From: Candidatus Thalassarchaeaceae archaeon
GTDB taxonomy: Archaea; Thermoplasmatota; Poseidoniia; Poseidoniales; Thalassarchaeaceae
DNA: 48,521 bases
Reading direction: 5' to 3'
Assembly: GCA_030747675.1 (NCBI GenBank)
Contig: JASLKH010000056.1
Span: 1-48,521 of the forward strand
Within the stretch, counting starts at the first letter, position 1. The number at the start of each line of letters is the position of its first letter. Position numbers and translations under genes: made by a program. Below the pieces are notes generated by a model. That model made no database searches and was not told the DNA's origin. It worked only from the letters and a program-made list of their open reading frames with translations. Below, piece by piece: positions 1 to 48,521 of this stretch.

Positions 1-2054
1 TCAGGTTCCTCTGGGCAAGAGCAGTTGATGGGATCTCTACTTGAGCCATCCCAACACAAATCTGTAGTACAAACAACAGGTTCAGGTTCAGGTCCAACAT
101 ATTCACCACTAACACCTCGTACAGCTAAAGAGAAACCAACCATATCACCATCGCTCCCGAGAACATCCGTGTGATTCCCCACACCAACCAATTTGGCATA
201 CACCTCAATTGTTATATTTTCAAACCCTACTAACTCAGAAGCATTAACTCTCAAATTTTCAGTCCCCTCTAAACTTTCATTTGAAGACACAACAACCCCA
301 TTAGGCAATCTTAAAATCAAATCTAAATCATCAGAAACAGAACCAAACGGTCGTTGGTTAAATGATAAAAATACATCTAAATCGTTACCTGGAACTAGTG
401 ATAAATTCCAAGAAAAAACATCACCCTGCTTGAGAAAAGGGCCTGCGGCCCCAGACCCATTCCATCGAGACCCAATCATTTGCTCAAGGGGGCGACTACC
501 ATCCCCCATCAACCATTCATTCACCAATTCCAATCGTTGAATTTCATCCATCATATAGGAGTCATGAATCCAAATGTTACGGGATGTATTATTTTGAAAG
601 TCAATTAAGTTAGCCAAATCAGGCCTCCCCCAACCCTGTAAAGAATCAGGTGCGGGACCCACATTTTCTCCCCCCTGTTGCCCCCCATACATTGATTCAG
701 AGGAAAGCGCCAACAAACTTCGAAGTAGACTTCCAGAGGGAACAAACCCCCCACTTCCATTCGTGAACCACCCATCTTGCACTGCTTGTTGGATAACTGC
801 AGTGATGGAGGCACCCAATGGTGTAGACATACTTGTGCCCGTACTTGATCTCATATCATCATTAAAAGAAGAAATATTTCCATCCGCAGCAGCAGATACA
901 ATTCCCATTGCGGGTGCGACAATAAAATTCCCCCTCAACCCTTCTTCAGAAGGACCATGTGATGAAGATGAATACAAATTTGAAGAATTATCATGCAAAG
1001 CCCCACCGACCGAAACCACGTTCCTTGCATTGGCCGGCTCGTAGAATTTAGAAGGATTGTTCCCTGGTGCAATAAACGCTAATGACCAAGGAACCTCCCG
1101 ATGCCATAAGTCAAATTCCGCACTACGCAAAGTGTAAGCCTCAGTTGCATCACCCCAACTATCTGAATGAATCACAGCCCCAACACCCAATGCTTCAGCA
1201 AGCAACCAATCTACAGTCGGCTCTGACCAACCTGACTCATTAACAACATCTTGGAACAAAACACGAGCGCCGTGTGAGGGACTGGTTCCATTTGTGATAT
1301 TTCCATCCCACATTTCACAAACCAAGGTACCTGCAATATGTGTTCCATGCCTATAATCGGCTTGTCCAGAAAGGTCACCGTCTCCAATAGAAGTGTTCAC
1401 CAAAACCACCTTTCTATGATTAATTCCAATTTCCCCAACAGTTGCCCCACTATCTCTGAAACACCCATGATCCAACTCAATTCCTGAATCAGCAACACCG
1501 ATAATAACCCCTGACCCATTCAACCCAACATCCCATGCAGGATGCCCAGTTGTAGAACCATGCTCCATTATACTGGAAGCCAACTCATTTCTTCCTGATG
1601 TTTCAAGCAAAGGCTCCACCCACCAAACTCCAGGAATTAAATCAAATATTGAAGGATCCACACCCTGTACATCGAATGATGTTGGCAAAGAACTCCCTTC
1701 ATCAGCTAATTGCAGATTTTCAAATATAAAGGAGGACAAAATATCCCATTGAATGTTTGAAGGAAGTCGCGGCTCCAACACCACCCGATAACCCTCTGCT
1801 ATTGGTCCCCGCAAAAGAACATCCTGATCTAATTGAAAATCCCCATGGGTTCCCCACACCAAAAGATCAGTCCGAGAAAGTTGCCTCAAAGGCTCTAACC
1901 CATCATTTCGTAATTCAACCCAATCTTCATAGATCCAACCATCCTGATTAACTACCACCCATTCTCCATCTCTTTCAGAGAAATTTTGGGGGACCCATTG
2001 CCCTGAAACAGGGGCTAAAAGAAGTAAAAAAAACACCACTAAACAACGGCGCAT
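1..2054 (-). CDS. Secreted subtilisin-like serine protease (peptidase S8), C-terminus truncated by window edge
   Basis: Manual reverse-strand translation from ATG at 2054: MRRCLVVFFLLLLAPVSGQW (signal peptide-like), then VADSGIELDHGC (Asp motif), YRHGTHIAGTLV (His motif) and MSTPLGASI (Ser region); frame stays open to the window start, so it is absent from the ORF track. Confidence 0.88.
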   Translation of the reverse strand, partial: MRRCLVVFFLLLLAPVSGQWVPQNFSERDGEWVVVNQDGWIYEDWVELRNDGLEPLRQLSRTDLLVWGTHGDFQLDQDVLLRGPIAEGYRVVLEPRLPSNIQWDILSSFIFENLQLADEGSSLPTSFDVQGVDPSIFDLIPGVWWVEPLLETSGRNELASSIMEHGSTTGHPAWDVGLNGSGVIIGVADSGIELDHGCFRDSGATVGEIGINHRKVVLVNTSIGDGDLSGQADYRHGTHIAGTLVCEMWDGNITNGTSPSHGARVLFQDVVNESGWSEPTVDWLLAEALGVGAVIHSDSWGDATEAYTLRSAEFDLWHREVPWSLAFIAPGNNPSKFYEPANARNVVSVGGALHDNSSNLYSSSSHGPSEEGLRGNFIVAPAMGIVSAAADGNISSFNDDMRSSTGTSMSTPLGASITAVIQQAVQDGWFTNGSGGFVPSGSLLRSLLALSSESMYGGQQGGENVGPAPDSLQGWGRPDLANLIDFQNNTSRNIWIHDSYMMDEIQRLELVNEWLMGDGSRPLEQMIGSRWNGSGAAGPFLKQGDVFSWNLSLVPGNDLDVFLSFNQRPFGSVSDDLDLILRLPNGVVVSSNESLEGTENLRVNASELVGFENITIEVYAKLVGVGNHTDVLGSDGDMVGFSLAVRGVSGEYVGPEPEPVVCTTDLCWDGSSRDPINCSCPEEP

Positions 2055-2129
2055 ACCAACCGGAAATCCCCCATCCACATCAATCATCGCCCGTCGTGCA
2101 CAGACGGTGCGCTTAAACGAGAAAGGCGG

Positions 2130-2405
2130 GTGGCCCGCTCGATGCAGGCCTTTCGAGTAACCGGGACTTTCCCAAACGGGAAGGTAAAACAGCCCTTCAC
2201 AAAAGACATAGTCGCGACCGACGATGTAGACGCACGTCACCGAATATACTCATTTTTCGGCAGCCACCACGGTATTAATCGACGTTTCGTAAACATCGAC
2301 ACATTAGCAAAGATTGAACCAACCGAATCAAAAGATCCGTATGTTATCTCTGCTTTTCGAGACACACATGACTTTTCTTCAACAACAAACACCGAAGAAG
2401 AATGA
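2130..2405 (+). CDS. rplX: 50S ribosomal protein LX (L18Ae/L20a family); start may be ATG at 2142
   Basis: MQAFRVTGTFPNGK...FTKDIVATDDVDARHRIYSFFGSHHGINRRFVNI matches archaeal LX pattern. Confidence 0.82.
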   Translation: MARSMQAFRVTGTFPNGKVKQPFTKDIVATDDVDARHRIYSFFGSHHGINRRFVNIDTLAKIEPTESKDPYVISAFRDTHDFSSTTNTEEE

Positions 2406-2406
2406 A

Positions 2407-3135
2407 TTACCATTCCTCCCCAAAATTAAATTTGAGATTCCCCGTTCGAATTTCAGAAGCCACTATTGAAAGTGGAGTGATTACTAACATTAGGTAAAAT
2501 GCCAAACCCCAACTCATTTCACTCATAACAATAAGAGTCCCTATACCCCAAATTATAGTGCCAAGTAGCATAGTACCCCCTCCAACACGAATCAACAGAT
2601 CAACAACATCATTTTTCTCATTAGTGAAGTGAGATTTGAAACCGAGAACAAGTGCCACCACACCAGCAACCCATCCACCCCATATCAACAACCTTGTCAC
2701 AATTGAAGCATAATAGAGGCCACACATTGAACCACCATCATCATCCCCACTATCAACTTCATCTTCGTAATCACAAAGGTCTCCAAAAGACACCGAAATC
2801 GGCCCTGCCGATAACTCACTTAGGGAGACATCTATCTCCATCATTGTACCCCAAGTTCCCCCTGCTGCAAAAATAAAAGTAAAGAAAAGAACACCAGATA
2901 GAATTACAAGAGAAACTAAATTTCGAAATTCTTCTTGCCCACCATTCACTCGAAGGCGATTGAGAAAACGTCCCCAAAGGTCACCATCATCACTTTTAGT
3001 AGAAAATTTTTCATTTACACCCACAGATAAAGCATTAATCCTAGCAATTAAATCCGATTTATTCCCTGAAACAGGCTCGCCCATTTCTCGTAACATTTGC
3101 TTTAATTCAGCAACAGTTTTTCTTTCAATATCCAT
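2407..3135 (-). CDS. SAP-domain-containing integral membrane protein
   Basis: N-terminal SAP-like motif (KTVAELKQMLREMGEPVSGNKSDLIARI) followed by several hydrophobic segments. Confidence 0.7.
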   Translation of the reverse strand: MDIERKTVAELKQMLREMGEPVSGNKSDLIARINALSVGVNEKFSTKSDDGDLWGRFLNRLRVNGGQEEFRNLVSLVILSGVLFFTFIFAAGGTWGTMMEIDVSLSELSAGPISVSFGDLCDYEDEVDSGDDDGGSMCGLYYASIVTRLLIWGGWVAGVVALVLGFKSHFTNEKNDVVDLLIRVGGGTMLLGTIIWGIGTLIVMSEMSWGLAFYLMLVITPLSIVASEIRTGNLKFNFGEEW

Positions 3136-3268
3136 TCCAACACCACCTTCTCTGAAACTCTAGACTGCCCCACAGATTGGACACAATACATCCAGCATAT
3201 CAGAACTTACCTTGAACTTTTGGCCATCCATAAACCAAAAACGGCGTGAGTAGAAACCTGCATTAGAC

Positions 3269-3760
3269 TTAAGAAACACGAGTTCTAACTTTAGAAGCAA
3301 CATACCAGATTCCAATAATCCCAACGACAAGAATGGTTGCGGAACCATAACCAGGATCAGCTCCATTCCAAGAAGAAGGATCCATCAAAACCCCATCTCC
3401 TTTAGTGGAAACAGCCCAAACAAAATACGTTGAAATCGAAGTCATAAAACTAATCATAATCATGATGATAACTTTCACATGTTTAGGCAAAGATTTCCCA
3501 GTAGCATAGTAATCAAACAAAGTGTCACCAAAATATCGATTGGTCAAAGTCCATCTAAACAACCTTTCATTCGACATTGAGAATAAAAAAGCAGCTGGAA
3601 CCGCCCACGATACAGTCGGCCATCCAGGGACCCAAATGCCAATTATTGCAAAAACAACGAAAAGACAACCAAAACCGACATAGATCTTACTTTTTAGAGG
3701 GCTACTGGCCACAGAATACTGCTCGACAACCTCGTCGACAGACTGTAAACGGACACCCAT
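3269..3760 (-). CDS. DUF454 (YbaN)-like membrane protein
   Basis: GxWVPGWPTVSWAVPAAFLFSMSNERLFRWTLTNRYFG resembles the DUF454 signature; four hydrophobic segments. Confidence 0.6.
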   Translation of the reverse strand: MGVRLQSVDEVVEQYSVASSPLKSKIYVGFGCLFVVFAIIGIWVPGWPTVSWAVPAAFLFSMSNERLFRWTLTNRYFGDTLFDYYATGKSLPKHVKVIIMIMISFMTSISTYFVWAVSTKGDGVLMDPSSWNGADPGYGSATILVVGIIGIWYVASKVRTRVS

Positions 3761-3841
3761 ATTTAATCGGTTGAAGGGGCGCCTATGAGCATACCTATTC
3801 GAGCCTAACCCTCATCAGTAAGTGACCCATGCCACAAAGAC

Positions 3842-4480
3842 ATGGGTACCCCAAAACCCCCCCGGATTGGAACCCAGGAACAACCTCTCCGCCTTGCAGT
3901 ATTCATTTCTGGATCCGGTTCTGGAATGGAAGCCCTTCTACATCACCAAAAAGCGAATGAATGCTGCCATACCACTTCACTAGTTCTCTCAAACACACCG
4001 AATATATCTGGGTTAGAGAAAGCAACGGCACACAACATATGTACTGAAGTGGTGGAAATAGACTCCAACATCCCAAACCCACAGGAACAAAGAGAGTCCC
4101 ATGAAAAAAACATCATAGACACTTTACAAAAATACAACATTGAGGCAGTGATATTATCAGGTTACATGAGAATATTATCACCATTCTTTGTTAGGAAATG
4201 GACGGGCCGCCTTTTGAACATCCACCCCTCTCTTTTACCTAAATACCCCGGTGCACATGCGCACCGCGATGCATTAGCCGATGGAGCAACAGTATCAGGG
4301 TGCACAGTCCACTTAGTCGATGAAGGAGTCGACACAGGCCAAATATTAGCTCAGAAGAAATTACAAATTGATATTTTAGAGACTGAAGAAACTCTATCTG
4401 AACGTGTTAAAAAATTGGAACACCAACTGTACCCTGAAGTCATTGATGCCTATGCAAAAGGCGAACTCTATCTAGGCTAA
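3842..4480 (+). CDS. purN: Phosphoribosylglycinamide formyltransferase
   Basis: LAVFISGSGSGMEAL, ILSGYMRILSPFFV, NIHPSLLPKYPGAHAHRDAL, GCTVHLVDEGVDTGQIL. Confidence 0.93.
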   Translation: MGTPKPPRIGTQEQPLRLAVFISGSGSGMEALLHHQKANECCHTTSLVLSNTPNISGLEKATAHNICTEVVEIDSNIPNPQEQRESHEKNIIDTLQKYNIEAVILSGYMRILSPFFVRKWTGRLLNIHPSLLPKYPGAHAHRDALADGATVSGCTVHLVDEGVDTGQILAQKKLQIDILETEETLSERVKKLEHQLYPEVIDAYAKGELYLG

Positions 4481-5044
4481 ATCACTAGGTCGATTGATAT
4501 TTTTGAACGATAATGCCTCCAAATCCCCCATCATTATTACACGGTGCGGGACACTACACATAATATTTTGAAGTGAAGAGTTGGGTGGCCTAGATTCAAT
4601 CGCTTGCAACAATCGTTGAACATCAGTAAGAGCCAGTAAAGGCTCAAGCCGAGTTGATCGAGGGATAACTATCGGGCAATCTTTTTCTCTTTTCAATCGT
4701 TTTATAATATTGGAATCAACCCAAGGTATGTCGCACGGCGCCAATTGAATTTCATCAATTCCACGCTCCAAACACACCCTTAATGCTGACTGAAGTGCTG
4801 AAACAACCCCTCTTTCAGCACCCCTATCCAAAACAAATTCAATCTCTGTTAAATGACTCAACAACCCCCATATTTCTTGGCGTTGATACCCATTACGCAC
4901 TGCGACTATTATTGGACTACAGCCCGCCCCCCTCAATGAATGGGCAACACGCACAATCATTGGAAGTCCACCCACTATCATGGATGCCTTGTCTTGCCCC
5001 ATCCGGCTAGAAGCCCCTCCAGCCAAAATCAATGCAGGATACAT
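4472..5044 (-). CDS. mobA: Molybdenum cofactor guanylyltransferase-like nucleotidyltransferase (MobA-like)
   Basis: N-terminal ALILAGGASSRMGQDKASM nucleotidyltransferase motif; LAPCDIPWV. Confidence 0.78.
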   Translation of the reverse strand: MYPALILAGGASSRMGQDKASMIVGGLPMIVRVAHSLRGAGCSPIIVAVRNGYQRQEIWGLLSHLTEIEFVLDRGAERGVVSALQSALRVCLERGIDEIQLAPCDIPWVDSNIIKRLKREKDCPIVIPRSTRLEPLLALTDVQRLLQAIESRPPNSSLQNIMCSVPHRVIMMGDLEALSFKNINRPSDLA

Positions 5045-5052
5045 TTTGCCAC

Positions 5053-5286
5053 CTATTGCATTTTAACCAACTCATCCAAAGCCCCTTCAAGCTCTAAAAT
5101 CAGTGACTGAGCACGCCCTAACAACGCACGTTGATCTCTTCGAGAAGCAGCCACAGGCAACCATTCCATCAATTGTTTGACATCCGCAGCATCCCTTGCC
5201 ACAGTCCATTCTAGAACCCGTTCTAAAACAGGGTCATCGGCCTCAAGAAACTTTTCAACCATATCAACTCGAAACCACAGCATCAC
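5053..5286 (-). CDS. Hypothetical protein
   Basis: 77-aa ORF overlapping the upstream ORF by 4 bp (ATGA type), in line with mobA-like gene. Confidence 0.55.
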   Translation of the reverse strand: MMLWFRVDMVEKFLEADDPVLERVLEWTVARDAADVKQLMEWLPVAASRRDQRALLGRAQSLILELEGALDELVKMQ

Positions 5287-5948
5287 ATGATTGCTTCGGA
5301 ACCTTCCAACAATTGCCCCCTAATTCTACCCACAAGGGAATCTTCCTCAGGACATTTAATCGTATTAAAAGCGTGAACGAGATCATTTTCAATATCCTCC
5401 CTCTGATTCCTTATCCACCAGGCGTGGTAGACAATTAATGCAAATTGGGAGTGGATCCCCCCGCTTTCACACCACTGTAAAACAACCTCAGAAGTAGGCC
5501 TCTCTCGTTTTGCACGAAACATTTCTTCAATTACTAATAACAACCCCTCCACCGCCTCAGAAGAACTCAAAACCCCATTGAATATTTCCCACGCCTTTGA
5601 ATCATCTATCGTGTGTATATTGGCGAGAATTAGTGCAAATAATGCCACATCCTCTCTACCGTGCCTTTTCCATAAATCAGAAATTAGCATTTCCAAAACA
5701 CCTTCGATTTGATTCGTGAGCAACCACGAGCAGATCCGACGTAGTATAGAATCTGGTGTGCCGAGATGGAATTGATATCTGCCAGCAATAGCAAGCCGAT
5801 CAGTATGAGATTTTAGAATTAAAGCTGGAACACCAATTGGGTAGGCCTCTCTAACCACTTTCAATAGTAATTTGGGTTTTTTATGGACATGGGCAGGTTG
5901 TACTGATAACAAATCATCAAGTGGATCAACCCCTTTGTCCATACCCAA
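5283..5948 (-). CDS. Hypothetical alpha-helical protein
   Basis: 221-aa ORF, first gene of an apparent operon with the 77-aa ORF and mobA-like gene. Confidence 0.6.
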   Translation of the reverse strand: MGMDKGVDPLDDLLSVQPAHVHKKPKLLLKVVREAYPIGVPALILKSHTDRLAIAGRYQFHLGTPDSILRRICSWLLTNQIEGVLEMLISDLWKRHGREDVALFALILANIHTIDDSKAWEIFNGVLSSSEAVEGLLLVIEEMFRAKRERPTSEVVLQWCESGGIHSQFALIVYHAWWIRNQREDIENDLVHAFNTIKCPEEDSLVGRIRGQLLEGSEAIM

Positions 5949-5998
5949 CCGAATCCCCCTGAGGTTTTGGTTCCTTCTTCCACACTACTTTACTTTCT

Positions 5999-6066
5999 GT
6001 TCATTATACGTATAAATCTGGAGAGGGAGGTCCCCCTGAAGGGGGGACTCCCTACGGATAATGAAC
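5999..6066. repeat. Long imperfect inverted repeat (hairpin)
   Basis: Outer arms gttcattatacgta (5999-6012) and tacggataatgaac (6053-6066) pair 13/14; inner arms agggaggtccccc / ggggggactccct around tgaa. Confidence 0.75.
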
Positions 6067-6275
6067 ATAAAGCGAGAAATAACCTATTTATTCATGAATT
6101 TTGAATAAAAAAAAGACTTTTGAGATAAAATCTTGATTTCAGAGCCTATTACCGCCTTTTTGCACAGTTTTTCAAAAACCCCTAAAATTATCTAAAAACG
6201 AACATTTCAAGCAACTTCTACCAATGTAAGAGGATATTTAAGGAAGATTATAGAAAAATTTCTGATTCCCGAACC

Positions 6276-6350
6276 TAAAACAGTAATTATGTCTTAAAAT
6301 ATTTTTTTCCTTTTTTTCCTTTTTTCAAACTTAAAACAGTAATTACGTCT
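6276..6350 (+). repeat. Direct repeat pair taaaacagtaatta(t/c)gtct at 6276-6294 and 6332-6350
   Basis: 18/19 identical, start-to-start spacing 56 bp, separated by a T-rich tract. Confidence 0.75.
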
Positions 6351-6372
6351 AAAGGAAATGGATATAAAACCC

Positions 6373-6894
6373 TCATCGCCCACTTTCTGGAAGTATCGAT
6401 CGGATTTTGAGGAAAAGCCCATTCACCTTTTCTAGGGCCTGATCAAATCCTTTCTCTACGAGATGGAAAACATTCTTTTCCACATGTTCTTCTAAGTTGT
6501 CAAGGAGGCTAGTTACAATTTGCTCATGCTCATCATCAGTTATTGCAAAGAAAAACCTAAGATATGCAACAACTAAGTATTCATCTTCAGAAATACTTGC
6601 ATTTAGAAAAGCAGTCTCAAAAATATCGGAATAAATACCCAAACGCTCGCTAGCATCTAATTCCCTTCCCGATATTACATCATCTCCTTTTAATATAGAA
6701 TCATAAATTTTTTTCGGCACATCATCCCCAAGATTCAACAAACCAGCTAATTTAATCACCAATCTTTTTTCTTCTCGTGTGATAACACCATCCCGCAGTA
6801 CAAGGGAAACCACGCCATGAAAGGCACCAGTATCGGTTGGAGATGCCTCAGCCACGACCCGCGAGACAACCTCATTCCTCATAGCGGTTCGCAC
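6373..6894 (-). CDS. TerB-like domain protein (tentative)
   Basis: FHGVVSLVLRDGVITREEKRLVIKLAGLLNL resembles TerB helical/acidic-loop pattern. Confidence 0.5.
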   Translation of the reverse strand: MRTAMRNEVVSRVVAEASPTDTGAFHGVVSLVLRDGVITREEKRLVIKLAGLLNLGDDVPKKIYDSILKGDDVISGRELDASERLGIYSDIFETAFLNASISEDEYLVVAYLRFFFAITDDEHEQIVTSLLDNLEEHVEKNVFHLVEKGFDQALEKVNGLFLKIRSILPESGR

Positions 6895-6959
6895 GCTCTG
6901 GCGCGCTTACACACGTGCGCGCGCTAGAACCCCAAATTTAGCCACAGCCTTCATGTAGG

Positions 6960-7017
6960 CGACCATTGTCGGCGGAACTGCAGGAATCTCCTGTCACGCT
7001 CCAGGGCGCTTGCGCCC
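6960..7017 (+). other. Serial hairpins in the dnaG 5' region (possible structured leader or ncRNA)
   Basis: cgac-catt-gtcg (6960-6971), cagga-atc-tcctg (6981-6993), gggcg-cttg-cgccc (7004-7017). Confidence 0.4.
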
Positions 7018-7099
7018 ATCCCGTGAACCGCATGGTGAACCCCCCCTCAAAGGCGAGGCGAATGCGAGAAGAAACCTGCGAAAGCAAGGAAGTGAAAAA

Positions 7100-8266
7100 A
7101 TGAGTGAACATAAATCAAAATATATGATCCACGCTAAAATAAAAGCGGAAGGAACAATTCAAAGAAAGGACGTAGTCGGTGCCATTTTTGGTCAGACAGA
7201 AGGCCTCTTAGGAGAAGAACTGCAACTACGGAAACTGCAAAGAACGGGTCGAATAGGACATGTAGATGTAAATTTACAATCCAATAAAGGAAAAGTATCA
7301 GGTGAAATATTACTACCATCAAGCTTGGACCAAGTGTCTACCGCAGTTATTGGTGCAGCACTTGAGACCATTGACAGAATTGGACCATGTAAAGCAAAGA
7401 TTTCGGTGAGCCGAATAGAAAACGTACATAGCGTAAAGCGAGACACAGTTATTGACCGAGCTAAGGATCTACTACTCAACATTGTAAATCAAGGTTCAGA
7501 GGATAGTAAAAGTATTCTTGACGAAGTACGCAGTGTACTTACATCAGGTACAGAAACAGCACATGCAGGCATGACTTGTGGGCCAAACGCCCTAAAGGCC
7601 GACGCGTTGATTATTGTAGAAGGCCGTAATGATGTTAAAAATCTCCTAAAATATGGAATTAAAAATGCAATAGCCACAATGGGTGCTAATGTTAAAGATG
7701 AATTGATTGAATTAGCGAAATCAAAAACATCAGTAACAGCATTTTGTGATGGAGACAGGGGCGGTAAGTTGCTATTAATGGAAATATCAGGAGCCCTCGG
7801 TAAATCTCTAACCCATGTAGCATTAGCACCAGAATCACGAGAAGTCGAACATCTTGAAGGTAAAGTGATTACAAAATGCTTGGGCCAGAAAGAAGCCGCA
7901 ACAAAGGCCATGTCTAAGATTCGAAAAATCATGGAATCAGATGATGAATTAGTCGCTGGTGCAAAAAACGGAGCGAGAGAAGTTCCGGAAAATATACAGG
8001 GCTGGGCATCCCACATGGCTGATCTGAAGAAAAATCACGCATTACTAATTCTTGAAGATGGAACCCCAAGTGAACCAATTGCAGCAAGCAAACTGGCAAA
8101 ATATGCAGAAGACGTTGAAGGCGCCCAATGCCTTATTTTCAATGCAAAAGTATCGACCCGCATCATGGAAATTGCAGAGATGGGAGCAATACCAAATGTG
8201 CTAGGGAGCACAGTTGATGCACAGGCAGAAGGTATTGAGACATATTCAATGGCCGAAATTGAATGA
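7100..8266 (+). CDS. dnaG: Archaeal DnaG-like (TOPRIM) primase; track ORF begins upstream at TTG 7010
   Basis: MSEHKSKYMIHAKIKAEGTIQRKDVVGAIFGQTEGLLGEELQLRKLQRTGRIGHV; TOPRIM ADALIIVEGRNDVKNLLKYGI and AFCDGDRGGKLL. Confidence 0.92.
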   Translation: MSEHKSKYMIHAKIKAEGTIQRKDVVGAIFGQTEGLLGEELQLRKLQRTGRIGHVDVNLQSNKGKVSGEILLPSSLDQVSTAVIGAALETIDRIGPCKAKISVSRIENVHSVKRDTVIDRAKDLLLNIVNQGSEDSKSILDEVRSVLTSGTETAHAGMTCGPNALKADALIIVEGRNDVKNLLKYGIKNAIATMGANVKDELIELAKSKTSVTAFCDGDRGGKLLLMEISGALGKSLTHVALAPESREVEHLEGKVITKCLGQKEAATKAMSKIRKIMESDDELVAGAKNGAREVPENIQGWASHMADLKKNHALLILEDGTPSEPIAASKLAKYAEDVEGAQCLIFNAKVSTRIMEIAEMGAIPNVLGSTVDAQAEGIETYSMAEIE

Positions 8267-8319
8267 TTTTGAAATCACCATAAGGGTAATCAAAAAACCC
8301 CCCTGCCTCTGCGCAGAGT

Positions 8320-9594
8320 ATGCAACCCGCTCTTACCCCTCCCTCTGATGAGCCTTCTACTACTGAGGTACTTGCAAGTGAGGTGGATAAAACCCCTCAT
8401 CCCATCCCCCCTCACAGTTCTCAGTTTGGAGAACTTCCTCTCATACTACCACCAGTTAGAGCCATACCCCATGAAGTGGATGAAGAATCAGAAGAGTTAG
8501 TAGAGCAGCCGACTGATGACGATGACGATGACGACGACGAAACAATTTGGCCCATGGATTCAAACATACAAGAATTTGTAATTCATCAGGCAAAAGATGG
8601 AAATAAAACCAAATCAATACTTTTCGGAGATCACCAAATAACCAGTGTTACAGCAATTCGCACAATAGAAGGGGATGACTTAAAAATCCATTTTTCTATT
8701 GAAAGAGATGCGGTGATAGGGTTTCAACACGATGATTATTCATGGCCAAACCCCCTCTTTGCAACCACACTTATACTGGCTGTATTTTCATTTATTGCAT
8801 TCATTGTAACATATACATCCCCACTATCAATTATTATTGGCATAATTCTTTTCCTCGGCGCCCTAATCGGTCTAACAGCCACATATCCTGCTATGCATAG
8901 AATTAGATTATTTTCTAATTGTGGTAAGCACGAAATATGGTTCCAGGAAGGGAGTGCAAACCCCCACGTAATGCATACTACTTTGGCCCACATTGATGGC
9001 GCATTACTTTCTTTAATTTCTACAGGTGGCTTAGATCTTTCTACAGTAGATTTCGACAGTCCCCCTCCAGTAGTAACCCCTCAAATCATGGTCAATTCCC
9101 AACCACCTTCTCAAGTAACATACAACACCACTCAAAACATCCAAGATAGTGTCATTCAAGGCGATACTGGAACTACAACCATAGAAACTAATACTTCTCC
9201 CCAAGTACCGATAGAAGATATTCCGGCCCCCCCAAACTTTTCTGAAAATCCGGTAATAACACCACCAGAACCGGCACCAGTAGCACCACCTGAACCGGCA
9301 CCAGTAGCACCACCTATGCCTGCACCAGCTGCACCACCTATGCCTGCACCAGCTGCACCACCTATGCCTGCACCAGCTATGCCTGCACCAGCTGCACCAC
9401 CTATGCCTGCACCAGCTATGCCTGCACCAGCTGCACCAGCTATGCCTGCACCAGCCTTTTCCCCGAACCCATTAGATACAGATTTCTTTGCCGCCCCGAA
9501 AGAGTCACCAATAGTCCCAACAGCAGCAGCCCCACGCTCAGACTCCCTAAGCGAACTTGAGAAGGAAGATATTCTGAGTGATCTTGAGGACTGA
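8320..9594 (+). CDS. Membrane protein with acidic N-terminal region and Pro-rich repeat C-terminal region
   Basis: Asp run DDDDDDDDE, two adjacent hydrophobic segments, PAP(V/A)APP(E/M) repeats. Confidence 0.7.
9262..9455 (+). repeat. In-frame Pro-rich tandem repeat (24-bp unit and truncated variants)
   Basis: Repeated ccacctatgcctgcaccagctgca / ccaccagaaccggcaccagtagca units. Confidence 0.85.
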
Positions 9595-12138
9595 TTAATC
9601 TTCAATCATATCACTTCGATTTACCATTGCCGAAGGTAATCGAACTGCCATTTCCAACTTGTTTACAACCGCCGTTAAACCCTCTAAGTCATTGATAGAG
9701 GGGAGAGGAAAAACATCTTTTTCCATAGGTATGGGTGCACCCAGACTTGGAGTTTCTGCTAACTTTTTTGCCAACTCAAAAGCATCTTTAAGCATCCCCT
9801 GTCCACTTGAAAGATGTCTATTTGTCAACCGTTCAATAATCCATTTATGAAGAACCTTTGAAATTCCTTCAAGCCGTGGAAACAACACATCTTGTACAAT
9901 CTTTTCAGACCGCGCAACAATTGATGAAATCCTCAATAACCTTTGTACACGAATATCCAATGGCTTTTCTTGGTAGTATGATAGAACCGATATAAAATCC
10001 TCAATACCAAACATTTGTGAAAACCTTTCATTATCCAACTCTGGAACATCAGAACTCACTTCAATGTCAGTAACAACATTTTCTTCAAAATCTTCCCCAT
10101 TATGGTTGTAGCCTTCATCATCCTTGAAATTAGGTAACACCCCTTCAATTTCCTTTTTTGTAAGGAACTTAGATCGGGGTTCAGACTCGTTTTCTCTCCC
10201 TCCAAATCGCTCCTCAACAACCTTCGCCACAGGCCTTCGTTTTGGTAACACGTTTTCGATTTTCGGTATTAAAATAGGCAAACGGCGCTTTAGTACAGCC
10301 CTTGCAGGTGTGGGAACAAATGGTTCAAATCCACCACCATCACCCTCAGGAAGGCTAGCCAATCTATGGACAATATGGTGCAAATCTTCATCTAAACCAA
10401 TTAACGCCTCGGGCCTTTGCAAATCGAATAAAACACGTTCTGCGAGATCAGAATCTCGATTCCATGGTAGCCGCTTAAATTTCTCTACTCTAGCCGATTG
10501 CCCCTCCATCGCCTTTCGAATAAGGGGCAAATCTAAACCCAATTGAACGGGATCACTTGCAAGTAAAACCCTCAATCCATCAACAATCCACCCATCATCA
10601 CTCCATGAATCCAATTCATCCTCAAAACTCCGAGTGACTTTATCAAGCAACTGCGCTGCATCATATCCCGACCCAAACTCTAAAACCAATGCTTCGTATT
10701 TAGCTAAATTTACTTCTTCAGAATTTATCTCAGATAGCCAAAGGCCCCCGAGATCATCCCGAGCTTTATCCAAATATTCTCTATGTAAACGCACCCTTTC
10801 CGCTGCAATTTTGTACCAAGTAGTGGCACCACCAATATCCTCCACTCCCACTTGAGAACCCCTCAACACATCTAACCAATTTTGGACCTCATTAGATCCT
10901 TGAACTGAAGTATCTAACGATTCTAATTTTTCAATCAACGGAAGCACTAAATCAATTATTTTTTGATGTATTATCAATTCTTCTAAAATGCCTCGAGGCT
11001 CTTTTTCAACCAGACCAATCCATGCACTGATATCTATTCCATACTGTGTCCACACCGCTAAGCGGGAATGACATTCCGATATCGTTCCTTCAGTTTTTGA
11101 CTCTAAGCCTTGGCGAAGCACATCTAGTGATTCAATAGCATTCAGGTGCCCCTTCGTTCTTTCTGCTAATTGTCGATATTCTGGCCATTGTATGAGTTGA
11201 ACATCAATAAGGCTCCATATTGCCATAATTTTCTCAATTTTGTTGCTAATTTCTGGTAATTCCATTTCCCATTTGAGTAATTCTCCTGGTAGCAAAGGTA
11301 TGGATGCATTAATTTTGAAACCTTCTAAACCCCACTGGGCAATCCTCCCTTCAACTTTCAACAACCGCTCAGATAAACTAGTAGAGACCCTATCAATCTC
11401 ATTTTTCAAATCCAATAAACGCCCTTCATTTACATCATGTTGGGCAAGTCCAGCAGCATGCCAAAACTTCTCGGCCAATGAATGATCAAACGGTCTAATA
11501 TCAACTTCAATTTGCCGCTGTATTAATACTAGTAAAGAATCCATTTTATGTAAAAAATTAGCACGGGAAAAACGATCATGCAATGCCCCTGACTGTAATT
11601 TAGTAACATCCCATCCCCTATTTTCTAGCATTGAAATCATTCCATCAATAGCCCCCATTCTCTTTTCCAACCGCAAATCTAACTCATCTAACACAGGTCC
11701 TATTTTTCGCCATGGAGCCACATTTTCAATTAATTCTGTTATTCGGGGTGCAGATAATAGCAACACATCATCAATTAAATCCAACCGACTCATCAAGCGT
11801 TGCAATTCAACCGATCGCCCTTCATCCGACCATTTCATCCGACATTTTTCCGCCACTAGTATCCATGGGCGATTTTGTCGTAGAAATTTACGAAACTCCA
11901 AATCAACAGAATTCACATTATCGGGGTTTTTCAATTTATCAAGAAAAATATCACGTTGATCGGACCATTGAGGGGGCAATTCAAGAATTTTAACCCGCAA
12001 CTCAGCAGCACGGTCTGCCAAAGATTCTAGTTGAATCATACGCTGACTAGCAAACTCACCTTCTGGGTTTAGGACAACAAAACCCCTGTTTTTTAAAGCA
12101 TCCACACGCTTTTGAAATGACACAACTCCACCCCCCAA
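9595..12138 (-). CDS. Large hypothetical alpha-helical/coiled-coil protein
   Basis: 847-aa ORF, no family motif recognised. Confidence 0.7.
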   Translation of the reverse strand: MGGGVVSFQKRVDALKNRGFVVLNPEGEFASQRMIQLESLADRAAELRVKILELPPQWSDQRDIFLDKLKNPDNVNSVDLEFRKFLRQNRPWILVAEKCRMKWSDEGRSVELQRLMSRLDLIDDVLLLSAPRITELIENVAPWRKIGPVLDELDLRLEKRMGAIDGMISMLENRGWDVTKLQSGALHDRFSRANFLHKMDSLLVLIQRQIEVDIRPFDHSLAEKFWHAAGLAQHDVNEGRLLDLKNEIDRVSTSLSERLLKVEGRIAQWGLEGFKINASIPLLPGELLKWEMELPEISNKIEKIMAIWSLIDVQLIQWPEYRQLAERTKGHLNAIESLDVLRQGLESKTEGTISECHSRLAVWTQYGIDISAWIGLVEKEPRGILEELIIHQKIIDLVLPLIEKLESLDTSVQGSNEVQNWLDVLRGSQVGVEDIGGATTWYKIAAERVRLHREYLDKARDDLGGLWLSEINSEEVNLAKYEALVLEFGSGYDAAQLLDKVTRSFEDELDSWSDDGWIVDGLRVLLASDPVQLGLDLPLIRKAMEGQSARVEKFKRLPWNRDSDLAERVLFDLQRPEALIGLDEDLHHIVHRLASLPEGDGGGFEPFVPTPARAVLKRRLPILIPKIENVLPKRRPVAKVVEERFGGRENESEPRSKFLTKKEIEGVLPNFKDDEGYNHNGEDFEENVVTDIEVSSDVPELDNERFSQMFGIEDFISVLSYYQEKPLDIRVQRLLRISSIVARSEKIVQDVLFPRLEGISKVLHKWIIERLTNRHLSSGQGMLKDAFELAKKLAETPSLGAPIPMEKDVFPLPSINDLEGLTAVVNKLEMAVRLPSAMVNRSDMIED

Positions 12139-12228
12139 CGCCTCGCCCCACTACCCGCACAACACCTTCGGCACTTCAATCCACACATTATTAACGGCTC
12201 TTTGGAAAAGGTCTCAAAACCGTTCTTC

Positions 12229-12244
12229 CACCCCTTAAGGGGTG
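12229..12244. promoter_or_regulatory. Perfect 16-bp palindrome caccccttaaggggtg in a divergent intergenic region
   Basis: Self-complementary sequence between gene starts at 12138 (-) and 12282 (+). Confidence 0.5.
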
Positions 12245-12281
12245 CGAACCACTCAAAAGGTACAGGAGCCGGCTGGGGCCG

Positions 12282-14996
12282 ATGGACCCCGTATTAATTG
12301 GATTGACACTATTCTTTTCAACAGCAACCGGCGCCGTAATTTGGTGGCTTGTACAAGCAGAGGTAGGTCTCCGCCGTCTTCGAGAAGATCTTGAATCGGC
12401 ACACTCTGAAACCTGTACATCCCTCAAGGTGTTAAATTCGAGAACTTCTGACCTTGCCGATAGTGCATTGGCACTTCAACGCGCATATCCCGGACTTTCG
12501 GGGGTCATTGATGCACACCGAACCCTTGACAGACTCCAATCAACTTTGTCAGGAGCAGGCGAAGCAGAAGAAGTCCGAACTGCTGCGACAGCCGCTTTAT
12601 CCACCGTTAGAAGCCTCTTGGCCTCCCGCACCGGACCTGCAGATTTAGAATCCCCAACTTCAGCAGATCAAGGCCTCTTACAATTAGTCACAAGAATAAT
12701 TCAAACATTAGATCAACTGGAACTATCTGCTGCTGATTTGGGATTATCGGGATTAGAATCTCGTAGGTTTGGTGAAGTAGCATTCTTATCAGGAGATAGA
12801 AAGTGGGCACTATCATGTTATCAAGAATCAGCAAGACTTGTTCCTAGAGACACAGCAACTCTTCGTAGCCTGTGCCGATTAGCGCGCGAATCGGGCGATG
12901 AAACCCAATTAAGAGATAGACTTGAAAACTTACTCACAGTAACACCCGACGAACCCCAATTATTGAGAGAGCACGCTAGAATATTGACAAAAATGGGAGA
13001 TCTCTCCGCTGAAAAGGATTTGCGACGTCTCGAAGCCATGGGCGTCCAAAATGCAGAAGACAAGTCAATGCTAGCTAATTTAGCAGTACGAGCTGGCGAT
13101 TCAGATGTTGCTTTAGAATCAATTGAAGCAGCAATAGCAGACAATCCAACTGGTGAAGATTGGCTACGTAAAGCCAAGATACATTTGGAAAGAAATGAGC
13201 GAGGCCTAGGTATCACCGCCGTTGATGAGGCGATTGCACTGAATCGCCAATCAGGCGAAGCATGGGCAGTTAGATCTCAACTTTTATTGGGCGAAGCAGG
13301 TAGAATTGAGGAGGCATTGAAAGCATGTATTCATGCAGTTGCACTAGGTGAACCATTAGAACTACTCAAAGCAGAACTGTTGGAGCGTTTGGACCGCACA
13401 AGTGAAGCACACGAATCTCTAACATCATCATTAACTAAAAACCCAGGAAATGCAAATGTACGGGCCCAATTGGCATTAATGCGCCACCAATCTGGAAATG
13501 TTGAGGGTGCATTTGAGTTACTTGCAGATGCCCCAGCAGAAGCATGGAAAACATCCCCATTACACATCCAAAAAGGCAGACTTATCCTTCAAGAAGCAGA
13601 TAGATGTAGGGATGGAACAGGTGAAAGAGACCAGGAATTACTATCAGAGGCAGACATCTGTTTCGATGCCGCATTGTCTATTGATAGAGAAAATGGTATT
13701 GCTTGGTTAGGAAAGGCACGCATACAACGAATGTTGGGGGATTTACCAGAAGCACAAATTTCACTTGCTAGGGCACGTAGATTATTGCCTAACGAACCAC
13801 TTATTGCTGCAGAAGAAGCACTTTTGGCTTTGGATGGGAATGATGTTGAAGCAGCGGGCCGCCTAATTTCAGAAGCCCATGTGCTTGAACGAGATTCCGA
13901 CGTGATTGACTATGTGAAAGGGGTTGTAGCTGCCCGCCGAGGCGAGTTCGAAGAAGCGAGACGCCTTTTTGATACAGTGCTGAGAGCAAACCCAAATCAT
14001 GTCAGGGCGAGATTAAATCGCTGCTCTACTCTGATGCTCCAACAAGATTACCACACTGCTCTAGATGATGTCGAAGCACTACTTACAGCTCACCCAAATT
14101 TGGACCTAGCACGACTTAAGCGTGGAGAAATAATGATGGCTTTGGGTGAATTTGTCGAAGCAGAAGGAGAATTTAGAGATATATTGTCCAGACGTAAATC
14201 TAACCCATATGCATTAACTCAATTGGGAGCCAGCCTCATCGCCCAGGAAAGACTCACTGAGGCAGAACAACCGCTCAACGAAACAATCCGACTCGATCCA
14301 ACGGGTGCAGAGGGATGGTATCAGCGGGGCCTTCTTTACCTAGAATTTGGCCAAATTGAAAGCGCCCTTTCAGACTTTGATACAGCAGCATCACGCGATA
14401 AATTTCACATGAATGCTTTATTACGAATTGCTGCAATACACCACGAAAGCAAACATTGGGAACAAGCAGAGGAGGCATGGAGAAATGTGCTTAATGTTGA
14501 ACCAGATAATCGCATTGCTAGACGCCGAATACAAGATGCATTTGATGGACAAACTGAGGTAAAAAAGGTGGCAGTACTTTCATCGATCAGTGGTACTGCC
14601 ATTGGAGAACTTGAAATGCCAACACAAGAACTTGAAATGCCAACACAAGAACTTGAAATGCCAACACAAGAACTTGAAATGCCAACACAAGAACTTGCTG
14701 ATAAGCCCAGGGGGACAGCAATGGATTGGGTGGATGAAATTGAAGCATACATTAAGAAACACGGAGGAGTTGTCAATCAGGATTTCAAACGACTGGGACT
14801 GATCCCAAACGATATTACCTCTGGAGAACGAGCCCGTTTGAATGAAGAATTAGCAGATTGCTTCACAAAACACAAAGTGAATAATTTCCGCATATTCTAC
14901 TGTTCACCTAGTATCATTGAGCCCAATGAAGTTCAAGCCCAATATGAAAAAAATGTGGAACAAGAAGATTTTGAATTTGGATTTGGCACACTTTGA
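12282..14996 (+). CDS. TPR-repeat protein with N-terminal membrane anchor and distinct C-terminal region
   Basis: N-terminal hydrophobic segment (LIGLTLFFSTATGAVIWWLV); multiple TPR-like units (e.g. AEGWYQRGLLYLEFGQIESALSDFDTAASRDKFHMNAL). Confidence 0.85.
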   Translation: MDPVLIGLTLFFSTATGAVIWWLVQAEVGLRRLREDLESAHSETCTSLKVLNSRTSDLADSALALQRAYPGLSGVIDAHRTLDRLQSTLSGAGEAEEVRTAATAALSTVRSLLASRTGPADLESPTSADQGLLQLVTRIIQTLDQLELSAADLGLSGLESRRFGEVAFLSGDRKWALSCYQESARLVPRDTATLRSLCRLARESGDETQLRDRLENLLTVTPDEPQLLREHARILTKMGDLSAEKDLRRLEAMGVQNAEDKSMLANLAVRAGDSDVALESIEAAIADNPTGEDWLRKAKIHLERNERGLGITAVDEAIALNRQSGEAWAVRSQLLLGEAGRIEEALKACIHAVALGEPLELLKAELLERLDRTSEAHESLTSSLTKNPGNANVRAQLALMRHQSGNVEGAFELLADAPAEAWKTSPLHIQKGRLILQEADRCRDGTGERDQELLSEADICFDAALSIDRENGIAWLGKARIQRMLGDLPEAQISLARARRLLPNEPLIAAEEALLALDGNDVEAAGRLISEAHVLERDSDVIDYVKGVVAARRGEFEEARRLFDTVLRANPNHVRARLNRCSTLMLQQDYHTALDDVEALLTAHPNLDLARLKRGEIMMALGEFVEAEGEFRDILSRRKSNPYALTQLGASLIAQERLTEAEQPLNETIRLDPTGAEGWYQRGLLYLEFGQIESALSDFDTAASRDKFHMNALLRIAAIHHESKHWEQAEEAWRNVLNVEPDNRIARRRIQDAFDGQTEVKKVAVLSSISGTAIGELEMPTQELEMPTQELEMPTQELEMPTQELADKPRGTAMDWVDEIEAYIKKHGGVVNQDFKRLGLIPNDITSGERARLNEELADCFTKHKVNNFRIFYCSPSIIEPNEVQAQYEKNVEQEDFEFGFGTL
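14607..14690 (+). repeat. Four tandem 21-bp units (gaacttgaaatgccaacacaa), encoding ELEMPTQ x4
   Basis: Four identical consecutive units read directly. Confidence 0.95.
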
Positions 14997-15002
14997 CTTT
15001 GG

Positions 15003-15584
15003 GTGAAGTTCAAGCAACGTATCGCACCGCCCACACCCATGAGCCGAGGATTTGAGCCCGGAGACAAAGTTTCATCATTTGAATTACCAAACGCCAACTC
15101 TCAAGTAATTCAAGCCACAATTTCGTTAGAGAGTATAGTTACAGATGTAGGGGCAATCATTGTTTTCACTTGCAACCATTGCCCGTATGTGATTGGAAAC
15201 GAATCGAGAATTGAATCCATCGCTCACAAAGCACGATTAAATGGAATCGGTTTTGTTGGAATAAACTCGAACGATCCAATCAACTACCCCACAGATAATT
15301 GGGATTCAATGACAATTAGAGCAGAGAAAATGTCGTATGCGTATTTACACGACGCAAGTCAACAAATAGCAAAAAACTGGGGGGCAGAAAGAACCCCTGA
15401 GTTTTATCTCATAGACCATAACAACATTTTACGATATAGGGGGCGACTAGACGACTCACCGAAGGACCCATCATTAGCTACAACTAATGAATTGAATGAT
15501 GCAATAGATGCCATACTAAATGGGGAAACACCCAGTGTTCAACGCACGGACAGCATCGGGTGTTCCGTGAAGTGGAAGGTGTAA
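15003..15584 (+). CDS. Thioredoxin/AhpC-TSA family redoxin
   Basis: MSRGFEPGDKVSSFELPN...VFTCNHCPYV...PEFYLIDHNNILRYRGRLDD...GCSVKWK. Confidence 0.85.
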   Translation: MKFKQRIAPPTPMSRGFEPGDKVSSFELPNANSQVIQATISLESIVTDVGAIIVFTCNHCPYVIGNESRIESIAHKARLNGIGFVGINSNDPINYPTDNWDSMTIRAEKMSYAYLHDASQQIAKNWGAERTPEFYLIDHNNILRYRGRLDDSPKDPSLATTNELNDAIDAILNGETPSVQRTDSIGCSVKWKV

Positions 15585-16402
15585 TTTTGCGCCTGGGATT
15601 ACCCGCCCGCATCTTTGCCACCATGCTTAAATTGCTACCAGGTCGTATTGGTGACCGTATGTGGCGGTGGTGGTATCAACGTCTAGCCAAAGCCAAAGCA
15701 TGGGGTGAATTTGGCTTCATGAATTATGGCTACATCGATGACCACCCCCCATACCTTTCCTCTGAAGATGAATCCGACCGCTTATTCATTCAATTGTACC
15801 ACATGAACATCCGTGATGTTGAATTGGATGAAAAGCAAGTCCTTGAAGTCGGCTCAGGTAGGGGCGGAGGTGCACATTGGATCGCTCGAACCTACACCCC
15901 AGGATCACTGGTTGCATTGGATTATTCTGCTGCTGCTGTCAAATTGTGCTCAAGGATGTATGGGCGGCAGGAGAATCTAAGTTTCATAGAAGGAAATGCG
16001 ATGAAGTTGCCTTTTGAAGAAAATTCATTCGATGTCGTGTACAATGTAGAGTCCAGTCATTGTTACAGCGATATGGACGCATTCATCGATGAAGCCTATC
16101 GGGTATTGAAACCTGGTGGCTATTTTGCTTGGACAGATTTCCGTGACGCAAAAACAATCCAACAAATTCAAAAATCATTTTCTTCATCCAACTTTGAAGT
16201 TATCAAGGACATCAACATCACCAAAGAGGTTCTCGCAGCCTTAGATGAGATTAGTGATGATAAACAAGCACGCATTGAGAAAGGCACAGGACGCATCATA
16301 CGCCGTAGTTTTGAGACATTCGCTGGTGTACGTGGGACACCAGTTTATGACGCATTCACCAAGGGTGAATTGGGCTATTACAGATACCTTCTCAAGAAAT
16401 AA
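15560..16402 (+). CDS. Class I SAM-dependent methyltransferase
   Basis: VLEVGSGRGGGAHWIA motif I, YNVESSHCY, EAYRVLKPGGYFAWTDF. Confidence 0.83.
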   Translation: MFREVEGVILRLGLPARIFATMLKLLPGRIGDRMWRWWYQRLAKAKAWGEFGFMNYGYIDDHPPYLSSEDESDRLFIQLYHMNIRDVELDEKQVLEVGSGRGGGAHWIARTYTPGSLVALDYSAAAVKLCSRMYGRQENLSFIEGNAMKLPFEENSFDVVYNVESSHCYSDMDAFIDEAYRVLKPGGYFAWTDFRDAKTIQQIQKSFSSSNFEVIKDINITKEVLAALDEISDDKQARIEKGTGRIIRRSFETFAGVRGTPVYDAFTKGELGYYRYLLKK

Positions 16403-16828
16403 TCAATATTGCTCAAGCACCAGTTCGGTCGTTGTACTTGCGATTTCAGCTGGTGCAGCCAACCACATTCGATCTAACAACTCCCGTAATTTTACTGTGT
16501 CATCAACATGTACAACTGCAACAAGATCTGCATCACCACTAATTTCGTAAACACATTCTACACCATCCCAATTTGAAAACTCACCCGCCAAGGAACCAAT
16601 CTCAGCACCAGGCCCAACTTTCATACGCACTAATGCAGTTAATCCAATACCAGTTTCGCGAATTGTATATCCTCTAATAATCCCAATTTCTTCTAACCGA
16701 CGAACACGATTCCGAATCGTCCGTTCGGACACACCCACTACTTTTGCTAACTCAACAAATGATTGTCTACTGTTATTTCTTAATGCTGTCAAAATTGACC
16801 GATCTGTCTCATCCACGCCCGCCATCAC
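16403..16828 (-). CDS. Lrp/AsnC family transcriptional regulator
   Basis: DETDRSILTALRNNSRQSFVELAKVVGVSERTIRNRVRRLEEIGIIRGY. Confidence 0.93.
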   Translation of the reverse strand: MMAGVDETDRSILTALRNNSRQSFVELAKVVGVSERTIRNRVRRLEEIGIIRGYTIRETGIGLTALVRMKVGPGAEIGSLAGEFSNWDGVECVYEISGDADLVAVVHVDDTVKLRELLDRMWLAAPAEIASTTTELVLEQY

Positions 16829-16957
16829 TACGCCCGAGGGTTATCCAGTTATGAACCTCTCTATACAAAAAAACAACCCCATCCAGGTAAATTATTTCCA
16901 GAACACGGAAATTTTTTTTTAATTTCAAAGATAATAGCAAAAGCGTTCCATTCAAAG

Positions 16958-17416
16958 GTGACGGACTTGTCGAGAGGACTGATGACTCACCCTGCAGCAG
17001 TCACAGATTTACGTTTCCAGGAATTTTTGGATAGCGTTTCATCACTTTCATTGAAGAATGGTGAGAAAGATTGGTACAATATTGAAGTCACTGCTGCAAT
17101 AGATGGTTGTAGTATTTTAGGGCATGAAGTAGATCCTCATTCTGGCTCATCTCTAATTTTTTTGAAAAATAGTTTGATGCTCTGTGTCCCATCTAAAGGT
17201 CACCTTGCACACTATCCTCGACATTTAGTCCATTGTTTCGTTGACGATTTCCGCCGAAACGGAAAGGAAGAAAACGGGATGGTAATGAGGGCTGAATTGT
17301 TTAGCATATCGCCTAGCGAAGAACAACTCGCATGGGAAAAGAAGTGTTTTTCAGAACACGAAGTCCCTACAATCCAAGCCAGCGTATCAAGATGGCTTAG
17401 ATGGCTGAATGAATAA
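16958..17416 (+). CDS. Hypothetical protein (GTG 16958 or internal ATG start)
   Basis: 152-aa ORF, divergent from the Lrp gene and co-directional with eno. Confidence 0.55.
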   Translation: MTDLSRGLMTHPAAVTDLRFQEFLDSVSSLSLKNGEKDWYNIEVTAAIDGCSILGHEVDPHSGSSLIFLKNSLMLCVPSKGHLAHYPRHLVHCFVDDFRRNGKEENGMVMRAELFSISPSEEQLAWEKKCFSEHEVPTIQASVSRWLRWLNE

Positions 17417-17484
17417 TTCCGACCTACCCCCTCCGTCGGCACATTGACAGACGGGCCACACTTCGAAGCAATAGAGGGTGCACA

Positions 17485-18738
17485 GTGTCACATTACATCA
17501 GTGGTCTCGAAGCTAGAATGATTCTTGACAGTCGTGGCAACCCAACAGTAGAGGTCGATTGTTACGTAGACGGCTCTCTTAGAGGCCGCGCAGCGGTACC
17601 CAGTGGAGCTAGTACAGGCAGTCACGAGGCAGTTGAACTTCGAGATGGCGACATGGCCCGTTGGATGGGTAAAGGAGTCGAGCACGCAGTAACGAATGTA
17701 GTTGAACGAATTCAGGATGCACTTGTTGGGTTACCGGTCGATAACCAAAGGGTGATCGACGAAGTCATGATAGAAATGGATGAATCCGGTAACAAGGCAA
17801 ACTTAGGAGCAAATGCAACACTAGGTACTAGCCTATCTTGTCTTCATGCCGCCTCAAATGTACATCAATTACCACTGTGGAGATACTTGGGCGGTATATC
17901 AGGAGGAAGTTTACCAGTTCCAATGATGAATATCCTCAACGGTGGTGCACACGCATCTTCAAATGTTGATGTCCAAGAATTTATGGTAATCCCCCATGGG
18001 TTCGACCATTTCCCCGAAGCTCTCCGTGCAGGTGTTGAAACATATCATTCATTAAAAGCCGTTCTCAAAGAAAAAAATCTCCTTGGTGGCGTCGGCGACG
18101 AGGGAGGATTCGCTCCAAACCTTCCTAAAAATGAGGAAGGATTGACACTACTCGTTCAAGCGATTGAACGCGCAGGATATTCACCGGGTGACCAAATGTC
18201 AATCGCTCTCGATGTTGCCGCGCAAGAATTTCATCATTCAGATGGATACCATATCGATGGCCGTATAATCAATGGTGAAGAGTTGGGTGAAATGTATTCT
18301 GGCTGGCTCGATCAATATCCGATTGTATCAATGGAAGATGCTTTTGGAGAGGATGATTGGGCTAGCTGGTCTAGATTCACAAAAACCGAAGGCCATCGAG
18401 TCCAGGTTGTTGGAGACGACCTCTTCGTGACCAACATTAATCGGTTGGCCAAAGGTATTGACATTAGTGCTGCTAACGCAATCCTGATCAAACCAAATCA
18501 AATTGGAACGGTTACAGAGACCCTTGAATGTATTGAGATGGCCAAAGAACATGGATTTGGCACAGTAATCTCTCATAGATCCGGTGAAACTAGTGATGAT
18601 ACAATTGCAGACATTGCCGTGGGAACCCGAGCGGGCCAAATCAAAACAGGAGCCCCCGCAAGAAGCGATCGTACAGCAAAGTACAATCAACTGCTTCGAA
18701 TATCAGAAGAATGTGAAGAATATGGAAGAATTTATTGA
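17485..18738 (+). CDS. eno: Enolase (GTG start)
   Basis: GLEARMILDSRGNPTVEVD, AAVPSGASTGSHEA, GDDLFVTN, LIKPNQIGT, SHRSGETSDDTIADIAVG. Confidence 0.97.
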   Translation: MSHYISGLEARMILDSRGNPTVEVDCYVDGSLRGRAAVPSGASTGSHEAVELRDGDMARWMGKGVEHAVTNVVERIQDALVGLPVDNQRVIDEVMIEMDESGNKANLGANATLGTSLSCLHAASNVHQLPLWRYLGGISGGSLPVPMMNILNGGAHASSNVDVQEFMVIPHGFDHFPEALRAGVETYHSLKAVLKEKNLLGGVGDEGGFAPNLPKNEEGLTLLVQAIERAGYSPGDQMSIALDVAAQEFHHSDGYHIDGRIINGEELGEMYSGWLDQYPIVSMEDAFGEDDWASWSRFTKTEGHRVQVVGDDLFVTNINRLAKGIDISAANAILIKPNQIGTVTETLECIEMAKEHGFGTVISHRSGETSDDTIADIAVGTRAGQIKTGAPARSDRTAKYNQLLRISEECEEYGRIY

Positions 18739-19952
18739 TTACCCAACCATTCCCCTAACCGTTTCAAACCTTCTTCTATGACATCGTCATCAGCAGCATA
18801 TGAGAGTCGAATATACCCCTCTCCCCCTGGAATCCCCTCAAGAGGAATCACTTGAACACAAGCTTCCTCCATCGCCCGAGCAGCAAATGTAATTGCATCC
18901 ATTCCTGTATTTCGAACGTCCACCATAAGATAGAATGCCCCCTCGGGCTCACCAGCATTCAGCAAGGGAATTTGTTCAATCAAATCCATCATTCTTTTTC
19001 GTTTTTGAATATAATCTCCTCTAAATTCACCCACTGAATCCCATTCTTTAGCAGCAACCTCTGCGGCAGGCATAATGAAAGACGGAATGTGTGAACAAGT
19101 ATTCCCTTGTATTCTCCCCACCAGATTCGCCACCTCATTTGTGGCTGCTAGGACCCCCACTCTCCATCCAGTCATTGCATGTGTCTTTGAAGGCCCCATT
19201 ACAGTGAGAGTCCGCTCAAATCCACCCGGCAGAGACGCAGGTGAAATGTGGGGAGTCCCATTCCAAATTAATTCCGCGTATATTTCGTCCGAGATTATCC
19301 ACAAATCGTGCCGAATAGCAAAATCTACCATATTTTGAATTTCTTCAGGAGTATAAACTGCACCTGTTGGGTTATTTGGACTATTGATCAATAGAGCCTT
19401 TGTTCGGTGACTAATTGCATTTTCCAAGGCCACCATGTCAGGGCGAAAAGAAGGTTGTATGCAAGGTACAGAAATTGGCTTTGCTCCGACAAGAACAGCC
19501 TGCTCAGCATACGTAGGCCAAGCAGGATCTAGTAGCAATATCTCATCATCTCTGTCGAGAGCCACCATCATTGCGTAGAGAAGCGCTTGCTTCGCACCGG
19601 GCGTCATTACTATCCCTTCACCAGTCACAGGGATGTTCCAACGATGTTGTAAGTATTCAGCCCAGGTTGCACATAAAGATTCACGACCTTCTCCGCGAGT
19701 ATAATGGGTATCTCCTGATTTAACGGCGTCAATCATAGCATTAGTGACATTACTGGGTGTATCAAATCCTGGCTCCCCAACAGTGAGGCGAGTTACACCT
19801 TCGGGTGGGGGTGCAAAGAAAGCCTTGAATCCCCCTCGTAGGGCTTCAAACCTAGTTGGAATATTCGGCATGGAACCCCTCTGAATCACCCTTACGGATA
19901 TGCCGTGCAAATGCAATTCTGACTTGAAGGTGTGGGCAAAGTTAAGATTCAT
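18732..19952 (-). CDS. Class I/II (aspartate-type) aminotransferase; true start probably at MPNIPTRF
   Basis: LLINSPNNPTGAVYTPEEI, DEIYAEL, GPSKTHAMTGWRVGV, IRLSYA. Confidence 0.92.
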   Translation of the reverse strand: MNLNFAHTFKSELHLHGISVRVIQRGSMPNIPTRFEALRGGFKAFFAPPPEGVTRLTVGEPGFDTPSNVTNAMIDAVKSGDTHYTRGEGRESLCATWAEYLQHRWNIPVTGEGIVMTPGAKQALLYAMMVALDRDDEILLLDPAWPTYAEQAVLVGAKPISVPCIQPSFRPDMVALENAISHRTKALLINSPNNPTGAVYTPEEIQNMVDFAIRHDLWIISDEIYAELIWNGTPHISPASLPGGFERTLTVMGPSKTHAMTGWRVGVLAATNEVANLVGRIQGNTCSHIPSFIMPAAEVAAKEWDSVGEFRGDYIQKRKRMMDLIEQIPLLNAGEPEGAFYLMVDVRNTGMDAITFAARAMEEACVQVIPLEGIPGGEGYIRLSYAADDDVIEEGLKRLGEWLGNQ

Positions 19953-20018
19953 TCAATCAATAATGACAATTTTGCTGTGCGTGAGACTTGAATAGCCATT
20001 GCTTGTCGGCGGGTTGCT

Positions 20019-20095
20019 GCACAGATAGCAAAGCCCGGTTACGCGATGGACTGCAAATCCATTTTACAGGGGTTCGAATCCCCTTCTGTGCTCCA
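20019..20095 (+). tRNA. tRNA-Cys (GCA), CCA encoded
   Basis: Acceptor gcacaga/tctgtgc, anticodon arm atgga-ctgcaaa-tccat (GCA), T arm agggg-ttcgaat-cccct, discriminator t + cca. Confidence 0.94.
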
Positions 20096-20160
20096 TTTAA
20101 TAGCTGAAAATACAACCATAGCATGCGGTGGTTTCATTTCATACCACCTCATCATAGCAA

Positions 20161-21573
20161 TTGATGGAGCCCATTGATCAAGCCACCTTACTCGAAGGTG
20201 TATTTGAACGAATACGCACTCATTTTGCTTGCAATGGTTACCGTGAAGAAAAGGTACGTGAATGGCTGACACCAGAGCAAATATCAGAATCTCTAGATAT
20301 TGCTGTGAAAGATGATGCAATTGATGCGGATGAATTATTGAAATTGGTTGATCAATATATTTCAATGTCAGTAAATACTCAACACCCCAATTTTTTGCAA
20401 CCGTTATGGGGCGGGCTATCCGCTGCAGGATTAGTTGGAGAAATTGTCACAGTGTTGACTAATACTAGCGTATACACTTGGGAATTAGCCCCAGTAGCAA
20501 CACTTGTAGAACAGGAAATGGTTGCAACACTTGGTGCAATGGCTGGTTGGGAATCGGTAGAAGGAACATTCACAACAGGGGGTTCTAATGCCAACATGCT
20601 AGCAATGATATTGGCCCGAGATCAAGCATTTCCAAACGCAATTACATCGGGTATCAATGGCTCGGAACTAGCCGTTTTCGTATCTGAAGACTCTCACTAT
20701 TCTCTCTTGATGTCGGCCCATGTTTTAGGCATTGGATCCGAAGGCGTCATCAAAATCGAAACCGATATTGATGGAAGAATGAAACCATCAGCTTTACAGC
20801 AAGCCATCACTGAATGCCGGAAAACATCCCGTACACCAGTTTGTGTTATTGCAACTAGTGGAACGACAGTTCGAGGGGCCTTCGACCCCTTGGAAGAAAT
20901 ATCATCTATTTGTAAATCTGAAAATATTTGGTTACACGTGGATGCAGCACTCGGCGGCGCTTGCCTATTTTCCTCTAAACACAGCCATTTAATGAAAGGA
21001 GTTGAAAGAGCCGACAGTCTAACTTGGGACCCTCACAAAGTAATGGGAGTTCCAATTACTTGCTCGACACTTTTAACACCCCACGCGGGGGCCCTCATGA
21101 ATACATGTTCTTATGTCGAATCGGCTCATTATTTGTTCCATGAACCTGGAATAGAATACGATTTGGGTCGCACAAGTCTTCAATGTGGAAGGCGTGTTGA
21201 TGCACTTAAATTATGGATATCATGGAAGGCTGAAGGAAATACAGGGTGGAAAAAACAAATTGAACACTATTTGGAATTGGCAGAATATCTAGAGGATGAA
21301 GTCAACAAAGATTCGATGTTGGAATTAATGTCGTCCAGAACGTTCACCAACGTTTGTTTAAGGTACCGTCCACAAAACCTTGATGTCACCGAATTAAATA
21401 ATCTCAATGAGGCAATTCGGCAAAAAATGATTTTCGATGGTAACTTTATGACAAGCCTCACTCAGATAAAAGGACAAACAATTCTACGACCTGTTATTTG
21501 CAACTCTGCGGTTGATAAGAAAAGCATTGATGACTTTTTGAGCGAAATCCACCGAATTGCAAAAGATGTCTAA
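20161..21573 (+). CDS. PLP-dependent group II amino acid decarboxylase
   Basis: HPNFLQPLWGGLSAAGLVGEI, FTTGGSNANMLA, IATSGTTVRGAFDPLEEI, HVDAALGGACLFS, SLTWDPHKVMGVP. Confidence 0.88.
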   Translation: MMEPIDQATLLEGVFERIRTHFACNGYREEKVREWLTPEQISESLDIAVKDDAIDADELLKLVDQYISMSVNTQHPNFLQPLWGGLSAAGLVGEIVTVLTNTSVYTWELAPVATLVEQEMVATLGAMAGWESVEGTFTTGGSNANMLAMILARDQAFPNAITSGINGSELAVFVSEDSHYSLLMSAHVLGIGSEGVIKIETDIDGRMKPSALQQAITECRKTSRTPVCVIATSGTTVRGAFDPLEEISSICKSENIWLHVDAALGGACLFSSKHSHLMKGVERADSLTWDPHKVMGVPITCSTLLTPHAGALMNTCSYVESAHYLFHEPGIEYDLGRTSLQCGRRVDALKLWISWKAEGNTGWKKQIEHYLELAEYLEDEVNKDSMLELMSSRTFTNVCLRYRPQNLDVTELNNLNEAIRQKMIFDGNFMTSLTQIKGQTILRPVICNSAVDKKSIDDFLSEIHRIAKDV

Positions 21574-22007
21574 CTTCTATGATAGGGAGAACCCCTTTCA
21601 ATTTCACTTGCTCTGTATAATTGTTCTAATAAAACAACAGCCGCCATTTCGTATGTCATCGTCAATGGACCCAATGATATTAAGGGGAATTTAGAAGAAA
21701 TATCCTCACAGTACCCGTCGACTGGCCCTACAGCCAAGTGGATTGATTTTGAAGACAATTTCCACCTTTTCCAATTATCCACCATCCATTCGGTGGTCCC
21801 CGCCTCCCCATTTTCATCGAGTAATATCAAAGTAGAACCCCCCACCATCCCTTTGATTTTTTCTAAGTATTCATCGTGATCTAATTTATCAGAATGAGCA
21901 ACTAAAGAGACGCCCCGGCCACCCAACCTTTCTGAATATTTTTGAATAAGGTGGGAATATCCCTTTTCCCTAGTTTTCCCATGAGTATGAACAAAGATTC
22001 TCCCCAT
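21570..22007 (-). CDS. rlmH: RlmH-like SPOUT rRNA methyltransferase; start proposed at MGRIFVHTHGK (track ORF begins 22139)
   Basis: LDENGEAGTTEWM, AVGPVDGY, LTMTYEMAAVVLLEQLYRASEIERGSPYH. Confidence 0.82.
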   Translation of the reverse strand: MGRIFVHTHGKTREKGYSHLIQKYSERLGGRGVSLVAHSDKLDHDEYLEKIKGMVGGSTLILLDENGEAGTTEWMVDNWKRWKLSSKSIHLAVGPVDGYCEDISSKFPLISLGPLTMTYEMAAVVLLEQLYRASEIERGSPYHRS

Positions 22008-22085
22008 GAAATGTCGTAGCAGCCACGCCACCATCATAGTTGGGGCCGTGCGAAGTCTCAAGGACATTGACCGAAAGGACGAATT

Positions 22086-22418
22086 ATGGGTTGGTGGCCA
22101 TTCTCCCGTCGAAAGAAAACATTTTCTGATAATCCACACATGAAGGGCACACGCGCATGGCTCACTGAATTACGTGAATTGGCCGAGCGAAATTTCAACA
22201 ACCACATCGAAGGTCAACGATTAATTCATCAATTGAAAGTTGAATGGAAAGAAGCGTTATCGGAGAATGAAATGTCTTTGGAACTTCACGAAGGCCTCCA
22301 TAGACGAGCATTCCGGCTATTGAATGCAGACGCTCAAGACTGGCTTGCATGGCTCGACGATGATGATTTTTGGCAACCAGGATGGAAGGGAGATGACGGA
22401 GTTCCTACGAGTCATTAG
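22086..22418 (+). CDS. Hypothetical protein
   Basis: 110-aa ORF. Confidence 0.55.
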   Translation: MGWWPFSRRKKTFSDNPHMKGTRAWLTELRELAERNFNNHIEGQRLIHQLKVEWKEALSENEMSLELHEGLHRRAFRLLNADAQDWLAWLDDDDFWQPGWKGDDGVPTSH

Positions 22419-22453
22419 CATGGATTCAAATCTGAAAACCCAACCCCCTAATT

Positions 22454-23170
22454 ATGTGGGCATGGATTGCATTTCTGGCAACTACATCCTCAACCCTGCT
22501 CTGGATGAGCAGAGATCAACCATTTCCCGAAATTAGTGCACGTTGGGGATGGATAATTCTTCTCATTTCAGGAATATTAGCAATTGCCACTCAGTCACCA
22601 AGAGCAACAAATGAGTACCTTGCCCCCATTTTATCAGCAGCGATCGGAGGCCTAGGGGTGGTCATAGGAGTAAGGCACAGCTCGATTACAAAACGCGATG
22701 TTTTAGTGGCCCCATTTGCGGGATTATGGCTTGCCGTGGGTACAATCACCCTACTCACCAAAACATGGCCCGATTACAATCAAACCGAGCAAATTACAGG
22801 CTTCATCTTAGCAACGCTTGTTGTAGCATTAGAGACTTTTTTGTTTTGGAAAGGCCTCATCATAGGGATACAAGGTGTGACTTGGTCCCAAGCAGCCCTC
22901 CGCCAACTTGACAGAGGTTTGATAGTAGGTGATCGCGGTTCTATATCCATGTTTGAAAAGTCATGGGATGTAGAAGAATCATGGTTAGATGCGATGAGTC
23001 ACGCAGCCCTCTATCGAATACATGAACATCAAAATAACCCAAAACTAGCAGCAAAACACGCCCAGTTGCTAGAACGTTTGGGTGGAGAAGAAGTAGTTGA
23101 TTCTGCGTGGTTAGAAACAATAGATAAATGTATAAAACGACTAAAAAAACCGATTTTAGAAGAAGAGTGA
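22454..23170 (+). CDS. Hypothetical multi-pass membrane protein
   Basis: Several hydrophobic segments in the N-terminal two thirds. Confidence 0.65.
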   Translation: MWAWIAFLATTSSTLLWMSRDQPFPEISARWGWIILLISGILAIATQSPRATNEYLAPILSAAIGGLGVVIGVRHSSITKRDVLVAPFAGLWLAVGTITLLTKTWPDYNQTEQITGFILATLVVALETFLFWKGLIIGIQGVTWSQAALRQLDRGLIVGDRGSISMFEKSWDVEESWLDAMSHAALYRIHEHQNNPKLAAKHAQLLERLGGEEVVDSAWLETIDKCIKRLKKPILEEE

Positions 23171-23235
23171 AACAATCTTGGGGGATGTGGAGCATGCTCA
23201 GCAAGGGCTTAAATGATACAATGACCAATTAACTA

Positions 23236-23571
23236 ATGACTAACGTGAAAATCTACAAAGGAATAAAGATCAATAGCGCAAAAATTGGTTGGGCCATAGT
23301 TGTAATCTGGTTCAGTGCCAACCTACTCTCCCAGGCACTATACATGGGACTCCATGGCACACCCTACAATGCTTCAGCAATGCTATCGTCGGTAGGGGTG
23401 TGGTATTGGGGCCTACTCGTACTGGAATTGGTTGTATGGGTACTCTTCGGTATGTTGGTTGTTAGCCGAGTCCGTTTACGAATAGCTGTTCGTCAGCGAC
23501 ATTTAGAAAACACCATTTCATCATTACATATACCACCGATGGTTATCCCAACAATAGACCCAAAACCTTAG
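23236..23571 (+). CDS. Hypothetical small membrane protein
   Basis: Two hydrophobic segments. Confidence 0.55.
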   Translation: MTNVKIYKGIKINSAKIGWAIVVIWFSANLLSQALYMGLHGTPYNASAMLSSVGVWYWGLLVLELVVWVLFGMLVVSRVRLRIAVRQRHLENTISSLHIPPMVIPTIDPKP

Positions 23572-23617
23572 GCGAAAGTGCCATGAAAGGAAACCATCTC
23601 CAAGGGGTGGGGCAGAG

Positions 23618-24265
23618 ATGGTACGAATCACAAAAGTTCACACTGGGGGTGGCGATAAGGGAAACACCTCATTGCTCTCAGGAAACAGAGTATCTAAATC
23701 TCATCCAAGAATAGAATTAGTTGGAACGATTGACGAGTTGAACTCGGTTGTAGGCTTAGTACGTGCTGAATTAAATCGACAGAGTGCAACACATTCAGAC
23801 GGGGGCCCCCGGGCAACAGTTCGGAAAGTGACCAACTCAATATCCTCAAAATTAGAACTAATTCAGCAGGAATTATTTGATATTGGAGCTGAATGTGCAT
23901 GCCATCCCTCAGATTTACCAGAAGCCATGGGTGTTATTGGGATGGCCCAAGCAGATCGTATTTGCGAAGAAATGAATGAGATGCTGCTTGAATTAGAGCC
24001 CCTCGAATCATTTGTTTTACCAACAGGATCTCCACTGGTTGCATCCATTCATCTTGCCCGAACTGTAACCCGTAGAACAGAAAGAACCGTGATAAAGGTC
24101 CGAGAAAGTGAGGGAAAAGACTCTGTTAGGGCTGAAACCATTGCATACCTCAACCGACTATCAGATTGGTTTTTCGTATCAAGTAGGTGGATTACAACCA
24201 CACTTGGCGATGAAGAAATTCTTTGGGTCCCAATTGGTAAAAGAGGAATGGAAGAGATTGAGTAA
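23618..24265 (+). CDS. PduO-type ATP:cob(I)alamin adenosyltransferase
   Basis: VRITKVHTGGGDKGNTSLLSGNRVSKSHPRIELVGTIDELNSVVGL; FVLPTGSPLVASIHLARTVTRRTER; LNRLSDWFFVSSRW. Confidence 0.95.
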   Translation: MVRITKVHTGGGDKGNTSLLSGNRVSKSHPRIELVGTIDELNSVVGLVRAELNRQSATHSDGGPRATVRKVTNSISSKLELIQQELFDIGAECACHPSDLPEAMGVIGMAQADRICEEMNEMLLELEPLESFVLPTGSPLVASIHLARTVTRRTERTVIKVRESEGKDSVRAETIAYLNRLSDWFFVSSRWITTTLGDEEILWVPIGKRGMEEIE

Positions 24266-24282
24266 TTCACAATCTAAATTTC

Positions 24283-24693
24283 TTAATCCCTACCTAGGGA
24301 TTGAAGTTGAGCCCTCGCCCCTTTCAACACTCTTTTACTTTGATCAAAAGTCAATTGGGCTTCAGCTCCATCCCAATCAACCCACATGTAATTCCGATGC
24401 TCGTGGCTAAGTGAAATATCATATTCATCAGTTTCCCCGATGTACCAATAAACTTGTTTGACAACAACCTTCCCTTTACGAGTAAAATCATATTCAGTCC
24501 GCATTCGCCAATCTTCAATTAGCTCCACACTCGAAATACCCGTTTCTTCTTTTAATTCCCTTAGTGCAGTATGGTGAAAGTCTTCATCAGTTGGTTCATA
24601 GTGACCTTTTGGAAATCCCCAGTGACCTTGTGGGTATTGCAATAGTAGAACACTACCGAAATTGACCAAAACGACTCCACAGGAGGTCTCCAT
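24283..24693 (-). CDS. NUDIX hydrolase (Ap4A hydrolase-like)
   Basis: GFPKGHYEPTDEDFHHTALRELKEETGI NUDIX box. Confidence 0.9.
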   Translation of the reverse strand: METSCGVVLVNFGSVLLLQYPQGHWGFPKGHYEPTDEDFHHTALRELKEETGISSVELIEDWRMRTEYDFTRKGKVVVKQVYWYIGETDEYDISLSHEHRNYMWVDWDGAEAQLTFDQSKRVLKGARAQLQSLGRD

Positions 24694-24799
24694 GACACGG
24701 TATCAACGCACAATACTAATTCATTTCGGATAGCCAGCATCAACATACATCAATGCTAAGAGCAAGATTCAGAGAGGAGCAACGCTAGGGGGCAATTGA

Positions 24800-25807
24800 A
24801 TGGACGCAATAGTGGATACTAAAATCACAAAAATTGTTGCTGATGGTGATTTGGACGGACTCCTTTCCGCTGCTATTTTGCATAGAATTTGGCCCGATGC
24901 AACAATACATTTCACTCACCCAGCTGAGGTGAGGAGCGGTGGAGTTGACAATCACATTGGAAGAGAAACTGCGATGGTAGATCTACCATTCCATCCTAAT
25001 TGCGGCCTTCATATAGATCATCACCTAACGAATAAACCAACTTATGAGCAGGAACAAATAGCTGCCGAACAAGGATGTAAAATTATTTGGAACGACGCTT
25101 TAAGCGCGGCAAGAGTTTGTTTTGACACATTTCGAAAACATGTTGATATTTCAGACTTTGAAATGTGGATGCCAATGGTTGACAAACTAGATGGCGGCAA
25201 GATATCAGCTACTGAATTCCTTTCTGATAACCCCATCATGTGGATTGGAAGAACAATCGACACCACAGATTTACCTTATTGTCGATTATTACTCGAACAA
25301 CTTGCATTGGGACACTCCCCAAAAGAAATAATTGAAATTGAAGAGGTGGGGGCAAAGGTTTCTGAAGCCAGAATAAATTTTGAAAACCTTCGGAAAACAC
25401 TTTCTGATCATTTATACATCGTAGACAGACTCGCAATCGTCCGTTTAGAAGAAAAGGGTTTCCGGACAAATGGATACCTCGTCACGGCACACGCCGGCAA
25501 ATCGTGTGATGCATGTATGATTATCCATGGGTACACTGATGGAGAAATTAGTGACAAATCAAAATGGCCTCTTTCCGCCTCTTTTTATTCCAACTCATTT
25601 TTGCATAAACAAAGTCCAATATTCGATTTAACCAGATTAGCTACCGCATTCGACGTTGATGGTGGTGGACATGCAGGGGCTTGCGGCTGCCGAATTCAGC
25701 CATTGTCTGAATCAGGAACCATAGAAAATAGGCCAATAACGAGTTCCGATATTGAACGAAATATCAATGCATGGCAGCGGCTGTGGAGTCAGCGGAAATC
25801 ACGTTAA
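24800..25807 (+). CDS. DHH-family phosphoesterase
   Basis: ADGDLDGLLSAAIL, MVDLPFH, HIDHHL, GGGHAGACGCR. Confidence 0.82.
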   Translation: MDAIVDTKITKIVADGDLDGLLSAAILHRIWPDATIHFTHPAEVRSGGVDNHIGRETAMVDLPFHPNCGLHIDHHLTNKPTYEQEQIAAEQGCKIIWNDALSAARVCFDTFRKHVDISDFEMWMPMVDKLDGGKISATEFLSDNPIMWIGRTIDTTDLPYCRLLLEQLALGHSPKEIIEIEEVGAKVSEARINFENLRKTLSDHLYIVDRLAIVRLEEKGFRTNGYLVTAHAGKSCDACMIIHGYTDGEISDKSKWPLSASFYSNSFLHKQSPIFDLTRLATAFDVDGGGHAGACGCRIQPLSESGTIENRPITSSDIERNINAWQRLWSQRKSR

Positions 25808-26308
25808 CAATTGCATTAACCATAGAAATCCCAGAAATGCATGAATAACAATTAGGGCAATAATAACATCAGACGCCCTCCCATGTTGCAATTTTTCTCG
25901 AGCGGAAGAAACACCCTGTTCACGAAGCGATTTTACTTTCCGACCTTTGTACCACAACATAGTAACGAGTCCCAGTCCGAGAACTCCCCCTGCAGCATGA
26001 AGTGCACCTGCACTAGGTGGCAACAGGGCTTGGAAAAAGCCCACACCATCTAAATTTCGAGATTGATGTAATGCATTTCCTACAAATCCAGTAATTACAA
26101 CTAACCATGATAGCTTGTACAGCCTTTCCCCCAAACGTTCGTGCTTTGAAACTGCAACGACTCGATCATCACCTTTGAGTAATTTCCCCCTTTCCCTCCA
26201 CTGGTGCTGCTTCACCATCCATGCAATGACTGCTAAAGCGATCAAAGGATGAAGGAGAATAATAACGAGGTCAACACTCTCCATGTTAACCCGAACCCCT
26301 TCGAACAC
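25799..26308 (-). CDS. Integral membrane protein, about four TM, conserved-looking His residues (DUF4079-like, tentative)
   Basis: Hydrophobicity; LHPLIALAVIAWM, GNALHQS, ALHAAGGVLGLG, IHAFLGFLWLMQ. Confidence 0.6.
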   Translation of the reverse strand: MFEGVRVNMESVDLVIILLHPLIALAVIAWMVKQHQWRERGKLLKGDDRVVAVSKHERLGERLYKLSWLVVITGFVGNALHQSRNLDGVGFFQALLPPSAGALHAAGGVLGLGLVTMLWYKGRKVKSLREQGVSSAREKLQHGRASDVIIALIVIHAFLGFLWLMQLLT

Positions 26309-26385
26309 TTCAGCGCAGCGGCTCCGGCGATGTGTTCATTAGGGTCTGTTAACGGCACGACTTTGTACAGATAGGAGATAGCCCA

Positions 26386-29300
26386 TTGGAAGACAAATTA
26401 CAAGAGTGCCTCAACATGGTTACTAACAAAGCGGATTTAAGCAAATTGCGCAAATCCGCAGCATATGATTTGTTGGATAAACCATGGGTCGGTTTACTTG
26501 AATTTGTATTATCTAAAGACGCCCAACTGGAAACTTCAGGGGACAAGAAATCATCTCAACGACCCAGGGGTCCACGTGGTCGGGGGCGAAGTGGAAACCG
26601 CAATCCATTCGTTGCTTTACTTGAACCCACGAGTGCATTAATTACATCCGATGCACCACCAGGATACCGTTTAACTGCTCTACTTGTCCAACGCTCATTG
26701 TCTTCTAACCGGTGGAAACCAGAATGGGATAACGACATTGAAAAACTTCGAGATACTTGTAAATCAGGTATTCACCCCGTCTGGTCAGAAATGGCACAAA
26801 AAAGCCACATTATTTCGGAATTAATGTCATACCCAACAAAGAAACCCAAGGCGAGGCAAGGCAACATCAAAAGTTGGGTCGAAGGAGCAAAAATAGATCC
26901 CAATAACAACGAAGCGGTAATCGGTTGGTTGAATGCACCAAACCCATTCAATCTCAACTCAGAAGTAGAGCAAGCAATTCAACGGATAGCAAAAGATATT
27001 ATGAAAAATCGCGCATCGGAAAAACATCTTCTCGCCCTGGAAAAATTAGAAGGAAACCCAAGTCTAATACGAGCAATCATTCACACCAATATTTCCAAGG
27101 AAGCAGCCATTCCCGAACTTGAAAAAATCGTGGCAGAAGACAACGATGTGCAAAGCGTGGCTCAGAATATACTTGAAATAACCCAATTAAGAAATGGAAA
27201 TACTTCATACTGGAAAGCATGCTATTCAGTCAAGGGCGACGACCCTCTTTCCGTGGCCATGCGAAACCAATCATGGAAAAATATCCCTGATAATGCATCA
27301 TTATCTGTTTTAGAATTACAAGAAGGCATCGAGGCCCAAGAAGGTCCAATCGACCCGGCTCTAGAATGGGCACTTTTTGTGGCTCTAATTGGCGATAAAT
27401 TGTTTAAAGAAGCCGATGAATTGGTGTCGGGAATTTCTGTAATTGACAAATCAAGATTACCTCATATTCTCAAATTTTTATCAAATTACAACTCACCTAA
27501 ACTAGTAGAGAGGTTGACCGAAGAAATACACAAATTTAACCATGAAGAAATCATAGAAATCATGAATTCAGATGTTAGAAACACACTTCGAGTATCTGCT
27601 GCTTTAGAATTACAAAAAGAAGGAGGGGATCCATGGGTTGAACACCAAAACTTGGCTTTAGATATAGTTGGCCAAGCAGGCAATGCCTCCCAAATAGGCA
27701 CAATTTTGAGGAAAATAGACAACTCGGCAGAAAAACATCCATATCTAACTTTACTTGTTTACCATTTATTAGATGCAAGTGCCAAAGAAGATCTGCGAGA
27801 ATGGGCAACATCTTCACGTGTTATTTCAATTACAACTTTAGCAAAAGGTTCAGTAAATGACCCTAATACAGCATCTAATAATTTGATTAAAATTCTTGAA
27901 GGCGCCCCTTCGGAAATAGCACCCATACACGCATGCCTTGATCCAAGCGGAATCAAGGCGTTCAATCAATGCCGCCGGGCATTAATGGACGAAGGCGACG
28001 GACTTGTTGCTAAAAATTTACTAGACGAACTTGAAAATTCGGTGAAGAACTCGGGCATGAAACCAATTGAGGAGAATTTATTCATTGCAGTAATTACCGA
28101 CTTACGATTTAACCGAGTGCTCAACCTTCTTGAAAATGGTAAAAAAGAAGATGTAGCAGTGGCGGAAACCTCCCTAAATACGCTAATTGGTAAGACGCCC
28201 CGAATGCGAATAATGGGTGAAGCAAGACAAGCAATCCTCGAATATGGACTATCAATTCCTGCACTTTCTGATTGGCACCGCGAAAATATTCCTTCTTCAC
28301 CGTGGCACCGTCTTATTTTGGCATTTATTGATGTTAGAGATGACAAGCAACTGTCAGCTGCCCGAGGGTTGCGGGATTCGAGTCGAATAGATATTTTCAG
28401 TTACGAAGAAAGGGTTAGATTAGCCAGACGTGCACTAATATTATTTGCACACGCAGGTGAATGGCGTTTGGCTGTTGAAATGCTCGAGAATCCGCATCAA
28501 AGTGCATTAAAGTCTGCTCTAACAAATCAATTCCAATTGTACCTCCACGTTTGTAATGAACAGTCAAAAGGACGCTCCGGCCCCGCTTTAGAACACATTC
28601 TACGTTCCATCAAAAGAGAAGAGGAGTATGACTATGAAAACCCAGAAGGAGAAACAGAGAAACGGACACGTACCACTTACCCTTCTGACGAATTGGATAG
28701 CATGTTCAATTACCCTAACATCCATGGTTTGCCCAAGGAACCATGGCAAGGTCGCATTAGGGCCGCATTGAACGGATTAACAGACAACCGAAGAAGCCCA
28801 ATGAGCCTACTCCAATCTCGCTTCAGAAATATCCTTACAGATAAAGGAACAGTTTCTGAAATTGAAGCGATCGCTAAAGAAGCTGCAGAACTCGACCCAA
28901 TTACTGGGCTAATGATGTTTGAAAGAGCAATAAATTCTGGACAATACTTGAATGAAAAGAAACCATTACTTCGCAGTCAAAAAGCAGTATATTCATTGCA
29001 CCAAGAACAAATCCCAATCAAATCAAGAATGAAATTTAGACATTTACAATTGAAACCAATGGTTTTGATAGACACAAATTTACTTATTGATGCCATAAAA
29101 GAGGAAATTCATCGAGAACTAGGCAACGAAACAGGATCCATCACTTATCAAGGAGGAAGCACATTTCATAGAAAGTTGTATTCTAAAGCAACCAAAAAAG
29201 AAATTGAGTGCTACATCCCATCAATCGTCATCAGTGAATTGATTGCTAGAACCAAGTCACCTCAAAAACTCCGAGAATTATTCACTCAAGATTTGATTGA

Positions 29301-29742
29301 AGATGATAATTGGGAAAAAGCAATTTCAAACCAAGTAGTTTCTGAAAAACGAGCAAAAGTTCTTCGAAATTACAACACATGGTCCCCTGGAGATGTAGAA
29401 CAACTTTCCACTGAGGCAAGTGCTTACAATAAATGTGTAGAAGAATTTCTTGTATCCCAATCGCCTATGTACCAGCGGATCACAGATTACAAATCTAGTA
29501 TGAATAAGAATACATCCAAGAATAGAACATCTATTCAGCGGCAGAAAATATACCCTGAGAGTGGAGACAGAGAAATTATGCGGGTAGGGCGCGCACTCTC
29601 TAATCAATCTATATGGGGCATAGGGTCGATACTTGTTGCCACGCGTGATTCGGACTTCACAGTAGGTTCAAAGATGCTAGAAGATAAGCTAGGATTTGGT
29701 GTGATACGAAAACTGGATGACCTGAATCAGAGGCTTAGGTAA
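26386..29742 (+). CDS. Large helical-repeat protein with basic RG-rich linker and C-terminal PIN-like nuclease domain (TTG start)
   Basis: RPRGPRGRGRSGNR; C-terminal MVLIDTNLLIDAI, YIPSIVISELIAR and SILVATRDSDFTVG fit the D/E/D-x-D spacing of PIN domains. Confidence 0.78.
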   Translation: MEDKLQECLNMVTNKADLSKLRKSAAYDLLDKPWVGLLEFVLSKDAQLETSGDKKSSQRPRGPRGRGRSGNRNPFVALLEPTSALITSDAPPGYRLTALLVQRSLSSNRWKPEWDNDIEKLRDTCKSGIHPVWSEMAQKSHIISELMSYPTKKPKARQGNIKSWVEGAKIDPNNNEAVIGWLNAPNPFNLNSEVEQAIQRIAKDIMKNRASEKHLLALEKLEGNPSLIRAIIHTNISKEAAIPELEKIVAEDNDVQSVAQNILEITQLRNGNTSYWKACYSVKGDDPLSVAMRNQSWKNIPDNASLSVLELQEGIEAQEGPIDPALEWALFVALIGDKLFKEADELVSGISVIDKSRLPHILKFLSNYNSPKLVERLTEEIHKFNHEEIIEIMNSDVRNTLRVSAALELQKEGGDPWVEHQNLALDIVGQAGNASQIGTILRKIDNSAEKHPYLTLLVYHLLDASAKEDLREWATSSRVISITTLAKGSVNDPNTASNNLIKILEGAPSEIAPIHACLDPSGIKAFNQCRRALMDEGDGLVAKNLLDELENSVKNSGMKPIEENLFIAVITDLRFNRVLNLLENGKKEDVAVAETSLNTLIGKTPRMRIMGEARQAILEYGLSIPALSDWHRENIPSSPWHRLILAFIDVRDDKQLSAARGLRDSSRIDIFSYEERVRLARRALILFAHAGEWRLAVEMLENPHQSALKSALTNQFQLYLHVCNEQSKGRSGPALEHILRSIKREEEYDYENPEGETEKRTRTTYPSDELDSMFNYPNIHGLPKEPWQGRIRAALNGLTDNRRSPMSLLQSRFRNILTDKGTVSEIEAIAKEAAELDPITGLMMFERAINSGQYLNEKKPLLRSQKAVYSLHQEQIPIKSRMKFRHLQLKPMVLIDTNLLIDAIKEEIHRELGNETGSITYQGGSTFHRKLYSKATKKEIECYIPSIVISELIARTKSPQKLRELFTQDLIEDDNWEKAISNQVVSEKRAKVLRNYNTWSPGDVEQLSTEASAYNKCVEEFLVSQSPMYQRITDYKSSMNKNTSKNRTSIQRQKIYPESGDREIMRVGRALSNQSIWGIGSILVATRDSDFTVGSKMLEDKLGFGVIRKLDDLNQRLR

Positions 29743-29796
29743 GCCAATAAACTAAAACTGTTAAAATCAATTAATTACAGTTAATTAAAAAAAAAA

Positions 29797-29989
29797 GTAA
29801 TTAATTTCAATTAATTTAATTATGGTGGAATATATCTCCAAAACCCGACACCCTGGTCGACTAAGCCGAATTGATTGATTCTAGAGGGTTTTTCCAAATG
29901 GACTCTAAAAACCCGATCCAAACGAGTGGGTCAACAGCTACACCGAAACTATCTCAAAATATGTAATTAATTGAAATTAATTCAATTAT
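29797..29989. repeat. AT-rich inverted repeat pair, 29797-29823 and 29963-29989
   Basis: gtaattaatttcaattaatttaattat and reverse complement of gtaattaattgaaattaattcaattat share aattaatttcaattaat. Confidence 0.65.
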
Positions 29990-30005
29990 TCCGAATAATA
30001 TCCGA

Positions 30006-30014
30006 ATTAAATAT
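30006..30014 (+). promoter_or_regulatory. Candidate archaeal TATA box for the 30-48 kb cluster
   Basis: ttaaatata lies about 30 nt upstream of ATG 30042, consistent with leaderless initiation. Confidence 0.45.
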
Positions 30015-30017
30015 AAG

Positions 30018-31016
30018 ATGTGCCTTGTACGCACACATTGTATGGAGACAGCCAAACCAATCCCATCTTCATTTGTCACACGCTTGATGGATGAGGCAAA
30101 ACAAGTAGGTTTGAGCACAGACGAATACTGCAGACTCTTGTTGAACAACGAATCCTTTTACAAACAAAACACCACAACATTTGAAACCGGATCAAACCCG
30201 TTTAAACAACTCAAAGGAAAACAACTCAATCCATCAATCCTAAGCGAAACTATTGACGCCCACCCCTTTACAGAAAATGCATTGGCCGGACATATCAACC
30301 GACTCCTACCTCTCAAAGTAGGGTGCAGGATATTATGGTCAATGATTGATGATTCAGGCATAGGACCAACTCCACGCCAATTTCGTTCAACCATTGCATC
30401 AAAAGCCCATGCATTCAGAATTTTTCTGAAAGGAACGGATGAAAACCAAGCCCGCCCTAGAGGGGATCGCTTACACTCTTCATTCCCAACAAGTAGTGAT
30501 GCTGCTGTGAATAGATTCCTCAACCAATACATGCTTCGAAGAACAGGTACAGGAAACAAATACCCGACAGGAGCGTTGCACGACTTCGGACTTATTGCAA
30601 TATCAGATTCGGGAACGGTACAATTCACAGAGACAGGTCGTAAATTCACTCTTCTTCTGAACCCAGTTATTGATGAAGGAAATTTCCGAGGCGCATCATT
30701 TTCTGCTGATGAACAAGTTCTAATTTTGTCTCAAGTGCGAAGTGAAATGAATCGGGAATGGAAATTTATGCGCCATATCCTAGATGGAATACATCTTGGT
30801 TCAAACACTCCAACATCGCTTCTTTCTAGAATATCTCGCCGTTATGGCCCCGGTACAAAGGCCGATTGGAGCAACTCCGTAATGCCCCACATGCGCAGCG
30901 GTGTATTGGGTAGAATGCAAGCACTTGGTCTAATCAAACGCACATTCACAGAAAACCGAGTTGAGTACAGAGTAACACCTCTTGCACTCGTAATTCTTGA
31001 AGAGGACATGGCTTAA
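30018..31016 (+). CDS. Putative DNA-binding regulator (winged-helix-like, tentative); start may be ATG 30042
   Basis: First gene of the cluster; C-terminal MQALGLIKRTFTENRVEYRVTPLAL resembles wHTH wing; no TM segment. Confidence 0.5.
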   Translation: MCLVRTHCMETAKPIPSSFVTRLMDEAKQVGLSTDEYCRLLLNNESFYKQNTTTFETGSNPFKQLKGKQLNPSILSETIDAHPFTENALAGHINRLLPLKVGCRILWSMIDDSGIGPTPRQFRSTIASKAHAFRIFLKGTDENQARPRGDRLHSSFPTSSDAAVNRFLNQYMLRRTGTGNKYPTGALHDFGLIAISDSGTVQFTETGRKFTLLLNPVIDEGNFRGASFSADEQVLILSQVRSEMNREWKFMRHILDGIHLGSNTPTSLLSRISRRYGPGTKADWSNSVMPHMRSGVLGRMQALGLIKRTFTENRVEYRVTPLALVILEEDMA

Positions 31017-31028
31017 GGGGGTGGGAAT

Positions 31029-31919
31029 TTGATTGCAATACCATGGTCCGCCGCAATATTATTTTCCATATTAGCTGCAATGATCACCTTCGGCCTCTAT
31101 GCAATTCTTTCTGCTGAATCAAATCCCGCTCATGCGGCACGCCTCACCAATGTTCGCGCCTCACCGGTTGCAGCTCCAGCATCCCGTCCTCAGCGATTTG
31201 CATTGGAGGACGAAATGGTTAGAATGAGCAAACCCAAAATTGAGACGCGAGAGTCCGACACCCTTTCTGATCACGATTCTGCTGAGTTGGTCGAAGAAGC
31301 CTCTGTCGAATATGAGGATGAAGATTCCCAACCAATCGAGGATATTCCAGAAATAGAGGAAGAAGCAGAATCCGAGGAAACCCCTGGCACCAATTCCCTT
31401 GATAGTGAATTTTTACTTGAAGAAATTGGGAAGGAATGGCAAATTAAAGCCGGAAGCGGACAATCAGCAACAACATTGGATGAGGCGACCGGAGAGGCAG
31501 TACGAGAATCCGACACATCCGAATTCGAAGAACGCCTTAACCGAGAAGGAGCTCAAACAGGAAAGGTCCAAGTGAGCCTTATTTGGGATAATACGAATGA
31601 TTTGGACCTCAGTGTAGTTTGCCCTTCAGGTGAAAGAATATCTTTTGATCACAAAACGTCACGTTGCGGAGGTAGGTTGGACATTGATATGAACGAATCC
31701 CCCACTAGTGAACAACCCGTTGAGAATATTTATTGGTCAAAGGATTCCGCTCCGAAAGGAGATTACAAGGTCTTTGTCGAACACTTTGAACATCATGCTG
31801 AAGAGGATTTAACAAATTTCCGAATTCTTGTAAACGATGGGGACAATAATAAGGAATTCAAGGGCGAAATTACTAACGACGAACCACCACAATTAGTGTG
31901 TGTTTTTTCTGTTGAATGA
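31029..31919 (+). CDS. N-terminally membrane-anchored acidic protein with C-terminal DUF2135/YfaP-like domain (TTG start)
   Basis: N-terminal TM; VQVSLIWDNTNDLDLSVVCPSGERISF...GGRLDIDMN...ENIYWSKDSAPKGDYKVFV. Confidence 0.8.
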   Translation: MIAIPWSAAILFSILAAMITFGLYAILSAESNPAHAARLTNVRASPVAAPASRPQRFALEDEMVRMSKPKIETRESDTLSDHDSAELVEEASVEYEDEDSQPIEDIPEIEEEAESEETPGTNSLDSEFLLEEIGKEWQIKAGSGQSATTLDEATGEAVRESDTSEFEERLNREGAQTGKVQVSLIWDNTNDLDLSVVCPSGERISFDHKTSRCGGRLDIDMNESPTSEQPVENIYWSKDSAPKGDYKVFVEHFEHHAEEDLTNFRILVNDGDNNKEFKGEITNDEPPQLVCVFSVE

Positions 31920-31928
31920 GGGGTATAA

Positions 31929-32375
31929 ATGCGTTTGACTCGAAAATCACGCCGCAGACAGCGGCTAATTAATCGGGCAAAAACCATCGAGGCGTTGCAA
32001 ACAATAGCCAACGACATTCAAGCTGCATTTGATAACCGTGAAATCACTCACAACGAGGCCGTGATTTTAGGTAATCAAATTCAAAGATGCGCTGATTTGA
32101 TAGATGGCACACAACTGGTGTACGCAATTTCAGATCGCGACGCATACCGCCGATTAATTGAAGTATATCTCGATGACGGAATTCTATCAAGAACAGAACA
32201 AATATTACTTTGGGACGAACGCAGGAAACTGGGTATTTCAGAGGACGCCCACACCCGATTACTTGTGGCATTAATCGCTCGTTACCAGCGGCAAGGCCGA
32301 CCAGTTCATGTTCAAAATGCACCCCGCTCTATCCCAAAATCGGGCGCCGATGAAAATACAGGAGGGAGCAATTAG
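31929..32375 (+). CDS. Hypothetical basic helical protein with TerB-like half
   Basis: LIEVYLDDGILSRTEQILLWDERRKLGIS resembles TerB-like pattern. Confidence 0.5.
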   Translation: MRLTRKSRRRQRLINRAKTIEALQTIANDIQAAFDNREITHNEAVILGNQIQRCADLIDGTQLVYAISDRDAYRRLIEVYLDDGILSRTEQILLWDERRKLGISEDAHTRLLVALIARYQRQGRPVHVQNAPRSIPKSGADENTGGSN

Positions 32376-35300
32376 TTGGCAATTGAAGTAGGGTATATCG
32401 TTGCAGCCTTAATTGCAGGTGTACTAATATGGCAAGCCACATCACAATTGGGGTCAAAGCGCCGCACCCGCACATCGTTATTGGAAACCTTCGCGATAGA
32501 AGACATTGCGGTTGCCGATGAACCATTCACGCCACGTAAAGATTCAAACGCATCTTTACTCACACCCCGAATTGAATATCAAGAAGAATTAATCCCATTC
32601 GGATCAACACATTCTTTGGAAAAAGCACCAGATATAAAGAACGAAAAAGAAAGTAACTTAGAGGGAGAGGTAACCACACTAAAAGAAGTCGCCATCGAAC
32701 GTTATTCAGTTAGAGAGAGATCGAATGAGAAAGTTTCTGAATGTAAGGAACTTATCCAATTAATCAAAGATTTACGAGAGCAATACAATGTAGAAATAGA
32801 TGATGAATTCTTAGAAGGGCCATTAGAAGGACTAACATTAGCAGAGTTGGACATTCGCCAATCATCTCTCTTGGAAGTTTATGATAAATTATACCAACAT
32901 TCCTTCCAAGAGCAAGTTCAAAAAGTTCGTCGGGAGCAGCTTGAATTCGAATCAAAAGTTGGTGAAAAAGAAAACCAAACAGCGGCTGGAAAACTGGCAA
33001 ACCTCGCCGATGAATTATCCAATTTACGTCGCGAAGAAGAATTGTATCGCCAAATTCAATCTTCAAAAACAACCAAAACTCTTGAATCATTAGATATGTC
33101 TAACCTCGATGTAGATACAACAAAACGCATCACGGCACACTACGACTTTTACTATTCTAGATTAAGTGAAATAGAACGACTACGCACAGAATCCGAAAGA
33201 TACGAATTCCATACCAACGCCATTCTAGATTGTGATGAAAAAGAGAAGTTACTGACAATGGTCTTTGACGGCGTCAACACTAGGATGCGAGTTGAATTGG
33301 AAGAGCGGAGAGAAAAACGGGCAATAGCACTTGATTTACGCGATAAGATGGAGCAACAAAATGCCAACGCGGCAGAACTTCGCCTAGAAATCGAAACAGC
33401 AGTAAGCACAACAGCAATCGATCAAATACAAATCACAGGAGTTAGCCCCCTGCAAGAAAATGAACTCACCGAATTACTCCATGTTACGCGTCAGCAACTG
33501 GCATATTCAGAACTTGAAACTATAATACAGAATTGCGAATATGTTTTGGAACTAGATGCAATACACTTTGAAGGGGTGAATGAAGAACAACTCACAGCCC
33601 TCATTGAGATAAGAGCCAACAAAAGAGCCGAACTGGTCGAGTTTGCTAAACTGGAGAAATTTGAGGAACAATACACTGCATATCTCGACTCAATGCCTGG
33701 GATAGATGACATTGAGGAACTTTTAGGGATAGAAATTGAAAACGTGTCAGAATCTCAAGCCCAGGAATTAGAGAATCTCCGACTTTCTAGATTGGATCAT
33801 TTAGAAGAAATTGAGAGGATACGAATTGAACAAGAACAAGCAGAAAACTTTGAAAATCTCAGGAAACAACTTGAATCAGCGAAGACCTCTAATGAGGTTG
33901 AAGCAATTGTAATCGAAGGGGTCAACGAAGATCAAGAATTAGCGCTGACCGAGATTAAATCAGAAGTATTCGAGATTCTGTTAGAAGATGAAAAGGTAAC
34001 AGAATATGTTGAAAAGGCAGAAAAAGCAAGCAAATCCCCTCCCTCTCCGGATAATTTTGATTTCGACACCGAGTCAACATTTAGGACACGCGTTAAAACA
34101 TTAGGTGCAAAGGATGGCCTCCTTCGCCTTAGTTTACTCTGGAACAATAAGAATGATTTGGACCTAATTGTTCGAACTTCAAAAGGAGAAATTATTCACA
34201 GAGGTTCTCGAAATTCATCTTGTGGTGGAATATTGGATTTAGAAATGAATGCCAAACCAGAGATGAGTTCAGCGATGGAGAACATTGTGTGGCCCAACGG
34301 AAAGATCCCCCCCGAAGGAACATACAACATTTTCATTTGGCATCGGAACCGCCACCAAAAATTGCGAAGAACAGATCCAACAGAATATACACTACGAGCA
34401 AAAGTCGGTGCAGAGTATTTCCAATATGAGGGAAAAATTAGTTATGGGGACAATTTACGATTAATCGCCTCAATTGAAGTCCCCGAATCGAATACAATGC
34501 AAAATAGAATGGTCACTGAAGGCAATTTGTATCAAGAATTACGAAGTACTGCAAAATCAGCAAAGAAGTTGAAAGAATTTCCAGAAATAGACGATGAACT
34601 CTCATCATTACACAAAGTGATGTTAGAGCGAATCATTGAGAAAAAGACATCAGAAATCAAAGAAAAAGCGGAAAGACGCCGTGCAGAAAAACAAGCAGCA
34701 GAATATTCACGCATAATACTGGAAATCGAATCATCAATGAATTTGGATGAATTATCAGCAGTTCGATATGACAAGGCTTCCGATGAAGAAATAGTCACTA
34801 TTGAAAAATTGATTACTAAGCGAAGTAAAGCAATCGAATCAGGCTTAAAGAAGCAAGAAATTATGGAGATGAAACAAAGAATCCAGGATTTCAAAACCCA
34901 AATTAATGAAGCCAAAACACTCGTTGATCTTTCATCAATAATTTTCGATGACATCGAAAAAAGAGACGCCATTACTCTACAAAGACTACGTACAGCTAGA
35001 CGAAAAACTCTCCAAAAGAAACTTTCAACAGACGATGTCGAGAAAGATAAACAAGATCGCTTACACAAGGCTTTGAATGAAGCCTACAGTCGTGGAGGCC
35101 TGCAACCATTACCTGCCGATGAGGGCCGACCATCGGCATTCAATGAGCGCCTAGAGGACGCCAATGCAGGCATCGGAGATGTCCAAATATCACTCTTGTG
35201 GGACAACAAAAATGACTTCAATGTTCTAGTGATTACCCCCTCACAAGAAATTATTCATCCTCGGAATCGAAAGTCATCAGATGGAGGATATCAGGATATT

Positions 35301-35543
35301 GAAATGAATCAGAAAGGCGAATCAAAGGAACCTATTGAGAATATTTTCTGGCCTGAAGGCAAGGCCCCAAAAGGCCTTTATTACATCTACATACATTTCT
35401 ATAAAGAGCATCAATTATTCAGAAAAATTGACATTTCTGAATGCCGAGTCCAAATCTTATATCAAGGACAACGGACAGAATATGCTGCACAGATGTCACT
35501 TTCTAATAAATTACAATTCATTACAATGCTTAAGGTGGAATAA
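32376..35543 (+). CDS. Membrane-anchored 1055-aa coiled/helical-repeat protein with two DUF2135/YfaP-like domains (TTG start)
   Basis: N-terminal TM; LLRLSLLWNNKNDLDLIV...GGILDLEMN and VQISLLWDNKNDFNVLV...GGYQDIEMN; repeated helical units. Confidence 0.8.
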   Translation: MAIEVGYIVAALIAGVLIWQATSQLGSKRRTRTSLLETFAIEDIAVADEPFTPRKDSNASLLTPRIEYQEELIPFGSTHSLEKAPDIKNEKESNLEGEVTTLKEVAIERYSVRERSNEKVSECKELIQLIKDLREQYNVEIDDEFLEGPLEGLTLAELDIRQSSLLEVYDKLYQHSFQEQVQKVRREQLEFESKVGEKENQTAAGKLANLADELSNLRREEELYRQIQSSKTTKTLESLDMSNLDVDTTKRITAHYDFYYSRLSEIERLRTESERYEFHTNAILDCDEKEKLLTMVFDGVNTRMRVELEERREKRAIALDLRDKMEQQNANAAELRLEIETAVSTTAIDQIQITGVSPLQENELTELLHVTRQQLAYSELETIIQNCEYVLELDAIHFEGVNEEQLTALIEIRANKRAELVEFAKLEKFEEQYTAYLDSMPGIDDIEELLGIEIENVSESQAQELENLRLSRLDHLEEIERIRIEQEQAENFENLRKQLESAKTSNEVEAIVIEGVNEDQELALTEIKSEVFEILLEDEKVTEYVEKAEKASKSPPSPDNFDFDTESTFRTRVKTLGAKDGLLRLSLLWNNKNDLDLIVRTSKGEIIHRGSRNSSCGGILDLEMNAKPEMSSAMENIVWPNGKIPPEGTYNIFIWHRNRHQKLRRTDPTEYTLRAKVGAEYFQYEGKISYGDNLRLIASIEVPESNTMQNRMVTEGNLYQELRSTAKSAKKLKEFPEIDDELSSLHKVMLERIIEKKTSEIKEKAERRRAEKQAAEYSRIILEIESSMNLDELSAVRYDKASDEEIVTIEKLITKRSKAIESGLKKQEIMEMKQRIQDFKTQINEAKTLVDLSSIIFDDIEKRDAITLQRLRTARRKTLQKKLSTDDVEKDKQDRLHKALNEAYSRGGLQPLPADEGRPSAFNERLEDANAGIGDVQISLLWDNKNDFNVLVITPSQEIIHPRNRKSSDGGYQDIEMNQKGESKEPIENIFWPEGKAPKGLYYIYIHFYKEHQLFRKIDISECRVQILYQGQRTEYAAQMSLSNKLQFITMLKVE

Positions 35544-35545
35544 CA

Positions 35546-38500
35546 ATGACAGGAAACACAGAAAAAACGTCGAAAGTGGCACCCACCCTCCTTATTTTGA
35601 TTATGCTAATCCAAATTTTATCCCCATTCCAAATCCCCAATAATTTGCAATCCGAGCAAGAAATATCAGATTCTACATTAGGGCGAACAGCCTACCCTGA
35701 CATCAATATTACAGCAATTATTTGGATTGGACCCTCATATTATTGCATTCTATGTGTTATTGATGTGCTGGCACCTGTTGAACAAGAAGTCATGATAAAA
35801 TTCCGCAACGATGGTTTACTGAAGGCTGACAGCACTCATTTCCGATTCGATGTTAATTCAGTAGAAATAGCCAATCATACATTTTTCAATGTCATGCCTG
35901 GGGAGGAACAAAACTACATTTTCACATGGACCCCAACTTTAGGTAATGGCCAAACATTCCAAGCATATGCAGCAATAACACCCGTGGGCGCAGACCCAGA
36001 TATGTCCAATAATCAAAAAATCAAGGGTTTCAACTCTTACTTTGATCAAAACGATGGAGATATTTACTCCGATACATTACCACCGGGAGGAACCAGGTTA
36101 CCAGGGGAACCATCAAGTGTTTCTGTTGGTGTTAGAAATGCAGGAAACACAGAAAGTGAAGTTACGACATTAATCTCCCTCACCCCCAGTGGGGGGGGGC
36201 CACCGACTGAATTTTTCTCACAACCGATCAATTTGTCTGCTGGAAGTGTGGCAGAACCAGCTCAAGTAACGTTATCCTCAGTGATGATTGATGGTACAAA
36301 TCTCTCAGGTAGTTATATGATGGCAGGCAATGTTTACTTCAATAGTACACTAGCCCCTCAGGCAGTCGTATCAATTGTCCCGAGAATAGTCACCTTTAGT
36401 CCATATCGGGCCACCATAGTGTCCCCAAGTGACCGTGCAGTCGAACCAGGAAACTCAGCCACCCTGACATTCATAGTTCAAAACATAGGCGAATCTGCAG
36501 ACCGATTCAATATTTCAGTACACTCAGTGCAAGGCTGGTTTGACTCTTCATCCCCGTCCGCACCCGCTTCACAAACTCCAATTATATCACCGGGCTCTTC
36601 AGCCGTAATCCTAGTCCCTGTATCAGTCCCATTAAACACAAATCGTTCAGAATCAGATCTAATTACTGTGGAAATTGAGAGTGAAGGCGCAGTACCATCG
36701 TACAATGTTTCAGGATCCTCTGCTGTTATGGCAGGAGACATATTACAAGGAACTCTAAACACATCAGCGTGGAATGTGCAAATAATTCCGGGTCAAACAG
36801 AATCGATACAATATACGTTAAACAACACAGGAACATCTCCATCATTCTTTGAACTTGATACAGGCTTTGCTCAGGTTGCACCCGGTTGGTCAGCCACAAT
36901 TGAACCTGAAACAACACCCTACATGACTGTTGGAGCATCCATTGTAGTTACAGTCACAGTATCCCCTCCTGCTCTTTCATTACCATTTGATCCAACAACG
37001 AAACTCGCTGAAGGCAATTCCTTGACATTGTGGACAACTGTCCAACCCACATTACAAGACCAAACTGCAGGCGCCCCAAATGTTCAGGAAACAATTCTTG
37101 AAGTCCAACCTGCAGTTATGATTGAATTTATCACAGATGAAACAGATCTAATAGTTGACATATCTGAATTAAATTCAGGTGCGATTGGAAAGCACATCTA
37201 TTTCGATATGGAACTTCGTCATAATTTAATGAGTAATTTAAGCTCTTTAGTTGACATAGAATTGCGAACAGCCCCTAGTGCTTTTGACCCCTCGAGAAGC
37301 GGAGTAGGCTCACAAGAAATTTTGAGATGGAATAGTTCTGTGACACCGAATAATGCAACAATGAATCCAGGTGATACACAGGCCCTCTTGGCTTCAGCAC
37401 TGGGGCCATTCGAAAGTCCCCTTGCCGGAATCATAAGCATCGATGTTATTGCCAATTTGACATTATCTGGAGCCTTAAGTGGTATTCAGGCCCCAGAAAC
37501 AACTCTAACATGGAGTATTTCCATTCCTGAATTAACTGAGGTGGAAATCGGAATCCCAGAACCCACAATAGTTGTCCCTGGAATCTCCGGCACAGCATCA
37601 GTAAACATCAACAATACAGGGAACCACAAGACAAATCTGTCATACACAGTAGAAGGTCCGGCAGGTTGGACAGTTTCAACTTCTCCAACGGAAGTTACAG
37701 GGTTGGGCTCAACATTCGATACATACCCTTCTATTGGAACCGATAATACAACTGTTTCAGTGACAGCAATAGCCCCTGCTCTTTGGCGTGCCGATGATGT
37801 ACCAGACATAACCCTGACAGTTTTGGATGAAAATGGTGAAAATGTCACCCAAGAAAATATACCTTTCTTGGTCCAAGAATTGATCGAAGCCGTACTTTTA
37901 CCCGATGAAGCAGCAGCCTATCTCCCAGTTAATGAAACAGAAATTATCCTGTTGAAAGTAACAAATTCAGGTAATAGTCATCAAGAATTTTCTATGATGG
38001 TTGAGGATACCTTAGCAGACATAAACTTACGAGTCCTCTCAAATTCAACGATGTCACTAGATCCCGGTGAAGATGCCTTCGTTGATATCGAAGTTGAATC
38101 AGGCCAATTCGCACGAGCCGATGAAAACCATAGTTCAGTTGCAACTCTATATCACAACGGTGTCGGCATCGCTCAAACCTCAATCTTTGTAGAAGTATTA
38201 CCTAATCACGACATCGTATTCGAACACCATCCTGATTACTCAGTTACGCCCGGCAAGGAAGCACCAATCGCATTCAATATTACAAACAACGGAAATCTCG
38301 ATGAGAATATCAATTTCTCAGCAATTCTTCCAGAAGGTTGGAGTGCAGAAATAAGCCCTGAAAACATGACAATATCAGCCGGCACCCAGGAAGTAAAAAC
38401 AGTCAATGTAGTCGTTAATGTACCACCAATGTCAAGTGGTTCAGGCCCTGAAGCTGACAGTACTCATGAAATGCTTTTCACTGCTACAAACGCTACCGAC

Positions 38501-40330
38501 AATGTAATTGCTGGAACTACAGTAGTGAATTTTACGACAGTCCCCATTTTCGATATTGAAGCTGAGAACTTCCCCGATTTAATTGAGATGTTACCAGGTG
38601 AGCAACGAACGTTCGAGGTCGAGATTTCAAACGCAGGAAACCAAAATGTGTCCTTAGACATTGATTGCACAGCAGGACCCCCCTTCGATCGCTGGTTAGT
38701 TTCAAATTGTGATCAAAGCAATTATTCTCTCGACATTGGCGAAACACGAAGGATCAACTTTACAGTTGAAAATTCTGCATTGGTGCCCTACAATGGCGAT
38801 GAGGCCGATTTAACTTTGACATTTTCACCACAAGACAACCAATCAGGAGATAGAACAATATCTTCAGAATTAGAAGTCAAAAGAATGTGGACGGAAGAAG
38901 AGTACATGGTCACAGGAGACGGAGATTCTGGAGGGTATCCAATAGATGTCAATTGGATGCATGTCCAATCCATCGGACAAACAGCCGACGTACGTCCGAT
39001 TGATTACGAATTAAAACTCATTAATTCAACCCGTTTGATTAACACCTCATTGTATAATGGAAACCTCAATTGGGGCTTTGAATTGATTACCAGTAATGGC
39101 GCCCAAACATTCAATCCAAATTCTATTCCAACAAATTTCTCCCTAGGTGCGGCCCAGCCATTACAATTGAACAATTTACAATTTAGGCTAGACCTCCCAC
39201 CATCGGCAATTACCCCACCTGGAGATGGCTGGGTTTTGGAATTTGAACTCATCCACGCAGAAGAAGGAAATGCCACCTCAACCACAGTATTTCTTAACGT
39301 GACAGTTGATAATTGGGCAGACCCATCTATTGTATCAATTTTAATCAATGATGAATCCTTTTTCGAAGAATCTAATTCGGGGACAATAATTGCCACGATT
39401 GAAAATAATGGCAACGCTCCAACAGTCTCCAATCTGACTGCAGAACTAACTTGCGATCCAGGGATTACAATTCTCAGCCCCCCAGTTAAATCAAACATCA
39501 ATCTAACAGCCCATCAAAGCAACTATCCATTGGAATGGAGCATCAAATCAGATGCATTAAATTGGTGGCAATCGAGTCAAAATGTGGATTGCAAAGTAAC
39601 ACTTTCTTCGAATGGGGAAATGATAGGGGATCTTGAATCAAACAATGTACTCGAATCACCAATCGAATTGAATTCATGGTCCCTTCCTCTATACATATTG
39701 GTTCCATTAATTAGCGCCCTCTTCATACTGTCTAGCCGCCTCTTAAGAAAGGCAAAAGAGGACGAAAGATCATTGATGTTGAGTGCATACTCGGGTTCAA
39801 TATTACTTGGGTGCGCAACCCAATTCGGACTGGGTTCCGGACCAAACCTTGCCCTTGCAGCAACATCGCTAATTTGGACCGCTTTGATAACTTTGCATTC
39901 AGCAGGATTTGAATTCCCTGCCGTCTTATCCGATCGGCAAAACCATCTTCGAGGAAGCGAATCAATTATTGAAGATCACGATGCTGAAATTGATCGAATC
40001 ATCAATCAACTCAGAGTAAAAATATCATTCGCCCCAATTGGTTTCATCCTCATTGCACTCTTGATGCCTTCTGACATCGCATGGACACTTGAGAATATAG
40101 GATCCAGCGCCCTATATTTGTTCATGAGTGCCTTGATTGTTGAATTGACAATTCGTAGAACATTAGCAACATGGCTTTCTATCTTCGATCAATTAACAGT
40201 AGTAGAAATTGAGTCCCAAGATCTTCTCCAGCTACTAGGAACACCATCTACAGATTTACGTAGAATTACAATAGGACAACGATGGGGACAATCCCATGAT
40301 GTCAATGTGGAGGTGGAAGGCAATGTCTGA
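35546..40330 (+). CDS. Giant surface protein with repeated CARDB/NEW3-like beta-sandwich domains and C-terminal multi-TM region
   Basis: N-terminal hydrophobic segment; repeated N(T/N)GN motifs in Ig-like context; C-terminal hydrophobic segments starting WSLPLYILVPLISALFIL. Confidence 0.82.
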   Translation: MTGNTEKTSKVAPTLLILIMLIQILSPFQIPNNLQSEQEISDSTLGRTAYPDINITAIIWIGPSYYCILCVIDVLAPVEQEVMIKFRNDGLLKADSTHFRFDVNSVEIANHTFFNVMPGEEQNYIFTWTPTLGNGQTFQAYAAITPVGADPDMSNNQKIKGFNSYFDQNDGDIYSDTLPPGGTRLPGEPSSVSVGVRNAGNTESEVTTLISLTPSGGGPPTEFFSQPINLSAGSVAEPAQVTLSSVMIDGTNLSGSYMMAGNVYFNSTLAPQAVVSIVPRIVTFSPYRATIVSPSDRAVEPGNSATLTFIVQNIGESADRFNISVHSVQGWFDSSSPSAPASQTPIISPGSSAVILVPVSVPLNTNRSESDLITVEIESEGAVPSYNVSGSSAVMAGDILQGTLNTSAWNVQIIPGQTESIQYTLNNTGTSPSFFELDTGFAQVAPGWSATIEPETTPYMTVGASIVVTVTVSPPALSLPFDPTTKLAEGNSLTLWTTVQPTLQDQTAGAPNVQETILEVQPAVMIEFITDETDLIVDISELNSGAIGKHIYFDMELRHNLMSNLSSLVDIELRTAPSAFDPSRSGVGSQEILRWNSSVTPNNATMNPGDTQALLASALGPFESPLAGIISIDVIANLTLSGALSGIQAPETTLTWSISIPELTEVEIGIPEPTIVVPGISGTASVNINNTGNHKTNLSYTVEGPAGWTVSTSPTEVTGLGSTFDTYPSIGTDNTTVSVTAIAPALWRADDVPDITLTVLDENGENVTQENIPFLVQELIEAVLLPDEAAAYLPVNETEIILLKVTNSGNSHQEFSMMVEDTLADINLRVLSNSTMSLDPGEDAFVDIEVESGQFARADENHSSVATLYHNGVGIAQTSIFVEVLPNHDIVFEHHPDYSVTPGKEAPIAFNITNNGNLDENINFSAILPEGWSAEISPENMTISAGTQEVKTVNVVVNVPPMSSGSGPEADSTHEMLFTATNATDNVIAGTTVVNFTTVPIFDIEAENFPDLIEMLPGEQRTFEVEISNAGNQNVSLDIDCTAGPPFDRWLVSNCDQSNYSLDIGETRRINFTVENSALVPYNGDEADLTLTFSPQDNQSGDRTISSELEVKRMWTEEEYMVTGDGDSGGYPIDVNWMHVQSIGQTADVRPIDYELKLINSTRLINTSLYNGNLNWGFELITSNGAQTFNPNSIPTNFSLGAAQPLQLNNLQFRLDLPPSAITPPGDGWVLEFELIHAEEGNATSTTVFLNVTVDNWADPSIVSILINDESFFEESNSGTIIATIENNGNAPTVSNLTAELTCDPGITILSPPVKSNINLTAHQSNYPLEWSIKSDALNWWQSSQNVDCKVTLSSNGEMIGDLESNNVLESPIELNSWSLPLYILVPLISALFILSSRLLRKAKEDERSLMLSAYSGSILLGCATQFGLGSGPNLALAATSLIWTALITLHSAGFEFPAVLSDRQNHLRGSESIIEDHDAEIDRIINQLRVKISFAPIGFILIALLMPSDIAWTLENIGSSALYLFMSALIVELTIRRTLATWLSIFDQLTVVEIESQDLLQLLGTPSTDLRRITIGQRWGQSHDVNVEVEGNV

Positions 40331-41186
40331 ACAGGTTTTACCTCCAACTCAAGAGAGTTACAGAGCCCAAGTTACGAGATTAAATTTAATTCTTGACGAG
40401 CACATTAGAATGGTCCAAGAATCAATTGTAGACAAAGATGCTAGGGATGCTAGGAAGAGTATTCAGCAAGCGCGTTTAGACATTGATAACCTACGTTTGC
40501 AAGTCGGTAGAATGCATCGGGCGATTGGAATGTTGCACACACTTATGCGAGACCGCTCAACAACTGAAACTGAATTGGTTGACATATTGTTGACAATGAA
40601 AACAGCTGAAACCCTAATCATGCGAGGTGCCTTTGATGAATCTGCATTACAACTCGAACGACTAGCAGAACATCTATTGGCAAACAGTGCTGCTTTGAAT
40701 CCCTTTATTTTCTATGAATTTTGGATGGGAGTTGAAGCAAGGTGGAGTTCAGATTCAGAAAGTGGAAATTTATTGGTGAGGATAGAAAACACAAGCGAAA
40801 ACATCATTCCTGGATTCAATATTAAAGCCCCAGTTCCTCCAAATTGGAGAGCATCCCCAGACTCTCAATTTACAGGCACATTGAATCCTGGAGACATTTC
40901 GGATTTGGCATTTGAAATAACCCCGTCTGCAATGGCAGCAATTAGAGAAGTAGGCGCCCCAGGGAGCCTCCAAAAAAGTCTAACAATACAAACAGGATAT
41001 ACACTTTCAAACCATGGACTAACCATGGATTGTAGAGTAAAAAATACATCACAAGAGACCCTATATGACACATTATTAATGCCTTGGATTCCACCTGGTT
41101 GGAAAACACCTTCATGGCCATTTATCCGTAATTTAGATCCGAGTTCCACCGAATTGGTATCAATTTCATTGGAGTTGATCAATTGA
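40323..41186 (+). CDS. Cytoplasmic-looking protein: N-terminal coiled coil, C-terminal beta-sandwich (track ORF begins 40296)
   Basis: MSEQVLPPTQESYRAQVTRLNLILDEHIRM...; 8-bp overlap with upstream gene; no TM. Confidence 0.65.
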   Translation: MSEQVLPPTQESYRAQVTRLNLILDEHIRMVQESIVDKDARDARKSIQQARLDIDNLRLQVGRMHRAIGMLHTLMRDRSTTETELVDILLTMKTAETLIMRGAFDESALQLERLAEHLLANSAALNPFIFYEFWMGVEARWSSDSESGNLLVRIENTSENIIPGFNIKAPVPPNWRASPDSQFTGTLNPGDISDLAFEITPSAMAAIREVGAPGSLQKSLTIQTGYTLSNHGLTMDCRVKNTSQETLYDTLLMPWIPPGWKTPSWPFIRNLDPSSTELVSISLELIN

Positions 41187-41224
41187 TAATTTGGTTGGGG
41201 CAGGATAGGGCTTGTGGGACTACA

Positions 41225-41263
41225 ATAATATACCTCATGGGACCTAATTGAAAACACAAGGAG
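41225..41263 (+). promoter_or_regulatory. Archaellin promoter/RBS candidate: TATA-like aataatata and SD aaggag
   Basis: aataatata near 41225; aaggag at 41258-41263 with 8-nt spacing to ATG 41272. Confidence 0.55.
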
Positions 41264-41271
41264 TTGAGTAA

Positions 41272-41850
41272 ATGAGACAAAAAGAACAAGCCCTGAAAGA
41301 GAATGGAATGGCCGCGATCGGAATCGGTGCAATGATCATATTCATTGCCCTGATTTTAGTAGCCGCAGTAGCATCGACAATTATCATCAAAACAGCTGAA
41401 GAACTTCAACAGAGAGCTGAAGCAACCGGCGACGATACACGTGACGAAATTAGTGGTAAAATCCAACTGGTTGGCGCATATGTTAGTGATGATAACGCTG
41501 CAGGAAACGCTGCAGATGAAATCACACTAATCGTGCAACTCAGTGCCGGTTCAGATACAACACTTCTTTCTAATATGGATTGGTTCATCGTTTGTGATGG
41601 TGGTGCAGGTACTTCAGATGTCAACACCGATGACTTTGACGGCGTTGCAACTGATCTTGACGGTACACTACTCACGGTCGGTTCGTCAGTCAATGCCGGT
41701 GAAACATTCCTAGTTCCAATTGACACCTCAACAAACTGTCAACCCGGTGTTGGTGACGAACAAGAACTTCGTGTAATCATCGATGGTGGTGGCGAAACTT
41801 ACGCCCAACTACATTACAATAGCGTAGACAACGGCGACACAATCGTCTGA
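41272..41850 (+). CDS. flaB: Archaellin
   Basis: KENGMAAIGIGAMIIFIALILVAAVASTIIIKTAEELQQRAEATGDDTRDEISGKI matches class III signal peptide/archaellin N-terminus. Confidence 0.93.
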   Translation: MRQKEQALKENGMAAIGIGAMIIFIALILVAAVASTIIIKTAEELQQRAEATGDDTRDEISGKIQLVGAYVSDDNAAGNAADEITLIVQLSAGSDTTLLSNMDWFIVCDGGAGTSDVNTDDFDGVATDLDGTLLTVGSSVNAGETFLVPIDTSTNCQPGVGDEQELRVIIDGGGETYAQLHYNSVDNGDTIV

Positions 41851-41865
41851 GCACATCATTCTCCT

Positions 41866-41885
41866 CCCCCTGTTTATTCAGGGGG
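41866..41885 (+). terminator. Intercistronic hairpin ccccctg-tttatt-caggggg after archaellin
   Basis: Perfect 7-bp stem, 6-nt loop, 16 nt after the stop codon. Confidence 0.65.
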
Positions 41886-41900
41886 TGTGAGATATGTAGA

Positions 41901-42722
41901 GTGGATAGTATGGGTATATTCAGCAAACTTTTCGGCGGGAAATCCGAAACAGAACTCGTTGAGTCTGAATCATCTCGTCGATTAGAGGCATTGTCAGGAC
42001 ATTACATAGATTCAACTTTAATTCCCGATGAAGCAGTCCCCATCGAAGAGGACGCTTGGACATTAGCACCATCTCCTACTCGTGCAAGAGTGGGTACAAC
42101 TGGCGCAGAACCAATGATTAAAGAGGAACCAGCACCCCAAGGGGTTGCTGCAATTGACACAAAAGAGATTGAACAAAAAATGGACAACCGCTTCGATAGA
42201 ATAGAAGCGACCATGGCAATGATGGATGCCAGATTAACCCAGATTCGTGAAACTACAGAAACATCCCACATATTGCCTACAGACACATTAGTTACTGCAG
42301 AAGAAGACTCAGAAGAAGACTCAGAAGGGCAACAATCTGACTCAGACGAGGGAGAATCGACATCCATCAGTCAAACAGTGAGTCTATTGGATTTGTATGA
42401 AGACCGAGTGGCAGACCTCAATCCCTTTCTTGAACGAAGACCAGGTGATCAAGATGCAGGACTATCGGTAACTACGAGCGAAATTGCCGCGTTATTATTG
42501 GATAATTTGTCTGGACCAGCCACCACTACATTTCTTGTCAAAGCGAAGGAAAGTGGAACAATTAGTGCCGCTGAAACCAAAGAATTGGGAGGCCTCATCC
42601 AACTCGCCGATCCCGCCGTTAACAACAACGGTGGTGAGCATTTACCACATAGAGAATTACTAATGTTCAATGCAATGATTGAAGCTTGGCGCGTTGCTAA
42701 AACCAATGATGAGGGGGCCTGA
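41901..42722 (+). CDS. Archaellum FlaC/D/E-like protein (start likely ATG 41910)
   Basis: MGIFSKLFGGKSE; C-terminal GLSVTTSEIAALLLDNLSGPATTTFLVKAKESGTISAAETKEL; position in cluster. Confidence 0.65.
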   Translation: MDSMGIFSKLFGGKSETELVESESSRRLEALSGHYIDSTLIPDEAVPIEEDAWTLAPSPTRARVGTTGAEPMIKEEPAPQGVAAIDTKEIEQKMDNRFDRIEATMAMMDARLTQIRETTETSHILPTDTLVTAEEDSEEDSEGQQSDSDEGESTSISQTVSLLDLYEDRVADLNPFLERRPGDQDAGLSVTTSEIAALLLDNLSGPATTTFLVKAKESGTISAAETKELGGLIQLADPAVNNNGGEHLPHRELLMFNAMIEAWRVAKTNDEGA

Positions 42723-42725
42723 AAT

Positions 42726-43127
42726 GTGGGTGGCTCCGTTAGTATCGCAGCATTGATTGTTGGAACCACTCTGCTAGGGATTTTTGCCCTAGCGTCACTA
42801 TCACTTTCAGAAAGTACAAAACAGGCAGCGGAAGCAGGAAGCGAGTCAATCCATGAACCTGAAATTAGATTGATTAATGCTTCAGAGAGTAGTGGTATTG
42901 TGAATGTAAATATCACAAACACAGGGTCTGAAACAATTTCTTTCGATCACCTTTGGCTCAGCATTGATGGGGATGCCCCCATTCGTACAAGCAGCCATTA
43001 CAACCTCACTCTGTCTTTATTCCCTGGTGAAACTCAACATCTTACACTGACTGGAACAGGAGCCAACTCCCCTTCTAGAATTTCAGCAGCTTGTTTCGGG
43101 GCCCATTCAGCGGTTGCATTCACATGA
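42726..43127 (+). CDS. flaF: Archaellum protein FlaF
   Basis: N-terminal TM (SIAALIVGTTLLGIFALASLSL), beta-rich remainder, position before FlaG. Confidence 0.75.
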   Translation: MGGSVSIAALIVGTTLLGIFALASLSLSESTKQAAEAGSESIHEPEIRLINASESSGIVNVNITNTGSETISFDHLWLSIDGDAPIRTSSHYNLTLSLFPGETQHLTLTGTGANSPSRISAACFGAHSAVAFT

Positions 43128-43133
43128 GGTGTT

Positions 43134-43622
43134 ATGATGGCTGATGGTGGTGCCAGTGAATTGGTGATGTTGGTAACGGGTTTACTGACGGCAGGAATTG
43201 TTGCGAGTTTACTAGTAGCATCATGGGGTAGTTTAGCAGAGATTGTTGGCGATACTCAAACCCAAATCCAAGTCGACTCCAAGACCCGGGCATCATTAGC
43301 CAGTGACCCAATGCAGATTGCATGGGATCAGGCGACATGCAATCTCACAATCCATATCCAAAATTCAGGGGAACTCCGCTTGAAGATGGATAATATTGGT
43401 GCAATCGTCAATGGGACACCAACATCTGTTTCAGGTTCCCAATTAATTGGTTCTGCAATTGCATGGACAAGTGGTGAAGTAGCAGAATTCTATCTATGCC
43501 CTACAGGTTTGAATTTGGCAACAGGACAGGAGACACCCTTGATTATCATTGTTCAAAGTGAGGAATATAGTGGAGATATTTCCGGCAAGCATTCCTTTTC
43601 AGAGGTGATTAGAATTGCCTGA
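43134..43622 (+). CDS. flaG: Archaellum protein FlaG
   Basis: ELVMLVTGLLTAGIVASLLVASWG TM followed by beta-rich domain; position between FlaF and FlaH. Confidence 0.8.
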   Translation: MMADGGASELVMLVTGLLTAGIVASLLVASWGSLAEIVGDTQTQIQVDSKTRASLASDPMQIAWDQATCNLTIHIQNSGELRLKMDNIGAIVNGTPTSVSGSQLIGSAIAWTSGEVAEFYLCPTGLNLATGQETPLIIIVQSEEYSGDISGKHSFSEVIRIA

Positions 43623-44310
43623 AGATATTGGTTTTGATTTTGAGTTAGAAACGGATAGCCTTTCGGATAGTTTGGGAAGATATCTCCCAAGAAGATCATT
43701 GTATGTGGTATCAGGAGCAATTGGTGCCGGTAAGAGTTTAATTTCTCAGCGATTAGCTTACGGTTTAGTTGCACATGGTGCGAAGTTGGCTTTAGTTACA
43801 ACCGAACTAACAACCAGAGGATGGCTTGAACAAGTAGCCAGCCTTGGATACCCACTAAGCGACGCAGCTGAATCCGGACAATTCACATTATTATCCCGAT
43901 TTGGAGTTATTTCCGACGAAGTTGAAGAGCAAGTGGGAATCGAAGAAATACTCGAGTCAAAACCCCTTCAATCTGCGGATATTTCAATCATAGATTGCGC
44001 CTCAACAATCTTACAAAACTCAGAAGTATCAGCAGATGAATTACTGAGTAAGTTACGAAACTTTTGTTCGAAGAACCGGTCATTGATGTTACTCATAGAC
44101 CCCGATGAAATGGCCCCTGAAGTCACGCGTGCTTTGACATCATCAGCCGAAGTAGTCATTGAAATGAGAACTTCTGAAATCGGAGGGGGGTTGAATCGCA
44201 CAGTCGCAGTCACCCGATTCCTTCGTGCTGCAGGCCCAGTCCAACCTCGCATCGGCTGGAGAGTAGAACCAGGGATGGGCTTCATCGTAGACATCACTGC
44301 GGTCAGTTAG
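43615..44310 (+). CDS. flaH: Archaellum ATPase-like protein FlaH (TTG start)
   Basis: VVSGAIGAGKSLISQRLAYGL Walker A; ISIIDCAS Walker B; KLALVTTELTTRGWLEQ. Confidence 0.88.
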   Translation: MPEDIGFDFELETDSLSDSLGRYLPRRSLYVVSGAIGAGKSLISQRLAYGLVAHGAKLALVTTELTTRGWLEQVASLGYPLSDAAESGQFTLLSRFGVISDEVEEQVGIEEILESKPLQSADISIIDCASTILQNSEVSADELLSKLRNFCSKNRSLMLLIDPDEMAPEVTRALTSSAEVVIEMRTSEIGGGLNRTVAVTRFLRAAGPVQPRIGWRVEPGMGFIVDITAVS

Positions 44311-44320
44311 GGTGAGATAA

Positions 44321-46048
44321 ATGGAAGTCGAGGAAGAGGGCGAAGACGGCATATTTGCCAGAGGCGATCTTGACGGAGTTATGAATCGGTATGATCACGT
44401 ACGAACATGGGTTGAGGATTTTGAAGGGAAGCATGGGGCACGCCCATTCTATTATGGAGATCTAGATAGGGATGCAAGAAAGGATCCAATCAATTTAATC
44501 TATCATCTAAGGGGCCCATTATTCGCTCATGTTTACCGGCCACCCGATGACCAAGAGGGTGCAGGAAGCACCCTTTGGTTTGCGATCGAACCACATTTGA
44601 CCGAAGAAGAGGAAAATATGAAGCAAGAAATTGTTGAAAGGTTACTGAGAGAGGCCCCTAGTGCCCCATCATTCTCCTCAGATGCCGAATTTGAATCGAT
44701 GCTTGAAGGCATGATTGCCAAACATACCATAGTTTCAAGCGAATCAGCATCACTCACGGATGCTACAACATCAGTTCGCAGATTTTTGGGTTTTGGTGAA
44801 CCAAAAATTTCTGTAAATGAAAAGCAGTTAGAGCGTCTGACTTACACAATTATCCGCGATCTTGTTCGATCAGGTCCTTTAGAGTCCCTTCTCTCAGATG
44901 AAATGCTTGAAGATATTCACGCAATCGGTTTGAGATATATCAGCATGGATCACAAAGTGTTTGGAATGGTAACATCAAATATACGATTTCGAGATAGAGA
45001 AATGCTTGAAAGATATCTCCGAGCAATGTCGGAACGAATTGGACGACCTGTGTCCGACAGTAAACCAATTATCGATGGGGCACTTTTGGATGGTAGCAGA
45101 ATCAATATTGTTTATTCCGATGACGTATCGATGTTGGGATCCTCTTTTACCATTCGTAAATTCGCAGAAGAGACAATTTCAATCACTCAATTGATTCAAT
45201 GGGGAACAATGTCTGCAGAAGTTGCTGCATATGTGTGGCTGTGCTTGGAGAACGGAATGTCCTTACTGGTGTCTGGAGAGACAGCATCTGGTAAAACAAC
45301 CACTTTGAATGCCATTCTCCCTTTCATTGACCACAATGTCAAAATTTACTCGGCTGAAGACACACCTGAAGTTAAAGTTCGACATAGATTATGGCAACGT
45401 TTAGTGACGAGAGATTCAAAAAACGAGGACTCCCGAGTAGAAATGTTCGATCTCCTGAAAGCAGCTTTGAGAAGTCGACCCAGATACATCATTATTGGTG
45501 AGATTCGAGGAGCAGAAGGCGCCACAGCATTCCAAGCGATGCAAACAGGTCACCCAGTGATAGCTACTTTCCACGCATCATCAATTGTGAAAATGATTCA
45601 ACGTTTCACTGGCGACCCCATCAATGTACCAATGAGATTCTTTGACAATCTAAACTTTGCAATTTTCCAAGAAGTGGTTGAAGCACCAGGTGGAGGAATT
45701 GCTCGTAGAATTACTGGAATTGATGAGGTGATTGGTTACAACAAGCATGCAGACGGTGTCCTAACCAGAGGCATGTTTGACTGGGACCCAGTTAGAGATA
45801 AGCACTATTTCCGTGGGATGTTCCAATCACATTTGATGGAAAATAAGATGGCTGCTTTGATGGGATTCGAGAATAAGCGTGATATTTACGAAGAGATGGC
45901 AAGAAGAAAAGAAGCCCTCCAAAGAATGGTTGATCGCAACCTTACTCACTATGATGATGTGTTCGATTTGCTTGATGTTTATTACCAGCAGGATTGGGAA
46001 GCCTTCTCCAAGGCAATCGATATTTGGACACCAATTGGAAGCGAATGA
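44321..46048 (+). CDS. flaI: Archaellum motor/assembly ATPase FlaI
   Basis: SLLVSGETASGKTTTLNAIL; IIIGEIRGAEGATAFQAMQTGHPVIATFHA. Confidence 0.95.
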   Translation: MEVEEEGEDGIFARGDLDGVMNRYDHVRTWVEDFEGKHGARPFYYGDLDRDARKDPINLIYHLRGPLFAHVYRPPDDQEGAGSTLWFAIEPHLTEEEENMKQEIVERLLREAPSAPSFSSDAEFESMLEGMIAKHTIVSSESASLTDATTSVRRFLGFGEPKISVNEKQLERLTYTIIRDLVRSGPLESLLSDEMLEDIHAIGLRYISMDHKVFGMVTSNIRFRDREMLERYLRAMSERIGRPVSDSKPIIDGALLDGSRINIVYSDDVSMLGSSFTIRKFAEETISITQLIQWGTMSAEVAAYVWLCLENGMSLLVSGETASGKTTTLNAILPFIDHNVKIYSAEDTPEVKVRHRLWQRLVTRDSKNEDSRVEMFDLLKAALRSRPRYIIIGEIRGAEGATAFQAMQTGHPVIATFHASSIVKMIQRFTGDPINVPMRFFDNLNFAIFQEVVEAPGGGIARRITGIDEVIGYNKHADGVLTRGMFDWDPVRDKHYFRGMFQSHLMENKMAALMGFENKRDIYEEMARRKEALQRMVDRNLTHYDDVFDLLDVYYQQDWEAFSKAIDIWTPIGSE

Positions 46049-47850
46049 GGGATTATATGAAACGTCTCCCATTATACAAAATCGCAATTAAAAGGTTAGA
46101 AATGCCAATTAGCACATATCTACTAACTTATGTCTTGCCTGCTGGGATGACTGGCCTTCTTCTTTCCCTTTTTCTTTTCTTTACATTAGGCTCAATGTTC
46201 GTCGGGGCTTCAGGAATATTCCTGCTGGTAATGTTCCCAACACTTGCTCTTACAGCAACTTTAGTTTGGCCCCTAATTCAAGCCGCCCGGCACGCGGTTT
46301 TGATTGAGAAAGAAATGCACATGTTCATCACTCGAATGGGAATTCTGAGTATAGGCGAAGTGAACGCACAATCGATGTTCGATATTTTACGACAAATGGG
46401 CGATTATGGGGCACTTGCAGAAGAAGTAAAATCCATTGAAACTCTTGTTGAAAAATGGCACACTAGCCTTCCGGAGGCCGCCCGGATTATTGGGCGCCAG
46501 AGCGCCTCCCCAATTTGGGGTGATTTTTTGGATCGAATGGCCTTTTCAGTAGAAGCAGGCCAACCAATTGATGAATTCATGAAGGCTGAGCAAAAGACAT
46601 TTGCAAAGGAATTTGACACACTTTATGATACAAGATTAGAATCCATTGACATGCTTAAGGAAATTTATATCTCATTAACAACAACTGGAATATTTGCAAT
46701 TGTAGTTTCGGGTATTCACTTGGTATTGTTCGTTACAGATGATTACGGCTCCTCGATTATTGGTATTATGACACGGATTAGATGGGTTTTATTGGCAGCA
46801 GTAGTATTCGTCTCTATTCAAGTTGCAATGTTAGCCGCATTCAGGGCAATAGTGCCCGACGACCCAATTTTTGGGCGACATGACTTTGATACAGAATACA
46901 TCTCGACATTACGACAAATGTGGGTTGCTGCAGGGAGTGCAGCATTACCCATTCTTATTTCTGCAATAGCAGTAATTGTGCTGTATTTTGAAACAATATC
47001 GAAATCTTGGGATCAGTATGGATTAGTTCTTGCAGCCTTAATTTTCACACCATTTTTGATTCCAGGTATTACAGCATCTCGTGAAGAAAAGGGAGTAGTC
47101 CGAAGAGACGATTCTTACCCAGGTTTCATTCGTGCATTAGGGGGAACAGCACAAGCTAGGGCAGCAGAACCTTCGGCCACAATCAAGGCATTGCGAGGTA
47201 TTGATTTCGGCTCTTTGAACCAACCAATAGCAGGATTAGAAAGTCGGTTGATGCTTAGAATTGATTCGGAACGCAGTTGGGATTGGTTCTCTGCAGAAGT
47301 GAATTCTGCTATGGTTTCAAGATTCAACAGAATTTATCTTGAGGGTGCTCAGTCAAGTGGTGAACCTGCTGCAGTTGCAGATTTGGTCAGTCAAAATACG
47401 ACAAACCTCCTCTCACTTCGTCGTCGAAGATCACTATCGGCTAGTACGATGCGAGGAGTTGCGTATGGACTTTTAGTGGCAACAATAGTTTCATTCAATA
47501 TTGCAATCGCAGTAGTCTTCCGCCTTGGAACCGACGTTGCTGGTGTGGCCCAAGGAATGGGCGACATGGACTTCGGCGAAATCACATCAAATGCAGGAGG
47601 TCTTGGTTTACCAGTTCTTGAAGAATCTGGTGCAGTTGAACAAAATATTGTTTTGTTCAAAATAATTACATCGATTTTGATTATATTGATGGTTTTGATT
47701 TTATCAGCAATTGCAACAAGACTTAGAGGAGGTGGCATTTCATTAGCCTTGGGTCAAATAGCCACGATGATGTGGATTGCTGCAATTGCAAGTTGGCTTA
47801 CAGTATCCCTTTTGGATGCTACTTTAGGTGCATTTTTCGCTTCTGGATAA
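46045..47850 (+). CDS. flaJ: Archaellum platform membrane protein FlaJ
   Basis: MRDYMKRLPLYKIAIKRLEMPISTYLL...; multiple TM; 4-bp ATGA overlap with flaI; two T2SF-like halves. Confidence 0.9.
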   Translation: MRDYMKRLPLYKIAIKRLEMPISTYLLTYVLPAGMTGLLLSLFLFFTLGSMFVGASGIFLLVMFPTLALTATLVWPLIQAARHAVLIEKEMHMFITRMGILSIGEVNAQSMFDILRQMGDYGALAEEVKSIETLVEKWHTSLPEAARIIGRQSASPIWGDFLDRMAFSVEAGQPIDEFMKAEQKTFAKEFDTLYDTRLESIDMLKEIYISLTTTGIFAIVVSGIHLVLFVTDDYGSSIIGIMTRIRWVLLAAVVFVSIQVAMLAAFRAIVPDDPIFGRHDFDTEYISTLRQMWVAAGSAALPILISAIAVIVLYFETISKSWDQYGLVLAALIFTPFLIPGITASREEKGVVRRDDSYPGFIRALGGTAQARAAEPSATIKALRGIDFGSLNQPIAGLESRLMLRIDSERSWDWFSAEVNSAMVSRFNRIYLEGAQSSGEPAAVADLVSQNTTNLLSLRRRRSLSASTMRGVAYGLLVATIVSFNIAIAVVFRLGTDVAGVAQGMGDMDFGEITSNAGGLGLPVLEESGAVEQNIVLFKIITSILIILMVLILSAIATRLRGGGISLALGQIATMMWIAAIASWLTVSLLDATLGAFFASG

Positions 47851-47904
47851 AATCACAACTGATTTGAATGATTCCCTCGCCCGACAATCTAAGGAGGAGT
47901 GCCT

Positions 47905-48521
47905 ATGTCGCAAATTACCGATGAACTTTCAAGAGTGAGTGATTGGGCAAATGACCTTCCGTATTATGGAAAAATAGGCCTTTGTTTTGGCTTAAGTATC
48001 CTTGCCCTCTCTTTTACCAAATACATCGTTATCAAGAAACTAGGTGATTTAGTAAACAAAACTGAAATCGGGTGGGACAATGATTTGTTCAGACCCATAT
48101 CGATTAGAGCTCTAGCATTTGTCCTCCTTTTCTGTGTGAATGCATCACTAGCATGGATTGACCCTACAAGACTAGAATCCATCATACATTTACTGAATAT
48201 TTTGTATATTTTCATTCTAACCAGCATGCTTAGCATTACAGTGGGCGTCATAATTCACCCCATTCTAGCATACTTTCATTCTGTTGAAACTGGAGTTGCA
48301 GTTACTGGTAGGAACATATTCTTACAGGGCTTTTTGCAACTTATCATTTGGATTGTCGGATTCTTCCTCATTATGAATGAAACAAATGTCGACCTCGGCG
48401 GTTTGTTGGCATCATTTGCAGTATTCTCCCTGATTGTCGGTATAGCATTACAACAAACTCTTGGTAACATCCTTAATTCCTTCATGTTGGCTATGGATCG
48501 CCCATTCGATGTAGGGGATCG
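47905..48521 (+). CDS. MscS-family mechanosensitive channel, 3' truncated by window edge
   Basis: Manual translation: MSQITDELSRVSDWANDLPYYGKIGL...VDLGGLLASFAVFSLIVGIALQQTLGNILNSFMLAMDRPFDVGD; SD aaggagg upstream. Confidence 0.87.
   Translation, partial: MSQITDELSRVSDWANDLPYYGKIGLCFGLSILALSFTKYIVIKKLGDLVNKTEIGWDNDLFRPISIRALAFVLLFCVNASLAWIDPTRLESIIHLLNILYIFILTSMLSITVGVIIHPILAYFHSVETGVAVTGRNIFLQGFLQLIIWIVGFFLIMNETNVDLGGLLASFAVFSLIVGIALQQTLGNILNSFMLAMDRPFDVGD

Follow-up and report, generated by a model that had tools for sequence, protein, structure and literature searches.

The canonical euryarchaeal arl/fla operon runs from archaellin through ArlC/D/E, F, G, H, I and J. How an archaellum is held in a cell without an S-layer, and what makes up its cytosolic ring and polar cap, are questions that the locus described here addresses (PMC12448462, PMC8978795); S-layer-free Thermoplasmatales swim, and the anchor of their stator is unknown (PMC12448462). 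Synteny at the motility region of MGII was noted in 2019, the passages on this region placing unannotated and unnamed orthologues, mostly conserved in MGIIa, beside flaAGHIJ (Tully, 2019; PMC6336850). We analysed a window (the whole stretch of DNA, 48,521 nucleotides) from a Thalassarchaeaceae (Marine Group IIb) MAG, where the locus, in its downstream half, reproduces the canonical operon exactly in order and content, whereas genes for a "TerB-like" protein, a giant surface protein (SURF) and a small soluble protein (CCBS), without description in the published arl clusters compared, lie upstream. For these we give families, predicted topology, a co-occurrence test and a proposed role, which the 2019 passages on the region do not.

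Layout of the locus

Six intact, tightly packed ORFs precede the archaellum genes (Table 1). In agreement with the original prediction of a same-strand run with gaps of 0-12 bp or overlaps, they are spaced by 12, 9, 0, 2 and -8 bp when CCBS is started at 40323, an ATG that agrees with the orthologues and is preceded by the ribosome site GGAGGTGG. Shine-Dalgarno-like sequences stand before every gene from the one at 31029 through archaellin. For the first gene, REG, a longer ORF starts at 30018, and 30042 is probably the true start; the TATA-like AATTAAATATAAG is found some 25-35 bp before 30042, a start that has no ribosome site, which suggests that REG is a leaderless first gene. An AT-rich near-palindrome (AATTAATTGAAATTAATT, 29965-29982) has an inverted copy at 29799-29816. 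The REG N-terminus weakly resembles a ribbon-helix-helix (VapB-antitoxin-like, E 0.078), and the protein is probably a regulator of the operon. A defence system was considered and rejected, with one weak match alone (E 0.002).

The downstream genes are those of an archaellum, as predicted, on the basis of profile matches and orthologous positions: FlaI scores above its curated cut-off, with archaellin, FlaH and FlaJ in line, and orthologues of the divergent FlaC/D/E, FlaF and FlaG are recovered in nearly every complete locus. The interval given for FlaJ is the longest ORF, and its true start is probably later. Archaellin was said to follow the six genes directly, but it begins 85 bp 3' of them, behind a TATA-like motif that is conserved in the family. 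In Poseidoniaceae this gap holds a conserved hairpin, seen in single-sequence folds of the pre-archaellin leader; RNAalifold returned no structure for the same leader, from an alignment that mis-registers the variable loop. Archaellin may have a promoter of its own, and its expression with the upstream genes may therefore not be strictly joint.

Table 1. Features of the archaellum locus and its upstream genes, in window coordinates
Feature	Position	Strand	Description or basis
Putative promoter	29956..30017	+	AT-rich near-palindrome and TATA-like AATTAAATATAAG; putative function, from sequence and repeats
REG, 324 aa	30042..31016	+	Putative DNA-binding regulator; ORF; start agrees with orthologues
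D2135a, 296 aa	31029..31919	+	Single TM helix at the N-terminus, an acidic linker and, C-terminally, a DUF2135/PPC-like beta domain; predicted to be cytoplasmic
"TerB-like", 148 aa	31929..32375	+	Six helices, arginine-rich N-terminus; alignment, model, synteny; order-wide core
D2135L, 1055 aa	32376..35543	+	Two DUF2135-like domains, long stretches of charged residues and a single TM helix at the N-terminus; predicted to be cytoplasmic
SURF, 1594 aa	35546..40330	+	Pfam, topology, C-terminal profile, conservation
CCBS, 287 aa	40323..41186	+	Soluble; overlaps SURF by 8 bp
Gap before archaellin	41187..41271	+	TATA-like ACTACAATAATATACC; possible internal promoter, putative function
Archaellin (FlaA/ArlB type)	41272..41850	+	Pfam Arch_flagellin PF01917, 1e-24
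FlaC/D/E-like cytosolic ring/switch protein	41901..42722	+	Weak PF05377; orthologous position
FlaF (ArlF) stator	42726..43127	+	Weak PF01917; position conserved
FlaG (ArlG) stator	43134..43622	+	Weak PF01917; position conserved
FlaH (ArlH), KaiC-like	43615..44310	+	PF06745 KaiC, 1.1e-10
FlaI (ArlI) motor ATPase	44321..46048	+	NF058587, 674.3 bits (cut-off 550)
FlaJ (ArlJ) platform protein	45994..47850	+	NF004704, 374 bits, under cut-off 550; PF00482, 2.9e-12

Distribution of the upstream genes

A profile of the SURF C-terminal domain matches 37 of the 39 FlaI-positive host-family genomes, once in each, and none of the 79 lacking FlaI (Fisher p 1e-28 by genome, 0.002 by genus); the two archaellated genomes without a match are contig breaks carrying SURF fragments. 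CCBS was found in 40 Poseidoniales genomes and, among genera without FlaI, in no genome apart from one marginal Ig-domain match (G064). In the 74 sampled archaellated Thermoplasmatota outside the order it is absent, except for three weak matches unlinked to the archaellum (G241, G246 and G265, with no archaellin, FlaI or SURF alongside). In each of the 78 usable TerB-like loci SURF comes next, directly or after D2135L, at spacings of -13 to +44 bp, and the 37 that are long enough all reach archaellum genes. In nearly every locus the SURF and CCBS genes either overlap or lie end to end. The order TerB-like, SURF, CCBS, archaellin, C/D/E, F, G, H, I, J is found in Poseidoniaceae and in Thalassarchaeaceae genus g7, and in g1 with D2135L inserted; since it recurs in two families and many genera, the arrangement is not due to chance. 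Two archaellated genera, g5 and g6, lack TerB-like, which is therefore not essential.

TerB-like, SURF and CCBS form an order-wide core dedicated to the archaellum, to which their link is strong: they are present only with archaellum genes, which does not hold for the DUF2135 proteins. The outcomes that the original prediction named as its refutation, equal frequency away from the archaellum or presence in genomes lacking flaHIJ, were sought for these three and did not turn up in the genomes and loci compared, the marginal G064 match aside. The lineage-specific accessory role suggested for all six genes is thus strongly backed, by co-occurrence and synteny, for these three and not for REG or the two DUF2135 proteins, and a six-gene module has to be abandoned, as only three genes are order-wide. 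REG and the DUF2135 genes adjoin the archaellum in Thalassarchaeaceae only (REG in genera g1, g4 and g7, D2135L in the window's genus and two g4 genomes) and are lineage-specific additions; DUF2135 homologues of Poseidoniaceae lie away from the archaellum, in metabolic or transporter neighbourhoods.

The DUF2135-like label itself draws its support from relatives only. The window proteins do not reach PF09906 (gathering threshold 22 bits) and 3 of 18 orthologues match it weakly, whereas the Poseidoniaceae homologues score 25.8 and 30.4 bits, and it is through these that the D2135a and D2135L domains are homologous to DUF2135. Besides falling below the cut-off, the window proteins differ from DUF2135 (PF09906) proteins in their N-terminal TM tether and predicted location: because their one TM helix, at the N-terminus, has positive charges after it, in the orthologues too, their C-terminal domains are predicted to be cytoplasmic, and the surface anchoring once suggested for them does not fit this predicted topology and is rejected on the charge rule.

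The TerB-like, SURF and CCBS proteins and their possible role

According to Pfam and topology prediction, SURF consists of a signal sequence, an ectodomain of ~1340 aa of Ig/NPCBM/CARDB type, about five C-terminal TM helices, and a cytosolic loop (1455-1492) and tail, the loop being the best conserved stretch of the protein. It scores 53.7 bits against NF041740 (choice-of-anchor T surface proteins), under the 70 required. CCBS is predicted to be cytosolic, with four helices (10-119) and two beta sandwiches (133-200 and 220-282); a fold search returned generic Ig-type partial matches alone, none below E 0.001. The TerB-like orthologues align at 62% mean identity, and the structure model has a pLDDT of 85.6. 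A TerB identity is rejected, and the name from the original prediction is kept as a label, as no PF05099 match was obtained for any of 21 orthologues even with E values of up to 1 and the model's 50 best PDB matches include no TerB entry, with none at E <= 0.001. No convincing match came from PDB sequence searches with CCBS, D2135a and TerB-like. SURF and CCBS have diverged as fast as FlaF, FlaG and FlaC/D/E, and TerB-like as fast as FlaH.

We tentatively propose, granting it nearly even chances, that the three proteins make up a Poseidoniales-specific archaellum accessory complex reaching from the outside to the cytoplasm, most likely a static anchor or scaffold for the motor. SURF would project its long array of Ig-type domains, fixed in length, outside the membrane, the array being held by a five-helix membrane domain with conserved cytosolic loops, and CCBS and TerB-like would bind on the cytosolic side, beside the FlaC/D/E-H-I-J motor. 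On the outside, the scaffold could give the FlaF/FlaG stator a hold, which is the S-layer's job in other archaea; inside, it could steady or position the motor, as is thought for ArlX or the polar cap. Gene content, order, co-occurrence, coupling and predicted topology are computed, whereas contacts of the three proteins with one another and with the motor, and their anchoring of it, are inferred. In this order the archaellum genes always stand behind those for a giant surface protein and for one or two small inner proteins, which the other archaellated relatives sampled lack; judged from sequence, these probably form a part peculiar to the lineage by which the motor is held or positioned. Other archaellated Thermoplasmatota, S-layer-free ones included, manage without such genes, which counts against an anchor, as do the lack of TerB-like in g5 and g6 and the possible separate promoter of archaellin. 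A dedicated anchor may also be unnecessary, because each genome checked has many other related Ig-domain stretches (10-17 matches).

Alternatively, SURF could be an adhesin or surface sensor whose array of Ig domains attaches to particles or to polymers from algae, with CCBS and TerB-like relaying the contact and the archaellum serving attachment, not swimming; Poseidoniales have no identifiable chemotaxis genes, flaJ is enriched in particle fractions, and an adhesive role has been proposed (PMC6461757). The SURF ectodomain does resemble adhesin-type Ig repeats, yet it aligns end to end and almost gaplessly across both families, co-linear and of near-constant length with no repeat-number-variable region, and no ligand-binding domain was recognised in SURF. 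Adhesins usually vary, and this reading is rather doubtful. It is unlikely, too, that the trio serves assembly or positioning only, marking the pole or assembly site as a polar-cap-like organiser outside the torque path: two cytosolic partners with helical bundles would suit such an organiser, and no polar cap protein has been identified in Euryarchaeota (PMC8978795), but a ~1340-aa extracellular array would be odd for a purely cytosolic one. That these are general surface-protein genes of an old shared operon, lost with the archaellum and functionally unconnected to it, is very improbable: in Thalassarchaeaceae genera without Fla genes several losses, that of DUF2135 genes among them, seem to have occurred together, but the order and coupling of the trio are kept while flanking genes and DUF2135 neighbours rearrange, and both archaellated g4 genomes keep archaellum, SURF and CCBS on one contig.

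With a strict link to the archaellum and a predicted topology fitting an anchor or scaffold, in one of the surface ocean's most abundant, and uncultured, archaeal groups, the trio provides named candidates for archaellum anchoring or ring parts and a marker by which archaellated Poseidoniales can be recognised in genome data.

Comparison with other motor anchors and ring proteins

It is possible, if on the doubtful side, that Poseidoniales have replaced S-layer anchoring of the stator by a motor-encoded, envelope-spanning SURF with cytosolic ring partners CCBS and TerB-like, which would define a distinct archaellum class. Elsewhere the ArlF/ArlG stator is anchored in the S-layer (PMC8978795, PMC12448462), and the role proposed here would be the same, to provide the motor with a fixed reference on the outside, both FlaF and FlaG being present; SURF, known here from its sequence, is however a single giant membrane protein and not a paracrystalline S-layer protein. 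The ArlX cytosolic ring of Thermoproteota is likewise a lineage-specific cytosolic partner of the motor, as is proposed for CCBS and TerB-like, which differ in lacking TM helices and in matching no known ring protein by sequence or fold. The archaella of Chloroflexota also carry lineage-specific candidates for an envelope anchor directly upstream, the PilN/PilO-LysM-type genes (PMC12488501); their products are unrelated to those described here and bind peptidoglycan, where SURF has Ig repeats.

Association of the trio with the archaellum

Because the assembly of the window genome (a 1.68-Mb MAG) is 78% complete, absence in any single MAG means little, and our argument rests on patterns across many genomes, all of them MAGs. 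Within the Thalassarchaeaceae, or Marine Group IIb, canonical FlaI (at least 69% identity, some matches being contig-end fragments) was found in 39 of 118 genomes, spanning five genera. The C-terminal membrane domain of SURF, the large surface protein encoded upstream of the archaellum genes, is present in one copy in 37 of these genomes, SURF being cut by a contig end in the other two, and is absent from all 79 FlaI-negative genomes of the set. CCBS, a coiled-coil/beta-sandwich protein, shows the same pattern (35 genomes by single-sequence search, in agreement with a profile search), the only addition from the profile being a marginal match (E 5.5e-4) in G064, a genome of a FlaI-negative genus, where it falls on an Ig domain within a larger surface protein. 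For the 118 genomes, Fisher's test gives p = 1e-28 when genomes are counted and 0.002 when genera are, the latter being the fairer figure since the genomes are related, and leaving out the mixed state of genus g4, whose two archaellated genomes both have the module. In these members of a mostly fla-less genus (G065:C202, G074:C81), archaellum and module lie on one contig, and FlaI shares 84-87% identity with its counterpart in the window genus; either transfer as a block or mis-binning is suggested as the origin.

SURF and CCBS lie immediately 5' of archaellin in the 20 family loci drawn, wherever the contig permits, and the order in the Poseidoniaceae, or Marine Group IIa, is TerB-like, SURF, CCBS, archaellin(s), C/D/E, F, G, H, I, J. 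Searched with the TerB-like protein, a set of 85,462 species genomes yielded 177 relatives; the best 80 of these, which we examined, carry Poseidoniales-type or unspecific marine archaeal titles, with one exception, a Poseidoniales archaellum contig filed as an uncultured Rhodobiaceae bacterium (L106) and probably mis-binned. Of these 80 loci, 78 have downstream sequence: SURF follows in 78/78, in 14 via the gene for the 1055-aa DUF2135 protein (D2135L), the spacing from TerB-like to the next gene is -13 to +44 bp, and archaellum genes are reached in 37/37 loci of enough length.

Across 253 genomes of the phylum, FlaI (E <= 1e-120) was found in 115 (41 Poseidoniales, 74 outside) and CCBS in 40 Poseidoniales genomes. 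Outside the order, the sample holds only three weak, partial CCBS matches (E ~1e-6), with no archaellin, FlaI or SURF beside them; one of these stretches (in G265) has weak FlaH-like (KaiC-type) matches. That CCBS is otherwise confined to Poseidoniales indicates that the trio of TerB-like, SURF and CCBS is, by its sequence distribution, an addition within this order and not a general archaellum part.

Layout of the locus and its variable members

ORF and profile annotation bears out six long + strand ORFs, head to tail (30018-41186), followed by archaellin-FlaC/D/E-F-G-H-I-J. The original prediction had archaellin adjoining the module directly, which needs correction, as 85 bp intervene after CCBS. 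The regulator start listed below is the most likely because of where the TATA-like element ends, because no ribosome site precedes it in the window sequence, and because orthologues start at the equivalent position (MEATVTLPS...). A Shine-Dalgarno-like sequence precedes every gene from 31029 through archaellin.

Features of the archaellum locus and related stretches (window positions unless a locus is named)
Feature	Position	Observation
1118-aa protein	26386-29742	same strand, just 5' of regulator; weak C-terminal PIN-domain match
AT-rich near-palindromic repeats (AATTAATTTCAATTAATT)	29760-30002	upstream of regulator; possible operator
TATA-like AATTAAATATAAG	ends at 30017	upstream of regulator
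Regulator	starts at 30042	likeliest start, re-annotated
TerB-like	31929-32375	
SURF	35546-40330	
CCBS	40323-41186	start re-annotated; 8 bp overlap with SURF
TATA-like motif, e.g. ACTACTATGATATACTTC	41187-41271; orthologous gaps in L013-L032	tens of bp before archaellin (Thalassarchaeaceae); possible internal promoter
ORF after flaJ	47899-48521	directly adjoining, same strand, runs off contig; by eye resembles an MscS-type mechanosensitive channel, the fragment having no Pfam match
Hairpin TTCCACCC-loop-GGGNGGA	L042, L043, L044, L047, L049, L051-L054, L057	conserved in Poseidoniaceae, just 5' of archaellin, after CCBS stop
TerB-like paralogue, 336 aa	L141:4857-5867 (G000:C40, window genome)	widespread across related genomes; weak zinc-ribbon and true TerB (E 0.0063) matches

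The Poseidoniaceae hairpin shows a paired change of both arms in L054 (CTC/GAG in place of CCC/GGG), and may be a processing or regulatory element setting archaellin apart from the module.

The proposal of a lineage-specific archaellum accessory module of six genes is supported for TerB-like, SURF and CCBS; the regulator, D2135a (the DUF2135-like anchored protein) and D2135L are not order-wide. The regulator is present in genera g1 (that of the window), g4 and g7, and D2135L only in the window genus and the two g4 genomes. Each of the five archaellated Thalassarchaeaceae genera has D2135a beside the archaellum, in three of them as a divergent version; in g4 this is seen on one of two contigs, the other ending before the position is reached. 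TerB-like itself is absent from g5 and g6. Membrane-tethered DUF2135-like relatives occur in Poseidoniaceae (G118, G128 and others; L151-L158), where the genes adjoin 2-oxoacid:ferredoxin oxidoreductase or an FtsX-type ABC permease. No DUF2135 genes were found in a search of fla-less Thalassarchaeaceae; this joint loss is suggestive, yet genome reduction could account for it. The window genome encodes two more type II/IV secretion-type ATPases (G000:C35, L148; G000:C95, L150), ~37-39% identical to FlaI over part of its length, suggesting that other type IV filament systems may be present.

Protein anatomy and divergence

SURF (ORF length 1570-1775 aa, orthologues aligning nearly gap-free) carries a signal sequence, and its ectodomain matches NPCBM-associated, CARDB and other such Ig-type domains. 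A simple hydropathy and charge scan finds about five TM helices towards the C-terminus, from which loop 1455-1492 and the tail are predicted to be cytosolic; positive charges after the first of these helices agree with this placement. The loop is also the best conserved stretch (mean pairwise identity 0.42 versus 0.27-0.35 per 100-aa block). CCBS has neither TM helix nor signal sequence in the same scan, and was modeled as four helices and two beta sandwiches (pLDDT 80.6, pTM 0.67), the TerB-like protein as six helices (pLDDT 85.6; mean column identity 62% in its alignment). D2135a and D2135L have a single N-terminal TM helix with several Arg/Lys after it and none or few before, so that by the positive-inside rule their beta domains are predicted to be cytoplasmic.

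Between the two families, mean identities of SURF (0.24) and CCBS (0.28) match the range of FlaF (0.27), FlaG (0.28) and FlaC/D/E (0.30), and that of TerB-like (0.49) is near FlaH (0.51), FlaI reaching 0.73. Such divergence would be consistent with peripheral motor parts, and does not prove it.

Candidate role

In archaellum models, ArlF/ArlG need an outer hold, usually provided by the S-layer, and on the inner side either a polar cap or a ring of ArlX or ArlC/D/E is required (PMC8978795, PMC12448462); S-layer-free Thermoplasmatales swim, and the nature of their anchor is an open question (PMC12448462). A lineage-specific archaellum anchor or scaffold fits what we observe of the trio, co-occurrence and gene order being correlations. 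The main rivals are that the trio serves adhesion or surface sensing, as proposed for the whole archaellum system of this group (PMC6461757), or positioning. Syntenic unannotated orthologues in the motility region had already been noticed in PMC6336850, which means that the neighbourhood as such was known before; new, as far as the literature found shows, are the dissection of the module, its testing and the role put forward as a candidate. In archaellated Chloroflexota, envelope-anchor genes occupy the same upstream position, yet they are unrelated to the trio (PMC12488501).
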